Source: Paralimibaculum aggregatum (lineage in GTDB: Bacteria > Pseudomonadota > Alphaproteobacteria > Rhodobacterales > Rhodobacteraceae). From it: DNA of 55,932 nt. The translations under genes and the position numbers were made by a program. The stretch is from positions 1 to 55,932 of the forward strand of contig NZ_BSYI01000033.1 in NCBI RefSeq assembly GCF_030270585.1, written 5' to 3'. Of this stretch, positions 1 through 55,932 are shown in pieces (position 1 is the first letter of the stretch; each line of letters opens with the position of its first letter). Under the pieces are notes generated by a model, which was given only the letters and a program-made list of their open reading frames with translations, did no database searches and was not told where the DNA came from.

Positions 1-190
1 GGCTCCCCTCCAGGGCGATCTGGATTGCACGCCGATCGGGGGCATGCTTGCGCGCAGATCGACAAAGGCCGCGCTCGGGATACCTTGCTGCCGGTACCGG
101 TGCGCGGCCTTTGCGCCTGCTTCCTGCTCCCGCAGGGTCACGATGACCTGCCCCTAGCTGCACCTCCGTCGCTTCTTCGTCCGGTTCTCA
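1..190 (-). pseudogene. Decayed IS3-family transposase OrfA fragment
   Basis: Read on the minus strand from about 150 to 40, the translation contains QVIVTLREQEAGAKAAHRYR followed by QQGIPSAAFVDLRA. This matches the helix-turn-helix start of IS3-family OrfA proteins, which typically read EEQII.vLREqEAG.k.a.vCRkhGIS.atFy.Wka. The frame is interrupted by a TAG at 154-156 just before QVIV, where family members have Glu. The downstream match (DRRAIQIALEG, compare SDARRLKALE) is in another frame, so there is at least one frameshift. The window edge cuts the element, and no OrfB or terminal inverted repeat can be seen. It is a relic, not an active gene. Family assignment is by recognised motif, not by search. 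Confidence 0.6.
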
Positions 191-271
191 TCAGACCCGA
201 CTCCAGCAGCAGATCGAGGAAATCTCGGGAATGAGGCCCCGTCTTCTGGAGCGGTGACCGCCCCTCGATGC

Positions 272-1276
272 TCATCGCGAGGTATCCGGTTCCGCCTCGA
301 AGCGGCGCCAGCGTTCGGCAATCTCCGGCCAGGCGCGGTCGTTGACCAGATGCCGCGGGCGTTGCCCATCCAGAACCCGGAGCGCGTCCTCCACCGCGGC
401 GGCGCTCATCCGGCGCATGCTCTCGACCGTGAGGCCGGCGACATGTGGCGAGAGCAAAGTGTTCGGAGCCTCCCGGAGCGGCGACGATTCGCGCAGCGGC
501 TGCGCCGCGAAGACATCGAGCGCAGCGCCGCCGATCCGCCCCTCGGCGAGGGCTGCGGCCAGCGCCGTCTCATCGGCAACCGGCCCGCGGGCGATGTTGA
601 CCAGAAGGCTCCCGGGGCGCATCGCCCCGATCCGCTCGGCCGAGAGCAGCCCGGCCGTCTCCGGCGTGAGCGGGCAGGCGAGAACCAGGATATCCGCGGC
701 CGGGATCATCTCGTCCAGCGACAGGAAGCGCACCCAGTCCGGCCCCCCGGCGGCCCGGCGACGCGCGGCCAGCACGGTCATGCCGAAGCCCTCGGCCGCG
801 ATGCGCCCGACCGCCTGACCGATGCTGCCGAAGCCGACGAGGCCGAGCGTGCTGCCGGAGATCTCCCGGCTCCGCAGCGCCCCGGCGCGAAGGCCCTGCC
901 ATTCGCCCTCCCGGATCCCGCGGTCGTTGGCGGCGATGGCGCGGCGCAGCGCGAGGATCATGCCGAAGACATGCTCGGCAACGCTCACGGCGTTGGTGTC
1001 CGGCGTGTTGACGACGGCGATGCCGGCGGCGCTGGCCGCCTCCACCGGAATGAAATCGAGCCCCGCACCATGGCGGATCAGCGCCCGCAGGCGGGGGGCG
1101 GCAGCGATCGCCGCTTCGGGAATGCTCCGGCGCACGACGACGATATCCGCCGCCGCCATCTCGCGCGCGAGGGCACCGCCATCGGTCAGCAGGCGGACAT
1201 CGGCGGCGCGGCGGAGCCGTTCGGTCTCGCCGGGGTCGATGGGGTCGGTCAGCAGAACAACGGGCTTGCGCGGCAC
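272..1276 (-). CDS. D-isomer-specific 2-hydroxyacid dehydrogenase
   Basis: NAD(P)-dependent oxidoreductase of the D-2-hydroxyacid dehydrogenase family, expected to interconvert a 2-keto acid and a D-2-hydroxy acid in the cytoplasm. The 334-residue length is normal. The Rossmann loop LGLVGFGSIGQAVG lies in the middle of the protein, the catalytic Arg is in NIARGPVADE, and the His is in SPHVAGLT. The position where many members have the third catalytic residue, Glu before Pro, reads DVFAAQPL, so it is Gln here; that variant occurs in some subfamilies. The start is a GTG with GGAGG 7 nt upstream. It is the last gene of a minus-strand set with a TTT binding protein, a GntR regulator and a DHDPS-like lyase, which suggests a role in sugar-acid or hydroxy-acid catabolism. 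The substrate is unknown. Confidence 0.93.
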   Translation of the reverse strand: MPRKPVVLLTDPIDPGETERLRRAADVRLLTDGGALAREMAAADIVVVRRSIPEAAIAAAPRLRALIRHGAGLDFIPVEAASAAGIAVVNTPDTNAVSVAEHVFGMILALRRAIAANDRGIREGEWQGLRAGALRSREISGSTLGLVGFGSIGQAVGRIAAEGFGMTVLAARRRAAGGPDWVRFLSLDEMIPAADILVLACPLTPETAGLLSAERIGAMRPGSLLVNIARGPVADETALAAALAEGRIGGAALDVFAAQPLRESSPLREAPNTLLSPHVAGLTVESMRRMSAAAVEDALRVLDGQRPRHLVNDRAWPEIAERWRRFEAEPDTSR

Positions 1277-1336
1277 CAGCGGGCCTCCCTCGATGAAGAT
1301 GCCCCGCCTCGGGAGGCGGGGCGATGTGGCCGGCGG

Positions 1337-2314
1337 TCAGTCGACCTTCATCTGGGCCTGCTTGGCCACCGGGATCCACTGCGCCATCTGCCTCTGGACA
1401 TAGGCTTCGGCCTCGGCGGTGCTGCCGCCGATCTCGGTGATGCCGCGGGCCGCGAAGACCTCGAGGGTCGAGCCCTTGGTCAGGAAATCGTTGAGCGCGG
1501 CGTTGAGCGTCTCGATCACGTCGTCCGGGGTGCCAGCCGGCGCGATGACGCCCCACCAGGTGGTGACCTCGTAGCCCGCCACGGTGTCGGACACCGGCGG
1601 GACGCCCGGCATCAGCGCGGTCTCCTGCTGCAGGGTCACGCCGAGAGCCTTGAGCTTGCCGGTCTCGACCAGCTCCTTCACGTTGGTGTAGTTGTCGAAC
1701 AGGATGTCGACCCGGCCGGCGATCAGGTCGGTCCGCGCCGGCGCGCTGCCGCCATAGGGGATGTGCACCGCATCAACCCCGGTCAGCGACTTGAACAGCT
1801 CGCCCGAGAGGTGGTTCGAGGAGCCGTTGCCGGCGGAGGCGTAGTTGATCTCGCCGGGATGCGCCTTGGCATAGTCGACCAGCTCCGCCACCGTATCGGC
1901 CGGGAAATCGGGATGCGCGACCAGCACGTTGAAGGCGTCGCCGAGCACGATGACATGGCGGAAATCGGTCTCGGCATCATAGGGAAGCTCCGGGAACAGC
2001 CCCGGATTGACGCCGAAGGCGAAGGGCGAGATGCCGATCGTGTAGCCGTCGGGGTCGGCCTTGGCGACATAGTCGGTGCCGACGACGGTGCCGCCGCCCG
2101 GGCGGTTGGCGACGACCACGGTCACGTCCCAGCGGGCGCTGAAATCCTCGGCGATCATCCGGGCGACCTGGTCGTTGAAGCCGCCCGGCGGATAGGCCAC
2201 GGCGATGGTGATGGTCTGGTCCGGATAGTCCCCGGCCCGGGCCGGCGCCGAGAGACCCGCCGCGATCAGGGCGCCGGCGAGCGCGGCGCCAGCGGCAAAT
2301 CTAGAGATGTTCAC
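1337..2314 (-). CDS. Tripartite tricarboxylate transporter (TTT) substrate-binding protein, Bug/TctC family
   Basis: Periplasmic binding protein of 325 residues that delivers a carboxylate to the TctA/TctB membrane pair. The N-terminus is a Sec signal peptide (about residues 1-27, ending in SAPARA before GDYPD). The mature part shows family signatures: the P-loop-like AYPPGGFNDQVARM, the strand VANRPGGGTVVGTDYVAKA, and HIPYGGSAPARTDLIAGR. I chose the GTG start at 2314 because AGGAGGA lies about 7 nt upstream; longer readings would put 35 residues before the signal peptide. It is separated from the upstream regulator by about 156 nt containing a palindromic operator (2389-2405), so it probably has its own promoter. 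Its partners TctB and TctA are about 3 kb away on the other strand. Confidence 0.93.
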   Translation of the reverse strand: MNISRFAAGAALAGALIAAGLSAPARAGDYPDQTITIAVAYPPGGFNDQVARMIAEDFSARWDVTVVVANRPGGGTVVGTDYVAKADPDGYTIGISPFAFGVNPGLFPELPYDAETDFRHVIVLGDAFNVLVAHPDFPADTVAELVDYAKAHPGEINYASAGNGSSNHLSGELFKSLTGVDAVHIPYGGSAPARTDLIAGRVDILFDNYTNVKELVETGKLKALGVTLQQETALMPGVPPVSDTVAGYEVTTWWGVIAPAGTPDDVIETLNAALNDFLTKGSTLEVFAARGITEIGGSTAEAEAYVQRQMAQWIPVAKQAQMKVD

Positions 2315-2388
2315 GGTGCTTCCTCCTCGATTTCTGGGCGCGTCCGCTCTCTGGCAGGGAGAAACCCGATCAGCGCAACACGCTAATC

Positions 2389-2405
2389 TGTCATAGAGTA
2401 TTACA
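2389..2405. promoter_or_regulatory. Second copy of the GntR operator-like palindrome
   Basis: TGTCATAGAGTATTACA matches TGTAATACGATATTACA at 4319-4335 in both half sites except one base, with the same 3-nt spacer. It lies in an AT-rich patch 75 nt upstream of the TTT binding-protein start and just downstream of the GntR gene. This is the expected place for an operator of the adjacent regulator. Binding is inferred, not shown. Confidence 0.6.
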
Positions 2406-2470
2406 TCTTTTGCGGTCAAAGAGATTCTTGAGCGGGGCAGGAAACGCCATGCGGAGCCGGCTTCCGGGGC

Positions 2471-3256
2471 TCAGTCGCCGCCGCGGACCCGGCGCAGGAT
2501 CTCCTCGCCGCGCGCCGTCACGCGGACCCGGGAATATTCGAGATGGCGCAGCATCGCCTCCCGAGCGGCCGCGGGATCCTGCGCCTCGATGCCGAGATAG
2601 ATCGCCCTGTGCTCGGCGAAGATCGCCGTGCGGCGCTCCTCCTGTCCGAGCTGCGAGAGATGCCGGGCGAGGGTGATGCCGATCTCGATGTCGTAGTCGA
2701 TGACGTCGAGCGCCCGCGCGTAGTGATCGTTGCGCGCGGCCTCGGCGATCGAGCGGTGGAAGGCCATGTCCACCCGCCGCCGGGCCGGCTCATGCTCGAG
2801 CCTGTCGAAATCGTCGAGCGCCGCGGCGATGCCGGCAAGCTCCCGCGGCCCGCGCCGGATCGCCGCGTAGTAGGCCGCGTCGGGCTCGATGCTGCAGCGG
2901 AACTCGAGCGCCTGCAGCATGGTGCCGAGCTGCTTCTCGGGGTCCTCCAGCCCGCGGGGGCCGCCTGCCGCCCTGGCCGAGACGAAGGAGCCGGCGCCCT
3001 TGCGCGAGACGATCATCCCGTCCTCGCGCAACTGGGTGAGCGCCTTGCGCACCACCGGGCGGGACACCGCGAACAGCCGGCAGAGCTCGCCCTCCGACGG
3101 CAGGCGGCTGCCGCTCCCCAGCTCGCCGGAGCCGATCAGCCGCGCCAGCGCATCATAGACCTCGTCGCCGAGGCTCCGGTTCCGGGCCGGCCGGATCGCC
3201 TGTTCCAGCGCCCCGGTAGCCTGCCGGCGCGCGGCTGATGCCGAATCCTCGCTCAT
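2471..3256 (-). CDS. GntR-family transcriptional regulator, FadR/FCD subfamily
   Basis: Cytoplasmic DNA-binding regulator of 261 residues. The winged helix-turn-helix spans roughly residues 30-95 (GDEVYDALARLIGSGEL, LPSEGELCRLFAVSRPVVRKAL, GMIVSRKGAGSFV). The C-terminal all-helical FCD ligand domain has the usual His/Asp positions (DFDRLEHEPARRRVDMAFHRSIAEAA, AEHRAIYLGIEAQDP). It starts 6 nt after the DHDPS-like gene stops, so the two are co-transcribed and the regulator is probably autoregulated. The two 17-bp palindromes at 2389 and 4319 flank its transcription unit and are its likely targets. FCD regulators commonly sense small carboxylates, fitting control of a TTT transport and catabolic cluster. 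Confidence 0.92.
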   Translation of the reverse strand: MSEDSASAARRQATGALEQAIRPARNRSLGDEVYDALARLIGSGELGSGSRLPSEGELCRLFAVSRPVVRKALTQLREDGMIVSRKGAGSFVSARAAGGPRGLEDPEKQLGTMLQALEFRCSIEPDAAYYAAIRRGPRELAGIAAALDDFDRLEHEPARRRVDMAFHRSIAEAARNDHYARALDVIDYDIEIGITLARHLSQLGQEERRTAIFAEHRAIYLGIEAQDPAAAREAMLRHLEYSRVRVTARGEEILRRVRGGD

Positions 3257-3262
3257 CGGTCC

Positions 3263-4261
3263 TCACGCATTCCGGGAAAGATACCCCGTTTCGCCGATCT
3301 CCAGAAGTGCGCCGGCCTGGTCCGCCACCTTGTCCAGCAGCGCTTCGGAGAGCGGGCTGCCATCCACCTTCAGGGCCGCCGGGGCGGATTTCCATGCGCT
3401 GCCCCATGCCCGGAGGTGATCCATCGCCCGGTTGGCGTTGGAGAAGGCATTCGCCCCGCCCTCGGATGCGGCGGCAGCGAAGACAGTCGAGACCACCGCG
3501 GACACCTGGTCCGACAGTGCCCTTGCTGCATCCTTCTCGCCGCCCTGCCCGAGCTCCCAGATGCGCTTCAGCGGCGCGGCCAGCGCATTGCCCGTGCTGA
3601 GCAGCCAGCCGTGATAGGCGCCCTCGGGCTGCAGCGCCTCGGCGTAGCCGCCCTCCGCGCCGCGCACCAGCACGACGCCGGCATAGTCGGCCGCCCCGGC
3701 GATCCGGTCCTCGCCGCTGCTGTCCTTGAACATGGTCACCCGGTCGCTGCCGGCGAGATGCACCATCGTCTCGGGCGAGATCCGGCAGCCGGTGACCTGC
3801 GGCAGCTGGTAGACCGCGACCGGGCAGGTGCTGGCCGCCAGCGCCGCCTCGAAATGCTCGATGATCCGGGGCTGGCCGGCCTCCGGCTCGACCGGCGGGC
3901 AGAGCACCGCGCCGCGGAAACGGGACCGGAGCGCGGGGCTGGCCGCCAGCCGCGCCTCGAGGTGCCGCAGCCGCGCGACCACCGCTTCCGTCGTCGGGCG
4001 CAGCACGCCGAAGAGGATGGCCGCCCCGTCGGGAAACTCCCCTTCGGCGAGGTCGATCAGCGCGTCGAACCGGGCGTCGTCGAGTTCCCAGCCATCGCCG
4101 GTGGAGCCGGCCAGCATGATCTGGCGGACATGCGGCGCGAGGCTGGCGAGATGGGCGCGCATGCGCGGCGCGTCGATGCCTCCATCGGGCGTGTAGTGGG
4201 TCAGGACCGGCACCCAGAGCGGGTCTTCGATGCTGGCGCGGAGCGGGGTGGTGGATGTCAT
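3263..4261 (-). CDS. Dihydrodipicolinate synthase/N-acetylneuraminate lyase-family aldolase or dehydratase
   Basis: Class I (Schiff-base) TIM-barrel enzyme of 332 residues. Family landmarks are present: GSTGDG at about residues 52-57 (usual GTTGE), the proton-relay Tyr at about 151 (VAVYQLP) and the Schiff-base Lys at about 179 (MFKDSSG). The fold therefore looks catalytically intact. Sugar-acid members of this family act as 2-keto-3-deoxy-aldonate aldolases or 5-keto-4-deoxyglucarate dehydratases. Linkage to an enolase-superfamily dehydratase and a 2-hydroxyacid dehydrogenase favours such a role over lysine biosynthesis. I start at the ATG at 4261; an ATG further upstream (4315) would begin close to the operator and adds 18 residues that do not look like this family. 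It is the first gene of the minus-strand operon. Confidence 0.9.
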   Translation of the reverse strand: MTSTTPLRASIEDPLWVPVLTHYTPDGGIDAPRMRAHLASLAPHVRQIMLAGSTGDGWELDDARFDALIDLAEGEFPDGAAILFGVLRPTTEAVVARLRHLEARLAASPALRSRFRGAVLCPPVEPEAGQPRIIEHFEAALAASTCPVAVYQLPQVTGCRISPETMVHLAGSDRVTMFKDSSGEDRIAGAADYAGVVLVRGAEGGYAEALQPEGAYHGWLLSTGNALAAPLKRIWELGQGGEKDAARALSDQVSAVVSTVFAAAASEGGANAFSNANRAMDHLRAWGSAWKSAPAALKVDGSPLSEALLDKVADQAGALLEIGETGYLSRNA

Positions 4262-4306
4262 CGCTGGGTCTCTCCGGATCGCGTGGCGAGGCACTGGCTT
4301 CAGGTC

Positions 4307-4347
4307 ATTGCACAAACCTGTAATACGATATTACACATATGTGCAAT
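4307..4347. promoter_or_regulatory. Nested palindromic operator in the divergent promoter
   Basis: The core TGTAATACGATATTACA (4319-4335) is a perfect dyad with a 3-nt centre. It sits inside a second perfect inverted repeat, ATTGCACA (4307-4314) and TGTGCAAT (4340-4347), that shares the same centre at 4327. The region separates the start of the DHDPS-like operon (4261, minus) from the dehydratase-tctBA operon (4423, plus), so one site could control both directions. The neighbouring FCD-type GntR regulator is the obvious ligand-responsive binder. This is inference from position and symmetry. Confidence 0.7.
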
Positions 4348-4422
4348 CCACTCGAATCGTGCGGCACGGAACGCCTCGCATTCGCACGCCGGCACACGAA
4401 GGGAAACACGGGAGATGGAACG

Positions 4423-5562
4423 ATGAAGATTCAGGATATCAGGGTTTATCCGATTTCCTATCGTGTGCCGGAAGGGCACAACCACCGCATGGGCGTCGGC
4501 CGGATGGTCAAGCGTGACGCTGTGCTGGTGAAGGTGCTCACCGACGAGGGGCTGGTGGGCTGGGGCGAGGCGCATCACGGCCGCTCGCCCGGCGCGATCG
4601 CGATGCTGATCGAGAACACCCTGAAGCCGATGGTGCTGGGGATGGATGCCTGCGACACAGTCGGCGTCTGGCACCGGCTCTATCTCGGGCACCTGGCGAC
4701 CCACGGCTTCGGCGCCGGCACCTCGATCGCGATGAGCGGCATCGACCTCGCGCTCTGGGACATCCGCGGCAAGGCGGCGGGCTGGCCGATCTACAGGCTG
4801 ATCGGTGGCGGGCAGCGCCGGCTGCCGGCCTATGCCGGCGGCCTGACGCTGGGCTTCAAGGACGCCCCCGCGCTGATCGAGGAAGCGCAGGGCTATGTCG
4901 CCATGGGCTACAAGGCGCTGAAGCTGCGCCTCGGCGACACGCCGGAGCGCGATGCCGCCCGGGTCGAGGCGGTGCGCGATGCGCTCGGCGACGGGATCGA
5001 GATCATGACCGACGTCAACGCCGCCTACGGGCTCGACGAGATCCGCCGGCTGATGCCGGCGCTCGATGCCTGCCGGGCCGCCTGGCTGGAAGAGCCCTTC
5101 CCGCCCTATGACGACCATGCCTATGGCAAGGCGACCGGGCTCGGCCGGACACCGCTCGCCGCGGGCGAGAACCACTATACCCGCTACGAGTTCAAGCGCC
5201 TGCTGGAGCAGGATGCGGTGACCATCCTCCAGCCCGACCTGTCGAAGAGCGGCGGCATCACCGAGCTCCTGCGCATCGCCGCGATGGCCTCGGCCCGCAG
5301 GCAGAAGATCCATCCGCATTCCTCGATGACGGCGCTCAACATGTTCGCCTCGCTCCACCTCCTCTCGGCCATCGACAATGCCGGGTATTTCGAGGCGGAC
5401 GCGACCGCGGTGAACCCGTTCCGCACCGATCTGGTCGACGGCAAGCTCGAGATCGACGCGGATGGCTGCATCGCTGCGCCCGATGCGCCGGGGCTCGGTG
5501 TCGAGGTCGATGAGGGCTTCATCGCCCGGTATCCGCTGATCGACGGGCCCTGCTACGTCTGA
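4423..5562 (+). CDS. Mandelate racemase/muconate lactonizing enzyme-family (enolase superfamily) protein, probable acid-sugar dehydratase
   Basis: Cytoplasmic Mg-dependent enzyme of 379 residues that should abstract a proton next to a carboxylate. The capping domain precedes a barrel with metal ligands at about Asp197 (TDVNA), Glu223 (WLEEPF) and Glu249 (AAGENH). An Asp-His dyad is likely from Asp272 (QPDLSKSGG) and the His of HPHSS (297-299). The strand-2 motif that is often KxK reads K-L-R at 167-169. The ATG at 4423 follows GGGAGA; an ATG at 4339 would start inside the operator. It is followed after 47 nt by tctB-tctA, so the dehydratase is co-expressed with the importer. The substrate cannot be read from sequence; aldonate or aldarate is my inference. 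Confidence 0.9.
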   Translation: MKIQDIRVYPISYRVPEGHNHRMGVGRMVKRDAVLVKVLTDEGLVGWGEAHHGRSPGAIAMLIENTLKPMVLGMDACDTVGVWHRLYLGHLATHGFGAGTSIAMSGIDLALWDIRGKAAGWPIYRLIGGGQRRLPAYAGGLTLGFKDAPALIEEAQGYVAMGYKALKLRLGDTPERDAARVEAVRDALGDGIEIMTDVNAAYGLDEIRRLMPALDACRAAWLEEPFPPYDDHAYGKATGLGRTPLAAGENHYTRYEFKRLLEQDAVTILQPDLSKSGGITELLRIAAMASARRQKIHPHSSMTALNMFASLHLLSAIDNAGYFEADATAVNPFRTDLVDGKLEIDADGCIAAPDAPGLGVEVDEGFIARYPLIDGPCYV

Positions 5563-5609
5563 GGCGGGCCGGCAGAGCGGCGCGGCAACAAAGGGGAGGA
5601 ACCAGCGAA

Positions 5610-6059
5610 ATGCGCGGAATGCTCACTGACAAGGATGTCCTGACAGGCCTGCTGTTCATCGCCATCGGCGCATTCTTCGCGATCGGCGCGCAGGACTATG
5701 CCATGGGCACGATGCGGCGCATGGGGCCGGGATACTTCCCGGTGGTGCTCGGCAGCCTGCTGGTGATCATCGGCACGGTGCTCGCGATCAAGTCGGTCGT
5801 GCGGCGCCTCCCCGAACCGATCGACCGCCTGCACATCCGGCCCGTCCTCGGCCTCACCGCGGCGATCCTGGTCTTCGCGGCGCTGGTCGAGCGGGCCGGC
5901 CTGGTCGCCGCCTGCATCGCCTGCGTGGTGGTCGCCGGGATCGCCAGCAGCGAGACCCGATGGCGCGAGGCGGCGCTGATTGCGGTCGGCATGGCGGCGT
6001 TCTCGGCGCTGGTGTTCAAGGCGCTGCTCGGCCTGCCCTTCCGGCTCTGGGTATTCTGA
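5610..6059 (+). CDS. tctB: TTT small membrane subunit TctB
   Basis: Inner-membrane protein of 149 residues, the small subunit of a tripartite tricarboxylate transporter. Four to five hydrophobic segments are visible (about 10-27, 42-62, 76-92, 95-113 and 120-142). The MGPGYFP motif after the first segment is characteristic of TctB. A GGGGAGGA ribosome binding site precedes the ATG. Its TGA overlaps the tctA start by one base (TGATG), so the two are translationally coupled. The upstream dehydratase probably consumes the imported acid. Confidence 0.92.
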   Translation: MRGMLTDKDVLTGLLFIAIGAFFAIGAQDYAMGTMRRMGPGYFPVVLGSLLVIIGTVLAIKSVVRRLPEPIDRLHIRPVLGLTAAILVFAALVERAGLVAACIACVVVAGIASSETRWREAALIAVGMAAFSALVFKALLGLPFRLWVF

Positions 6060-7564
6060 TGGAGACCTTCGGCAACCTGGCCTTCGGCTTCGACGTCGCC
6101 TTCTCCTGGAGCAACCTGCTCTACTGCCTGGTCGGCGTCGTCCTCGGCACCTTCGTCGGCGTGCTGCCCGGGCTCGGCGCGGTGACGGCGATCTCGATGC
6201 TGCTGCCCTTCACCTTCGGGCTGGAGCCCCTGGGCGCGCTGATCATGCTCTCGGGCATCTTCTACGGCGGGCTCTATGGCGGCTCGACCGCCTCGATCCT
6301 GCTCAACCTGCCGGGCACGCCGGCCTCCGCCGTCGCGGCGATGGACGGCTACCCGATGGCGCAGCAGGGCCGGGCCGGAGTGCCGCTCTTCATGACCGCG
6401 ATCGCCTCCTTCGCCGGCGGCTGTGCCGGGCTGATGCTGGTCGCGGTGGCGGCTCCGGCAATCGTCAGCATCGCGCTGGAATTCGGCCCGGCCGAGTATT
6501 TCAGCATGATGCTGCTCGGGCTCCTGGCGGCCGCCGCGGCGGCGTCGCGCTCGTTCCTGCGCTCGGTCGGCATGGTGGTGGTCGGGCTGCTGCTCGGCCT
6601 GGTCGGCACCGACATCGTCTCGGGCATGATGCGCTTCACCTTCGGCGTGCCGATCATGGCCGAGGGGATCAGCTTCATCGTCGTCGCCATGGCGATGTTC
6701 GGCCTGTCGGAGGTGATGCGGAACCTCGAGCCGCATGTCGACCGCGCGCTGCCCGACCATGGCGGCGGCTGGCGTTCGATGATGCCGACCCGAGACGAGG
6801 CCCGGCGCTCGGTCGGCGCGATCCTGCGCGGAACCGGCCTCGGCGCGTTCCTCGGCGCCTTGCCGGGTGCCGGGCCGACGATCTCCTCCTTCATGGCCTA
6901 TGCGGTGGAGACCCGCGTCGCGGCGGACCCGTCGCGCTTCGGCAAGGGCGCCATCGAGGGCGTCACCGCGCCGGAGGCCGCCAACAACGCGGCGGCGCAG
7001 ACCGGCTACATCCCGACCCTGACCCTCGGCATTCCCGGCGACGCGGTCGGGGCGCTGATCCTCGGCACGCTGATCATGCACGGCATCTCGCCGGGGCCGC
7101 GGGTGATCTCGGCGCATCCCGAGCTGTTCTGGGGGCTGATCGCGAGCATGTGGATCGGCAACTTCCTGCTGCTCTGGGTCAACATCCCGTTCATCGGCGT
7201 CTGGGTGAAGATCCTGTCGATCCCGTACCGGATCCTCTACCCGATGATCGTGATCTTCCTCTGCATCGGCGTCTACAGCGTCGCCAACAGCTCGTTCCAG
7301 CTGGTGCTGCTGGCCGGGCTCGGCGCCGCCGGCTACCTGCTCGCCAAGCTCGACTGCCCGGCATCGCCGCTGCTGCTCGGGCTGATCCTGGGGCCGATGA
7401 TGGAGGAGAATCTCCGGCGCGCCCTGCTGATCGGCCGGGGCGATCCGGTGGTGTTCTTCGAAACCCCGATCAGCGCCGGCATCCTGGCGCTCTGCGGCAT
7501 CCTGATCCTCGCCTCCCTCGTCTCGTCGCTGCGCCGGGCGAGAAACCGGCAGGGCGCGGCCTGA
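6059..7564 (+). CDS. tctA: TTT large membrane subunit TctA
   Basis: Large permease of 501 residues with about a dozen transmembrane segments, using the ion gradient to import a substrate delivered by the Bug-type binding protein. TctA signatures are clear: GVLPGLGAVTAISMLLPFTF near the N-terminus, FYGGLYGGSTASILLNLPGT, and GALPGAGPTISSFMAYAVE followed by EAANNAAAQTGYIPTLTLGI in the second half. The two PGLG/PGAG repeats reflect the internal duplication of the family. The start overlaps the tctB stop. A longer in-frame opening exists upstream inside tctB, but the overlap and family alignment favour 6059. It closes the plus-strand operon. Confidence 0.95.
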   Translation: METFGNLAFGFDVAFSWSNLLYCLVGVVLGTFVGVLPGLGAVTAISMLLPFTFGLEPLGALIMLSGIFYGGLYGGSTASILLNLPGTPASAVAAMDGYPMAQQGRAGVPLFMTAIASFAGGCAGLMLVAVAAPAIVSIALEFGPAEYFSMMLLGLLAAAAAASRSFLRSVGMVVVGLLLGLVGTDIVSGMMRFTFGVPIMAEGISFIVVAMAMFGLSEVMRNLEPHVDRALPDHGGGWRSMMPTRDEARRSVGAILRGTGLGAFLGALPGAGPTISSFMAYAVETRVAADPSRFGKGAIEGVTAPEAANNAAAQTGYIPTLTLGIPGDAVGALILGTLIMHGISPGPRVISAHPELFWGLIASMWIGNFLLLWVNIPFIGVWVKILSIPYRILYPMIVIFLCIGVYSVANSSFQLVLLAGLGAAGYLLAKLDCPASPLLLGLILGPMMEENLRRALLIGRGDPVVFFETPISAGILALCGILILASLVSSLRRARNRQGAA

Positions 7565-7741
7565 CCGCCGCGATCCGGTCTCTCCGGGATGGTGCGCCCC
7601 GCGGGCATCGGAGAGGGATAGCGCCACGATCCGGCGGCGGCGCAATGGCTGCGGCGATCCACGATGTCGTGCGCTGACCCCTGAGGGCCGGGCCGCCCGG
7701 AGCGGAAACCCGGGCGCGCACGGTGAGGCCCGGCCAATCGG

Positions 7742-7765
7742 CGCGCGCCCGTCGCCGGGCGCGCG
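7742..7765. terminator. Possible bidirectional terminator hairpin between tctA and the BKACE gene
   Basis: CGCGCGCCCG (7742-7751) pairs perfectly with CGGGCGCGCG (7756-7765) across a 4-nt loop. It sits in the 225-nt gap between convergent genes. No T-run follows on either side, so an intrinsic terminator is plausible but unproven. Nothing coding is evident in the rest of the gap (7565-7789). Confidence 0.45.
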
Positions 7766-7789
7766 GATCCGGCCTGCGCCGGCAGTGGC

Positions 7790-8713
7790 TCAGAACGCGA
7801 CCTGGTCGCCGCCCTTGAGCGCCAGCATGCCCCGTGCCTCGTCGGGCGTGGCGATCTCCAGCCCGAGGCCGGAGACGATCTCGCGTGCCTTCTCCACCTG
7901 CTCGGCGTTGGATTTCGCGAACCGCCCCGGGCCGGACCAGAGCGAATCCTCGAGCCCGACGCGGATGTTTCCGCCCATCGCCGCAGACATCGCGGCGATC
8001 GGCAGCTGGTTGCGCCCGGCGCCGAGCACCGACCACACGTAATCCTTGCCGAACAGCCGGTCGGCGGTGCGCTTCATGTGCTGCACGTCCTCGGGATGCG
8101 CGCCGATGCCGCCGAGCAGGCCGAACACGGTCTGCACGAAGAGCGGCGGCTTCACCCGTCCCTCGTCGAGGAAATGCGCGAGGTTGTAGAGATGCGAGGC
8201 GTCGTAGCACTCGAACTCGAAGCGGGTGCCGGCATCCGAGAGCGTGTCGAGGACATAGGCGATGTCCTGGAAGCTGTTGCGGAAGACGATGTCGCGGTTG
8301 GCGAGGTGCTCCCGCTCCCAGTCGTGGTCGAATTCCTTGAAGCGGTTCAGCATCGGGAACAGGCCGAAATTCATCGAGCCCATGTTGAGCGAGGCGACCT
8401 CGGGCTTCCAGACCCGGGCCGGCTCGGTCCGCTCTTCGACGCGCATGTAGGGCGCGCCGCCGGTGGTGAGGTTGAGCACCGCATTGGTGTTCTGCTTGAT
8501 CACCTTGAGGAAGGGCTCGAAGCCTTCCGGGCTCTGGTCGGGCTGGCCGGTATCGGGGTTGCGCGCGTGCAGGTGCACGATCGCCGCCCCCGCCTCGGCC
8601 GCGCCGATCGCCGCCTCGGCGATCTCTGCCGGGGTCACCGGCAGGGATGGCGACATCGAGGGCGTGTGGATCGCGCCGGTCACTGCGCAGGTGATGATGA
8701 CTTTGCGTGCCAT
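7790..8713 (-). CDS. BKACE (beta-keto acid cleavage enzyme, DUF849) family protein
   Basis: Zn-dependent enzyme of 307 residues. Family members condense a beta-keto acid with acetyl-CoA and release acetoacetate plus a new CoA ester. The Zn ligands HLHARNPDTG (His47, His49) and the acid in GLEDSLW (Glu255) are visible, as is the active-site loop SLNMGSMNF. It follows a lambda-crystallin-type 3-hydroxyacid dehydrogenase by 23 nt in the same operon. The pair could oxidise a 3-hydroxy acid and then cleave the 3-keto acid. In known carnitine catabolism a dehydrogenase and a BKACE work this way, but the partner here looks closer to L-gulonate 3-dehydrogenase. The substrate is therefore open. Confidence 0.92.
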   Translation of the reverse strand: MARKVIITCAVTGAIHTPSMSPSLPVTPAEIAEAAIGAAEAGAAIVHLHARNPDTGQPDQSPEGFEPFLKVIKQNTNAVLNLTTGGAPYMRVEERTEPARVWKPEVASLNMGSMNFGLFPMLNRFKEFDHDWEREHLANRDIVFRNSFQDIAYVLDTLSDAGTRFEFECYDASHLYNLAHFLDEGRVKPPLFVQTVFGLLGGIGAHPEDVQHMKRTADRLFGKDYVWSVLGAGRNQLPIAAMSAAMGGNIRVGLEDSLWSGPGRFAKSNAEQVEKAREIVSGLGLEIATPDEARGMLALKGGDQVAF

Positions 8714-8736
8714 GTGGGCATTCCTTCTTCGCTGGA

Positions 8737-9663
8737 TCAGTCTGCGGCGCCGAGATGGGCCGAGAGCGCGGCGAGCCGGGCATTGCGCCAGGCGGTGCGC
8801 TCGGCCAGGCGGCCGGGTTCGGGCGCGTGCGGCCAGCTCTCGAGCAGCCGCGCCATGCTGGCCTCGTCGAACACGCCGGGGCCGGCCGGGTCGGCGGCGA
8901 GGCGCTTGTAGAAGCCGGTGTAGCGGGCGCAGTAGTCCGGGATGCCGCCGGGCGCGTTGAGCTCAATGGTGGCGAAGGGTCCGATGAAGGACCAGCGCCG
9001 GGCCAGCCCGTCGGTCAGCGTGAGATCGAGCTCCTCGGCGGAGATCACCCCGTCCTCGACCAGGCGGAAGGCCTCGGCCAGCAGCGCGCCCTGCAGGCGG
9101 TTGAGCACGAAGCCCTCGACCTCGGCATTGACGGTGACCGGGGTCTGACCGACCGCGCGATAGGTCTCGCGGGCGCGCTCCAGCACCTCCGGCGCGGTCC
9201 AGGGCGCACCGCAGAGCTCGACCAGCGGCACCAGATGCGGCGGGTTCACCGGGTGCCCCACCAGGCAGCGCGCGCGCCCGGGGAGCGCCTCGGTGAAGCG
9301 CGAGGCGGTGATCGCCGAGGTCGAGGAGGCGAGCACGGCCTCGGGCGGCGCCAGCGCGTCGAGCTCGGCAAACAGCGCCTGCTTGACCTCGACCCGCTCG
9401 GGCCCGTTCTCCTGCACGAACGCGGTGCCCGCGACGCAGTCGGCGAGCGTCTCGGCCACCGTGATCCGCGCCGTCAGCGCCGCCGCATCGGGGATCAGCC
9501 CGGCCGCCGCCAGCACCTCCGCATCGGCCCGTGCCGCCGCGGCAAAGCCGTCCCGCGTCGCCGCGTCGGGGTCCCATGCGGAGACCTCCCATCCGGCGCG
9601 CGCGAACACGATCGACCAGGCACGCCCGATCAGCCCCGATCCCACGATGGATGCCTTGGCCAT
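8737..9663 (-). CDS. 3-hydroxyacyl-CoA dehydrogenase-family protein, lambda-crystallin/L-gulonate 3-dehydrogenase type
   Basis: NAD-dependent 3-hydroxyacid dehydrogenase of 308 residues. The Rossmann motif IVGSGLIG occurs at about residues 5-12. The 3-HCDH signatures SSSTSAI, GHPVNPPHLVPLVE and GFVLNRLQGALLAEA follow, then a C-terminal helical domain with SFIGPFATIELNA. This wording is very close to what I recall of vertebrate lambda-crystallin (L-gulonate 3-dehydrogenase), and the family also contains L-carnitine dehydrogenase. The ATG at 9663 has GGGAG 8 nt upstream; a TTG five codons earlier is less likely. It lies 16 nt after the fused Liv transporter gene and 23 nt before the BKACE gene, so import, oxidation and cleavage form one operon. 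Confidence 0.88.
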   Translation of the reverse strand: MAKASIVGSGLIGRAWSIVFARAGWEVSAWDPDAATRDGFAAAARADAEVLAAAGLIPDAAALTARITVAETLADCVAGTAFVQENGPERVEVKQALFAELDALAPPEAVLASSTSAITASRFTEALPGRARCLVGHPVNPPHLVPLVELCGAPWTAPEVLERARETYRAVGQTPVTVNAEVEGFVLNRLQGALLAEAFRLVEDGVISAEELDLTLTDGLARRWSFIGPFATIELNAPGGIPDYCARYTGFYKRLAADPAGPGVFDEASMARLLESWPHAPEPGRLAERTAWRNARLAALSAHLGAAD

Positions 9664-9679
9664 TGTCGTCACTCCCAAA

Positions 9680-12193
9680 CTAGAGCCAGAGAACCTGCCG
9701 GCGCAGGTCGAGATCGTCGCGCAGCGCGGCAGAGGCGCCCTCGTGTATCACCCGTCCGCGCTCGAGCGCCACCGTGCGATCGGAGAGCGCCAGCGCCAGG
9801 TCCAGATTGTGGTCCACGATGATGATCGAGACCTCCTGGCGCAGCCGGTCGAAGCTCTCGAAGAGCTGCTCGACAACCGTCGGCGCCAGCCCCTCGAAGG
9901 GCTCGTCGAGCAGCAGCAGCCGGGTGTCGCCCGAGAGCGCGCGCGCCACCGCCACCATCTGCTGCTCGCCGCCCGAAAGCATGTCGGCCGGGGTCTCCAG
10001 CCGCTCGCGGATGCGCGGGAAGAAGGTGAAGATGCGCTCCTCGTCCCAGTGCGCGCCCTGGCCGGTGCGCCGGCGCAGGCGGCCCAGCTCCAGGTTCTGG
10101 CGCACCGTCATGCCGGCGAAGAGCCCGCGCCCCTGCGGTGCGTAGCCGATGCCGGCGCGGGCCATCTCGGCGGAGCTCCAGCGGGCGATGTCGACACCGC
10201 CGAGCTCGATGCTGCCCGAGGAGACCGGCGCGATGCCGATCAGCGACTTGAGCAGCGTCGACTTGCCGGCGCCATTGCGCCCGAGCAGCGCCATGATCTC
10301 GTTCTGGCGGAGCTCGAAGCCGAGATCGGCGAGGATGTGGCTCTTGCCGTAGTGGGTGTTGAGGCCGGAGACGCGCAGCAGCAGCTCCGAGGTCGCGGCG
10401 CTGGCGCGCGGGCGGGCGGCGATGGCGGCATTGCCGGCGCCGATATAGACCTCCTGCACCACCGCCGAGCCGCGCACCGTTTCGGCATCGCCGTCGAGCA
10501 GCTTCACGCCCTCGTTCATCACCGTCACATGATCGGCAAGCTGGAACACCCGGTCGATGTCGTGCTCGACGAGCAGCACCGGGATCTCCTGCGAGATCGT
10601 CTTGATCAGGTCTCCGACGCGGGCGCGCTCGGCCGCGGCGAGGCCGGCCAGCGGCTCGTCGAGCAGCAGGATCCGCGGCCTTGCGGCCAGCGCGAGGCCG
10701 AGATCGAGAAGCCGCTGCCCGCCATAGGAGAGCGAGCCGGCGGGCGCGCGCTCCATGCCGGCGAGGCCGAGCCAGTCGAGCATCTCGCGGGTCTCGGCGC
10801 GGGTGGTCGCAAGGCTTCGGGTCGAGCGCCAGGGATCGAAGCGGGCGGGGTCCTGCGCCTGCGCGGCGAGGCGGATGTTCTCCTCGACGCTGAGTTCCGG
10901 GAACAGGTTGGTGATCTGGAACGAACGGCCGATCCCGGCCTCCGCCGCGGCCTCGGGCGAGCCGCCGGGCAGGCGCCTGCCGGCCACCTTCACCGTGCCG
11001 CGGTCGGGCGCGAACATCCCGGACATCAGGTTGAAGGCGGTGGTCTTGCCAGCGCCGTTAGGGCCGATGAGCGCGTGCAGGCTGCGATCGGCGACCTGCA
11101 GGCTGACCCCGTCCACCGCCTTGAGCGCGCCGAAGGACTTGGCGACGTTCTCGGCCTCGAGCGCCGGCCCCTCGAGCCCGCTCCCGGGGCGCAGATGCGC
11201 CGGGAAGGGCCGCTCCGCCACCCGCCGGCCGGACATCGCCGCGTCCTCCACCGGATCGGGGCGCACCAGGCGCAGGAGCCGCCGGCCGATCCCCGCCAGC
11301 CCGTCCGGCGAGAACACGATGAAGCCGACGAACAGGAGCCCGAACCAGAACAGCCAGTTCGGCGTGTAGATCGACAGGAACTCGCGGAACAGCACGTAGA
11401 AGAGCGCGCCGATCATCGGGCCGATGAAGCTGCGCATGCCGCCGATCACGACCATGGCGAGCAGCTCGCCCGAGAAGATCACGCTGATCGGCTCGGCCGA
11501 GGTCATGCGGTTCTTGTAGAGCAGCAGGACGCCGGCGAGCCCGGTCAGCGTGGCCGAGATCACGAAGGCCGCGAGCTTGTAGCGATCGGTGCGGTAGCCG
11601 AGGAAGCGCGCGCGCTGCTCGTTCTCGCGGATCGCCACCAGCACCGAGCCGAGCGGCGATCCGTGCAGCCGCCAGAGCAGGAACACCACCGCGAAGCCGA
11701 TGCCGCCGACGAGATAGTAATACGCCTCCGGGTCCTCGAAGCTGGCCCCGGCGAAGGCCGGCCGGGTGATCCCGCCAAGCCCGTTCTCGCCGCCGGTCAC
11801 CCCGGTCCAGCGGAAGGCGATCACGTAGAGCATCGCCGAGAGCGCCAGCGTCAGCAGCGAGAAATAGACCCCGCGCCGGCGCAGGATCAGGAAGCCGAAG
11901 ACCGTCGCCGCCAGCGCGGTGATGCCGAGCCCGATCAGCACCGGGCCGAAGAAGCCTTCGGGGAACAGCTCGCGCTGCGCGATGCCCGCGGCATAGGCGG
12001 CCATGCCGAACCAGGCGCCGTGACCGAAGGAGACGAGCCCGGTATGCCCGGTGAGCACGTTGAGCGCGAGGCAGGCGATGGCGAAGATCACCACCTCCGC
12101 CGCCGAGGTCATGGTGAGCCCGATCGAGAGCATCAGGGGCGGCAGCAGCAGCAGGCCGAGCGCCGCCGTGATGAGGGGGGTGTAGCGCGTCAT
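9680..12193 (-). CDS. Fused branched-chain-amino-acid-type ABC transporter: LivM permease, LivG ATPase and LivF ATPase in one polypeptide
   Basis: One uninterrupted frame of 837 residues carries three transporter subunits. Residues 1 to about 310 are a LivM-type permease (VLTGHTGLVSFGHGAWFGM; IAIRENEQRA-like EAA loop). Residues about 340-575 are a LivG ATPase (Walker A GPNGAGKTT near 375, LSYGGQRLLDLGLAL signature, LLLDEPLAGL Walker B). Residues about 600-837 are LivF (Walker A GRNGAGKST near 638, LSGGEQQMVAVARAL, LLLDEPFEGL). An Ala-rich linker joins the ATPases. The start is the ATG at 12193, or a GTG at 12202 that overlaps the livH stop as GTGA. It needs LivH (upstream) and the binding protein at 13266-14516. 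It imports an unknown substrate, presumably the one handled by the downstream dehydrogenase and BKACE. Confidence 0.9.
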   Translation of the reverse strand: MTRYTPLITAALGLLLLPPLMLSIGLTMTSAAEVVIFAIACLALNVLTGHTGLVSFGHGAWFGMAAYAAGIAQRELFPEGFFGPVLIGLGITALAATVFGFLILRRRGVYFSLLTLALSAMLYVIAFRWTGVTGGENGLGGITRPAFAGASFEDPEAYYYLVGGIGFAVVFLLWRLHGSPLGSVLVAIRENEQRARFLGYRTDRYKLAAFVISATLTGLAGVLLLYKNRMTSAEPISVIFSGELLAMVVIGGMRSFIGPMIGALFYVLFREFLSIYTPNWLFWFGLLFVGFIVFSPDGLAGIGRRLLRLVRPDPVEDAAMSGRRVAERPFPAHLRPGSGLEGPALEAENVAKSFGALKAVDGVSLQVADRSLHALIGPNGAGKTTAFNLMSGMFAPDRGTVKVAGRRLPGGSPEAAAEAGIGRSFQITNLFPELSVEENIRLAAQAQDPARFDPWRSTRSLATTRAETREMLDWLGLAGMERAPAGSLSYGGQRLLDLGLALAARPRILLLDEPLAGLAAAERARVGDLIKTISQEIPVLLVEHDIDRVFQLADHVTVMNEGVKLLDGDAETVRGSAVVQEVYIGAGNAAIAARPRASAATSELLLRVSGLNTHYGKSHILADLGFELRQNEIMALLGRNGAGKSTLLKSLIGIAPVSSGSIELGGVDIARWSSAEMARAGIGYAPQGRGLFAGMTVRQNLELGRLRRRTGQGAHWDEERIFTFFPRIRERLETPADMLSGGEQQMVAVARALSGDTRLLLLDEPFEGLAPTVVEQLFESFDRLRQEVSIIIVDHNLDLALALSDRTVALERGRVIHEGASAALRDDLDLRRQVLWL

Positions 12194-12198
12194 CTTGC

Positions 12199-13068
12199 TC
12201 ACTCGAACCTGGTGATCCGCTCGCCGAACAGGCCGCGCGGGCGCAGCAGCAGGATCACGAGCATCATGAAGTAGATCGCGGCGGTGGAGAACGCGGAGAA
12301 GCCGAGCCCGACCATCGCGCCCTTGACCATGCCGACCAGAAGCGCGGCCAGCACCACGCCCCAGAACGAGCCGAGCCCGCCGATCACCACCACCACGAAG
12401 GCGGGCGTCAGGATCTCCGCCCCCATCGCCGGGTGGATGGTGTAGATCGGCGCCAGCAGCACGCCCGCGAGGCCGGCCAGCCCGATGCCGATGCCGGCCA
12501 CCGCCGCCATGTAGGGCCTGAGCGAGATGCCGAGCGCGCCGACCATGTCCGGGTCCTGCACGCCGGCGCGCACCACGCGGCCGAAGGAGGTGCGCTCGAG
12601 CAGGAACCACAGCCCCGCGACACAGAGCGTCGCCACCGCGATCAGGAAAACCCGGTAGCGCGAGTAGATGAAGTCTCCGAGGAACACCTGGCCGCGCAGA
12701 TAGTCCGGGATCGAGAAGGAAAGCGGCGCCGCGCCGTAGATCATCCGCAGGCCCTGCTCCGCCACCATGGCGAGGCCGAAGGTCAGGAGCAGCGAATAGA
12801 GCGGGTCGATCCGGTAGAACCGGGTGAAGAGCAGCCGCTCCACCGTGATCCCGAGCAGCGCCACGGCCGCCGGCGAGATCACCAGCGCGCCGCCGAAGCC
12901 CACATAGGGAGCGATCGTCAGCGTCAGATAGGCGCCGATGGCGTAGAACGCTCCGTGTGCCAGGTTGATGATGCCGCCGAGCGAGAAGATCAGCGACAGG
13001 CCGAGCGCGATCAGCAGGTAGTAGACCCCGTCCAGCAGGCCGTTGAGCAGTTGCATTGCGAAGAGCAT
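12199..13068 (-). CDS. livH: Branched-chain-amino-acid-type ABC transporter permease LivH
   Basis: Inner-membrane permease of 289 residues with about eight hydrophobic segments. LivH hallmarks are the N-terminal GLSLIFSLGGIINLAHGAFYAIGAY and the conserved GVLLAPIYTIHPAMG and FVVVVIGGLGSFWGVVLAALLVG stretches near the C-terminus. It would pair with the LivM domain of the downstream fusion protein. No strong Shine-Dalgarno sequence precedes either ATG (13068 or 13056), so the exact start is uncertain. A 197-nt GC-rich spacer separates it from the binding-protein gene. Confidence 0.92.
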   Translation of the reverse strand: MLFAMQLLNGLLDGVYYLLIALGLSLIFSLGGIINLAHGAFYAIGAYLTLTIAPYVGFGGALVISPAAVALLGITVERLLFTRFYRIDPLYSLLLTFGLAMVAEQGLRMIYGAAPLSFSIPDYLRGQVFLGDFIYSRYRVFLIAVATLCVAGLWFLLERTSFGRVVRAGVQDPDMVGALGISLRPYMAAVAGIGIGLAGLAGVLLAPIYTIHPAMGAEILTPAFVVVVIGGLGSFWGVVLAALLVGMVKGAMVGLGFSAFSTAAIYFMMLVILLLRPRGLFGERITRFE

Positions 13069-13265
13069 GTGGAGACCGATTCGATTGCGCTCGGGAGCGG
13101 CTTCGGTGAGAGCGGGGCCGGAGGCCCGGGCGAGCGGGAGCCGCGGGGCCGCCCCGGCCGCAGCCGGCGCCGCCTCGCGTCATCCCGCCCGCCCGGGACG
13201 CCCCGTCGTCCGGGGAGCCCGGAGACCCCGGCGCGGCGGGGTCGTCCGGACCGTCTCGGGCCGAC
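13069..13265. other. GC-rich intra-operon spacer with hairpin potential
   Basis: This spacer follows the binding-protein gene and precedes livH. It contains short strong stems, for example CCCCG/CGGGG at 13201-13215. Such structures after a binding-protein gene often stabilise its mRNA or partly terminate transcription, so that the binding protein outnumbers the permease. I see no gene in it. Confidence 0.3.
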
Positions 13266-14516
13266 TCAGCTCGGGAAGGTGCAGGTGTTCTCTTCTTCCG
13301 TCGCGGCGATCAGCTCGAGGCTCTCGCCGGTGCCGGGAACCGGATCGCTCGAGGTGAAGATGTCCCACTGGTTCTCGATCTGGTCGGGCGGCAGCGCGGT
13401 GATGCCGTACATCTCGTTCATGAACTGGTGGTCGCGCTTGCGGAAATAGCCCTCGCGGGTCTTCAGCACGTCGAAGCTCGCCTCGCTCTCGAAATGCTCG
13501 ACGATGGCGGCGCTGTCGGTGGTGCCGAGTTCCTCCATCGACTGGGCGATGATCTTGACCGCGTTGTAGTCGCCCCAGGCCTGGTTCTCGGGCGGCTTGC
13601 CATAGGCGTCGGTGAAGGCCTTGACGAAGGCGCGGGAGCCGTCGGTCTCGACCCGGTGGTGCCAGACCGAGGGCCAGGAGCCGACGAAGTTGCCCTTGCC
13701 CGCCGCCCAGGCCAGCGCCATGTCGAAGCCGAAGCCGCCGAGCGGATAGTCGAGCCCGAACTCGGCATACTGCTTGAAGAAGTTGGTGGTCTGCTGGCCG
13801 GCGAGGTTGAGGATCACCAGGTCCGGCTCGGCGGCGCGGATCTGCAGCATGTAGGCCGAGAAGTCGGTGGCGTCGGTGGGCACCAGCTCGTCGCCGGCGA
13901 AGGTGCCGCCATTGGCCGTCATGAAGCGCTTCGCCACCTTCAGGAGGTCGTGCCCGAAGGCATAGTCGGCGGTCATCGAGAACCAGCGCTTGCCCTCGAC
14001 CAGCCCCTCGCGGGTGTAGAACTGGCCGATCGACTTCACGTACATCGAGTTCTGCGCCTCGATGTGGAACATGAACTTCTTGCAGTCCGAACCGCGCAGC
14101 GCGTCCGAGTTGCAGCCGGTGTTGACGAAGAGCGTTCCGGTGCGCTGCGCCACCTGGCCGATGGTCAGGCCGGAGGACGACGAGATCTCGCCGACGATGC
14201 AGGCCACCCCGTCGCGCTCGATCATCCGCTCGGCCTTAGTGGACGCGGTCTGCGGATTGACCGAATCCTCCTGCAGGAGCTCGATCTCGCGGCCCATCAC
14301 GCCGCCGGCGGCGTTGATCTCGTCGACCGCGAGGCGAGAGGCCATCGCCGCGTATTCGCCGAGCGGGCCGAGAAAGCCGGTGCGCGGGGTCAGGTGGCCG
14401 AATCGGATCTTGTCCGACTGGGCGCGCAGAATCGCCGGGCTGGCAAGCGTGAGCGCGGCCGCGCCGGCGCCCGACTGGAGCAGGCGGCGGCGGGAAATGG
14501 GTCTGTATGCAGCCAT
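13266..14516 (-). CDS. Periplasmic substrate-binding protein of a Liv-type ABC transporter, Tat-exported
   Basis: Type I periplasmic binding protein of 416 residues. The N-terminus carries a twin-arginine signal (SRRRLLQSGAGAAALTLASP, then AILRAQ), so export of a folded protein is expected. Mature-domain signatures of the LivJ/AmiC-like family include TPRTGFLGPLGEYAAMA, AVDEINAAGGVMGREIELL, EDSVNPQTASTKAERMIERD and SMTADYAFGHDLL. AAGGAGG lies 6 nt before the ATG. It heads the operon SBP-livH-livMGF-dehydrogenase-BKACE and is divergent from a GntR regulator. The ligand is not predictable from sequence. Confidence 0.93.
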   Translation of the reverse strand: MAAYRPISRRRLLQSGAGAAALTLASPAILRAQSDKIRFGHLTPRTGFLGPLGEYAAMASRLAVDEINAAGGVMGREIELLQEDSVNPQTASTKAERMIERDGVACIVGEISSSSGLTIGQVAQRTGTLFVNTGCNSDALRGSDCKKFMFHIEAQNSMYVKSIGQFYTREGLVEGKRWFSMTADYAFGHDLLKVAKRFMTANGGTFAGDELVPTDATDFSAYMLQIRAAEPDLVILNLAGQQTTNFFKQYAEFGLDYPLGGFGFDMALAWAAGKGNFVGSWPSVWHHRVETDGSRAFVKAFTDAYGKPPENQAWGDYNAVKIIAQSMEELGTTDSAAIVEHFESEASFDVLKTREGYFRKRDHQFMNEMYGITALPPDQIENQWDIFTSSDPVPGTGESLELIAATEEENTCTFPS

Positions 14517-14570
14517 TTTTTCCTCCTTGGGGACCGTTCTGGGTTTTCACACGATCTGCGTCGTGCTTTT

Positions 14571-14595
14571 TGTGATCTGTTATCTGTGATCACAG
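14571..14595. promoter_or_regulatory. Operator-like repeats in the divergent GntR/ABC promoter
   Basis: CTGTGATCACAG (14584-14595) is a perfect 12-bp palindrome. Its half site TGTGATC recurs as a direct copy at 14571-14577, 14 bp away. The pair lies in the AT-richer gap between the binding-protein gene (minus) and the GntR gene (plus). A target for the adjacent FCD-type GntR is the likeliest reading. A CRP site is unlikely because the half sites abut without the 6-nt spacer. Confidence 0.5.
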
Positions 14596-14607
14596 TCAGA
14601 TTGTGCT

Positions 14608-15339
14608 ATGACCGCTCATATGTCGAGAGAATTCTGGATGCCGATGAACGACGCACTCGCCAGGGAAGCCCAGCTGCAGATCGAGCCCACGCTCGGCGAC
14701 CGCACGTTCCGCCAGCTCAGCAAGCTGCTGATCTCGGGCCAGCTGGCGCCGGGCGAGCGGCTCTCGATCCGCGACCTGGCCGAGACCTTTGGCGTCTCGA
14801 TGACCCCGGTGCGCGAGGCGGTGGCGCGGCTTGCCGCGACCGGCGCGCTCACCGTCGCGCGCAACCGTGCGGCCATGGTGCCGGTGATGGATCTCGCGAC
14901 GTTCCGCGATCTGGCCCGGGTGCGCGAGGAGATCGAGGGCTTCGCGGCGGCCGAGGCGGCGCGCAACCGCGACGAGGCGCAGCTCGCCGAGATCGAGCGC
15001 GCCGAGCGCGCCTTCACGGCGCTCAGCAGCACCCGCCCCTCCGATATTGTGCATGCGGTGCGGCTCAATCAGGAGCTGCATTTCGCAATCTATGCGGCGG
15101 CCGGATCGCCGACGCTGCTCGAGATCGTCTTCGCGCTGTGGCTACGGGTCGGGCCGGTGCTCAACCTCGACCTGCGCGAGAACCCGGGCCGGCTCGAGGC
15201 CGGTATCGCGGTCGAGTGCCACAAGGCGGCGGCACGGGCGATTCGCGACCGCGATCCGGCCCGCGCCCGCGAGGCGATCGCCCGCGACATCGCCAGCGCC
15301 GCGGAGTTCATCAAGGGGCAGAACAAGCTGCCCTCCTGA
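14608..15339 (+). CDS. GntR-family transcriptional regulator, FCD domain
   Basis: Regulator of up to 243 residues. The winged helix-turn-helix is at about residues 30-95 (GDRTFRQLSKLLISGQL, LSIRDLAETFGVSMTPVREAVARL, GALTVARNRAAMV). The FCD domain follows, with ATFRDLARVREEIEGFAAAEAA, a metal-ligand-like NQELHFAIYAAAGSPTLLEI, and ECHKAAARAIRDRDPARAREAI. Several in-frame ATGs (14608, 14620, 14638, 14644) precede the conserved part and none has a clear Shine-Dalgarno sequence, so the start is uncertain. It is divergent from the Liv operon and 19 nt upstream of an SDR gene. Control of both units is likely. Confidence 0.9.
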   Translation: MTAHMSREFWMPMNDALAREAQLQIEPTLGDRTFRQLSKLLISGQLAPGERLSIRDLAETFGVSMTPVREAVARLAATGALTVARNRAAMVPVMDLATFRDLARVREEIEGFAAAEAARNRDEAQLAEIERAERAFTALSSTRPSDIVHAVRLNQELHFAIYAAAGSPTLLEIVFALWLRVGPVLNLDLRENPGRLEAGIAVECHKAAARAIRDRDPARAREAIARDIASAAEFIKGQNKLPS

Positions 15340-15358
15340 CAGGAAAGAGAGACACGGC

Positions 15359-16135
15359 ATGGACCTCAACCTTCGTGACCGGCGGGTGATCGTGACCGCT
15401 GGCGCCGGCGGCATCGGCCTGGAGATCGCGCGCGCCTTCGTCGAGGAGGGGGCGCGGGTCTGGGTCTGCGACGCCGACGACCGGGCGCTCGCGGCGCTCG
15501 GCACCAGCGACCCGGCGATCCGCTCGGCGCCATGCGATGTCGCCGACCGGGCGGCGGTGGCCGCCTTCTTCGAGACCGCGACGGCGGATCTCGGCGGGCT
15601 TGACATCATGGTGAACAATGCCGGGATCGCCGGGCCGACGGCGAAGGTCGACGACCTGCCGCCGGAGGAATGGGACCGCTGCCTCGAGGTCTGCCTGACC
15701 GGACAGTTCAACTTCGCCCGGCTGGCCGCGCCGCTGCTGCGACAGAGCGACAACGCCTCCCTGATCAACCTCTCCTCGCTCGCCGGGCGTTGCGGCTTTG
15801 CCCTGCGCTCGCCCTATGCCGCGGCGAAATGGGGGGTGATCGGCTTCACCAAGTCGCTGTCGATCGAGCTCGGGCCCGATGGCGTGAGGGTCAATGCGAT
15901 CCTGCCCGGGCTGGTGGCCGGCGACCGGCAGCGCCGGGTGCTCGAGGCGAAGGCGCAGCGCCTCGGCCGGAGCTTCGCCGAGATCGAGGCGGCGGCCTTC
16001 TCCTACACCTCGATCCGGGAATACGTGACCCCGCGCCAGATCGCCGACCAGATCCTGTTCCTGTGCAGCGAGCGCGGCCGCACGATCTCTGGCCAGGCGA
16101 TCTCGATCTGCGGCGACACGCAGATGCTCGCCTGA
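15359..16135 (+). CDS. Short-chain dehydrogenase/reductase (SDR)
   Basis: Classical SDR of 258 residues. The cofactor motif is TAGAGGIG at about residues 13-20, a variant of TGxxxGxG. NNAGIAG follows at 86-92, the catalytic Ser is in NLSSLAG (about 139), and Tyr153/Lys157 are in SPYAAAKWG. Asp at the end of beta-2 (VCDADD) favours NAD over NADP. The ATG at 15359 follows AGGAAAGAGAG, and the gene is co-transcribed with the upstream GntR regulator. With the divergent dehydrogenase, BKACE and ABC importer it probably oxidises a hydroxyl of the same imported compound. The substrate is unknown. Confidence 0.92.
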   Translation: MDLNLRDRRVIVTAGAGGIGLEIARAFVEEGARVWVCDADDRALAALGTSDPAIRSAPCDVADRAAVAAFFETATADLGGLDIMVNNAGIAGPTAKVDDLPPEEWDRCLEVCLTGQFNFARLAAPLLRQSDNASLINLSSLAGRCGFALRSPYAAAKWGVIGFTKSLSIELGPDGVRVNAILPGLVAGDRQRRVLEAKAQRLGRSFAEIEAAAFSYTSIREYVTPRQIADQILFLCSERGRTISGQAISICGDTQMLA

Positions 16136-16148
16136 GGCGGCGCCCTCG

Positions 16149-16176
16149 CCGATCCGCGGGGCGGAACGCGGATCGG
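16149..16176 (+). terminator. Terminator-like hairpin after the SDR gene
   Basis: CCGATCCGCG (16149-16158) pairs perfectly with CGCGGATCGG (16167-16176) around an 8-nt loop, 13 nt after the SDR stop. No T-tract follows. The rest of the 241-nt gap to the next gene holds a ribosome binding site but no other recognisable element. Confidence 0.5.
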
Positions 16177-16376
16177 GCGGGGCGGGATGCCGGCCCGGAT
16201 GGCGCGGAGCGGGCGCCGCGGCAGCAGTCGATGACATCAGGATTTGTTTGATTGATTTCCCGCATCGTTGCAGCGTCAATCGCGGCATTCGCGCCGGCCG
16301 GGTGCCGGCGCCGCCGGGGCGGTCGCGGCATCGCCGCGATTCGCTGCCGGGAACCCTGGACGCTAGGAGGCATGCA

Positions 16377-17393
16377 ATGCGACTGCTCCCCGAACCAGCC
16401 CGCGCCCTTCTCGGAACCGCGCTCGTCGTCGCCCTTGCCCAGACCGCGCCCCTCGCCAGCGCCGATTCCGGCGTCGTCATCGAGGAATGGGCGGTGGAGG
16501 CCGACGGCCGCCCGCGCGATCCCTATGCCGCGGCCGCCGACACCGTCTGGTTCGTCGGCCAGGCCGGCGACTATCTCGGCCGGCTCACCCCCTCGACCGG
16601 CGAGATCGCGATCCGGCCCCTCGAGGACGAGCCCGGCCCGCACAACCTGATCGTCGGCGCCGACGGCATTGTCTGGTATGCCGGCAATCTCTCGGGCTAT
16701 ATCGGCCGCTACGATCCGGAGACCGACGAGATCCGGCGGATCGAGATGCCCGACCCCGCGGCCAACGATCCGCATACCCTGGTCTTCGACGAGGGCGAGC
16801 GGAACATCTGGTTCACCGTGCAGATCGGGAACTTCATCGGCCGGCTCTCGCTGGCGGACGAGCGCATCGACCTGATCGAGGTGGAGAGCGGCAGCGCCCG
16901 CCCCTATGGCATCAAGGTGGGGCCGGACGGCACCGTCTGGGTCGCGCTGCTCGGCACCAACCGGCTCGCCTCGGTCGATCCGGAGAGCCTCGCGGTCACC
17001 GAGCACGAGATCCCGGCCGCGGATGCCCGGCCGCGGCGGCTCGAGGTCACGGAGAGTGGCGAGGTCTGGTATGCCGACTATCGCCGCGGCGTCGCCGGCC
17101 GGTTCAGCCCGGCGACCGGCGCGTTTGCGGAGATCGCGCTGCCCGCGGGCTCCGGCAGCCGCCCCTATGGCACCGCGCTCGATGCGGCGGGCACCTTCTG
17201 GATCGTCGAGACCGGGGTGGAGCCGAACCGCATGGTCGGGATCGACACGGCAACCGCCGGGATCAGCTCGGTCACGCCGATCCCCTCCGGCGCCGGAACC
17301 GTGCGGCACATGCACTATTACGCGCCCGAGGGCGAGGTCTGGTTCGGCACGGACGAGGCGACGATCGGTCGGGCCAGGGTCACCACGCCCTGA
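16377..17393 (+). CDS. Secreted virginiamycin B lyase-like beta-propeller protein
   Basis: Protein of 338 residues with a Sec signal peptide (about residues 1-27, LLGTALVVALAQTAPLASA). Six to seven repeats of about 42 residues each carry a W-F/W-Y core (DTVWFVGQAGDYLGRL, GIVWYAGNLSGYIGRYDP, NIWFTVQIGNFIGRLS, TVWVALLGTNRLASVDP, EVWYADYRRGVAGRFSP, TFWIVETGVEPNRMVGID, EVWFGTDEATIGRA). This is the streptogramin lyase (Vgb) propeller pattern. The His-rich RHMHYY near residue 310 resembles the region bearing the catalytic His in Vgb. AGGAGG lies 6 nt before the ATG. It stands alone between two modules. True streptogramin lyase activity is doubtful; many periplasmic relatives have no known substrate. 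Confidence 0.85.
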   Translation: MRLLPEPARALLGTALVVALAQTAPLASADSGVVIEEWAVEADGRPRDPYAAAADTVWFVGQAGDYLGRLTPSTGEIAIRPLEDEPGPHNLIVGADGIVWYAGNLSGYIGRYDPETDEIRRIEMPDPAANDPHTLVFDEGERNIWFTVQIGNFIGRLSLADERIDLIEVESGSARPYGIKVGPDGTVWVALLGTNRLASVDPESLAVTEHEIPAADARPRRLEVTESGEVWYADYRRGVAGRFSPATGAFAEIALPAGSGSRPYGTALDAAGTFWIVETGVEPNRMVGIDTATAGISSVTPIPSGAGTVRHMHYYAPEGEVWFGTDEATIGRARVTTP

Positions 17394-17408
17394 TGCCTGC
17401 GCGGCGCC

Positions 17409-19178
17409 TCAGGGCGCCGCCACCCCTGCCCTGCCCTCGAGAAAGCGGCGCCAGCCGCCGAGATGGGTGATGTCCTCGGCGCCCTGCACCCCGGCCGCCT
17501 CGACGAGGAAGCCGTGGACCTCCGCGCCGTTCTCGAGGGTGATCGTGCCGATGGTCAGCGGCGCCGGCACCCCGGCAAGGAAGCCGCCGAGCGCCGTCTC
17601 CGGCAGCGCCCAGATCTCGAGATCGATGGCCGCCCCCTTCTCGATGCGCAGAAGGCCGGGGCGCGCCGGCGGGCCGCCGGCCAGGGCATAGAGCCGGTAT
17701 TGCGGCGCGGTCCGCGCGGTCTGCAGGAACCGTGCGCCGCGCGAGGTCAGCTCGTGATTCAGCGGCAGGCCCCGCATATGCGCGCCGCAGACGGCGATGC
17801 GGAAGGTCTCCGGCGCCGGCCGCGGGCCGAGCGGAAGGGCCGGCGCCGCCTCGAAGAGCTGCGCCACCGAGGCGGCCAGCGCATCCTGCCCCGAGGGCGC
17901 GATCAGCGTGACCGAGCCCGGGCGCCCGTCGGCGCGCGGTTCGGTTGGCACCGCGATGGCGCAGAGATCGAGCAGGTTCACGAAGTTGGTATAGGTGCCG
18001 AGATTGGAGTTCGGCGTGACCGGATCGGCCTCGAGATCGGCGCGGGTGTAGAAGGTCGGAATGCTGGGTACGCAGAGCAGGTCGAGCGCGCCGAGCGCCG
18101 CGCCGGCGGTGCGCGCGAGGTCCTTCAGCCGGTACATGCCGCGGAAGGCATCCGCCGCGGAGAGCCGCCGCGCCGCGCCGATGATCCCGGCGGTGGTGGG
18201 CAGCAGCGCCTCCGGATCGGCCTCCATCAGCGCCTCGACCACGGCATAGCGCTCGGCCACCCAGGCGCCCTCGTAGAGCATTTCCGCGACATCGTAGAAG
18301 GGCGTGAAGTCGATCTCGCGGATCACCGCCCCCTGCCCGGCGAGCCGGGCCAGTGCAGCCTCGAACATCGCCGCCTGCGCTTCGTCGCCGAAGAACTTCC
18401 GGGTCTCGCGCGACGGCACGCCGATGCGCAGCCCCGCCGGCACCGGCCCCGGGGCGCCGGCCACGATCTCGCGCGAGAAGGCATCCGCCGGGTCATAGGC
18501 GCAGGCGATGTCATAGGCGGCATAGGCATCCGCCACCGAGGCTGCGAAGACCGAGATCGTGTCGAGCGTGCGGCAGGCGGGCACGACGCCGGTGGCCGAG
18601 AGCGCGCCGAGGCTCGGCTTGAGCCCGACGATGCCGTTCAGCGCCGCCGGCACCCGGCCCGAGCCCGCGGTGTCGGTACCGAGCGAGAACGCCGCGAGGC
18701 CGAGCCCCACCGCCACCGCCGAGCCGCTGGAGGAGCCGCCCGGCACGATCTCCGGGTCGAGCGCGTTCCGCGGCACGCCATAGGGCGAGCGCACGCCGAC
18801 GAGGCCGGTGGCGAACTGGTCGAGATTGGTCTTGCCGATCAGCAGCGCGCCGGCCACGCGCAGCCGCGCCACCACGAAGGCGTCGCGCTCGGCCTCGTAG
18901 GCATAGGCCGGACAGGCGGCGGTGGTGGTCATGCCGCCGACGTCGATGTTGTCCTTCACCACGAAGGGCAGGCCCCAGAGCGGATGCGTCGCCGGATCGC
19001 CGGGCAGCGCCGCGGCCTCGGCCTGCACCTCGGCGATGTCGCGCAGGCAGATGAAGATCGCGGGATCATCCGCCGCGGCGATGCGGCGATAGGTTTCGGC
19101 CACCACGTCGGCGGGAGTGACGCCCTCCCGATAGGCGGCATGCAGCGCAGCGCGAGTGAAGGGCAGGGTCTCAATCAT
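17409..19178 (-). CDS. atzF: Allophanate hydrolase (AtzF type)
   Basis: Amidase-signature enzyme of 589 residues that hydrolyses allophanate to ammonia and CO2. The amidase domain (about 1-440) has the Ser-cisSer-Lys triad: Lys75 (FVVKDNID), Ser149 (PGGSSSGSA) and Ser173 (DTAGSGRVPA). The C-terminal AtzF domain (about 455-589, AVCGAHMRGLPLNHELTSRG, LPETALGGFLAGVPAPLTIG) distinguishes it from other amidases. The ATG at 19178 has GGAAGA upstream; a GTG directly after the preceding TAA is an alternative. No urea carboxylase is in the window, so the allophanate may come from another source, such as biuret-like compounds imported by the upstream Dpp-type transporter. It ends the operon SBP-dppB-dppC-dppDF-atzF. 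Confidence 0.93.
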   Translation of the reverse strand: MIETLPFTRAALHAAYREGVTPADVVAETYRRIAAADDPAIFICLRDIAEVQAEAAALPGDPATHPLWGLPFVVKDNIDVGGMTTTAACPAYAYEAERDAFVVARLRVAGALLIGKTNLDQFATGLVGVRSPYGVPRNALDPEIVPGGSSSGSAVAVGLGLAAFSLGTDTAGSGRVPAALNGIVGLKPSLGALSATGVVPACRTLDTISVFAASVADAYAAYDIACAYDPADAFSREIVAGAPGPVPAGLRIGVPSRETRKFFGDEAQAAMFEAALARLAGQGAVIREIDFTPFYDVAEMLYEGAWVAERYAVVEALMEADPEALLPTTAGIIGAARRLSAADAFRGMYRLKDLARTAGAALGALDLLCVPSIPTFYTRADLEADPVTPNSNLGTYTNFVNLLDLCAIAVPTEPRADGRPGSVTLIAPSGQDALAASVAQLFEAAPALPLGPRPAPETFRIAVCGAHMRGLPLNHELTSRGARFLQTARTAPQYRLYALAGGPPARPGLLRIEKGAAIDLEIWALPETALGGFLAGVPAPLTIGTITLENGAEVHGFLVEAAGVQGAEDITHLGGWRRFLEGRAGVAAP

Positions 19179-19190
19179 CGGATCTTCCAC

Positions 19191-20819
19191 TTATGCCGGG
19201 GTCTTGACGGGGGGTTGCGGCGCCGCCTCGATCAGCGCGCGCGTATAGGGGTGGGCGGGGGCGGACATCACCTGCGCGGTCGGCCCGCGCTCGATGATCT
19301 CGCCCCCCTTCATCACGATCACCTCGTCGCAGAGCAGGCGGACGACGTTGAGATCGTGGCTGACGAAGAGATAGGACATCCCGAGCCGGGCTCTCAGGTC
19401 AACCAGCAGGTTGAGCACCACCGCCTGGATCGAGACGTCGAGCGCGGCGGTCGGCTCGTCGAGGATCAGCAGCTTCGGCTCGAGCGCGATCGCCCGGGCG
19501 ATGCCGACGCGGGCCTTCTGCCCGCCCGAGAGCTGGTGCGGGTAGCGGCTGAGCAGTGGCTGCGGCAGGCCGACGAGATCGGCCAGCTCCGCGACACGGG
19601 CCTTCAGCGCCCGGCCGCCGAGCCCGCCCATGCGCGCCAGCGGCTCGGCGATGGCCGAGGCCCCGGTGTCGCGCGGGTTGAGGCTGTCGGTGGCGTCCTG
19701 GAACACCATCTGGATCTCGCGCCGCAATGGGTGCCAGGCGAAGCGCGCGGCGGGCACCGCGGCGATGTCCTGCCCGTCGAACAGGATCTTGCCAGAGCTC
19801 GGATCGAGCAGGCGCACGATCATCTCGGAGGTGGTCGACTTGCCGCAGCCCGATTCGCCCACCAGCCCGAGCGACTGCCCCGCCCGGATCGCGAAGGAGA
19901 TGCCCTTGACCGCCTGCACCGGCCCGGATTTCGAGGGATAGGTCTTCACCAGATCCACCGCCTCGAGCACCGGATGGTCCTGCACCCGGTGCGCGGGCTC
20001 GGGCGTGCGCGCCTCCGCCGGCAGCAGGCTGCGGATCGAGGCGCCGACCACCGGCGTCGCGTCGACCAGGCGCCGGGTATAGGGGTGCTCCGGCTCGGTG
20101 AAGAGGCGTTGCGGCGCGCCGGTCTCGACGATCCGGCCGTCCTTCATCACCACGATACGGTCGCAATACTGCGCCGCCAGGCCGAGATCGTGGGTGATCA
20201 GGATCGAGCCCATCTCGCGGGCGCGGGCCAGCTCGCGGATCAGGTCCATCACCGATTTCTGCGTGGTGATGTCGAGCCCGGTGGTCGGCTCGTCGGCGAT
20301 CAGCAGCCGCGGGCTGCAGGCCAGCGCGATGGCGATCACCACGCGCTGGCACATGCCGCCCGAGAGCTCGAAGGGATAGGCGTCGTAGCGCGCCTGCGGA
20401 TCGGCGATGCGCACCGCCTCGAGCGCCTCGATGGCCTTCGCCCGGGCGTCCTGCCGGGTGGCCTGGGCGTGCTGCAGCAGCACGTCCTCGATCTGGTGGC
20501 CGACCTTGCGGATCGGGTTGAGCGCCGCGCGCGGGTTCTGGAAGATCATCGAGATCTCCCGGCCGCGGATGCTGCGCATGTCGCGCTCGGCGGCGCGGCG
20601 CAGGTCGATCCCGCCATAGCTGATCGTGCCCGTGCGGATCTCGCCCCCGGCATCGAGGATGCGCATCAGCGCATAGGAGGTGACCGACTTGCCCGAGCCG
20701 CTCTCGCCGACGATGCCGAGCTGCTCGCCGCGGGCCACCTCGAAGGAGATCCCGCGCACCGGGTTGACCTCGCCCTTGCGGGTGCGGAAGGCGACGGAAA
20801 GATCCTCGATCTGCAGCAT
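19191..20819 (-). CDS. Dipeptide/oligopeptide-type ABC transporter, fused DppD-DppF ATPase
   Basis: Cytoplasmic ATPase of 542 residues with two complete nucleotide-binding domains. The first has Walker [12 protein letters not shown], signature [15 protein letters not shown] and Walker [13 protein letters not shown]. The second has Walker [28 protein letters not shown] and [12 protein letters not shown]. Each ends with the C-terminal extension typical of peptide transporters ([28 protein letters not shown]). It energises import through the DppB/DppC pair encoded upstream, starting 3 nt after dppC ends. Allophanate hydrolase follows immediately. Confidence 0.95.
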
Positions 20820-20822
20820 CGC

Positions 20823-21710
20823 TCAGGTCCTCTTGCGCGGGTCGACGATGTCGCGCAGCCCGTCTCCCAGAAGGTTGAAGGTGAACACCGCCAGCATCAG
20901 CCAGAGCCCCGGAAAGACCGCGAGCCACCATTCCCCGGAGACGATGAAATTCGCGCCCTCGGCCACCATGATACCCCATTCCGGCGTCGGCGGTCGCACC
21001 CCGAGCCCGATGAAGGAGAGCCCCGCCGCGTTCAGGATCGCCCAGCCGAGATTGAGCGAGACCTGCACCATCATCGGCGGCAGCGCGTTGGGGAAGATAT
21101 GCACCGCGAGCACCCGCAGGTCGCCGTTGCCGGCGAGCCGGGCGGCCCGGGCGAAGCCGGCATTGCGCCGGATGTTGACCTCGGCCCGCACCAGGCGCGC
21201 ATAGAAGGGAATGTTGATGATCGCGGTGGCGTAGATGATGTTCTCCACCGTGTTGCCCAGCGCCGCGACCACGCCCATCGCCAGCACGAAGAGCGGGAAG
21301 GCCATGATCGTGTCGAGGCAGCGGTTGAGCACCGCGTCGATCCAGCCGCCCCAGTAGCCCGCCATGCCGCCGAGCACCGAGCCGAACGCGAAGCTCAGCG
21401 CCACCGCGGCGACCGAGATCGTCAGGTCGAGCCGGGTCGCGACGATCACCCGGCTGAACACGTCGCGGCCGAGATTGTCGGTGCCGAACCAGTGCTCGAA
21501 CGAGGGCGGCTCGAGTGCCCGGGCGGCCTCGGTGGCGAGCGGGTCATAGGGCACCAGCACCGGCCCGAGCAGCGCGCAGCCGAGGAAGAAGCCGAGCATG
21601 GCGAAGGCCAGCATCGTCACCGGGTTCTCGCGCAGCACATGGCCGATATGGGCCAGCGTGCCGTCGCGTCGCGGCGGCGCCTCGGCGGCCGTGAGGGTAT
21701 CCTTCGCCAT
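20823..21710 (-). CDS. Peptide/nickel-type ABC transporter permease DppC
   Basis: Inner-membrane permease of 295 residues with six hydrophobic segments. DppC features are the N-terminal OppC-like region (ENPVTMLAFAMLGFFLGCALL, PYDPLATEAARALEPP), the HWFGTDNLGRDVFSRVIVATR signature, and the EAA loop NAGFARAARLAGNGDLRVLA followed by HIFPNALPPMMV. The ATG overlaps the dppB stop by one base (TGATG). It pairs with DppB to pass the ligand of the SBP5 protein. The ligand is probably a peptide-like or ureido compound, given the operon's allophanate hydrolase. Confidence 0.93.
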   Translation of the reverse strand: MAKDTLTAAEAPPRRDGTLAHIGHVLRENPVTMLAFAMLGFFLGCALLGPVLVPYDPLATEAARALEPPSFEHWFGTDNLGRDVFSRVIVATRLDLTISVAAVALSFAFGSVLGGMAGYWGGWIDAVLNRCLDTIMAFPLFVLAMGVVAALGNTVENIIYATAIINIPFYARLVRAEVNIRRNAGFARAARLAGNGDLRVLAVHIFPNALPPMMVQVSLNLGWAILNAAGLSFIGLGVRPPTPEWGIMVAEGANFIVSGEWWLAVFPGLWLMLAVFTFNLLGDGLRDIVDPRKRT

Positions 21711-22732
21711 CAGGAGAATCCGATCCGCGGGTCGATCAGCGCATAGGCGATGTCGATCACCAGGTTGAGGAGGACGAAGAGCAGCGCCATCGCCAGCACG
21801 AAGCCCTGCACCGCGGCATAGTCGGAGACCACCAGCGCCTCGACCGCATAGGAGCCGATGCCGGGCCAGGCGAAGACCTTCTCCACCAGCACGTTGGCGC
21901 CGAGGGTGAAGGAGAACACCATGCCGAGCGTGGTGATCACCGGCAGCAGCGCGTTGCGCAGCGCATAGCCGTAGAGCACCTTGCCGCGGCCGAGCCCGGC
22001 GGCACGCGCCGTGCGGATGAAGTCCGACGACAGCGCCTGCAGCATCGCCGCCCGGGTCATCCGCGCGATCGGCGCCAGGGTGAAGAGCGCCAGCGTGACC
22101 GCCGGCAGCACCAGCTGCTTCAGCGCGCCGAACCAGGTCTCCCAGTCGCCCGCGAGCGCGGCGTCGATCAGGTGGAAGCCGGTGACGGTGGGCGGCGGGA
22201 GGTAGATGAAGTCGAGCCGGCCGAGCGGCGAGGGCGCGACGCCGAGCAGGTAATAGAAGACGTAGATCAGCACGATGCCGGTGAAGAAGGTCGGCATCGA
22301 GACCCCGGCCGTGACCAGCACCCGGCACAGATGATCGACCCAGGTGCCGGGCCGGGTCGCCGCCAGCACGCCGAGCGGGATCGCCACCGCGCAGGACAGC
22401 AGCAGCGCCACCAGCGTCAGCTCCAGCGAGGCCGGCAGGCGGCTCGCCAGATCCGCCGCCACCGGCTGGCCGGTGGAGATCGCGGTGCCGAGATTGCCCT
22501 GCGCCAGATCGCCGACATAGAGGAAGAACTGCTGCACCAGCGGCTTGTCGAGACCGAGCGCCTCGCGCACCTCGGCGATCGAGGCCTCGCTCGCGGCCGG
22601 ACCGGCGAAATAGGCCGCCGGATCGCCAGGCAGCGCGCGGGTGAGCAGGAAGGAGATCACCACCACCCCGGCCACCACCGGCAGCGCCTGGGCCATGCGG
22701 CCCAGGATCATCTTCGCGCGGTCCGACACCAT
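21710..22732 (-). CDS. Peptide/nickel-type ABC transporter permease DppB
   Basis: Inner-membrane permease of 340 residues with about six transmembrane helices and the long periplasmic first loop of DppB proteins. Visible signatures are the N-terminal FLLTRALPGDPAAYFAG, QFFLYVGDLAQGNLGTAIST, PASLELTLVALLLSCAVAIP, and the EAA loop SSDFIRTARAAGLGRGKVLY followed by ALRNALLPVITTLGM. The start overlaps the SBP stop (TGATG) and the stop overlaps dppC (TGATG). The three genes are therefore translationally coupled. Confidence 0.94.
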   Translation of the reverse strand: MVSDRAKMILGRMAQALPVVAGVVVISFLLTRALPGDPAAYFAGPAASEASIAEVREALGLDKPLVQQFFLYVGDLAQGNLGTAISTGQPVAADLASRLPASLELTLVALLLSCAVAIPLGVLAATRPGTWVDHLCRVLVTAGVSMPTFFTGIVLIYVFYYLLGVAPSPLGRLDFIYLPPPTVTGFHLIDAALAGDWETWFGALKQLVLPAVTLALFTLAPIARMTRAAMLQALSSDFIRTARAAGLGRGKVLYGYALRNALLPVITTLGMVFSFTLGANVLVEKVFAWPGIGSYAVEALVVSDYAAVQGFVLAMALLFVLLNLVIDIAYALIDPRIGFS

Positions 22733-24354
22733 CAGGAGGTGGCCTTCTCGAGCGGACGCACATCGAGCTGGCGATGGAACCAGAACTCGTAGCCCGCCGC
22801 GCCGTTCATCGCGACGTTGAGTGCCGGCTGCCAGAGCGGGATGCGCGGCAGGTCCTCGAAGGCGATCTCGAAGAGGCGTTTGATCTTCGGCGCATAGGCC
22901 GGGTCGTCCATCGCCATGTGCAGGCTCTCGTCGACCAGCCGCTCGACCTCCTCGTTGCGGTAGTTCGAGGAGTTGAAGAGGTGCCCCTCCTTGTAGGCCC
23001 AGAAGAAGTAGTAGTCCGGCGTGTTCAGCCAGCCGCCGAAATTCTCCAGATGCAGCGGCAGGCGCTTCTCGACCAGCGCCGCGGTGCGCCAGTTGGCACC
23101 GGGGATCTTCTCGATCTCGGTGCGGATGCCGAGCTCGCCGAAGGATTCCTGCAGCAGCAGCGCGGTCGGCTCCATCCAGTCGGCGAGGCCGAGGCTGATC
23201 GAGAGCGGCACCTCGAAGCCGGAGGCGAAACCGGAGGCCGCCATGTGCTCCTTCGCCTTCGCCATGTCGGTCATGTAGGGCGAGCGCCGCGGCCAGGCGG
23301 TGTCGGCGATCTCGGCCGGCCCGCCCCACATCGGCGCGCCGCGGCCATAGGCGGCGGTCTGGAAGATCGCCTCGTAGGGGATCGCATAGGCCAGCGCCTT
23401 GCGGACATTGGCGTCGCGGAACGGCTCGAAGGCAGTGTTCGGGCAGAGGCAGTGGATGCAGTTCTCGATCGGCGTCGAATAGACCGTGACGCCCTCCTTG
23501 GCCGAGAGCTCGGCGGCATCCTTGTTGGGGATGTTGAAGGACATCTGCACGTCGCCGCGCTCGATCAGCGCGCGCCGGGTCGCCGGGCTCGGCACCTCGC
23601 GCAGCACCACCCGCTTGTAGGCCGGCAGCGGCCCGCCGACCCAGGCGTCGTTGCGCTCGTAGACCAGCTGCTGGCCCTGCTGCCAGGCCGCCACCTTGTA
23701 GGCGCCGGAGCCCGCCGGCGTGGTGTGCAGATACTCCATCGCCCAGGGGTCGGCCTCGGTGGCATTGGCCTTGGCCACGGCGGAGTTGATGATGAAGGGC
23801 ACCGGCACCGCGAGATCCGGCAGCGTCAGCTTCGACGGGCGGTCGAGCCGGATCACGAAGGTCTCCGCATCCACCGCCACGAACTGCTCGGGCCGCTGCA
23901 GGCCGCCGGCCTTCATCTGCACGGTCGGGAAGCCGCCGACCGAGACCGCCCGGTCGAAGGACCATTTCACATCCGCCGCGGTCACCTTGCTGCCGTCCCA
24001 GAAGGTCGCGTCGGGCTTCAGCTTGAAGGTCATCGTCAGGCCGTCGTCGGAGATCGTCCAGCTCTCGGCGAGCTCGGGTTCGATCACAGAATAGTCGTAG
24101 GAGAGCCCGCCCCCCGGCGCCGGCTTGGTGCCGAAGCTCACCAGCCGGTCGTAGCAGTTCACCGCCACCTGGTAGGAGGCGCGGTTGGTGCCGGTGCGGT
24201 GCAGGTCGAGCGAGTTGATCGTCTGCCCGGTCACCGCCACCAGCACCTCGCCGCTGGCGGCATGGGCGGGGATCGCCTTGAGGAAGGGCAGCATGGCGGC
24301 GCCCAGCGTGCCGCCGCTCAGCTTCAGGAAGTCTCTGCGGGATGTCTGTGTCAT
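22732..24354 (-). CDS. Family 5 extracellular solute-binding protein, Tat-exported
   Basis: Periplasmic binding protein of 540 residues for the Dpp-type importer. The twin-arginine signal TSRRDFLKLSGGTLGAAMLP is at the N-terminus. SBP5 features include PELAESWTISDDGLTMTFKL, PDATFWDGSKVTAADVKWSF, and the C-terminal PLWQPALNVAMNGAAGYEFW. I start at 24354, with AAAGG about 10 nt upstream; the ATG at 24363 would leave only one base of spacing. The gene heads an operon divergent from a LysR regulator. The ligand is not predictable, but the operon's final gene, allophanate hydrolase, suggests a nitrogen-rich urea derivative. Confidence 0.93.
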   Translation of the reverse strand: MTQTSRRDFLKLSGGTLGAAMLPFLKAIPAHAASGEVLVAVTGQTINSLDLHRTGTNRASYQVAVNCYDRLVSFGTKPAPGGGLSYDYSVIEPELAESWTISDDGLTMTFKLKPDATFWDGSKVTAADVKWSFDRAVSVGGFPTVQMKAGGLQRPEQFVAVDAETFVIRLDRPSKLTLPDLAVPVPFIINSAVAKANATEADPWAMEYLHTTPAGSGAYKVAAWQQGQQLVYERNDAWVGGPLPAYKRVVLREVPSPATRRALIERGDVQMSFNIPNKDAAELSAKEGVTVYSTPIENCIHCLCPNTAFEPFRDANVRKALAYAIPYEAIFQTAAYGRGAPMWGGPAEIADTAWPRRSPYMTDMAKAKEHMAASGFASGFEVPLSISLGLADWMEPTALLLQESFGELGIRTEIEKIPGANWRTAALVEKRLPLHLENFGGWLNTPDYYFFWAYKEGHLFNSSNYRNEEVERLVDESLHMAMDDPAYAPKIKRLFEIAFEDLPRIPLWQPALNVAMNGAAGYEFWFHRQLDVRPLEKATS

Positions 24355-24478
24355 GGCGCGCATACCTTTCGGACTGGTGCGAGAAACCGTCGCGCATGAT
24401 CGTGGAGTGGCCCGCCGCTGCGTTCCAGTGCTATGAATTCAGAGGATCGGTGCAAAAAATGCAGCGCAAGAGGCGATC

Positions 24479-25375
24479 ATGCGGCATCTGATGGTCTATG
24501 ACATGATCGAGGCGGTGCACCGCGCCGGCTCGATCCGCAAGGCGGCCGAGGACACCAACATCACCGCCTCGGCGCTCAACCGGCGCATCCAGGCCTTCGA
24601 GCAGGAGTTCGGCTCGGAGATCTTCGAGCGGCTGCCCCGGGGCATGCGGCTCAACCCGGCGGGCGAGCTGCTGCTGCACCATATCCGCTCGCAGCGGCAG
24701 GACCTCGCGCGCATCCACTCGCAGGTGGCCGATCTATCCGGCGTGCGCCGCGGCCATGTGAAGATCGCCTGCTCGCAGGCGCTGCTGCCCTATTTCCTGC
24801 CCCGGCAGATCTCGATCTACCGGCGCGACTTCCCGGCCGTGACCTTCTCGGTGAATGTCCGCGACCGGATCCAGGCGGAGCAGGACCTGGTGAACTTCGA
24901 GAGCGACATCGCGCTGGTCTACGAGCCGGCGCACATGGTGGATTTCGAGGTGCTCCACGTCGTCGCCCAGCCGGTGCTCGCGGTGATGTCGCGGGCGCAT
25001 CCGCTGGCCGCGCGCCGCGAGCTGCGGCTGCGGGAATGCCTCGACTACGACCTGCTGCTGCCGGGCCGGCAATATGGCGTGCGGGTGCTGCTCGATGCCG
25101 CCGCGCACCGCATCGGCCGGCCGCTGGAACCGGCGCTGGAGACCGAGTCCTTCGAGATGATCCGCCACTGCGCCGCCTATGGCCAGGCGATCGGCTTCCA
25201 GATTCCGGTGGGGCTCAACGAGCTGGCCCGCCCCGATCTCGCCTATGTGCCGCTGTCGGGCAAGGATGTCGCGGGGGGCCAGCTCTATCTCGGGCATCTG
25301 CGCGGACGGACCCTGCCGGTCGCCGCGCTGAAATTCGCCAACCAGATCGCCGCCGCGCTGGGCGACGCGGCCTGA
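24479..25375 (+). CDS. LysR-family transcriptional regulator
   Basis: Regulator of 298 residues. The N-terminal helix-turn-helix (residues 1-60) reads GSIRKAAEDTNITASALNRR, IQAFEQEFGSEIFERLPRG and MRLNPAGELLLHHI. The TASALNR recognition helix differs from the common QSAVSRQI type. The effector domain begins near residue 95 (GHVKIACSQALLPYFLPRQI). It is divergent from the SBP5 operon, with 124 nt between starts, so control of the Dpp/allophanate hydrolase operon is likely. It closely resembles the LysR at 28348-29250 across its length, so the two look like paralogs. Confidence 0.92.
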   Translation: MRHLMVYDMIEAVHRAGSIRKAAEDTNITASALNRRIQAFEQEFGSEIFERLPRGMRLNPAGELLLHHIRSQRQDLARIHSQVADLSGVRRGHVKIACSQALLPYFLPRQISIYRRDFPAVTFSVNVRDRIQAEQDLVNFESDIALVYEPAHMVDFEVLHVVAQPVLAVMSRAHPLAARRELRLRECLDYDLLLPGRQYGVRVLLDAAAHRIGRPLEPALETESFEMIRHCAAYGQAIGFQIPVGLNELARPDLAYVPLSGKDVAGGQLYLGHLRGRTLPVAALKFANQIAAALGDAA

Positions 25376-25397
25376 GCCTTCGGGCAGAGGCCGGGCG

Positions 25398-25436
25398 CGG
25401 GGAGAGGCCGGGACGGGGAGAGGCCAGCCTCCCCCC
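25398..25436. terminator. GC-rich direct repeat and hairpin between convergent genes
   Basis: CGGGGAGAGGCC occurs twice (25398-25409 and 25414-25425). The second copy can pair with the following CCTCCCCCC to form a stem with one mismatch. The element lies between the end of the LysR gene and the end of the GH5 gene, where a bidirectional terminator would be expected. There is no T-tract. Confidence 0.4.
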
Positions 25437-25457
25437 GCCCCGAGACCGGACCCGCGG

Positions 25458-28187
25458 TCAGAACAGCAGCGCGTCCGGCCCGAGATCGGCCTGGCCCGCA
25501 GCCTGGAAGCCCCAGTCGACCGCCTGCCCCGGCGCCAGCTCGGCGTTGTAGGCGGCATTGCCGAGCAGGTAGGTGTCGCCCTCGTGGCCGAGGATCGTGG
25601 CGTTCCAGATATTGGTGATCTGCGCCTCGGTGACGAGCTCGAAGGTCCAGCCGTCGAGCGCCGCCGTGCCCGCATTGGAGACCTCGCCGCGGGCGACGAA
25701 GCCGCCGTTCCAGGCATCGTCGATGGCGATGCTGCCGGTCAGCCCGTCATCGCCGCCCGTGCCGCCGCCCGTGCCGCCGCCGGGGCCGCCATCGGTATCG
25801 TTGTCCGCGATGGTGACGCGGCCGGTGCCGTCGGCGAGCTCGGCGCCCTCGACCTCGCCGAGCACCAGGTCGAAATGCTCGTCGCCCTCGACCAGCGCAT
25901 CGTCGATCACCGAGACCGCGACGCTGGCCACGGTCTGCCCCGGTGCGAACGCCACCTCCACCGGGGCGAAGGCATAGTCGCCCTCCCCCGCGGTGCCGGC
26001 GCGCGCGGTGACGGTGGCGGTGACCGCCTCGTCCGACGGCGCATCGAGATGCAGCTCGACCAGCACCTCCCCGTCGCCCTCGCCGACCGCGGCATCCGAG
26101 ATCGCGAGCGCCGGCAGCTCGGCGGCCGCGTCATCGTCGTCGCGGATCGTGACGGTGGCCTCGGCGGTCTCCAGCACCCCGCCCTCGGCGCCCGTGAGCA
26201 GCACCGAGAAGGCCCGGTCCGGCCCCGCCGCGGTATCCGCCACCACCTCGAGCGTGATCACCTTCCGGGTCTCGCCGGGGGCGAAGACCAGCGTGCCCGA
26301 GGCCGCCTCGTAGTCGACCCCGGCCCGCGCCGTGCCATCGGCGGTCTGCCAGTCCACCCGCACCTCGGCATCGTAGGGCGCCGAGAGGGTGACCGGCACC
26401 GCGACCTCGGTGATCGTGTCGATGCCGCCCTCGCCCGGCTCCGCGCTCAGGTCGCCGCCGAGGATCGGGGCCAGCGCCTCCAGCTTCCCGGCGATCGGGG
26501 TCTGCCAGTCATCCGCCAGGATGCCGCCGGTATCGCCCGAGTTCGGGTTCCAGGACCAGAAGGTCCAGCTCGCGCCGAGCTCGTCGAGATAGGGGATGAA
26601 CGCCTCCATCCAGGCGACGTCCTTGGGGTCCTCGAAGCGCGAGCCGAACTCGCCGACCAGCACCGGCGCGATCCCCTCGCGGGCGATGTAGCCCCAGTAC
26701 TGGTCCCAGATCTCCGGCAGGTTGTCCGGGAAGTCCGGGTCGGAGAACCAGGGCTGCGAATAGATCGAGTTGGGATAGGCATGCGGGCTGTAGACCAGCT
26801 TGTCCTCCTGCTCGAGGCGCACCGGGTTGGCGCCGACCCCCGAGAGGTTGCCGCCCCACCAGTAGTTGCCGCCGATGCCCTCGACCAGCACCAGCACCTC
26901 CGGGTTCGCCTCGTGGATCGCCTCGATCGCCGCCTCGGCGCCGAGCCGCCAGTCCCGGTCCGGGTTGCCGGTGCCCCATTCCGCGCCATGCGGCTCGTTG
27001 GAGAGATCCATCCCGATCACCGTGGGGTCGTCGGCATAGCGCTCGGCGAGCATCGCCCAGTCGGCCACCCACTGCGCCTGCGAGACCCCCTCGCCATACC
27101 AGAGCCCGTTGGAAGAGGCCCCGTCGCCGGCGGCGTTGCGGTGGTTGTCGAGGATGATGCGCAGGCCGATCTCGCCGGCATAGTCCACGATCAGGTCGAT
27201 GATCTCGAGCGGCGAGAGCCCCTGGAGATCGGGGTTGAGCGCATAGTTGATGCTGTGCGCCTCGGCCCCCTCGCGCAGCGCGTCATTCGAGAACGGCAGC
27301 CGGATGGTGTTGAAGCCGAGCTCGGCCATCTGGTCCATCATGTCCTGCCAGTTGCGGGTGTGCAGCCCGTCCGGCGCGCCGCGGGTGGTCTCGGCGCCGA
27401 ACCAGTTGACCCCGGTGAGCGTGACCTCGTTGCCCGCGGCATCGACGATGCGGCTACCCTCGGTGGAGAACCAGCCCGCCGCCGCGACGGTGCGCGGGTC
27501 GCCCTCGGCGATCTCGACCGGGGCCACCGAGATCGTCGGCGGCTCGGGGCGATCGTCGCTCAGGATGGTGACGGTGGCGGAGGCGTCGGCGATGGTCGCG
27601 CCCTCGGCACCGCTCAGCGCCAGCGTGAACGTCTCCGGGCCTTCGACCAGATCGTCGTCGAGGATCTCGACGGAGACCACCGCCTCGGTCTCGCCGGGCG
27701 CGAAGACGACCACCTCGGAGACGGGGCGGAAATCCGCCGCATCGGCGCTGCCGGCAAGGGTCTGCACCGTGACGCTGACCGGGCTGTCGGAGGGCCGGTC
27801 GAGGGTGAGGGTCAGCGCGGCGATGCCGTCGGTCTCGGAGACCTCCGCATCCGCCACCGAGACCAGCGGCAGCACCGGCTCGCCGGTCTCCCCGGCCGCC
27901 GCCTCGAGCTCCGAGACCAGCGCGGCCTCGCCCCCCGGGGCGCCGAGGAAGCCGAAGGAGAGCGCCTCGCCCGGCGCCAGCGCGGCGTTCCAGGAGAGGT
28001 TCTCCACCGTGATCAGGTCGCCCTCGCGCGCCACGATGCGCGCGCCCCAGATTTGCGTCAGCTCGAAACCGGCGCGAAAGCTCACGCGCCAGCCCTCCAC
28101 CGCCGCGCCGGCATCATTCGTCAGCGTGATGGCTCCCTGGAACCCCGTCGACCAGTCGTTCACCGTGGCATATTGCGCGCTCAGCAC
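25458..28187 (-). CDS. Multidomain GH5 endoglucanase-like protein with CBM2-like and Calx-beta domains
   Basis: Protein of 909 residues predicted to hydrolyse beta-glucan. Order: CBM2-like domain (1-88); Calx-beta (about 107-211); the first strand of a second Calx-beta (ISVAPVEIAEGD, 219-230); GH5 catalytic domain (about 234-575) with acid/base Glu398 (DLSNEPHG) and nucleophile Glu513 (VGEFGS); the remainder of the second Calx-beta (590-684); a third Calx-beta (about 691-796); a Gly/Thr linker; and a C-terminal CBM2-like domain (813-899). The GTG start at 28187 has GAGGAGA 7 nt upstream. No signal peptide is visible, although the domains imply an extracellular role; a type I or other non-classical route is possible, but no RTX nonapeptides are seen. 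It is flanked by two related LysR genes. Confidence 0.92.
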   Translation of the reverse strand: MLSAQYATVNDWSTGFQGAITLTNDAGAAVEGWRVSFRAGFELTQIWGARIVAREGDLITVENLSWNAALAPGEALSFGFLGAPGGEAALVSELEAAAGETGEPVLPLVSVADAEVSETDGIAALTLTLDRPSDSPVSVTVQTLAGSADAADFRPVSEVVVFAPGETEAVVSVEILDDDLVEGPETFTLALSGAEGATIADASATVTILSDDRPEPPTISVAPVEIAEGDPRTVAAAGWFSTEGSRIVDAAGNEVTLTGVNWFGAETTRGAPDGLHTRNWQDMMDQMAELGFNTIRLPFSNDALREGAEAHSINYALNPDLQGLSPLEIIDLIVDYAGEIGLRIILDNHRNAAGDGASSNGLWYGEGVSQAQWVADWAMLAERYADDPTVIGMDLSNEPHGAEWGTGNPDRDWRLGAEAAIEAIHEANPEVLVLVEGIGGNYWWGGNLSGVGANPVRLEQEDKLVYSPHAYPNSIYSQPWFSDPDFPDNLPEIWDQYWGYIAREGIAPVLVGEFGSRFEDPKDVAWMEAFIPYLDELGASWTFWSWNPNSGDTGGILADDWQTPIAGKLEALAPILGGDLSAEPGEGGIDTITEVAVPVTLSAPYDAEVRVDWQTADGTARAGVDYEAASGTLVFAPGETRKVITLEVVADTAAGPDRAFSVLLTGAEGGVLETAEATVTIRDDDDAAAELPALAISDAAVGEGDGEVLVELHLDAPSDEAVTATVTARAGTAGEGDYAFAPVEVAFAPGQTVASVAVSVIDDALVEGDEHFDLVLGEVEGAELADGTGRVTIADNDTDGGPGGGTGGGTGGDDGLTGSIAIDDAWNGGFVARGEVSNAGTAALDGWTFELVTEAQITNIWNATILGHEGDTYLLGNAAYNAELAPGQAVDWGFQAAGQADLGPDALLF

Positions 28188-28347
28188 CGTCGTTTCTCCT
28201 CGCTCCAAATGGCTGCGTTCCCTGACCGATCGCACCGGCACAGAGGCTCGACCGTCTATCTAGGGGCTCGCAGCGTCTCGTTCTGCTGCTATGTTTCGCG
28301 CGGAGCGGTGACGGAATGCGTGCACTCACACGTGGGGGGAGACGACG

Positions 28348-29250
28348 ATGCGCCATCTCGAGATCTACCGGATCATCCGCACGGTGGCTGCGGTCGGCTC
28401 GATCCGCCGCGCCGCCGACCCGCTGAACATCACCGCCTCGGCGCTCAACCGGAGCATCCGCCAGTTCGAGGAGGATTTCGGCGCGCCGGTGTTCGAGCGC
28501 CATGCCCGCGGCGTGCGGCTGACCCCGGCGGGGCGGCTGCTGCTCGACCACATCCTCGACCAGTTCTCCGAGCTCGACCGGATCCGCGCGCAGGCCGGCG
28601 CCGAGACCGGCACCGCGAAGGGCCATGTCTCCATCGCCGCCTCGCCGGCGCTGCAGGCCTATCTGCTGCCGCTGGAGATCGCCGCCTGGCGCCGGGGCAA
28701 CCCGGAGGTCACCTTCAGCATCTACATGCCCGGGCGCACCCCGGCCGAGCAGGAGCTGGCGGATTTCCGCAGCGAGCTGGCGCTGGTGCTCGAGCCGGTG
28801 CATCTCGGCGGGCTCGAGGTGATCGCCGAGGTGCCGATGGCAATCCATGCGGTGATGGCCGCGGGCCACCGGCTGGCGGCGGCCGAGACCGTGACGCTGG
28901 AGCAGTGCTTTGCCGAGACCTGCGTGATCCCGACCGAACCCTTCGGCATGCGCTCGGTGCTGGAGATGGGGATGCGCCGCAGCGGCCGGCAGGTCTCCCC
29001 CGCGGTGGAGGCCGACAGCTTCGAGCTGATGCGCCAGTACGTGCTGTTCGACGAGGCGGTCTGCTTCCAGATCCCGGTGGGCCTGACGCCCGAGGTCGAT
29101 CCGCGGCTCGCGATGCGCCGGCTCGCCGAGCCCTGGCTGCCGGAGGCCCGGCTGATGCTCGCCAAGCGCCGCGGCCGCATGCTGAGCCATGCGGCCGAGG
29201 GCTTCGCCGCCCATCTGGCGGAGCGCATCCGCGCCCTCGCCGACGGCTGA
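28348..29250 (+). CDS. LysR-family transcriptional regulator, paralog of the one at 24479
   Basis: Regulator of 300 residues preceded by a GGGGGGAG ribosome binding site. The helix-turn-helix GSIRRAADPLNITASALNRS and IRQFEEDFGAPVFERHARG lines up with the other LysR in the window without gaps. The effector domain also shares wording (AEQELADFRSELALVLEPVH). It is divergent from the GH5 gene with 160 nt between, so it may control the glucanase. Its 3-prime end is only 4 nt from the convergent biotin carboxylase gene. The effector is unknown. Confidence 0.92.
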   Translation: MRHLEIYRIIRTVAAVGSIRRAADPLNITASALNRSIRQFEEDFGAPVFERHARGVRLTPAGRLLLDHILDQFSELDRIRAQAGAETGTAKGHVSIAASPALQAYLLPLEIAAWRRGNPEVTFSIYMPGRTPAEQELADFRSELALVLEPVHLGGLEVIAEVPMAIHAVMAAGHRLAAAETVTLEQCFAETCVIPTEPFGMRSVLEMGMRRSGRQVSPAVEADSFELMRQYVLFDEAVCFQIPVGLTPEVDPRLAMRRLAEPWLPEARLMLAKRRGRMLSHAAEGFAAHLAERIRALADG

Positions 29251-29254
29251 GGCG

Positions 29255-30640
29255 TCAGGCCGCGCCGCGCTCGGCGGCCCGCTCCCGTTCCCGGATCTCG
29301 AGCAGCGAGCCGGTGGTCATCCGGGCCTCGACGAGCTCGGGCGCGTCGACCACCCGGCGCAGGAAGGCGAGGTTGGTGGCGATGCCGCCGATCTCCACCC
29401 GGTCCAGCGCCGCGGCCAGCCGAGCCAGCGCGGCGGCGCGATCCGGCCCCTGCACGATCACCTTGGCGACGAGCGAATCGTAGTGCGGCGAGATCGCATC
29501 GCCCGCCCGCACCCCGGTATCGACGCGCAGGCCCTCGGCCGGCTCGGGCCAGTCCAGCGTCGCGATGCTGCCGGGCGCGGGCAGGAAGTTCTTCTCCGGC
29601 CGCTCGGCGCAGAGCCGCACCTCGACGGCGTGCCCGGCAAGGCGGATCTCCTCCTGCGCCACCGGCGGCAGCATGCCCGCGGCCTGGCGGATCTGCCAGC
29701 CGACGAGATCGACGCCGGTGACCATCTCGGTCACCGGATGCTCGACCTGGATGCGGGTGTTCATCTCGAGGAAGAAGGCCTCGCCGCTCTCGACGTCATA
29801 GACGAACTCGACGGTGCCGGCGCCGGCATAGCGGACGCTCGCGGCGAGCGCCACGGCGGTCTCCCGGATCCGCTGCCGCGTCGCCTCGGGCAGATCCGGC
29901 GCCGGGGCCTCCTCGACGACCTTCTGGAAGCGCCGCTGCAGCGAGCAGTCGCGGTCGCCGAGATGCACGGCATGGCCGTCGCCCCAGCCGAACACCTGCA
30001 CCTCGACATGGCGGGCGCGGCCGACATAGCGCTCGAGGAACACGGTGCCGTCGCCGAAGGATTTCGCCGCCATCGAGGCGGTGGCCCCGACCACCTCCGC
30101 GAGCCGCTCCGGCGTCTCGACGACGCGCATGCCGATGCCGCCGCCGCCGCTCGCCGCCTTCACCAGCAGCGGGTAGCCCACCGCCTCCGCCGCCGCCGCG
30201 AGCCCCGCCGGATCGCCGGGATCGACCGCCGGACTGCCCGGCAGCACCGGAACCCCGACCTCCGCCGCGATGGCGCGGGCCCGGCTCTTGTCGCCCATCG
30301 CCGCGATGGTCTCCGGCGCCGGGCCGATCCAGGCCAGCCCGGCCTCCGCCACCTGCGCCGCGAAGCCGGAGGATTCGGCGAGGAAGCCATAGCCCGGATG
30401 GATCGCCGCAGCGCCGGTCTCCCGCGCCGCCCGGATCAGCGCCGCCGCATCGAGATAGCTCTCGTGCGCCGGGGCAGGCCCGATGCAGACCGCCTCGTCG
30501 GCCAGGGCGACATGCATCGCGTCCGCATCCGCGGTGGAATGCACGGCAACTGCCCGGATGCCGAGCGCGCGGCAGGCACGGATGATGCGGCAGGCGATCT
30601 CGCCGCGATTGGCGATCAGGACTTTCGGGAACATCGGCAT
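29255..30640 (-). CDS. accC: Biotin carboxylase subunit of an acyl-CoA carboxylase
   Basis: ATP-grasp enzyme of 461 residues that carboxylates the biotin on a carrier protein. The order is typical: the N-terminal KVLIANRGEIACRIIRACRA, the ATP-grasp glycine loop SGGGGIGMRVV (many homologs have Arg where this has Ile), CSLQRRFQKVVEEAPAP, and FLEMNTRIQVEHPVTEMVTG with the catalytic Glu/Arg. There is no C-terminal biotinyl domain, so it must use the separate 73-residue carrier at 35435. It is the last gene of an eight-gene operon, 56 nt after the TRAP permease gene. The operon context indicates a catabolic acyl-CoA carboxylase rather than the fatty-acid enzyme. Confidence 0.94.
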   Translation of the reverse strand: MPMFPKVLIANRGEIACRIIRACRALGIRAVAVHSTADADAMHVALADEAVCIGPAPAHESYLDAAALIRAARETGAAAIHPGYGFLAESSGFAAQVAEAGLAWIGPAPETIAAMGDKSRARAIAAEVGVPVLPGSPAVDPGDPAGLAAAAEAVGYPLLVKAASGGGGIGMRVVETPERLAEVVGATASMAAKSFGDGTVFLERYVGRARHVEVQVFGWGDGHAVHLGDRDCSLQRRFQKVVEEAPAPDLPEATRQRIRETAVALAASVRYAGAGTVEFVYDVESGEAFFLEMNTRIQVEHPVTEMVTGVDLVGWQIRQAAGMLPPVAQEEIRLAGHAVEVRLCAERPEKNFLPAPGSIATLDWPEPAEGLRVDTGVRAGDAISPHYDSLVAKVIVQGPDRAAALARLAAALDRVEIGGIATNLAFLRRVVDAPELVEARMTTGSLLEIRERERAAERGAA

Positions 30641-30696
30641 GGGATCTCACTTCGTTTCGGCAGGGGTGGGGGCGGCGGCGGCTCGGGGCTCGCCGC

Positions 30697-32646
30697 CTAT
30701 TTCCGCTGTGCGGCGCGGGCCAGCGCCCCGCCGGAGAACACGCCGCGCTGGACGGCGATGACCCCGGCAAGGACCACGAGCAGCAGGATGTCGGCGATCA
30801 GCCAGCCCGAGGCGACCGCGATGCCGGAGAGCACCAGCACCACCGCCACCGCGCCCGGCACCGGCGCCGTGTAGAACCGCCCGGCGCCGATCGCCAGCGC
30901 CATCGAGGCGGCGAGGCCGATCACCACGGTCCAGCCGATCTCCAGCCAGGAGCCGCGCAGCAGCACCGGCTCGCGGAAGATGAAGAAGAACGGCAGCACG
31001 TATTTCATCGCCGCCAGCCGGATCGCCGAGAGGCAGATCGGCCACCAGTGCGTCCCCGCGATCACCGCCGCGGTGAACACCGCGGTGCAGACCGGCGGCG
31101 TCAGCGCCGAGAGCAGCGCCGAGTAGAACACGAAGAAATGCGCCACCAGCGGCTCCACCCCGAGCGAGATCAGCGCCGGCGCGGCGACCGCGGCGGCCAG
31201 CAGATAGGCCGCGGTGGTCGGCATCCCCATGCCGAGGATCAGCGCCACGATCATCGCCAGCACGGTGCCGAACAGCAGGCCGCCATGCGCCTCGACCGCG
31301 ACGATGCTGTGGCTGAGCTTGATGCCGAGCCCGGTCAGCCCGATCAGCGACAGCACGATCTGCGCGCAGACCAGCAGCGCGAGGATGTTGACGATGTTGC
31401 GTGCGGCGCCGGTCGCGCCCTCGAGCAGCGCCGCCAGCTTGGCCTTCAGCCCGTCGACCGTCCAGGGCCCGATCAGCAGGAACAGCGCGATGTTGGTGAC
31501 GATCCCGTAGAAGGCCGCGAGCGCCGGCGTGTTGCCGCTGAACATCGCGCCGAGGGTCACCCCGAGGGTCGCCAGCAGCGGGCCGATCCGGCCGGGCGCC
31601 AGCGCCTCGCGCAGCGTCGGCACATCCTCGGCATCGAAGGCCTTCATGTCCTCGCGGCGGGCCTCGATCTCGACCGAGAACCAGATGCAGGCGAAGAACA
31701 GGAAGGCCGGGATGATCGCGGCATAGACGATGGTCAGATAGGGCACGCCCAGCAACTCGGCCATCACGAAGGCGCCGGCGCCCATGATCGGCGGGGTCAG
31801 CTGGCCGCCGGACGAGGCCGTCGCCTCCACCGCGCCGGCAAAGGCCGGCCGGTAGCCGAGCCGCCGCATCGCCGGGATGGTGAAGTTTCCGGTGGTCGCG
31901 ACATTGGCCACCGCGGCGCCGTTCAGCATGCCGAACATCGCGCTGGCCACGGTGGCGACCTTGGCCGCCCCGCCCGGCCGGCGGCCGGCGACCAGGAGCG
32001 CGATGTCCATGAAGCTGCGCGCCGCCCCGGTCGCCAGCAGGAACGAGCCGAAGATGATGAAGATCGAGATCAGGTTGGCCGAGAGCCCGGTCACCGTGCC
32101 CCAGAGGCCCTCGGTGCCGAGGTAGAGGTGCTCGATCAGGAAGATCGGCGGAAAGCCGGTATGCCCCCAGCTGCCCTCGATGCGGTCGCCGAGAACCGTG
32201 TAGGCGATCATCCCGGCGGCCAGCAGCGGCAGCGCCGGGCCGGTGGTGCGCCAGGCCGAGACCAGCACCAGCACCACCAGGAGGGTCGCCAGCGCCATCT
32301 CGGTCGGCGTCGCGATCACCCCGAACGACTCGGTGATCCGGCTCTCCTGCGAGACGATGTAGCCGCAGGCGACCAGCACCGCGGCAGCGCCGAGGCCGGC
32401 CGCGACGCGCAGCCATCCGGCCCGCCGCCCCGGGGCGATCCGGTCCGCCTCCGAGAGCACGAACAGGAACCCGATGGCGAGGCCGAGGCCGACATGCGCC
32501 GAGCGCTGGACCAGCGGCGGGAACTGGCCGAACCCCGCCGTCCAGATCTGGAAGGCCACGAAGACGAGGCCGAGGCCGATCAGGAGCGGGCGCAGGGTGC
32601 CCCGCCGCGCGACCCCGGCCCCGGCCGCATCATTGTCTCTGGGCAT
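30697..32646 (-). CDS. TRAP transporter fused permease (DctQ-DctM type), TAXI system
   Basis: Membrane protein of about 649 residues joining the small four-helix and large twelve-helix TRAP subunits. The N-terminal part has scattered hydrophobic helices. The large part shows DctM signatures: NLISIFIIFGSFLLATGAAR, GMLNGAAVANVATTGNFTIP, GGQLTPPIMGAGAFVMAELL and MIVALILGMGMPTTAAYLLA. The ATG at 32646 has GGA about 7 nt upstream; an ATG at 32658 and a GTG at 32667 are alternatives. It works with the TAXI binding protein encoded 88 nt upstream to import an organic acid for the surrounding CoA-transferase and carboxylase. Confidence 0.93.
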   Translation of the reverse strand: MPRDNDAAGAGVARRGTLRPLLIGLGLVFVAFQIWTAGFGQFPPLVQRSAHVGLGLAIGFLFVLSEADRIAPGRRAGWLRVAAGLGAAAVLVACGYIVSQESRITESFGVIATPTEMALATLLVVLVLVSAWRTTGPALPLLAAGMIAYTVLGDRIEGSWGHTGFPPIFLIEHLYLGTEGLWGTVTGLSANLISIFIIFGSFLLATGAARSFMDIALLVAGRRPGGAAKVATVASAMFGMLNGAAVANVATTGNFTIPAMRRLGYRPAFAGAVEATASSGGQLTPPIMGAGAFVMAELLGVPYLTIVYAAIIPAFLFFACIWFSVEIEARREDMKAFDAEDVPTLREALAPGRIGPLLATLGVTLGAMFSGNTPALAAFYGIVTNIALFLLIGPWTVDGLKAKLAALLEGATGAARNIVNILALLVCAQIVLSLIGLTGLGIKLSHSIVAVEAHGGLLFGTVLAMIVALILGMGMPTTAAYLLAAAVAAPALISLGVEPLVAHFFVFYSALLSALTPPVCTAVFTAAVIAGTHWWPICLSAIRLAAMKYVLPFFFIFREPVLLRGSWLEIGWTVVIGLAASMALAIGAGRFYTAPVPGAVAVVLVLSGIAVASGWLIADILLLVVLAGVIAVQRGVFSGGALARAAQRK

Positions 32647-32734
32647 AGTCTCATCCATCCGTTGCACAGGCCAAGCCTTCGCGGGTGCAGGGAGCGCCCT
32701 CGCCGCGGCCGGAGCCGGGCGAAGGCGCGCGGCG

Positions 32735-33721
32735 TCACTGCATCTCGGGCGGGATCAGCGCCTCGGGCACCTCGATGCCGCGGGAGCGGTAGAACTTCAC
32801 CGCGCCGGCATGCAGCGGGATGCTCACCAGCGCCACGCTGTCGCGCGCGACGTCGAGCTTGGCAAAGCCGGGGAAGGCATTGGCCTGGATCTCGGTGTCG
32901 TCGACGATCGCCGTCAGCACCGCCTCGACCTGCGCATCTGTCATCGCGCTGGCGGTGGTGAACTGCCCGATCACCTGCACCGGCGCGGTGAAGGCGCCGA
33001 AGCCCGCGACCTCGCCATCGGCATAGCTGCGGAAGGCGATGAAGGGCAGCGCCGCGCGCACCGTCTCCACCTCCGCCTCGGAGAAGCTCAGCAGCCGGAT
33101 CGGCGTGAAGGTCTGCAGCTCCAGCGTGGTGCCGTCGAGCGAGGCGGTGCCGCCGGCCTTGGCATAGCCGATCGAGCGGTTGTCCTTCACCGCGTCGACC
33201 GCATCGGCGAGGCTGAGCCGCTGCATGTCGGGCTCGATCTCGAGCGCCTCGAGCATCTGGATCACCAGCTGCTCGGTGGCCGAGCCGCGCTGGCCCGGGG
33301 TGAAGGGCTGCCCGGCGAGGCCCTGCAGGTCGCTGACGCCGGAATCCTCGCGCACCACCCAGGCCTGCAGCGCCGGGGCATGGACCCAGAGCGCGCGCAG
33401 CTCGGGCATCGCGTTGCCCTCGAACTTGCCGATGCCCTTGTAGGCCTGGTAGATCGTCGCATAGGTGCCGAGGCCCATGTCGATCTGGTCGCGGCGGATG
33501 CGCTGCAGGTTGTCGACCGCGCCGCCGGTGGAGATCACGGTGACGTCGAGCGCCTCGCTCTCATGCTCGTTGATCGCCTTCGCGGCGGCCACCGAATAGG
33601 TGTAGTGGACCGAGCTGAGCGCCGTGGTGCCGAAGGCGATCCGGTCCTTGGCGCCGGCCTCCTGCGACAGGCCGAGCACGGCACAGAGCCCGAGCGCGGC
33701 AAGCGTGACTGCCTTGTTCAT
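32735..33721 (-). CDS. TAXI-family TRAP transporter solute-binding protein
   Basis: Periplasmic protein of 328 residues. The signal peptide spans about residues 1-24 (AVTLAALGLCAVLGLSQEAGA). TAXI-type features follow: FGTTALSSVHYTYSVAAAKA, VISTGGAVDNLQRIRRDQID, MGLGTYATIYQAYKG and VSDLQGLAGQPFTPGQRGSA. GGGAGGA lies just upstream of the ATG. The 100-nt gap from the carboxyltransferase gene and 88-nt gap to the permease gene suggest one transcript. The ligand is unknown; known TAXI ligands are mostly organic acids. Confidence 0.94.
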   Translation of the reverse strand: MNKAVTLAALGLCAVLGLSQEAGAKDRIAFGTTALSSVHYTYSVAAAKAINEHESEALDVTVISTGGAVDNLQRIRRDQIDMGLGTYATIYQAYKGIGKFEGNAMPELRALWVHAPALQAWVVREDSGVSDLQGLAGQPFTPGQRGSATEQLVIQMLEALEIEPDMQRLSLADAVDAVKDNRSIGYAKAGGTASLDGTTLELQTFTPIRLLSFSEAEVETVRAALPFIAFRSYADGEVAGFGAFTAPVQVIGQFTTASAMTDAQVEAVLTAIVDDTEIQANAFPGFAKLDVARDSVALVSIPLHAGAVKFYRSRGIEVPEALIPPEMQ

Positions 33722-33821
33722 GTTTTCCTCCCAAGTTCCCTTTTTGTCGGACGACCCGGAAGTCTGATGCTCCCGGTGGTCGGCACGGCCCGGGCGGGCC
33801 ATGCCTGGCTCCGCCGCCGCG

Positions 33822-35438
33822 CTACGGCATGAAGGCGAAGGTCTGGCGCGGGCCGAGATCCTGCTTCAGGCGGGTCTCGGCGAGCGCGATCAGCGAGGCG
33901 AGCACGGGGCGCGTCTCGCGCGGGTCGATGACGTCCTCGACCGCGAAGGCCTCGGCGGTGCGGAAGGGCGAGGCGAAGGGCTTGAGCCGCGCCTCGATCT
34001 CCCGCTCGCGGGCCACCGGGTCCTTGGCCGCGCGGATCTCCTTGCGGAACGCCGCGGCCACGCCGCCCTCGATCGGCAGCGAGCCCCATTCGCCGGACGG
34101 CCAGGCCAGCTTCAGATCGACATCGTTCTTGTTGCAGGTGGCCATGCCGGCCATGCCGTAGCACTTGCGGATCACCAGGGTGATCGTCGGCACGCTGGCC
34201 TGCGCCGCGGCATGCACCACGCGCATGCCCTCGAGCAGGGTCGCGTTCTCCTCGGCGCGCAGCCCGACCATGAAGCCGGGAACATCGACGAGGAACACCA
34301 GCGGGATGTGGAAGGTGTCGCAGAGCTGCATGAAGCGGATCTGCTTGCGCGCCGCCTTCGCATCCATCGCGCCGCCATAGACCATCGGGTTGTTGGCGAC
34401 GATGCCGACCGGCCGGCCGTCGAGCCGCGCCAGGCTGGTGACCACCGACTTGCCGTGGGTCGGCTGGATCTCGAAGGCCGAGCCGCGATCGACCACCATG
34501 CCGATCAGCTTGCGCATGTCGAAGGGCCGGGTGCGCTTCTCCGGCACGATGCCGGCCAGCGCGTCCTCGCAGCGGTCGACCGGGTCGTCGGTCGGCACCA
34601 CCGGCGGCAGCTCCCAGACATTGGCCGGCATGAAGCTCAGGAAGCGGCGGATCTGCGCGAAGGCCTCGTCCTCGTCCGCCGCGGCGTTCATGATCGTGCC
34701 GGCCTTGTCGACCGCCACCGCCGCGCCGCCGAGCGCCTCCTTGTCGATCTCCTGCCCGAGCGAGCGCTTCACCACCGGCGGGCCGGCGGCGAAGATCTGG
34801 CTGGTGCCGCGGACCATCACCGAGAAATGCGAGAGGATCGCCCGCCCCGCCGGCCCGCCCGCCGCGGTGCCGAGCACCGCCGAGACCACCGGCGAGCGGC
34901 CGAGCAGCGAGACCGAGCGCTCGAAGCCGTGCACGCCCGGAAACACGGTGTGGCCGCGCTTCTCGATGGAGCCGACGGTGCCGCCGGCGCCGTCGATCAG
35001 GTTCACCAGCGGCAGCTTGTAGTGATAGGCGAAATCCTCGACGAGGCCGCCCTGCCCGCCCTTGCGCCGGGTGGCGCTGAAGGTGGTGCCGCCGCGGACG
35101 GTGAAATCCTCGCCGCCGACCAGCGCCGGCCGCCCCTCGATGTCGAGCAGGCCGCAGACATAGGGCGCCGGCGTCACCGATTGCAGCCGCTGGTTCGCGT
35201 CATAGGTGCCGGTGCCGGTCAGCCGGCCGAGCTCGCGGAACCCGGTGCCGAGCCGCTCGATGCGCTCGCGCACCGTGAGCCGGCCGGCGCGGTGCTGCCG
35301 CTCGATCGCCTCCGGCCCGCCCATCTTGAGCGACTCGGCGCGCCGGAAGGCCAGCTCGTCCAGCGGATCCGCCGGCGCGTCCGGCGCGTCCGCCGGCGCG
35401 GCGGAAGCCGCCGCCACGCCTGCCGCCTGCCCGCTCAT
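33822..35438 (-). CDS. Acyl-CoA carboxylase carboxyltransferase (beta) subunit, copy 1
   Basis: Biotin-dependent carboxyltransferase of 538 residues with two crotonase-like halves. The N-terminal half carries [27 protein letters not shown] and [20 protein letters not shown]. The C-terminal half carries [39 protein letters not shown] and [15 protein letters not shown]. It starts with the biotinyl carrier stop (ATGA overlap), so the two are coupled. A second, clearly different carboxyltransferase lies just upstream (35713-37293); both are full length. They may form a hetero-oligomer or act on different acyl-CoAs. The substrate is not predictable. Confidence 0.93.
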
Positions 35439-35656
35439 GACGCGATCACGCAGAGGACCTGGTCCTCGTCCACGGAGGCCCCCTCGGCCACCGCGAGGCG
35501 GCTGACGGTGCCGCTGGCCGGTGCCTCGACCGGGATCTCCATCTTCATCGACTCGAGAATGAAGAGCGTGTCGCCCTCCGTGACCTGCTGCCCCTCGGCG
35601 CATTGCTGCTTCCAGACGGTGCCGGTCACCGGTGAAATCACGTCGCTGTCTGCCAT
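35435..35656 (-). CDS. Minimal biotinyl (biotin carboxyl carrier) protein
   Basis: A 73-residue protein that is essentially only the biotinyl/lipoyl domain. The biotinylation motif ESMKMEIPV places the target Lys at residue 38. The flanking Gly/Pro turns ([18 protein letters not shown]) mark the symmetric beta-barrel. The protein lacks the N-terminal Ala/Pro-rich linker and the thumb of fatty-acid-type AccB. It sits between two carboxyltransferase genes and overlaps the second by 4 nt. It should shuttle carboxybiotin between the biotin carboxylase at 29255 and the carboxyltransferases. Confidence 0.93.
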
Positions 35657-35712
35657 AAGTCTCCCCTCGTGCGGCGAGCCGCCGCGCTGCTCGTCCGGGT
35701 CGCTGCCCGGTT

Positions 35713-37293
35713 TCAGAAGGTGGTGGGCCAGGTCGCCATGCGATGCGCACCGATCGGGGTGCCGCTCGCGTGGAACTCCAGCATGTCGATCAGGTAGTCG
35801 CGGGTGGCGCCGGGGCGGATCACCGCCTGCACCGCATTGATCTCGGCGAGCCCCCAGACGCTGGCATCCTGCTCCATCTCGGCGCGGATGCGCGCGCGCT
35901 CGGCCTCGCCGGTCTCGCGGCCCCAGGTGACGACCTCCACCGCATAGGCCGGGTCCATGAAGCTGACCTCGGCGCCCGGCCAGGCGGCGACCTCGTCGGA
36001 GTTCCGCCCGCCGCCCATGTTGAGATAGGCCTGCCCGTAGCTCTTGCGCATGATCACCGAGAGCTTCGGTACCGTGCAGAGCTGCAGCGCCTGCATGAAG
36101 TTCATGATCTTGCCGGGAGCCTTGCGCCGCTCGCCCTCGATCCCGATCACGAAGCCCGGCGTGTCGACCAGCATCACCAGCGGAATGTTGAAGCTGTCGC
36201 AGAGCGCGAGGAAGCCGGTGATCTTCTCGCAGGCATCCACATCCAGCGCGCCGGCCTTGAACATCGGGTTGTTGGCGACGATGCCGACGACCCGCCCGCC
36301 GAGGCGGGCGAGGCCGGTGCAGGCGACGCGGCCGAAGCGCGGCTTGAGCTCGAAGAAGCTGCCGGGATCGACCAGCGCGGCCACCGCCCGGCGCATGTCA
36401 TAGGCCTGGCGGCGGCTCTCCGGCACGATGCCCTCGAGCGTCGCGCGGGCCTTCGCCAGCGCCTCCGGATCGTCGGGCATATCGGCCCGCGGCGGCGTCT
36501 CGCCGGAATGCTGCGGCATGTAGGAGAGGAAGCGCCGGATCAGCGCGACCGCCTCGGCATCGGTCTCGGTCACCGCATCGACCAGCCCGGTCACCTCCTG
36601 GTGCAGCCGCCAGCCGCCGAGCTCCTCCGCCCCGACGGTCTGGCCGATCGCCAGCGAGGCGAGCCCCGGGCTGGCCACCGCCAGCACCGCGCCCTTGCGC
36701 ATCACCGTGAAGTCGGAGAGGCAGGCATACCAGGCCGAGGAGCCGAAGCACTGGCCCAGCACCGCCGAGACCCAGGGCGTGCGGCGGTCGCGGATATACT
36801 GCGTCGGGTCCTCGCCGAGCATGGTGCCCATGCCGCGCGCGCCCATGTTGTCGGGCATCCGCGCGCCGGAGGATTCGCCGAAGAACACGATCGGCATCCG
36901 CCGCTCGGTGGCGTTGCGCTTCACATGCCCGATCTTGCGCATGTTGGTCTTGCTCGAGGAGGCGCCCTTCACGGTGAAATCGTTGGAGATCACCGCCACC
37001 GGGCGGCCGTCGACGCGGGCATAGCCGGTGACCTTGCCATCCGCCGGGGTGGTCTCGCGGTCGGCCTCGCTGCCGCTGGAGACGCCGAGCATGCCGACCT
37101 CGCGGAAGCTGCCCGGGTCGATCAGCCGGTCGATCCGCGAGCGCGCGTCGAGCAGCCCGCGCTCGGCCCGGCGGGCCAGCTTCTCGGGGCCGCCCATCGC
37201 CAGCGCGCGGGCCTCCCGGCGGGCCAGCTCCTCCTCGCGCGCCGCGCTGCCCTCGGCCGCCGGCGCCGCCTCCGTCTTCGATACCTGGTTCAT
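35713..37293 (-). CDS. Acyl-CoA carboxylase carboxyltransferase (beta) subunit, copy 2
   Basis: Full-length carboxyltransferase of 526 residues. Oxyanion-hole and CoA-site motifs are present: [74 protein letters not shown] and [16 protein letters not shown]. It differs from copy 1 in the active-site loops (SSGARMPD versus DGAGGTVGS). The start overlaps the CoA-transferase stop (ATGA). The order CoA-transferase, this subunit, biotinyl protein, copy 1 suggests that an imported acid is activated to its CoA thioester and then carboxylated or decarboxylated. The exact acyl-CoA is unknown. Confidence 0.93.
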
Positions 37294-38579
37294 CCTGCGG
37301 CCCTCCGCCCGGCTTCCGCCGCGTTGTCCTTCTCGCGCTCGCCGGGGAACAGGATCCCCGACTGCAGCAGCGCCTCGATCTCGCCGGCGGAGAGCCCGAG
37401 CTCGCCCTCCAGCACCGCCAGCGTGTCCACCCCGGTGTCGCGCCCCGGCCAGTGCACCCCGCCCGGCGTCTCGGAGAGCCGCGGCACCACCTCGGCCATC
37501 GCGACCGGGCCGAGCACCGGGTCCTCCGGCGTCACGATGGCGCCGCGCGCGCGGTAGTGCGGATCGGCGAAGATGTCGGCCATGTCGTAGATCCGGGCAT
37601 GCGGGATCCCCGCCGCCTCGAGCGCCGCCTCGGCCTCGGCGAGCGGCCGCGCCGCGACCCAGCCGGCGATGATCGCGGTCAGCGCCGCCTCGTTCTCGGC
37701 CCGCGCCGGCCCTGCGGCGAAGCTCGGATCGTCGGCAAGCTCGGGCCGCCCGATCACCGCCATCAGCTTGGCGAACAGCGTCTGCGAGATCGCGGTGATG
37801 TGGATGTGGCGCCGGTCGGCCGTCTCGAAGAGCGTGTTCGGCACGTTGTCGGGCAGCCGCGAGCCGGCGCGGCGGGCGATCTCGCCGAGCTGCTGGAAGG
37901 CCGGGATATGCGGCTCCATGAAGCTGAAGGCGGATTCGTAGAGCGCGGTATCGACCACCTGCCCGCGGCCGGTCCGCTGCCGCTCGATCAGCGCCAGCGC
38001 AGCGCCGAAGGCGGCATAGAGCCCGGTGATGTAGTCGGTCAGCGAGACCGCGACGCGGGCCGGCGGGCGATCCGGGTCGCCGGTGATCTCGCGCATCCCG
38101 CTCACCGCCTCGCAGACCACGCCATAGCCCGGCCGCTGGCTGTAGGGGCCGTGCTGGCCGTAGCCGGAGATCCGCACCAGCACGAGCCCCGGGTTCTCGC
38201 GGCTCAGATCCTCGTAGCCGAGGCCCCAGCGCTCCAGCGTGCCGGGGCGGAAATTCTCCACCACCACATCCGCGGTGGCGCAGAGCCGGCGTGCCAGCGC
38301 CCGGCCCTCGGGCCGGCGAAGGTCGATCGAGACGTTGCGCTTGTTGCGGAAGATCGAGGCGGCATAGAGCGACCGCCCCCTGTTGCGCTTGCCCATCGAA
38401 CGCACGGCATCGCCCTCGCGCTGCTCGATCTTGATGACGTCGGCGCCGAAATCGCCCAGCAGCCGCCCGCAGAACGGGCCCGCCACCGTCGAGCCGAGCT
38501 CGATCACCCGGCGCCCGTCGAGCGGGCCGCGCCGTTCGGCCGTCTCCGGCCGGTTCCCGGTTCCTGAACTTGCCTGCAC
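37290..38579 (-). CDS. CaiB/BaiF-family (family III) CoA-transferase
   Basis: Cytoplasmic CoA-transferase of 429 residues. The N-terminal Rossmann-like part has VIELGSTVAGPFCGRLLGDF and GADVIKIEQREGDAVRSMG. VVVENFRPGTLERWGLGYED and VLVRISGYGQHGPYSQRPGY are family hallmarks. The catalytic Asp is probably in GQVVDTALYES. The GTG start at 38579 has GAGGAG 5 nt upstream; upstream ATGs lie within the regulator gene and lack family residues. It follows the GntR gene by 16 nt and overlaps the carboxyltransferase gene by 4 nt. It likely moves CoA from a donor thioester to the acid imported by the TAXI-TRAP system. Confidence 0.92.
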   Translation of the reverse strand: MQASSGTGNRPETAERRGPLDGRRVIELGSTVAGPFCGRLLGDFGADVIKIEQREGDAVRSMGKRNRGRSLYAASIFRNKRNVSIDLRRPEGRALARRLCATADVVVENFRPGTLERWGLGYEDLSRENPGLVLVRISGYGQHGPYSQRPGYGVVCEAVSGMREITGDPDRPPARVAVSLTDYITGLYAAFGAALALIERQRTGRGQVVDTALYESAFSFMEPHIPAFQQLGEIARRAGSRLPDNVPNTLFETADRRHIHITAISQTLFAKLMAVIGRPELADDPSFAAGPARAENEAALTAIIAGWVAARPLAEAEAALEAAGIPHARIYDMADIFADPHYRARGAIVTPEDPVLGPVAMAEVVPRLSETPGGVHWPGRDTGVDTLAVLEGELGLSAGEIEALLQSGILFPGEREKDNAAEAGRRAAG

Positions 38580-38595
38580 CCCTGCTCCTCGCTCT

Positions 38596-39267
38596 TCAGA
38601 GAATGAACTTGCGGTAATTGCGGAACCACTCGCAGGCCCCGCGGATGTTCTCGCGCTTGAGCTGCTCGGCGAGCACCGCATCGCCGGCATTCATCGCCGC
38701 AAGTATCTTTCGGTGTTCGATGAGGCCGGTCTGGGCCCGGCCGGGCACCAGAAGCAGACGCCGGATCAGCACCTTGGTGCGGTCGTAGAGCCCGTCCAGC
38801 GTCTGGCTGAGAATCTCGTTCTGCGACGCGGCGATGGTCTGCTCGCGGAACGCCGTGACGATCGAGATGTAGTAATCCAGATCGTGCTCGGCGATGGCCC
38901 GCTCGGCCTGCGGGCCGAAGCGCTCGGTCAGCTCGTCCCAAGCCCCCTTCGGCGCGTTCTCGGTGGCAAGGCGCACCGCGAGCGCCTCCAGCACCTCGCG
39001 CATGGCGAAGAGCTCGTCGACCTGCTCGGCGCTGAGCCGGGTGACGATGGCGCCCTGGTTGCGCACCCGCTCGATCAGGCCGAGCTGCTCGAGGATGCTG
39101 AAGGCGTCGCGCAGCCGCGCCCGCGAGATCCCGTATTCGGCGGCCAGCGGCGCCTCGCGCAGCTTCGCCCCGGGCGGCAGCTCGTGGTTCACGATCCGCT
39201 CGCGCAGGACGTTCACCACGTCGTCGACACTGACCGACTTCGCCATCTTCCCGGCTTTCCTCACCAT
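38596..39267 (-). CDS. GntR-family transcriptional regulator, FCD domain
   Basis: Regulator of about 223 residues. The winged helix-turn-helix (about 15-75) reads DVVNVLRERIVNHELPPGAK, LREAPLAAEYGISRARLRDAF and LIERVRNQGAIVTRL. The FCD domain has EQVDELFAMREVLEALAVRL, DLDYYISIVTAFREQTIAAS and LIEHRKILAAMNAGDAVLAE. The ATG at 39267 has CGGAGA upstream; the ATG at 39246 with GGGAAG is an alternative. It is the first gene of the carboxylase operon and faces bioY across about 126 nt, so it probably autoregulates and may also affect bioY. It is not an obvious BioR: no TTATnnATAA-like BioR site is seen next to it. Confidence 0.9.
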   Translation of the reverse strand: MVRKAGKMAKSVSVDDVVNVLRERIVNHELPPGAKLREAPLAAEYGISRARLRDAFSILEQLGLIERVRNQGAIVTRLSAEQVDELFAMREVLEALAVRLATENAPKGAWDELTERFGPQAERAIAEHDLDYYISIVTAFREQTIAASQNEILSQTLDGLYDRTKVLIRRLLLVPGRAQTGLIEHRKILAAMNAGDAVLAEQLKRENIRGACEWFRNYRKFIL

Positions 39268-39327
39268 TGTCTCCGCTCTCCCCGAGGCGCCCATAGGCAC
39301 CCCGCTCCGGCGTCGCTGGAATCAAAC

Positions 39328-39391
39328 TTGACTACGCCAACCAGATTGTCAACAATTTTGACGATCAGAATGTTGGGACAAAGGTCAACAA
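39328..39391. promoter_or_regulatory. TTGAC/GTCAA repeat cluster in the carboxylase-bioY divergent promoter
   Basis: This AT-rich stretch contains TTGAC at 39328 and 39358 and the complementary GTCAA at 39348 and 39384, giving two inverted pairs. TTGTCAACAA (39346-39355) is itself a near-perfect dyad, and GTCAACAA recurs at 39384-39391 directly before the bioY start. The arrangement looks like operator sites for the adjacent GntR. TTGAC also resembles -35 elements, so part of the pattern may be promoter sequence. Confidence 0.45.
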
Positions 39392-39393
39392 CC

Positions 39394-39924
39394 ATGAAGC
39401 TCGTAGCCACCCCTCGCGTCACGCTCGCCGGTCAGGCGGCCTGGCTCCTCCCCATCGCCGCCGGCGCGGCGGCGCTCGCCATCGCGGCGCAGATCCGGAT
39501 CCCGTTCTGGCCGGTGCCGATGACCATGCAGGTGCTGGCGGTGCTGCTGATCGGCTGGTTCGGCGGCATGCGCACCGCGCTCGGCAGCGGCGCGCTCTAT
39601 CTCGGCCTCGGCGCCGCCGGGCTGCCGTTCTTCGCCGGCGGCGCGCTGTTCGGGCCGACCGGCGGCTACCTCGTCGGCTTCGTGCTGGCGGCCGCTGCGC
39701 TCGGCGCCTGGCGGGAGCGCTGCGGGGTCCCCGGCCTCGCCGGCATCGCCGCGCTCAACCTCGCCGCGACCGGGCTGATCTATGCGCTCGGCTGGGGCTG
39801 GCTGGCGGCGATCACCGGCGATCCCGCGGCCGCCTTCGCCGCCGGGGTGGTGCCCTTCCTGCTCGGCGACGCGCTGAAGATCGCGGTGGCGAGTCTCGTG
39901 GTCGCGCGCTTCGCCCGGCGCTGA
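39394..39924 (+). CDS. bioY: Biotin transporter BioY
   Basis: Integral membrane protein of 176 residues with about six helices, the substrate-binding (S) component for biotin uptake. BioY signatures are the QIRIPFWPVPMTMQVLAVLL stretch, GMRTALGSGALYLGLGAAGL, PFFAGG and GPTGGYLVGFVLAAAALGAW. No ATPase or T-component gene adjoins it; solitary BioY proteins occur in alphaproteobacteria. The ATG at 39394 has AAAGG about 9 nt upstream. It is divergent from an operon encoding biotin-dependent carboxylase subunits, a functionally sensible coupling. Confidence 0.93.
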   Translation: MKLVATPRVTLAGQAAWLLPIAAGAAALAIAAQIRIPFWPVPMTMQVLAVLLIGWFGGMRTALGSGALYLGLGAAGLPFFAGGALFGPTGGYLVGFVLAAAALGAWRERCGVPGLAGIAALNLAATGLIYALGWGWLAAITGDPAAAFAAGVVPFLLGDALKIAVASLVVARFARR

Positions 39925-39929
39925 CATCC

Positions 39930-39968
39930 GGCGCTGGCAAAAGGCGCTGGCACAAGGCACTGGCACCC
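39930..39968. repeat. Three-unit 13-bp tandem repeat downstream of bioY
   Basis: GGCGCTGGCAAAA (39930-39942), GGCGCTGGCACAA (39943-39955) and GGCACTGGCACCC (39956-39968) follow one another without gaps. The array starts 6 nt after the bioY stop. It has no coding role that I can see. Confidence 0.75.
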
Positions 39969-39983
39969 GGTGCCGACCCCTGC

Positions 39984-40016
39984 CCGGGCGCGGTTCAGGC
40001 CGCGCCCGGAGCGCGT
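39984..40016 (+). terminator. Probable intrinsic terminator of bioY
   Basis: CCGGGCGCGG (39984-39993) pairs perfectly with CCGCGCCCGG (40000-40009) around the loop TTCAGG, followed by a short GCGCGTTT. It lies 60 nt after bioY and before the next plus-strand gene. The T-run is short, so efficiency is uncertain. Confidence 0.55.
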
Positions 40017-40095
40017 TTCCGGCCCGGCCCGCTTGCCCGGCCGGCACCGTCCCGGCATACCGGCAGGACCCATCCGCCTGCCCCGGGAGATGCCG

Positions 40096-40965
40096 ATGTC
40101 CGAGCCGAGCTATGCCTTCGCCGCCGATGGCCTGCCGCCGCAATCGCGGCTGATGACCGGGCGCGCCGTCTTCACCGAGGCCTATGCGGTGCTGCCGCGC
40201 GGCACCCAGACCGCCATCGTCACCTCGCGGCTGCCGGGCTGGCAGGGCACCCGGCTCTGGGTGCTGGCCCGCCCGCTCTCGGGCTTTGCCGAGACCTTCG
40301 CGCACTACCTCATGGAGGTCGCCCCCGGCGGCGGCAGCAGCGCGCCCGAGCCCGACCCGGCGGCGCAGGCGGCGCTCTTCGTCACCGCGGGGCGGCTGCG
40401 GCTCGATCTGGCGGGCGCGGCGCATCATCTCGGCGCCGGCGATTTCGCCTGGCTGCCGCCCGGCGCCGCCTGGCAGCTCGCGGCCGAGGGCGACACGCCG
40501 GCCCGCTTCCACTGGATCCGCAAGCGCTGGCAGCCCGCCGCAGGGCTCGCCCCGCCCGGGCCGGTCTTCGCCAGCGATGCCGGCACCCCGCCCGAGCCGA
40601 TGCCGGACTGCGGCGGGGTCTGGGCCACCACGCGCTTCACCGACCCCGAGGACCTGCGCCACGACATGGCGGTCACGGTGGTCACCTTCGCCCCCGGCGG
40701 CACCATCCCGTTCGAGGAGACGCATGTGATGGAGCACGGGCTCTACGTGCTCGAGGGCAAGGCGGTCTACAAGCTCAACCGCGACTGGGTGGAGGTCGAG
40801 GCGGGGGACTACATGTGGCTCCGCGCCTTCTGCCCGCAGGCCTGCTATGCCGGCGGGCCGGGGCCGTTCCGCTACCTGCTCTACAAGGACGTCAACCGCC
40901 ACATGCCGCTCGGCGGGCATCTCGGGCATCTCGGGCATCTCGGGCAGCCCGGGAGCGCCGGATGA
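40096..40965 (+). CDS. allE: (S)-ureidoglycine aminohydrolase
   Basis: Bicupin metalloenzyme of 289 residues that converts (S)-ureidoglycine, formed from allantoate, to (S)-ureidoglycolate and ammonia. The C-terminal cupin has the Mn-site pattern FEETHVMEHGLYVLEGKAVY (Glu, His, His) and a Gln in FCPQACYAGG. The N-terminal cupin has the softer GDFAWLPPGAAWQL. The GGGAG before ATGCCGATG favours the second ATG (40096). Its stop overlaps the next gene, ureidoglycolate lyase, as ATGA; the two catalyse consecutive steps. The C-terminus ends in an unusual HLGHLGHLG run encoded by a short tandem repeat, which may be a recent expansion. Confidence 0.92.
   Translation: MSEPSYAFAADGLPPQSRLMTGRAVFTEAYAVLPRGTQTAIVTSRLPGWQGTRLWVLARPLSGFAETFAHYLMEVAPGGGSSAPEPDPAAQAALFVTAGRLRLDLAGAAHHLGAGDFAWLPPGAAWQLAAEGDTPARFHWIRKRWQPAAGLAPPGPVFASDAGTPPEPMPDCGGVWATTRFTDPEDLRHDMAVTVVTFAPGGTIPFEETHVMEHGLYVLEGKAVYKLNRDWVEVEAGDYMWLRAFCPQACYAGGPGPFRYLLYKDVNRHMPLGGHLGHLGHLGQPGSAG
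40912..40947 (+). repeat. 9-bp in-frame tandem repeat at the 3-prime end of allE
   Basis: Units CTCGGGCAT (40921-40929), CTCGGGCAT (40930-40938) and CTCGGGCAG (40939-40947) follow a diverged unit at 40912-40920. They encode the HLG repeat in the last 15 residues of the aminohydrolase. Being in units of 9 nt, length changes would keep the frame. Confidence 0.8.
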
Positions 40966-41453
40966 GCCGCATGGTCGATGTCGAGCCGCTGGAGCCCGGC
41001 GCCTTCGCCCGCTTCGGCGACGTGATCGAGGCCGAGGGTCCGCCGGACAGGCTCATCAACGAGGGGCTCTGCGGCCGCTGGCACGACCGTGCCCGGCTCG
41101 ACTTCGCCGATGGCCGCGCCGGGATCAGCCTGTTCCGCTCCGAGCCGCGCACCCTGCCCTTCACCCTCGCGCTGCTCGAGCGCCACCCCCTCGGCAGCCA
41201 GAGCTTCCTGCCCATGGGCGGCACGCCCTGGCTCGCCATCGCGGCGCCCGACGAAGATGGCCGCCCGGGCCGGCCGCGGGCCTTCCGCGCCTCCGGCACG
41301 CAGGGGGTCTCCTATCTCCGCGGGGTCTGGCACGCGGTGCTGACGCCGCTCGGCGGGCCGGGGCTCTTCGCGGTGGTCGACCGGATCGGACCCGGCGCCA
41401 ATCTCGAGGAGCACCGCCTCGCCGAGGGCTGGCTCATTCGCGCGGCGCCGTGA
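40962..41453 (+). CDS. allA: Ureidoglycolate lyase
   Basis: Enzyme of 163 residues that splits (S)-ureidoglycolate into glyoxylate and urea. AllA features are DVEPLEPGAFARFGDVIE near the N-terminus, the central LERHPLGSQSFLPMGG and the C-terminal RGVWHAVLTPLGGPGLFAVV, with the conserved WH. The ATG overlaps the stop of the aminohydrolase gene (ATGA) and has GGGAG upstream. The last 20 nt overlap tail-to-tail with the convergent carbamoylase gene. No urease or allantoinase gene lies in the window. Confidence 0.93.
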   Translation: MSRMVDVEPLEPGAFARFGDVIEAEGPPDRLINEGLCGRWHDRARLDFADGRAGISLFRSEPRTLPFTLALLERHPLGSQSFLPMGGTPWLAIAAPDEDGRPGRPRAFRASGTQGVSYLRGVWHAVLTPLGGPGLFAVVDRIGPGANLEEHRLAEGWLIRAAP

Positions 41454-42345
41454 TCAGGGCATAGTCCTGCGGCTCGCGGTGCAGGGCGAAGTTGAACACG
41501 TTGGCCCGGATCTCGGCACAGCGGTCGAGGTCGATCCGGGCCGAGATCACCTCGTCGCCGGTGGTGCTGGCCTGGGCGACGATCTCGCCGGTGGGCGCGG
41601 CGATCAGCGAGCCGCCGATCAGGTCGCACCCCTCCTCGCGCCCGGCCTTGGCCACCGCCACCGCCCAGAGCCCGTTCTGGTAGGCCCCGGCCTGCACCGA
41701 GAGCGCGTTGTGGAAATACTGCAGGTGGTCGTGCTCCGGCGCCGGCGGATAGTGCAGCGGCGTGTTGTAGCCGAGGCAGACCAGCTCGGCGCCGCCGAGG
41801 CCGAGCATCCGCCAGGTCTCCGGCCAGCGCCGGTCGTTGCAGATGCACATGCCGATGCGCCCGCCGAAGGCGTCGAACACCGGGAAGCCGAGATCGCCCT
41901 TCTCGAAATAGCGCTTCTCGAGATGCTGGAAGGGCCGCCAGTCCTCGTGCTCGCGGTGCCCGGGCAGGTGGATCTTGCGGTATTTCCCGGCGATCCGGCC
42001 GGCCGCGTCGACGAGGATCGCGGTGTTGAAGTGCCGCCCTTCCGGCGTCAGCTCGGCATAGCCGAGATGGAAGCCGATCCCCAGCGTCTCCGCCGCCTCG
42101 AACAGCCGCCGGGTCTCGGCCGAGGGCATCTCGGTCTCGAACCAGCGGTCGATCTCGGCCGGCGCCTCGGTGTACCAGCGCGGGAAGAAGGTGGTGAGCG
42201 CAAGCTCGGGGAAGACCACGAGCCGCGCGCCGCGGGCCGCGGCCTCGCGCATCAGCTCGATCATCCGGGTGACGGCGGAGGCGCGGCTCTCCGCCGCGGC
42301 GATCGGGCCGAGCTGCGCCCCGGCGACGACAAAGGACCGGCTCAT
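41434..42345 (-). CDS. N-carbamoyl-D-amino-acid amidohydrolase (nitrilase superfamily)
   Basis: Cytoplasmic C-N hydrolase of 303 residues that removes an N-carbamoyl group, releasing CO2 and NH3. The triad is Glu47 (VFPELALTTFFPRW), Lys124 (KYRKIHLPGH) and Cys169 (CICNDRRWPETWRM). The wording around these residues and FQHLEKRYFEKGDLGFPV agree with what I recall of Agrobacterium D-carbamoylase. It overlaps the M20 carbamoylase gene by 4 nt and ends the operon dctQ-dctM-dctP-dpaL-M20-this gene. No hydantoinase is present, so its substrate probably enters already carbamoylated. Stereospecificity is an inference. Confidence 0.9.
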   Translation of the reverse strand: MSRSFVVAGAQLGPIAAAESRASAVTRMIELMREAAARGARLVVFPELALTTFFPRWYTEAPAEIDRWFETEMPSAETRRLFEAAETLGIGFHLGYAELTPEGRHFNTAILVDAAGRIAGKYRKIHLPGHREHEDWRPFQHLEKRYFEKGDLGFPVFDAFGGRIGMCICNDRRWPETWRMLGLGGAELVCLGYNTPLHYPPAPEHDHLQYFHNALSVQAGAYQNGLWAVAVAKAGREEGCDLIGGSLIAAPTGEIVAQASTTGDEVISARIDLDRCAEIRANVFNFALHREPQDYALITAPRE

Positions 42346-43589
42346 TCGGCAGCCTCCAGAAGCTCGAGCGCCACGTCGAGCAGCACCCCTGCGCCGGCCA
42401 CCAGGTCGTCCGCCCCGGTGTGCTCGGCGATGTTGTGGCTGATCCCCCCGGCGGAGGGAACGAAGATCATCGCGGTCGGGCAGTTCGGCGCGAACATCTG
42501 TGCGTCGTGCCCGGCGCCGGAGGGCATCCGCCGCGCCGGCAGTCCGCGCGCCGCGGCCGCGGCCTCGACCCGGGCGACCAGCGCCGCGTCGAACTCCACC
42601 GGGGCGAAGCGGGCCAGCCGCCGGCTCTCGAGCCGGCAGCCCTCCGCCGCGGCATGGGCCTCGGCCGCCGCCATCAGCCGCGCCTCGGCCGCCTTCAGCA
42701 CCGCATCGTCGGTGTTGCGCAGATCGACGGTCAGCTTGGCGCGCTCCGGCACCACGTTGACCAGCCCCGGCGAGAGCTCGGTGACGCCGACGGTGGCCAC
42801 CTGCGGCGGGCCGAGATCGTCGGCGATGGCGCGCGCCTCGAGCGCGATCCGCGCCGCCGCGCAGCCGGCATCGCGGCGCATCGCCATCGGCGTGGTGCCG
42901 GCATGGTTCGACTGCCCGTGCAGCGTGAACTCGGTCCAGCTGATGCCCTGCACCCCGGTCACCGCGCCGATCCTCAGCCCCTCGCGCTCCAGCACCGGGC
43001 CCTGCTCGACATGCAGCTCGAGGAAGGCCGCCGGCGTGAGGCTCCGCACCGGCACCGCGCCGCGATAGCCGATGCGGTCGAGCTCGGCCCCCAGCACCGC
43101 GCCGTCGATGCCGACCACCGCCAGCATCTCCTCGAGATCCAGCGCGCCTTGGTGCACGCCCGAGCCCATCATGTCGGGCGCGAAGCGGGCGCCCTCCTCG
43201 TTGGTGAAGGCGGCCACCGCCAGCGGCCGGCGGGTCACCCGCCCGGCATCGTCGAGCGCGGCGCAGACCTCGAGCCCGGCCAGCACGCCGAGCGCGCCGT
43301 CATAGAGCCCGCCGGTGGCGACGCTGTCGATATGCGAGCCGAGCATCACCGGCGGGCCGTCCTCGCGCCCCGCCCGGATGCCCCAGATGTTGCCGATGGC
43401 ATCGACCGAGACCGCAAGGCCCAGCTCCTCCATCCAGCGCACCAGCAGGTCGCGCCCCGCGCGGTCGGCATCGCCGAGCGCGAGGCGGCAGACGCCGCCG
43501 CCGGGCAGCGCGCCGACCGTGCCGAGCCGGCGGATGCGGCCCAGCAGCCGGGCGCCGTCGATCGCGGGGGTGCCGGCCGGGCCGCTCAT
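42342..43589 (-). CDS. M20-family N-carbamoyl-L-amino-acid hydrolase/allantoate amidohydrolase-like enzyme
   Basis: Dinuclear-metal amidohydrolase of 415 residues. Metal ligands are visible in LGSHIDSVATGGLYDGALGV (His, Asp), FTNEEGARF (Glu), LELHVEQGPVLE (His) and SAGGISHNIAEHT (His). The dimerisation lid contains HGQSNHAGTTPMAMRRDA. The family includes L-carbamoylases, beta-ureidopropionases and allantoate or ureidoglycolate amidohydrolases, which cannot be told apart here by eye. It overlaps dpaL (ATGA), so the products may feed the ammonia-lyase. Allantoate hydrolysis is an alternative role, given the ureidoglycine genes nearby. Confidence 0.9.
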   Translation of the reverse strand: MSGPAGTPAIDGARLLGRIRRLGTVGALPGGGVCRLALGDADRAGRDLLVRWMEELGLAVSVDAIGNIWGIRAGREDGPPVMLGSHIDSVATGGLYDGALGVLAGLEVCAALDDAGRVTRRPLAVAAFTNEEGARFAPDMMGSGVHQGALDLEEMLAVVGIDGAVLGAELDRIGYRGAVPVRSLTPAAFLELHVEQGPVLEREGLRIGAVTGVQGISWTEFTLHGQSNHAGTTPMAMRRDAGCAAARIALEARAIADDLGPPQVATVGVTELSPGLVNVVPERAKLTVDLRNTDDAVLKAAEARLMAAAEAHAAAEGCRLESRRLARFAPVEFDAALVARVEAAAAARGLPARRMPSGAGHDAQMFAPNCPTAMIFVPSAGGISHNIAEHTGADDLVAGAGVLLDVALELLEAAE

Positions 43590-44830
43590 GCCGCGCGCGC
43601 CCGGATGGTGGCGGCATCGGTGCCGACCAGCTCGGCATAGAGCGCCGGGTCGGTGTCGCCCTCGCTGCCGAAGACCAGCACCCGCGCGCCGGCATCGAGG
43701 CCGAGCGCCGCCCGCGCCCGCGGCTCGCCCATGGCCGCGGCGAGCCCGGCGAGCCCGGCCACCGCGCTCTCGCCGGCGACCAGCGGCCGGTCCGGCGCCG
43801 GCGGGCCGGCCAGCCGGCGCATCATCGCCACCGCCGCATCGTCGGGCAGCGCCATGGCGAAATCGCCGTGGTCCTTCAGGATCTCCCAGGCCAGCGCCGA
43901 GACCTCGCCGCAGGCCAGCCCGGCCATCAGCGTGTCGAGATCGCCCTCGATGGCGGTCGGCCGGCCGGCGCGGAAGCTCTCGACCCAGCAGGCGGAGCGG
44001 TCCGGGTCGGCCAGCACGATCAGCGGCCGCCCTGCGCCCCAGCGCCGCTTGGCCTGCGCCGCCACCGCCGCGGCCATGCCGCCGACGCCGGTCTGCAGGA
44101 AGATGTGGCTGGGCGGCTCGGCCAGCGCCTCGAAGGCCTCCCAGGCCATCAGCTCGTAGCCCTGCATCACGTCCTTCGGCACCTCCATGTAGCCCGGATA
44201 GGAGGTGTCGGAGACCACGAACCAGCCCTCGCGCGTCGCGGTCTCCTGCGCCTCGCGGACGCTGTCGTCGTAGTTGCCGGCGCAGCGGCGGACCTCGGCG
44301 CCATAGGCCGCGATGGCAGCCTTTCGGCCCTCGGAGACGGTGGCGTGGATGAAGATCACGCAGGCGCAGCCGAAATTCCGCGCGCCCCAGGCGACCGAGC
44401 GGCCGTGGTTGCCGTCGGTGGCGCAGCAGACGGTGATCCGCGCCGCCTCCGCCGCCAGCGCGCCCGAGAGGATCTCCTCCGCCGCGACATCGCGGCCGAG
44501 CGCCGCACCGATCTGCCGGCGCAGCAGGCGCAGCACGGCATAGGCGCCGCCGAGCGCCTTGAAGCTGTTGAGCCCGAAACGCAGGCTCTCGTCCTTGTAG
44601 TGCAGCGCGCCGACGCCGATCTCGGCGGCCAGCCCGGCCAGCGGCTCGAGCGGGGTCGGCGCATAGCCCGGCCAGGTGGTGATGGTGGCGCGCGCCTCGG
44701 CGAGCGCGGCATCGCTCAGGATCGCGTCCTGCGCCTCGGTCCAGGCGGCGCCGCGCCGGGCGCCGGCATTGGCGACAAGCGTGAACGGCCGCTCGGCGGC
44801 GGCATCGCGGTGGTCGATCGGATCGGTCAT
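43586..44830 (-). CDS. dpaL: Diaminopropionate ammonia-lyase
   Basis: PLP enzyme of 414 residues converting 2,3-diaminopropionate to pyruvate and two ammonia. The PLP Lys is in LNSFKALGGAYAV. Other landmarks are CCATDGNHGRSVAWGARNFG, ATVSEGRKAAIAAYGAEV, DTSYPGYMEVPKDVMQGY and the phosphate loop QTGVGGMAAAVAA. The wording is distinctive for YgeX/DpaL rather than threonine dehydratase. GAGG lies 5 nt before the ATG at 44830. It lies between the TRAP transporter genes and two carbamoyl hydrolase genes, implying that diaminopropionate is produced by decarbamoylation in the cell. Confidence 0.93.
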   Translation of the reverse strand: MTDPIDHRDAAAERPFTLVANAGARRGAAWTEAQDAILSDAALAEARATITTWPGYAPTPLEPLAGLAAEIGVGALHYKDESLRFGLNSFKALGGAYAVLRLLRRQIGAALGRDVAAEEILSGALAAEAARITVCCATDGNHGRSVAWGARNFGCACVIFIHATVSEGRKAAIAAYGAEVRRCAGNYDDSVREAQETATREGWFVVSDTSYPGYMEVPKDVMQGYELMAWEAFEALAEPPSHIFLQTGVGGMAAAVAAQAKRRWGAGRPLIVLADPDRSACWVESFRAGRPTAIEGDLDTLMAGLACGEVSALAWEILKDHGDFAMALPDDAAVAMMRRLAGPPAPDRPLVAGESAVAGLAGLAAAMGEPRARAALGLDAGARVLVFGSEGDTDPALYAELVGTDAATIRARAA

Positions 44831-44941
44831 GTCGGCCTCATGGAGGGACCGGAGCAGCACGCCCCGGCCCCGGTTCCGGTCAGTGGTCGTCGGTCTGGTC
44901 GGCCGGCGGCGCGGGGGCACGCACCGCCGGAACGGCCGGTC

Positions 44942-45979
44942 TCAGAAGGCGTTTTCCTCGTCGATCGAGGCCAGCAGCGCGTCGAGCATGGCGATGCCCT
45001 CGGCACCGTACTGCTCCTCGATCAGCGCCCGCACGGCGGGCTGGGCGGCCTCGGCGAACTTCGCCTGCTCCGCCGGCGGCACCACGTTGACCTCCATCTT
45101 GGCGGCCAGCGCCGGCAGGCCGCGCTCGGAGGCCTCGATCACGCGGGACATCGAGCGGCCGGCTTCGGTGGCGACCTCGGAGGCCCAGTTGACCAGTGTG
45201 CGGTGCTCCGGCGACAGGCCCTCGTAGAACTCCTTGTTCATCGTCCAGATATACGGCGTGATGATGTGGTTGGTGACGCTGAGGTATTTCTGCACCTCGT
45301 CGAACTTGGCGAAGGCGATGATCGGCACCGGGTTCATCTGGCCGTCGGCGACGCCGGTCTGCAGCGCGGTATAGACCTCGGCCCAGGGCAGCGGGGTCGG
45401 CTGGCCGCCGAGCGAGGAGATGATCGCCTCATGGGTCGGCAGGGTCATGGTGCGGATCTTCAGCCCCTCCATGTCGGCCACCGAGGTGATCGGCCGCTCG
45501 GAGTTGGTGAAGGCGAAGAAGCCGCCCGAATCGATCAGGCCGAGCACCTCGAGCCCGGTCGCGCCCTCGAGATCGGCGACGAACTTCTCCCCGAAGGCGC
45601 TCTCCTTGGAGATCACCCGGCTGGCCACGCCGATGTTGGGGAAGGCGAAGGGGATGTCGAAGACCCCGACCAGCGGGTAGTGCTGCGCCATGCCGCCGGA
45701 GGAGGAGATCGCGCTCTCGACCAGCCCGGCGCGGACCTGATCGATCACCTCGTTGTCCTTGCCGAGCTGCCCGTTGGGGAACAGCTGGACCTCGATCTCG
45801 CCGTTCGAGCTGGCCTCCACGAGGCTCTTGAACACCGCCGTCATGGCGCCGGAATGGCTCGCGAAGGGGTCCTCCGGGTTGAGATGGGCGATGCGGATCG
45901 TCACGTCCGCCGCCAGCGCCTGGGCCGAGAGACAGGCTGCCGCGAGCCCGATCCCGAGTGTCTTCATCGCCGTCTTCAT
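44942..45979 (-). CDS. dctP: TRAP transporter solute-binding protein, DctP family
   Basis: Periplasmic protein of 345 residues with a Sec signal peptide (about residues 1-24, GIGLAAACLSAQALA). DctP-family features are RIAHLNPEDPFASHSGAMTA, FPNGQLGKDNEVIDQVRAGL, MEGLKIRTMTLPTHEAIISS, LGGQPTPLPWAEVYTALQTG and VADGQMNPVPII. GGGAGA precedes the ATG at 45979. It delivers a carboxylate ligand to the DctQ/DctM pair encoded upstream. Co-transcription with dpaL and two carbamoylases suggests an N-carbamoylated amino acid as ligand; the conserved Arg in KIRTM would bind a carboxylate. Confidence 0.94.
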   Translation of the reverse strand: MKTAMKTLGIGLAAACLSAQALAADVTIRIAHLNPEDPFASHSGAMTAVFKSLVEASSNGEIEVQLFPNGQLGKDNEVIDQVRAGLVESAISSSGGMAQHYPLVGVFDIPFAFPNIGVASRVISKESAFGEKFVADLEGATGLEVLGLIDSGGFFAFTNSERPITSVADMEGLKIRTMTLPTHEAIISSLGGQPTPLPWAEVYTALQTGVADGQMNPVPIIAFAKFDEVQKYLSVTNHIITPYIWTMNKEFYEGLSPEHRTLVNWASEVATEAGRSMSRVIEASERGLPALAAKMEVNVVPPAEQAKFAEAAQPAVRALIEEQYGAEGIAMLDALLASIDEENAF

Positions 45980-46058
45980 CTGCAGTCTCCCTGTTTTTGG
46001 TGCGTGTGGTTTCGATTTGGTCCGGGCCCGGGGCCGGCCTGGCATCCGCTCCGCCATC

Positions 46059-47342
46059 TCAGAGCCCCAGCAGCCGCGGGACGAACAGCGTCAGATCGGC
46101 CCAGAAGGCGATCAGCAGCAGCACCGCCACCTCCGCCAGGATGAAGGGCCAGAGCTCGCGCGTGATCGCCTCGATGCGCTCGCCGGTCACCGAGGCCAGC
46201 ACGAAGAGGCAGGCCCCCACCGGCGGTGTCATCAGCGAGACGTTGAGCGCGAGGATGATCATGATGCCGGCATGCACCGGGTCCATGCCGAGCTTCACGG
46301 TGAGCGGCGCCAGCACCGGGGCGAGGATGATCAGCGTGGCGTTGATGTCCATCACCAGCCCGATCACCAGCAGCAGCAGCACGATCAGCCCGATCACCAC
46401 GTCCGGGTTCTCGGAGATCGTCAGCATCGCCTCGGCGATCGCCTGCGGCACCTGGCGGAAGGTCATCCACCAGCCGAGGATGGTGGCCGAGGCGATGATC
46501 AGGAAGATCACCCCGGTGATCCGGGTGGTGCGCACGCCGATCTCGTAGAGGTCGCGCCAGGTCAGCGCGCGATAGACCACGCCGCCCACCAGCAGCGCAT
46601 AGGCCACCGCGATCGCCGCCGCCTCGGTCGGCGTCGCGATGCCGCCGAGGATCGAGCCGAGGATGAAGACCGGCAGCAGCGCCGCCAGGAACCCCTCGCG
46701 CAGCGCCGCCAGCACGATGCGGAACGAGGGCCGCCCCTCGCCCTTCGGCAGCCCCTTGGACCGCGCCGTGAGCGCGATCATCGCCATGCAGACCGCGCAG
46801 ATCAGCAGCCCCGGCAGGATCCCCGCGGCGAACAGCCCGGCGATCGAGACCCCCATGATCGAGCCGTAGATGATCATCAGCGTCGAGGGCGGGATGGTCG
46901 GCCCGATGATGCTGCCCGCCGCCGTCACCGCGCAGGCATAGGGCCGCGAATAGCCCGCCTTCTGCATCGCCGGCACCAGCGTGTTGCCGAAGGCCGCGGC
47001 ATCCGCCGTGGCCGAGCCGGTGATGCCGGCGAACATCACGCTGGCCACCATGTTGGAATGCGCCATGCCGCCGCGCATCCAGCCGACCAGCGCATCGGCC
47101 AGCTTGACCAGCCCCGCGGTGATGCCGGAGCGGTTCATGATCTCGCCGGCCAGGATGAAGAACGGCATGGCGAGGAAGGGGAAGAGGTCGAGCCCGGCGA
47201 ACACCCGGTCCGGCGCCATGGTCATGAAGCGCGGGCCGAGATCGAGGATGCCGATCATCCCGGCGACGCCGATCGAGATGCCCACCGGCATGCCCAGCAC
47301 CAGCAGCCCGAAGAACGCCAGCGGAACCAGCCACTCTCCCAT
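46059..47342 (-). CDS. dctM: TRAP transporter large permease subunit DctM
   Basis: Inner-membrane protein of 427 residues with about twelve hydrophobic segments. Signatures include GLDLFPFLAMPFFILAGEIM, GGMAHSNMVASVMFAGITGS, GSIIGPTIPPSTLMIIYGSI, GIATPTEAAAIAVAYALLVG and a C-terminal SLMTPPVGACLFVLASVTG. The ATG overlaps the dctQ stop (TGATG); a GTG one codon earlier is an alternative. It completes the DctPQM importer and is separated from dctP by 79 nt. Confidence 0.94.
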   Translation of the reverse strand: MGEWLVPLAFFGLLVLGMPVGISIGVAGMIGILDLGPRFMTMAPDRVFAGLDLFPFLAMPFFILAGEIMNRSGITAGLVKLADALVGWMRGGMAHSNMVASVMFAGITGSATADAAAFGNTLVPAMQKAGYSRPYACAVTAAGSIIGPTIPPSTLMIIYGSIMGVSIAGLFAAGILPGLLICAVCMAMIALTARSKGLPKGEGRPSFRIVLAALREGFLAALLPVFILGSILGGIATPTEAAAIAVAYALLVGGVVYRALTWRDLYEIGVRTTRITGVIFLIIASATILGWWMTFRQVPQAIAEAMLTISENPDVVIGLIVLLLLVIGLVMDINATLIILAPVLAPLTVKLGMDPVHAGIMIILALNVSLMTPPVGACLFVLASVTGERIEAITRELWPFILAEVAVLLLIAFWADLTLFVPRLLGL

Positions 47343-47875
47343 CACTCGCCCCCCGGATCGATGGTGCGGCTGGCCAGCGCCTCCGGCGCGCGCTCGGCGA
47401 ACCAGTCATGCACCCCCATCAGCGCGAGCTGCAGGCAGGCGACGAAGGCCGCCAGCGGCACCCCGGCAAAGGCATAGCCCTTGGGGATCGCGTAGATCAT
47501 CGTCAGCCGCGAGAAGCCGCGCTCGGTGAAGCCGAGCCCGTACCAGAACAGCGCGGCGAAGAACACGAAGCCGATCACGTCGAAGCCCACCGCCAGCCAG
47601 CGCCGCACCGGCGCCGGCAGCCGCTCCAGCACGAAGCCGACCCCGATATGCTCGCGATGCGCGATGCCCGAGGAGACCGCCAGCAGCGCCATCCAGATCA
47701 TCAGGTAGCGCGCCAGCTCCTCGGTGAAGGTGATCGGCAGCGGGATCGCATAGCGCACCACCACGCCGAGCCAGACATCGATCACCAGCAGCGCCAGCAG
47801 CGCCACGCAGACCCGCTCAACCAGCCAGTTGACCCGCTTGCTCCAGCCGCGCGCGCGGTCTGCGATGTCGCTCAT
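47342..47875 (-). CDS. dctQ: TRAP transporter small permease subunit DctQ
   Basis: Inner-membrane protein of 177 residues with four hydrophobic segments. The DctQ motif region RYAIPLPITFTEELARYLMI and SSGIAHREHIGVGFVLERLP is clear. I start at the ATG at 47875 with GGAG upstream; the frame stays open further 5-prime but only through low-complexity and operator sequence. It heads the operon dctQ-dctM-dctP-dpaL-M20 hydrolase-carbamoylase and is divergent from the RpiR regulator. Confidence 0.92.
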   Translation of the reverse strand: MSDIADRARGWSKRVNWLVERVCVALLALLVIDVWLGVVVRYAIPLPITFTEELARYLMIWMALLAVSSGIAHREHIGVGFVLERLPAPVRRWLAVGFDVIGFVFFAALFWYGLGFTERGFSRLTMIYAIPKGYAFAGVPLAAFVACLQLALMGVHDWFAERAPEALASRTIDPGGE

Positions 47876-47965
47876 CCTCGCGTCTCCGTCTGCCGCCCGG
47901 ATGCCCCCGATGCCCCGCGCTGCCCCGCGCTGCCGTTTCGGCATCTCGGGGCTTGACCCGGTTGA

Positions 47966-47981
47966 TGAAAGCGGATTTTCA
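47966..47981. promoter_or_regulatory. RpiR-type operator candidate in the dctQ/rpiR gap
   Basis: TGAAAGCGGATTTTCA has inverted TGAAA and TTTCA arms around a 6-nt centre. A weaker related element (AAAAATAGGTTTTC) lies about 30 nt downstream. RpiR-family regulators are known to bind GAAA...TTTC-like dyads. The position between the divergent starts supports control of the DctPQM-carbamoylase operon. Confidence 0.55.
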
Positions 47982-48030
47982 TCTTGCCAGCAAGTACAAA
48001 AATAGGTTTTCGCATGCATACGGCGCGGCG

Positions 48031-48900
48031 ATGGTGAGGCGGGTGCGCGAGGCCGAGGCGGAGACGCCGACGGAGCGCATCCACCGGGTCTATGACGAGC
48101 TGCCCGAGGGCGAGCGCAAGGCCGCCGACCTGGTGCTCGACCGGCCCGGCGAGCTGGCGCTCTGGTCGGCCTCCGAACTGGCCGGCAAGGCCGGGATCTC
48201 GAACGCCACCGTCACCCGCTTCGTGCGGCGGCTCGGCTATCGCTCCTATGACGAGGCGCGGCGCTCGGCGCGGGCGATGCGGGCGCATGGCTCGCCGCTC
48301 TATCTCGCCGACGACCTGCCGCGCGCCGGCGCCGGGGCGCTCAGCCCCGAGCGGCTGATCGAGGCCGAGCGGCAGGTCGTCGAGGCCTCGCTGGAGATGC
48401 AGAACCCGCTCGCCCTCGGCGCCGTCGCCGAGACCCTGGCCGGCGCCCGGCAGCTGCGCATCGCCGGCTTCCGCAACAGCTTCTTCCTCGCCGAATACGC
48501 CTGCTCGACGCTCGGGCAGTTCCGCCCCGGCGTCGCGATGCTCAACATGCCGGGGCAGACGCTGGCCGAGGGCATCGCCGCGATGCGGCCGGAGGACGCG
48601 GTGCTGGTGATCGGCCTGCGGCGCCGGCCGGCGGGCTTTGCCGAGGTGATGCGGGCGATCTCCGGCACCGGCGCCCGGATCGTGCTGCTCGCCGATCTCA
48701 GCATCCGCACCGCGCCGGCGCTGGCCGACCATGCGCTGAGCTGCACCGTGGGCACGCCGCAGGCGCTCGATTCGCCGGCCGGCGCGCTGGCGGTGCTGCG
48801 GCTGCTGGCGCTCCTCACCATGCAGCGGCTCGACGGCGCCAGCCGCCGCCAGATGGAGCAGGTGGAGAGCCTTCTCGGCACCCTCGGCGAGCTGGAATAG
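48031..48900 (+). CDS. RpiR-family transcriptional regulator (HTH plus SIS domain)
   Basis: Regulator of 289 residues. The N-terminal HTH_6 domain (about 10-85) reads YDELPEGERKAADLVLDRPG, LWSASELAGKAGISNATVTR and FVRRLGYRSYDEARRSAR. The C-terminal SIS domain begins near residue 145 (RQLRIAGFRNSFFLAEYACS) and has MRPEDAVLVIGLRRRPAGFA. RpiR proteins sense phosphosugars or other small ligands. The start at 48031 keeps the upstream dyad free as an operator; an ATG at 47965 would begin at its edge. It is divergent from dctQ and convergent with the Liv ATPase gene, 17 nt away. Confidence 0.92.
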   Translation: MVRRVREAEAETPTERIHRVYDELPEGERKAADLVLDRPGELALWSASELAGKAGISNATVTRFVRRLGYRSYDEARRSARAMRAHGSPLYLADDLPRAGAGALSPERLIEAERQVVEASLEMQNPLALGAVAETLAGARQLRIAGFRNSFFLAEYACSTLGQFRPGVAMLNMPGQTLAEGIAAMRPEDAVLVIGLRRRPAGFAEVMRAISGTGARIVLLADLSIRTAPALADHALSCTVGTPQALDSPAGALAVLRLLALLTMQRLDGASRRQMEQVESLLGTLGELE

Positions 48901-48917
48901 CCCGCCGCGGCGCGCCG

Positions 48918-49619
48918 TCAGAGCGCCAGATACTGCTCCCGCACCTCGGGCCGCGCCGCCAGCTCGGCCATCGCGCCGTCGAACTGGATGCGCCCGCTCT
49001 CGATGATGCAGGCCCGGTCCGAGACCCGCTCGGCGAAGCGCACGTTCTGCTCCGAGAGCAGCACCGCGAGCCCCTGCGCCTTCAGCGCCTCGATGGTATG
49101 GGCCATCTGCTCGACGATCACCGGCGCCACGCCCTCCGAGGGCTCGTCGAGCAGCACGGTCTTCGGCGCGCCCATCAGGGTGCGCGCGATGGTCAGCATC
49201 TGCTGCTCGCCGCCGGAGAGGTGGCCGCCGAGATTCTCCCGCCGCTCGGCGAGGTTGGGAAACAGCGTGAAGAGCTCGTCGAGCTCCCAGACCCGGGCGC
49301 CCTCGAGCGGCTCGCGCCGGCCGACCTCGAGGTTCTCCATCACCGTGAGCTGCTTGAAGATGCGCCGCTCCTCGGGGACATAGCCGATGCCGAGCCGGGC
49401 GATCGCGAAGGCGGCGAGCCCGCGGATCGGCCGGCCCTCGTAGAGGATCTCGCCGCGCCGCGCCTCGGCCAGCCCCATCACCGACTTCATCGTGGTGGTC
49501 TTGCCGGCGCCGTTGCGCCCGAGCAGCGCCACCACCTCGCCGGGGCGGACCTCGAGCGAGACGTCGTGCAGGATATGCGCGGCGCCGTAGAAGGTGTGGA
49601 TCCCGCGAAGCTCAAGCAT
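48918..49619 (-). CDS. livF: Branched-chain-amino-acid-type ABC transporter ATPase LivF
   Basis: Cytoplasmic ATPase of 233 residues. Walker A is GRNGAGKTTT, the signature LSGGEQQMLTIARTLMG and Walker B VLLDEPSEGVAP. LSEQNVRFAERVSDRACIIE is typical of LivF. The start lies inside the last codons of livG (8-nt overlap), with GAGGAG upstream. It forms the ATPase pair with LivG for the fused LivH-LivM permease. It is the last gene of the Rieske-Liv operon. Confidence 0.94.
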   Translation of the reverse strand: MLELRGIHTFYGAAHILHDVSLEVRPGEVVALLGRNGAGKTTTMKSVMGLAEARRGEILYEGRPIRGLAAFAIARLGIGYVPEERRIFKQLTVMENLEVGRREPLEGARVWELDELFTLFPNLAERRENLGGHLSGGEQQMLTIARTLMGAPKTVLLDEPSEGVAPVIVEQMAHTIEALKAQGLAVLLSEQNVRFAERVSDRACIIESGRIQFDGAMAELAARPEVREQYLAL

Positions 49620-50412
49620 GGGGGCGCGCCTCCTCGGCACCGGGTTCCTGCGTGCCGCCGCCGAGATAGACCTCGCGCACGCGGGCATCGGCGCGGATCG
49701 CCTCGGCCGAGCCCTCGGCGATGATCTCGCCGCGGTTGAGCACGAGGATGCGGTGGGCATGGCGGAACACGACATCCATGTCGTGCTCGGTGAACAGGAT
49801 GCTGACCCCCTCCTCGGCGACGATGCGGGCGGCCAGCGCCATCAGCTCGACCCGCGCCGCGGGCGCCATGCCGGCGGTCGGCTCGTCCATCAGCAGCAGC
49901 CGCGGGCGGTTGGCCAGCGCCACCGCGAGCTCGAGCCGCTTCAGGTCGCCATAGGCGAGCTCGGCGCAGTGCCGGTCCGCCGCCCCGGCCATGCCGACGC
50001 GATCGAGCAGCGCCTCGGCCTCGGCGCGGCCCTGCCGGCGGGCGGCGGAGAACAGCTCGTAGCTCTTGCGCTCGTGCGAGATCAGCGCGATCTGCACGTT
50101 CTCGATCACCGTCATCGAGGGGAAGGTGGCGGTGATCTGGAAGGTGCGCCCGAGGCCGAGGCGCCAGGCCTCGCGCGGGCGCATCCCGGTGATGTCGCGG
50201 CCGCAGAACACCACCCGCCCGCGATCCGGCCGGAGCTGGCCGTTCAGCATGTTGAAGCAGGTGGTCTTGCCGGCGCCGTTCGGCCCGATCAGCGCCAGCA
50301 GCTCGCTGGCGCCCAGCGCGAAGGAGACCTCGCGCACCGCATGGTTGCCGCCGAAGGATTTCGAGAGCCCGGAGACCTCGAGCACCGGGCCGTCCGCTGG
50401 AGTCGTGCTCAT
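49612..50412 (-). CDS. livG: Branched-chain-amino-acid-type ABC transporter ATPase LivG
   Basis: Cytoplasmic ATPase of 266 residues. Walker A is GPNGAGKTTCFNMLNG. LivG hallmarks are GLGRTFQITATFPSMTVIEN, the signature LAYGDLKRLELAVALA (variant of LSYGxQRRLE) and LLLMDEPTAGMAP. FTEHDMDVVFRHAHRILVLN follows. The ATG overlaps the permease stop by 4 nt. The alternative spelling of the ABC signature is common in LivG. Confidence 0.94.
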   Translation of the reverse strand: MSTTPADGPVLEVSGLSKSFGGNHAVREVSFALGASELLALIGPNGAGKTTCFNMLNGQLRPDRGRVVFCGRDITGMRPREAWRLGLGRTFQITATFPSMTVIENVQIALISHERKSYELFSAARRQGRAEAEALLDRVGMAGAADRHCAELAYGDLKRLELAVALANRPRLLLMDEPTAGMAPAARVELMALAARIVAEEGVSILFTEHDMDVVFRHAHRILVLNRGEIIAEGSAEAIRADARVREVYLGGGTQEPGAEEARPHA

Positions 50413-52301
50413 GCGCCCTCCGCCTTGTCAGGGGTTACGCGGCGGAAGCCGGCCCGCGCCGCGATCCAGCGCCAGAGCCGCTGCAGCCCGCCGGCGATGC
50501 CGTCCGGCGCCAGGATCACCACGAGGATGATCAGGATGCCGAAGATGAAGCGCCAGTATTCGAGCCGGCTGATCTCGTCGCGCACATAGGTGAAGCTCGC
50601 CGCGCCCAGCAGCGGCCCGAAGACCGACTGCACGCCGCCGAGCAGCACCATCAGCAGCGCGTCGAAGGAGCGCGGGATCGCCAGCTCGTCCGGGAAGATG
50701 CTGCCCTTGGCAAACACGAAGAGCACCCCGGCGATGCCGGCGAAGACGCCGGAGACCACGAAGGCCGCCCACTGGTGGTTGCGGGTATCGACCCCCACTG
50801 CCTCGGCGCGCAGGCGGTTGTCGCGCGCCGCCCGCAGCACGTAGCCGAAGGGCGCATGGGCGATGCGCTGCAGCGTCACCAGCGCCATCGCGCCGATCGC
50901 CAGGGTGAGCAGGAAGTAGACCTCGCGCGACTTCGCCCACTTGTCCGGCCAGACCCCGAGGATGCCGTCGTCGCCGCCGGTGATCTCGCTGGCCTGGAAC
51001 ACCACCGACCAGACGATCTGCGCCGCCGCCAGCGTCAGCATCGCGAGATAGACCCCGGTGCTGCGCACGCAGAACCAGCCGAAGAAGGCCGCCGCCAGCA
51101 TCGCCGCGACCGGCGCCAGCAGCATCGCCGGCAGCATCGAGAGCCCGGCATAGGTGGCCAGGAAGGCCGCCGCATAGGCGCTGATGCCGAAATAGGCGGC
51201 GTGCCCGAAGGAGGCCATGCCGCCGAGCCCCATCATGAAATGCAGGCTCGCGGCAAACAGCGAGACGATGACGATGTCGGTCGCCAGCACCACGCCGTAG
51301 CGCCCGCCGAGGAAGGCGAGGCCGGCCAGCCCCGCCACGCCGGCCAGGATCGCCGCGCGCCGGGCGAGGCCGAGCGGGCGCAGCGGCTCCTCGGAGAGCG
51401 CCTGCTGGTGCTCGCCGCTCTCGGGGCGCCCGAACAGGCCCCAGGGCCGCGCGATCAGCACCACCGCCATCACGATGAACGGCACCGCCAGCGAGATCTC
51501 CGGCAGGATCAGGATGCCGAAGGCGTTGAACAGCGCGATCAGCAGCGCCGCCACATAGGCCCCGAGCACGCTGCCCATGCCGCCGATCACCACCACCACG
51601 AAGACCTCGGCGATGATGTTGAGATCCATCAGCAGCGAGACCGATTCGCGCGGCACCTGCAGCGCGCCGCCGAGCCCGGCCAGCGCCGAGCCGAGGAAGA
51701 ACACCGTGGTGAACAGCCAGGACTGGTTGACCCCGAGCGCGCCGACCATCTCGCGGTCCTCGGTGGCGGCGCGCACCAGCACGCCCCAGCGCGTGCGGTG
51801 GAACACCAGCCAGATCAGCCCGAGCACCACCGGCCCGATGGCGATCAGCGCGAGGTCATATTCCGGCACGTATTCGCCGAGGATCTGCACCGCCCCGTCG
51901 AGCCCAGGCGCACGCGGCCCGAGCCGCTCCACCGGACCCCAGACATAGAGCGTCGCGTCCTGGATAATCAGCACGATGGCGAAGGTGGCGACGAGCTGGA
52001 ACAGCTCCGGCGAGCGGTAGATCCGCCGCAGCACCACGATCTCGATCGCCGCGCCGATGACGCCGACCGCCAGCGCCGCGACCAGCGTGCCGCCCCAGAA
52101 GCCGAGCACGCCGGTCGGCAGCGCCTCGGTGATCGTGTAGCCGAGATAGGCGCCCAGCATGTAGAACGAGCCATGCGCGAAGTTCACGATCCGCGTCACG
52201 CCGAAGATGATCGAGAGCCCGGAGGCCACGAGGAACAGGGCGGATGCAGAGGCCAGCGCGGCGAGGAACTGGCCGAGCAGGAAACCGAGGTCGAGGGTCA
52301 A
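50409..52301 (-). CDS. Fused LivH-LivM permease of a Liv-type ABC transporter
   Basis: Inner-membrane protein of about 630 residues combining both permease subunits. The LivH half (about 1-290) has ASGLSIIFGVTRIVNFAHGS and VVVVIGGMGSVLGAYVAALL. The LivM half (about 320-625) has FMMGLGGMASFGHAAYFGIS, RAARDNRLRAEAVGVDTRNH and LMVLLGGVQSVFGPLLGAAS. The start is either a TTG at 52301 with AGGAG 8 nt upstream or a GTG at 52310 that would sit too close to that site. Each half alone matches a normal Liv permease, so this is a genuine fusion. It is read with livG and livF downstream and a binding protein upstream. Confidence 0.92.
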   Translation of the reverse strand: MTLDLGFLLGQFLAALASASALFLVASGLSIIFGVTRIVNFAHGSFYMLGAYLGYTITEALPTGVLGFWGGTLVAALAVGVIGAAIEIVVLRRIYRSPELFQLVATFAIVLIIQDATLYVWGPVERLGPRAPGLDGAVQILGEYVPEYDLALIAIGPVVLGLIWLVFHRTRWGVLVRAATEDREMVGALGVNQSWLFTTVFFLGSALAGLGGALQVPRESVSLLMDLNIIAEVFVVVVIGGMGSVLGAYVAALLIALFNAFGILILPEISLAVPFIVMAVVLIARPWGLFGRPESGEHQQALSEEPLRPLGLARRAAILAGVAGLAGLAFLGGRYGVVLATDIVIVSLFAASLHFMMGLGGMASFGHAAYFGISAYAAAFLATYAGLSMLPAMLLAPVAAMLAAAFFGWFCVRSTGVYLAMLTLAAAQIVWSVVFQASEITGGDDGILGVWPDKWAKSREVYFLLTLAIGAMALVTLQRIAHAPFGYVLRAARDNRLRAEAVGVDTRNHQWAAFVVSGVFAGIAGVLFVFAKGSIFPDELAIPRSFDALLMVLLGGVQSVFGPLLGAASFTYVRDEISRLEYWRFIFGILIILVVILAPDGIAGGLQRLWRWIAARAGFRRVTPDKAEGA

Positions 52302-52413
52302 GGCGGGCACTCCTGCCGGGCGCCGGATGCCGTGCCGGCGCGGGTAGGTCGGTGTCTCGGGTTCGGGTGCAGGCGGCGCGCCGGGCGGAGGGCCGGGCGC
52401 GCCGCTGCCGGGC

Positions 52414-53631
52414 TCACTCCGCCGGGCGGGTGGCCGCTACCTCCTCGGGCGAGGCCATGTAGTCGGCCCCGTCGGCATAGCTCCAGTCGACCATCACGCC
52501 GCGGCCGTCCTTCAGCGCGGTGCGGCCGACCCAGGCGCCGAGCGTGGCCTGGTTGTCGATGTCGCGGAAGGTGACCGGGCCCACCGGGCTGTCGAAGGTG
52601 AGGTTCTCCATCGCCGCCACGAGGTCCTCGGTCTCGAGGCTCTCGGCCTTCTCGATCGCCGCCGCCACCGCCTTCAGCGTGACATAGCCGACGATCGAGC
52701 CGAGCTGCGGCAGCTCGCCCCATTTCGCCTGGTAGGCCTCGAGGAAGGGCTTGTGGTTGGGGTCGTCGCCGAGATCCTCGACCGGGTAGCCGGTGACGAT
52801 CCAGCCCTCCGGCGCCTCGGCGCCCAGCGGCAGCAGGTATTCCGGCTCGCCGGTCAGCAGGCTGACCACGTCACGCCCCTTGAACAGCCCGCGCAGCTGG
52901 CCCTCGCGCACGAACTTGGCGAGATCGCCGCCGAAGGTGACGTTGTAGATCGCCTCGGGCTCCACCGCGTCGAGCGCGCGCACCGTGGCGGCGGCGTCGA
53001 TCTTGAAGAGCCCCGGCCACTGCTCGCCGACGAACTCGACATCCGGGCGCAGCGCCGTCAGCGCCGTCTTGAACTTGGCCACCGCGTCCTGGCCATAGGC
53101 ATAGTTGGGCGCCACCGTGGCCCAGCGCTTGGCCGGCAGCTTCGCAGCAACCTCGGCGAGCATCCGCGCCTGCATCCCGGTCGAGGGCCGCAGCCGGAAG
53201 GTATAGGGGTTGCCCTTCTCCATCGTCACCGCGTCCGAGAGCGGCTCGGCGGCGACGAACAGCACCTCGCGCTGCGCCGCGAAATCGGCCACCGCCAGCC
53301 CGATATTGGAGAGGAAGGTGCCCCAGAGCAGCACCACCTCGTCCTCGGAGACCAGCTCCTCGGCGATGCGCACCGCATCCGCCGGCTTGCCGTCGTCGTC
53401 GCGCGAGATCACCTCGAGCGGGCGGCCCCTGACGCCGCCGGCGGCGTTGATCTCCTCGAGCGCCAGCTCCCACCCCTTCTTGTAGGGATCGGTGAAGGCG
53501 GCCATGCGGGTATAGCTGTTGAGCTCGCCCACCTTGATCGGCTCCTCGGCCAGCGCGCCGGTGCCGAGCGCCGTGGCGCCCAGCATCGCCGCCGCTGCCG
53601 CGGCCATGATCGAACCTCTGCGTGTGAACAT
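52414..53631 (-). CDS. Periplasmic binding protein of the second Liv-type ABC transporter
   Basis: Protein of 405 residues with a Sec signal peptide (about residues 1-28, AAAAAAMLGATALGTGALA). Type I binding-protein features include VGELNSYTRMAAFTDPYKKG, WELALEEINAAGGVRGRPLE, SRDDDGKPADAVRIAEELVS, LWGTFLSNIGLAVADFA and TVAPNYAYGQDAVAKFKTAL. The pattern is that of amide/branched-chain-type ligands, but the ligand is not predictable. It lies between the Rieske oxygenase gene and the permease gene, in one operon. Confidence 0.94.
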   Translation of the reverse strand: MFTRRGSIMAAAAAAMLGATALGTGALAEEPIKVGELNSYTRMAAFTDPYKKGWELALEEINAAGGVRGRPLEVISRDDDGKPADAVRIAEELVSEDEVVLLWGTFLSNIGLAVADFAAQREVLFVAAEPLSDAVTMEKGNPYTFRLRPSTGMQARMLAEVAAKLPAKRWATVAPNYAYGQDAVAKFKTALTALRPDVEFVGEQWPGLFKIDAAATVRALDAVEPEAIYNVTFGGDLAKFVREGQLRGLFKGRDVVSLLTGEPEYLLPLGAEAPEGWIVTGYPVEDLGDDPNHKPFLEAYQAKWGELPQLGSIVGYVTLKAVAAAIEKAESLETEDLVAAMENLTFDSPVGPVTFRDIDNQATLGAWVGRTALKDGRGVMVDWSYADGADYMASPEEVAATRPAE

Positions 53632-53694
53632 CTGCGACCCCCTGCTGTGTCTGATCTCGTTGCCGTGTCGTTGCCGATCTGTCGCGGCCCGGGG

Positions 53695-54756
53695 TCAGCC
53701 CGGACCTGCCGCCGCCTCCGCCGCCGCCAGCCGGTCGATGGCCTTGCGGTAGAGGTTGGGGCCGAGATCGATCGCGATCCTCAGCGGGCGCGGCGCGCCG
53801 CCCGGCCGCGCGGCCAGCGCGGTCTCGCGGGCCTGCACGGCCTCGAGGATCTCCTTGTCCTCGTCGAACGCCGTCCGGAACATCGCGTCCATCTGCTCCT
53901 CGACGCCCGCGACATCGGTTGCCGCGTTGCGAATGTGCATCCAGTAGTCGACTGTGCGGTCCGCATCGACGGGCGTCAAGAAATGCAGCGCCCAGATCCG
54001 CACGCCCCGGTTGCGCTCGCCCTCCGGCAGCGCCGCCTCGGTGGGCGCGCTGCCGAAATCGATGGCGGCGATGTTGGGGCAGTGCATGTAGTAGTAGTGC
54101 CAGCGGTCGACATGGCCGGTGAAGCCGCCGAACCGCTTGAAGAAGCCGATCGGCTCGCCGTCGCGGATCCAGCGCCAGGTCACGATCACCTCGCCGGTCG
54201 GCCCCTGCTCGCGGCGGGTCTCGACCGGCACGTCCTCCGAGGCGGCATTGCCGAGGGTGGTCGGGTGGACGAAGCTGACATGCGCCGGGTCGCAGAGGTT
54301 CTCCGCCACCGCCATGTAGTTGGCCCGGATGTCCAGCGCGTCGCCGTGATGCATCGCCCAGGCCGGGTCGTGCATCTCCGGCAGGTCGAAGATCTTCGCG
54401 GTGTCGGCCCGCGCCGGGTCGCCCATCCAGACCCAGACGATGCCGGAGCGCTCCTCCACCGGATAGCTGCGCACCCGCGCGCTGGCCGGCACGTTGGTCT
54501 GCCCCGGCACCCGCACGCAGGCGCCGCTGCCGTCGAAGGTCATGCCGTGATAGCCGCATTGCACCGTGTTGCCGACCAGCCGGCCCATGCTCAGCGGCAG
54601 GAAGCGGTGCGGGCAGGTGTCCTCCAGCGCGCGCAGCCGGCCGTCCTCGCCGCGAAACAGCACGAGATCCTCGCCGAGCATCCGCCGCGTCTCGAGCGCC
54701 TGTCCGAAGCCGGCCGACCAGCCGGCGCAATACCAGCAATCGCGAATGAAGCTCAT
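53695..54756 (-). CDS. Rieske (2Fe-2S) aromatic ring-hydroxylating or demethylating oxygenase, VanA-like
   Basis: Non-heme iron oxygenase alpha subunit of 353 residues. The Rieske cluster ligands are Cys48-x-His50 (DTCPHRFLPL) and Cys67-x2-His70 (VQCGYHGMTF). The mononuclear Fe site is in AVAENLCDPAHVSFVHP, with Asp156, His159 and His164 in the usual spacing. Length and layout resemble vanillate O-demethylase and other single-component oxygenases of that group. GGGAGG precedes the ATG. No reductase or ferredoxin gene is in the window, so electrons must come from elsewhere. It heads an operon with a Liv-type importer, implying that it acts on the imported compound. Confidence 0.92.
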   Translation of the reverse strand: MSFIRDCWYCAGWSAGFGQALETRRMLGEDLVLFRGEDGRLRALEDTCPHRFLPLSMGRLVGNTVQCGYHGMTFDGSGACVRVPGQTNVPASARVRSYPVEERSGIVWVWMGDPARADTAKIFDLPEMHDPAWAMHHGDALDIRANYMAVAENLCDPAHVSFVHPTTLGNAASEDVPVETRREQGPTGEVIVTWRWIRDGEPIGFFKRFGGFTGHVDRWHYYYMHCPNIAAIDFGSAPTEAALPEGERNRGVRIWALHFLTPVDADRTVDYWMHIRNAATDVAGVEEQMDAMFRTAFDEDKEILEAVQARETALAARPGGAPRPLRIAIDLGPNLYRKAIDRLAAAEAAAGPG

Positions 54757-54805
54757 GTCCCGCCTCCCGGCCGCCGCGGCGGCATCTCTCCGTTTTCCCG
54801 TTGCG

Positions 54806-54815
54806 ATGCAATATG
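54806..54815. promoter_or_regulatory. Candidate LysR-site half matching the LysR promoter
   Basis: ATGCAATATG here recurs as its reverse complement CATATTGCAT at 55815-55824. The copies lie upstream of the Rieske gene and upstream of the GcvA-like LysR gene. A shared 10-mer in exactly these two gaps suggests a binding site for that LysR. Random occurrence cannot be excluded by eye. Confidence 0.35.
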
Positions 54816-54895
54816 CTGCACCGCACCCGTGTTTGCCGAATTTATTAGCACACAAACGATTTGCGAGATGCCCTGCAATTGTCAAGGCCGAAATT

Positions 54896-55804
54896 TCAGG
54901 CAGCCCCGCCCGGCGCCGCGGCCTCGGCCGCCAGCCAGTTTCTGAACGCGACCACCTGCGGGCGCAGGCGCGGCGCCGCCGGCGTCGCCAGCCAGTAGGC
55001 GCTGGCGCTCTCGGCGCGGTGGTCGAGCGCCACCGCGAGCTGGCCCGAGGCGAGTTCGGAGCGGATCAGGAACTCCGGCAGCAGCGCCACGCCGAGCCCC
55101 GCGCCGCAGGCCTGCGCCACCATGGCGAACTGCTCGAAGCGCGGCCCGGCGCCCGGGCCGGCGGCGATGCCGAGGCTGGCGAACCACTCCGCCCAGGCCT
55201 CCGGGCGCGAGGCCAGGTGCAGGCGCAGCAGCGGCAGCAGGTCCTCCGCCGCGCCGATCCGGTGCTCGGCGAGGAAACCGGGGCTGGCCACCGGCACCAC
55301 GGTCTCGCGCATCAGCTCGAGGAACTCGGCGCCGGGCCAGTCCGGCCGGCCGACATGGATCGCCGCGTCGATGCGCTCCTGCTCGAACTCCACCCGCCCG
55401 ATCCGGGTGATGAAGTTGAGCGTGACCTCCGGGTGGCGCTCGACGAAGCGCGGCAGCCGCGGCATCAGCCAGCGCGTGCCGAAGGTGGGCGGGATCGCCA
55501 GGTTGAGGGTCTGGTAGTGCCGGTCGGTCATCGCCGCCAGCGAGGCGTTGCGGATGGTCTCCAGCGCCGCGGCGATCTCGGCGGCATAGGCGCGGCCGAG
55601 CTCGGTCGCCGCCACGCCGCGGCTCGAGCGCTCCAGCAGCCGGGTGCCGAGCAGCGCCTCGAGCCCGGCGACCTGCCGGCTCACCGCGCCCTGGGTCAGC
55701 GAGAGCTCCCGCGCCGCCGCGGTGAAGCCGCCGAGCCGCACCACCGCCTCGAAGGCCGCGAGGGCGCTGGTGGAGGGCAGCAGGCGTCGGGGCGGGCCGG
55801 GCAT
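54896..55804 (-). CDS. LysR-family transcriptional regulator, GcvA-like
   Basis: Regulator of 302 residues. The helix-turn-helix reads STSALAAFEAVVRLGGFTAA, ARELSLTQGAVSRQVAGLEA and LLGTRLLERSSRGVAATELG, typical of the GcvA group. The effector domain begins near residue 98 (TLNLAIPPTFGTRWLMPRLP). It lies upstream of the Rieske-Liv operon in the same orientation and is divergent from a gene starting at 55913. It may control either or both. Confidence 0.92.
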   Translation of the reverse strand: MPGPPRRLLPSTSALAAFEAVVRLGGFTAAARELSLTQGAVSRQVAGLEALLGTRLLERSSRGVAATELGRAYAAEIAAALETIRNASLAAMTDRHYQTLNLAIPPTFGTRWLMPRLPRFVERHPEVTLNFITRIGRVEFEQERIDAAIHVGRPDWPGAEFLELMRETVVPVASPGFLAEHRIGAAEDLLPLLRLHLASRPEAWAEWFASLGIAAGPGAGPRFEQFAMVAQACGAGLGVALLPEFLIRSELASGQLAVALDHRAESASAYWLATPAAPRLRPQVVAFRNWLAAEAAAPGGAA

Positions 55805-55814
55805 GATCCATTAC

Positions 55815-55833
55815 CATATTGCATGGGCCCATG
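55815..55833. promoter_or_regulatory. Palindromic operator candidate in the LysR divergent gap
   Basis: CATGGGCCCATG (55822-55833) is a perfect 12-bp palindrome overlapping CATATTGCAT (55815-55824). It sits just upstream of the LysR start and within the gap to the divergent gene at 55913. LysR proteins usually bind near their own promoter in such gaps. The assignment is positional. Confidence 0.4.
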
Positions 55834-55912
55834 AGGGCAAATGGTTTGCGCGCGCCGCGTCATGGGGCTATGGGCTGCCGGATCGGCTTTCCCCATCCCG
55901 TGAGGTAATGGC

Positions 55913-55932
55913 ATGACGCTCTCCGCTGCGAC
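55913..55932 (+). CDS. Start of a divergent gene cut by the window end
   Basis: An ATG at 55913 is preceded by GAGGT at suitable spacing and opens the frame M-T-L-S-A-A up to the window edge. Its position, divergent from the LysR gene with about 108 nt between, is typical of a LysR target. Nothing can be said about its product. Confidence 0.5.

Follow-up and report, generated by a model that had tools for sequence, protein, structure and literature searches.

A TRAP-linked DpaL operon of Paralimibaculum aggregatum with a possible role in the breakdown of D-ureido derivatives of 2,3-diaminopropionate

Introduction

The closest described system is the lower half of bacterial reductive urate breakdown, in which, in the excerpts of the published account considered here, E. 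coli and C. difficile strip 2,3-diureidopropionate to diaminopropionate with the help of HyuA, YgeY, and YgeX (DpaL) (PMC12507026). According to the same excerpts, HyuA produces 2,3-diureidopropionate, YgeY and YgeX convert albizziin to pyruvate, and E. coli YgeX is equally active on the L and D isomers (PMC12507026). The pathway has been complete only since 2025; in the part of a second source considered here, the order of ureido cleavage and the stereochemistry are described as unsettled, and an R (= D) configuration is proposed (PMC12990295). The systems compared with the locus below also include UacY of C. difficile, the D-hydantoinase/D-carbamoylase clusters of hydantoin metabolism, and allantoin/allantoate catabolism through AllC, AllE, and AllA. 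Our search of the open-licence PMC literature found no paper connecting DpaL with a D-carbamoylase.

Results

The window analyzed here is a 55,932-nucleotide stretch of contig NZ_BSYI01000033.1 from Paralimibaculum aggregatum, a host described as a marine-type bacterium. Between positions 41434 and 48900, an RpiR gene diverges from the tightly packed genes DctQ-DctM-DctP-DpaL-M20-nitrilase (Table 1). All of the genes named in a preliminary description of this locus were found in place, with families over curated cut-offs. Because the DctQ/DctM, DpaL/M20, and M20/nitrilase pairs overlap by 4 bp and only short gaps follow DctM (79 bp to DctP) and DctP (about 96 bp to DpaL), DctQ through nitrilase very likely form a single operon. 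A scan of positions 39900-48950 returned 0 promoters and 0 terminators. The start of DpaL is approximate, the ATG at 44830 being an alternative. As had been stated earlier, the operon lacks a hydantoinase: gene calling from 39.3 to 49 kb produced none, and the one found elsewhere in the genome is on contig C4, which carries a separate D-carbamoylase/D-hydantoinase cluster (L149). YgeY was absent among the called genes of the operon.

Table 1. Features of the operon and its surroundings, with the scores that support each assignment (score vs. cut-off).
Feature	Position	Strand	Evidence
DctQ, TRAP small permease	47342-47875	-	PF04290, 87.5 vs. 28.3 bits
DctM, TRAP large permease	46059-47345	-	TIGR00786, 405 vs. 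268 bits
DctP, TRAP solute-binding protein	44942-45979	-	curated cut-off passed
DpaL, diaminopropionate ammonia-lyase	43586 to about 44845	-	NF006058, 486 vs. 276 bits
M20 hydantoinase/carbamoylase-family N-carbamoyl amidohydrolase	42342-43589	-	TIGR01879, 401 vs. 204 bits
Nitrilase-superfamily N-carbamoyl-D-amino-acid amidohydrolase (D-carbamoylase)	41434-42345	-	CN_hydrolase cut-off passed; 438 bits to 1FO6
RpiR/MurR-family regulator, divergent	48031-48900	+	HTH_6, 42.4 vs. 28.3 bits
AllE, (S)-ureidoglycine aminohydrolase	40090-40965	+	NF008373, 468.6 vs. 445 bits
AllA, ureidoglycolate lyase	40962-41453	+	PF04115, 183 vs. 23 bits
Candidate RpiR operator, TGAAA-N6-TTTCA palindrome	47966-47981	.	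motif counts

An AllE-AllA pair, which the preliminary description did not mention, is convergent with the operon, and the AllA stop overlaps the 3' end of the nitrilase gene by 20 bp. With a score of 240 against 260, AllA did not reach the cut-off of its best NCBIfam equivalog. We rejected allantoate catabolism via AllE-AllA as the main reading because no AllE or AllA match was found near DpaL in 80 related loci and the pair is located elsewhere in two congeners; AllE and AllA probably lie outside the operon. The labels PuuE, NCS1 permease, hydantoin racemase, PreA/PreT, and BioY are presumptive and were taken from sequence appearance.

The likely RpiR start, read from the sequence, leaves a divergent intergenic region of 155 bp (47876-48030) that holds the palindrome TGAAA-N6-TTTCA. 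Of 44 scored regions next to RpiR genes, 22 contain the exact motif (shuffles expect 0.02), and it occurs at 2 places in the 5.5-Mb genome, where a reversed control pattern gave 0. This motif is a conserved candidate operator of RpiR type, to which the regulator would presumably bind. The TRAP set is complete, and an importer of this type points to an organic anion as the probable cargo. A fold search with the DctP model returned the general TRAP binding-protein fold only, with several different ligands among its top rows.

Compared with the PDB, the 11 best sequences for the nitrilase were all D-carbamoylases (376-438 bits), and the first other match reached 100 bits. The E47, K127, and C172 triad together with N173, R175, R176, and H144 (1FO6 numbering) were kept in all 67 operon nitrilase rows and in all 21 comparison rows of ordinary D-carbamoylases; since they are common to both, these residues do not show the substrate. 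In the same numbering, N202 is replaced by Tyr in 59/67 operon nitrilases and T212 by Gln in 63/67, which suggests an altered pocket. Membership in the D-carbamoylase family makes the 2-ureido group of D-acids the predicted target, and for this reason a D-configured 2-ureido compound would fit better than L-albizziine. Albizziine had been put forward as a substrate, but the plant-type L form has a free 2-amino group and would leave the D-carbamoylase idle, so we rejected it as the imported compound.

DpaL, which passed the NF006058 model, scored below the cut-off of the narrower equivalog TIGR03528 (324 vs. 532 bits). Its two nearest PDB chains, at 241 and 228 bits, are the DAPAL structures; the next reached 46. 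K96, D144, and D213, which we take to be the PLP lysine and two active-site aspartates, were kept in 82/82 aligned rows, 5YGR included.

The M20 protein kept E131, Q196, R291, and H385 in 36/36 rows; in the excerpts of PMC10952681 considered here, the equivalent positions are ligand residues of the solved R. radiobacter beta-ureidopropionase, and L-specificity is reported for the hydantoinase/carbamoylase-type M20 family. The protein fails the AllC equivalog TIGR03176 (272 vs. 598 bits), passes the "allantoate amidohydrolase" subfamily model NF006771 (420 vs. 399 bits), and misses a further model of that name, NF006769, by half a bit (451.5 vs. 452). Against the PDB, AllC (1Z2L, 203 bits) ranked below the beta-ureidopropionase and L-carbamoylase structures (295 and 294 bits). 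Two observations count against the main reading developed below: M20 is missing from 16 of 39 TRAP-type operons, and in 4 loci it occurs together with YgeY, where both would be competing for the same 3-ureido cleavage. The "double" decarbamoylation that had been proposed is thus not obligatory, and an M20 that is dispensable and coexists with YgeY may take either the 3-ureido group or the L-enantiomer.

Across the 80 related loci, the D-carbamoylase adjoins DpaL in 60, M20 lies between or adjacent in 36, this TRAP importer is found in 39, and 9 have a Pot-type ABC importer. The private importer and RpiR regulator had been presented as a distinguishing layout; the module is widespread and not unique to the P. 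aggregatum genome. At 16 loci, DpaL lacks any of these partners within 9 kb, which counts against the main reading; the neighbors at 10 of these had unrelated functions in a Pfam scan, and one of the 16 is interrupted by a contig end. In a set of 292 genomes from the order, the two genes go together more often than chance would give: 11 genomes have a nitrilase of 70% identity or more, 12 have a DpaL of 60% or more, and 9 have both, in which the two genes are neighbors or have only M20 between them (Fisher p 3e-13, with kinship not corrected for). Two genomes of the order carry a close nitrilase that adjoins peptide-type ABC genes and no close DpaL, again counting against the main reading, and at class level DpaL is adjacent at only 6 of 20 fetched nitrilase loci; the nitrilase family is therefore not tied to DpaL generally. 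In the nitrilase tree, the pairing with DpaL appears in several separate branches.

Some sister operons hold further enzymes. A D-hydantoinase is present in three (L115, over the TIGR02033 cut-off; L159 and L215, by annotation), and a YgeY-family hydrolase in four (L111, 346.5; L115, 332.7; L239, 381; and L240, 382 bits, against a curated cut-off of 321 bits). A Rhodovastum plasmid (L241) carries DpaL-YgeY-"D-aminoacylase"-MFS, a second importer-plus-lower-half arrangement. No full-length YgfK was found in the window genome (98.7% complete): none of 17 partial matches was over the cut-off, and the best (232 vs. 835 bits) covered only positions 439-844 of 1012.

Discussion

Our best reading is that the operon is an importer-fed, hydrolytic form of the reductive urate lower half, in which a D-carbamoylase replaces YgeW/UacY. 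What the sequences show is the gene set, the families with their catalytic residues, a linkage that is conserved, and the addition of HydA and YgeY in relatives; all of the reactions, the substrate and its configuration, and the sense in which RpiR acts are inferred. We give about an even chance to an RpiR-controlled operon for the import and hydrolytic breakdown of D-ureido-diaminopropionate to pyruvate and NH3. The compound brought in by the TRAP importer would be a ureido derivative of 2,3-diaminopropionate in D configuration, with (R)-2,3-diureidopropionate, the open-chain intermediate of reductive urate breakdown in bacteria, as the most likely candidate. The D-carbamoylase would hydrolyze the 2-ureido group with release of CO2 and NH3, and M20 the other (3-ureido) carbamoyl group, a step that the genome's pyrimidine-pathway beta-ureidopropionase could perform in operons without M20, and DpaL would eliminate both amino groups of D- or L-diaminopropionate to yield pyruvate along with two NH3. 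Where sister operons have a D-hydantoinase and a Pot-type ABC importer, the route would start one step earlier, at the cyclic 5-(ureidomethyl)hydantoin. The core of the preliminary description, that two carbamoyl hydrolases and DpaL would make pyruvate from a ureido-diaminopropionate, is retained and gains from the D-hydantoinase and YgeY of sister operons and from the published urate pathway, while L-albizziine and the obligatory double step are dropped.

As in the E. coli lower half (HyuA, YgeW, YgeY, YgeX), DpaL would act last, ureido groups would be taken off diaminopropionate, and HydA and YgeY join in sister operons. Unlike that system, the operon has its own importer and RpiR regulator, and it holds a D-carbamoylase and an M20 carbamoylase instead of the YgeW carbamoyltransferase, so that the route would be hydrolytic and give no carbamoyl phosphate. 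In the excerpted literature, one of two published studies assigns the 3-ureido group to YgeW, which counts against our reading. Like C. difficile UacY, a D-aminoacylase homologue, the operon D-carbamoylase would cleave a 2-ureido group of D configuration by irreversible hydrolysis, but UacY is of amidohydrolase type whereas the operon enzyme has a nitrilase fold; the Rhodovastum plasmid places a UacY-like annotation, and an importer, beside DpaL and YgeY. Hydantoin clusters share the D-carbamoylase family and Pot-type ABC importers with these operons, which, unlike them, couple the D-carbamoylase to DpaL.

The dispensability of M20 and its coexistence with YgeY would also be explained if the carbamoylases divided enantiomers between them, which we consider rather unlikely. 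Here the substrate would carry one ureido group at C2 (N2-carbamoyl-diaminopropionate), which could arise from 5-aminomethylhydantoin as it racemises or from diureidopropionate that has already lost the carbamoyl group at C3; the D-carbamoylase would act on the D-form and M20 on the L-form, DpaL would accept both, and YgeY, where present, would act on the 3-ureido and M20 on the L-2-ureido group. The reported L-specificity of the M20 family and the equal activity of YgeX on both isomers agree with such a division, but we found no natural source of N2-carbamoyl-diaminopropionate, and both YgeY and a racemase are missing from the window operon. It seems improbable that the operon is a general scavenger of N-carbamoyl amino acids derived from hydantoins (e.g., N-carbamoyl-D-serine), with DpaL as a broad beta-eliminating deaminase and diaminopropionate not a real intermediate. 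D-carbamoylases are broad in substrate in the part of the literature considered (PMC11503299), and DpaL is lacking at 14/20 class-level nitrilase loci; the window genome, however, already has its separate cluster on C4, it is with this nitrilase clade in particular that DpaL is retained, and YgeY, known for the hydrolysis of albizziin, is added to the pairing.

The adjoining AllE-AllA genes invite a ureide route, in which the TRAP would import allantoate and M20, as an allantoate amidohydrolase, would feed AllE and AllA to give glyoxylate and urea, the DpaL branch being separate or handling the homologous diureidopropionate. The M20 superfamily and ureido chemistry are common to both systems, the NF006771 and NF006769 scores are in its favor, and the genome yielded no AllB model match over the cut-off and no close PuuE-like allantoinase. 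However, M20 lies far below the AllC equivalog cut-off and closer to other structures than to AllC, and the neighborhood is not conserved in the 80 loci, making this route very improbable.

Returning to the importer-fed urate lower half, a tentative but possible extension is that aerobic bacteria of sea and soil have a portable module for scavenging the D-ureido intermediates that leak from anaerobic urate reducers, one that combines a private importer with a third, nitrilase-type 2-ureido cleavage. If true, the D-carbamoylase would independently support the R configuration and 2-ureido hydrolysis, both said to be unsettled in the gut pathway, and would imply cross-feeding on what urate breakdown releases. 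For the same ureido cleavage step, these operons would offer enzymes that are soluble, seem to tolerate oxygen, and have a predictable preference for D-substrates. The analysis also offers a putative function for the common, so far unassigned annotation trio DpaL/"N-carbamoyl-D-amino-acid hydrolase"/"Zn-dependent hydrolase" and suggests a new trophic link, in which diureidopropionate or ureidomethylhydantoin would be used by bacteria that are not urate reducers.

A conserved importer-fed operon

The gene list of the preliminary description was correct, and family models concur; its inventory overlooked the convergent AllE-AllA pair. Gene calls overlap by 4 bp at three operon junctions, and AllA and the nitrilase share 20 bp at the nitrilase 3' end.

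Coordinates and gene order of the operon and of related loci
Feature	Position	Orientation	Basis
DctQ-DctM-DctP-DpaL-M20-nitrilase operon	47875 to 41434	minus strand	gene calls, family models
RpiR regulator	48031-48900	divergent from operon	family model
Palindrome TGAAA-N6-TTTCA, between RpiR and DctQ	47966-47981		
AllE + AllA (ureidoglycine aminohydrolase, ureidoglycolate lyase)	40090-41453	convergent with operon	family models
Second exact palindrome, contig C48 (L237, L238)	about 37904		
Pseudodonghicola (L115): DpaL-M20-D-carbamoylase-D-hydantoinase-YgeY			
Antarcticimicrobium (L111): same TRAP operon as window, then YgeY			
Cupriavidus necator N-1 and C. oxalaticus plasmids: RpiR-DpaL-M20-D-carbamoylase-MFS-YgeY			
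Two closely similar Rhizobium plasmid clusters: dihydropyrimidinase/D-hydantoinase behind ABC importer			
Rhodovastum atsumiense plasmid (L241): DpaL-YgeY-'D-aminoacylase'-MFS transporter	6691-12216		
Rhizobium ACO-34A (L215): molybdenum-hydroxylase-like genes	9980-14076	opposite strand to adjoining operon	
Amidohydrolase upstream of a DpaL (L113)	8086-9624		

Neighborhoods were read for the best 80 of 328 DpaL relatives from named genomes, some loci being cut by contig ends. The D-carbamoylase (the operon's nitrilase) lay beside DpaL in 60 of the 80, M20 in 36, the operon's TRAP type in 39 and a PotDABC-type ABC importer in nine; 16 (one cut by a contig end) had none of these partners. M20 was present in all nine ABC-type loci and in 23 of the 39 TRAP-type loci, and absent from the other 16. 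Within the order, a nitrilase at least 70% identical occurred in 11 of 292 genomes, nine of which carried a close DpaL in the same operon; a close M20 (at least 64% identical) occurred in seven, all within those nine. The linkage is also seen in other Alphaproteobacteria, in Betaproteobacteria and in Gammaproteobacteria. At class level (20 loci fetched; 56 genomes with a match), DpaL adjoined the nitrilase in 6/20 loci and a D-hydantoinase stood in its stead in 4/20. This is a real, conserved, importer-fed catabolic operon.

Several loci departed from this layout. In one Rhodospirillaceae genome (L139, L205) the arrangement is split: DpaL-M20 precedes a DUF1028-like gene, and the D-carbamoylase lies at a distance of about 9 kb. 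DpaL copies that are more divergent, at about 50% identity (L053, L054, L059, L160, L163), accompany an M20 aminoacylase and/or an Xaa-Pro-peptidase-like gene, some also an Asp/Glu racemase; L163 lies beside ectoine-transport genes. Their arrangement suggests a distinct diaminopropionate pathway of an ectoine-like type. Immediately upstream of a partnerless DpaL, the L113 amidohydrolase resembles the 8-oxoguanine deaminase/SsnA group, under every curated cut-off shown.

The three enzymes

In a PDB sequence search, DpaL was closest to solved diaminopropionate ammonia-lyases, and the PLP lysine and two active-site aspartates were kept in 82/82 aligned rows.

By sequence, the nitrilase is more than a generic N-carbamoyl hydrolase: each of the 11 solved sequences closest to it is an N-carbamoyl-D-amino-acid amidohydrolase (376-438 bits; next family, 100 bits). 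E47, K127, C172, N173, R176 and H144 were kept in 67/67 operon nitrilases (one short row dropped by the length filter) and likewise in 21/21 comparison nitrilases, so these residues diagnose the family, not the substrate. They are residues named for the D-carbamoylase, some of them in PMC11503299.

M20 groups with the hydantoinase/carbamoylase amidases. E131, Q196, R291 and H385 were kept in 36/36 rows (one short row dropped); their counterparts are reported as ligand residues of a beta-ureidopropionase (PMC10952681). The presence of M20 changed repeatedly by loss or gain, with at least four changes forced on the DpaL tree for the M20-less TRAP type. All 14 M20-less genomes searched had a different relative of M20, with 39-43% identity for the best match, which adjoined a dihydropyrimidinase in the three whose neighborhoods were read. 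That relative is probably the pyrimidine-pathway beta-ureidopropionase, which could stand in for a 3-ureido hydrolase.

Regulation

The palindrome TGAAA-N6-TTTCA, first spotted in six regions, was scored over 44. Exact copies occurred in 22 (18/38 outside the discovery set), against 0.02 expected from shuffles and 0.68 when placement within these loci was randomized, a control able to hit the true site; neither of two allantoin-type RpiR regions among the 44 had one. The window genome holds two exact places, both adjoining RpiR genes. The second lies between a peptide-type ABC operon and an RpiR 34% identical to that of the window, followed by a gene resembling an enolase-superfamily enzyme. 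Because this second copy borders that ABC operon, the motif is RpiR-family-like rather than private to the pathway.

A proposed hydrolytic route related to reductive urate breakdown

Reductive urate pathway enzymes joined to sister operons (table) provided the DISCRIMINATING clue. The YgeY proteins (4/4) exceeded the curated NF009555 cut-off and fell under that of TIGR03526 (208-223 vs 321.5). The L241 cluster is another importer-fed lower half of this pathway. At L215, 'aldehyde dehydrogenase' and 2Fe-2S protein genes directly adjoin the D-carbamoylase operon.

In the published pathway (PMC12507026), HyuA makes 2,3-diureidopropionate, one of whose ureido groups is removed by YgeW or UacY; YgeY with YgeX (DpaL) converts albizziin to pyruvate. 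One of the two studies instead places YgeW on the 3-ureido group (PMC12990295). A D-carbamoylase joining HydA, YgeY and DpaL is the expected look of a hydrolytic replacement for YgeW/UacY acting on the D-2-ureido group. M20 would then take the 3-ureido group; since it occurs with YgeY in four loci, it may act on the L-enantiomer instead. M20 falls far under the AllC equivalog cut-off, and one looser 'allantoate amidohydrolase' subfamily model was passed. No allantoinase in the window genome exceeded the AllB model cut-off, leaving a small chance that M20 is additionally an allantoate amidohydrolase there. To a congener's PuuE-like protein, this genome showed only a 34% match. AllE-AllA lie at another locus in both congeners read, next to a separate RpiR that shares 46-47% identity with that of the window, so their position beside the operon is probably incidental.

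A profile search of the window genome found no full-length YgfK, so this genome is probably not itself producing the operon's substrate from urate. Its contig C4 bears a D-hydantoin cluster, distinct from the operon, that includes a second, 58% identical D-carbamoylase, and C35 bears a pyrimidine cluster. Double decarbamoylation after TRAP uptake had been proposed earlier; judged from sequence, the most likely reading, at roughly even odds, is that the operon encodes the lower half of the reductive urate pathway in a hydrolytic form, and it is fairly likely that some ureido form of diaminopropionate would be degraded to pyruvate.
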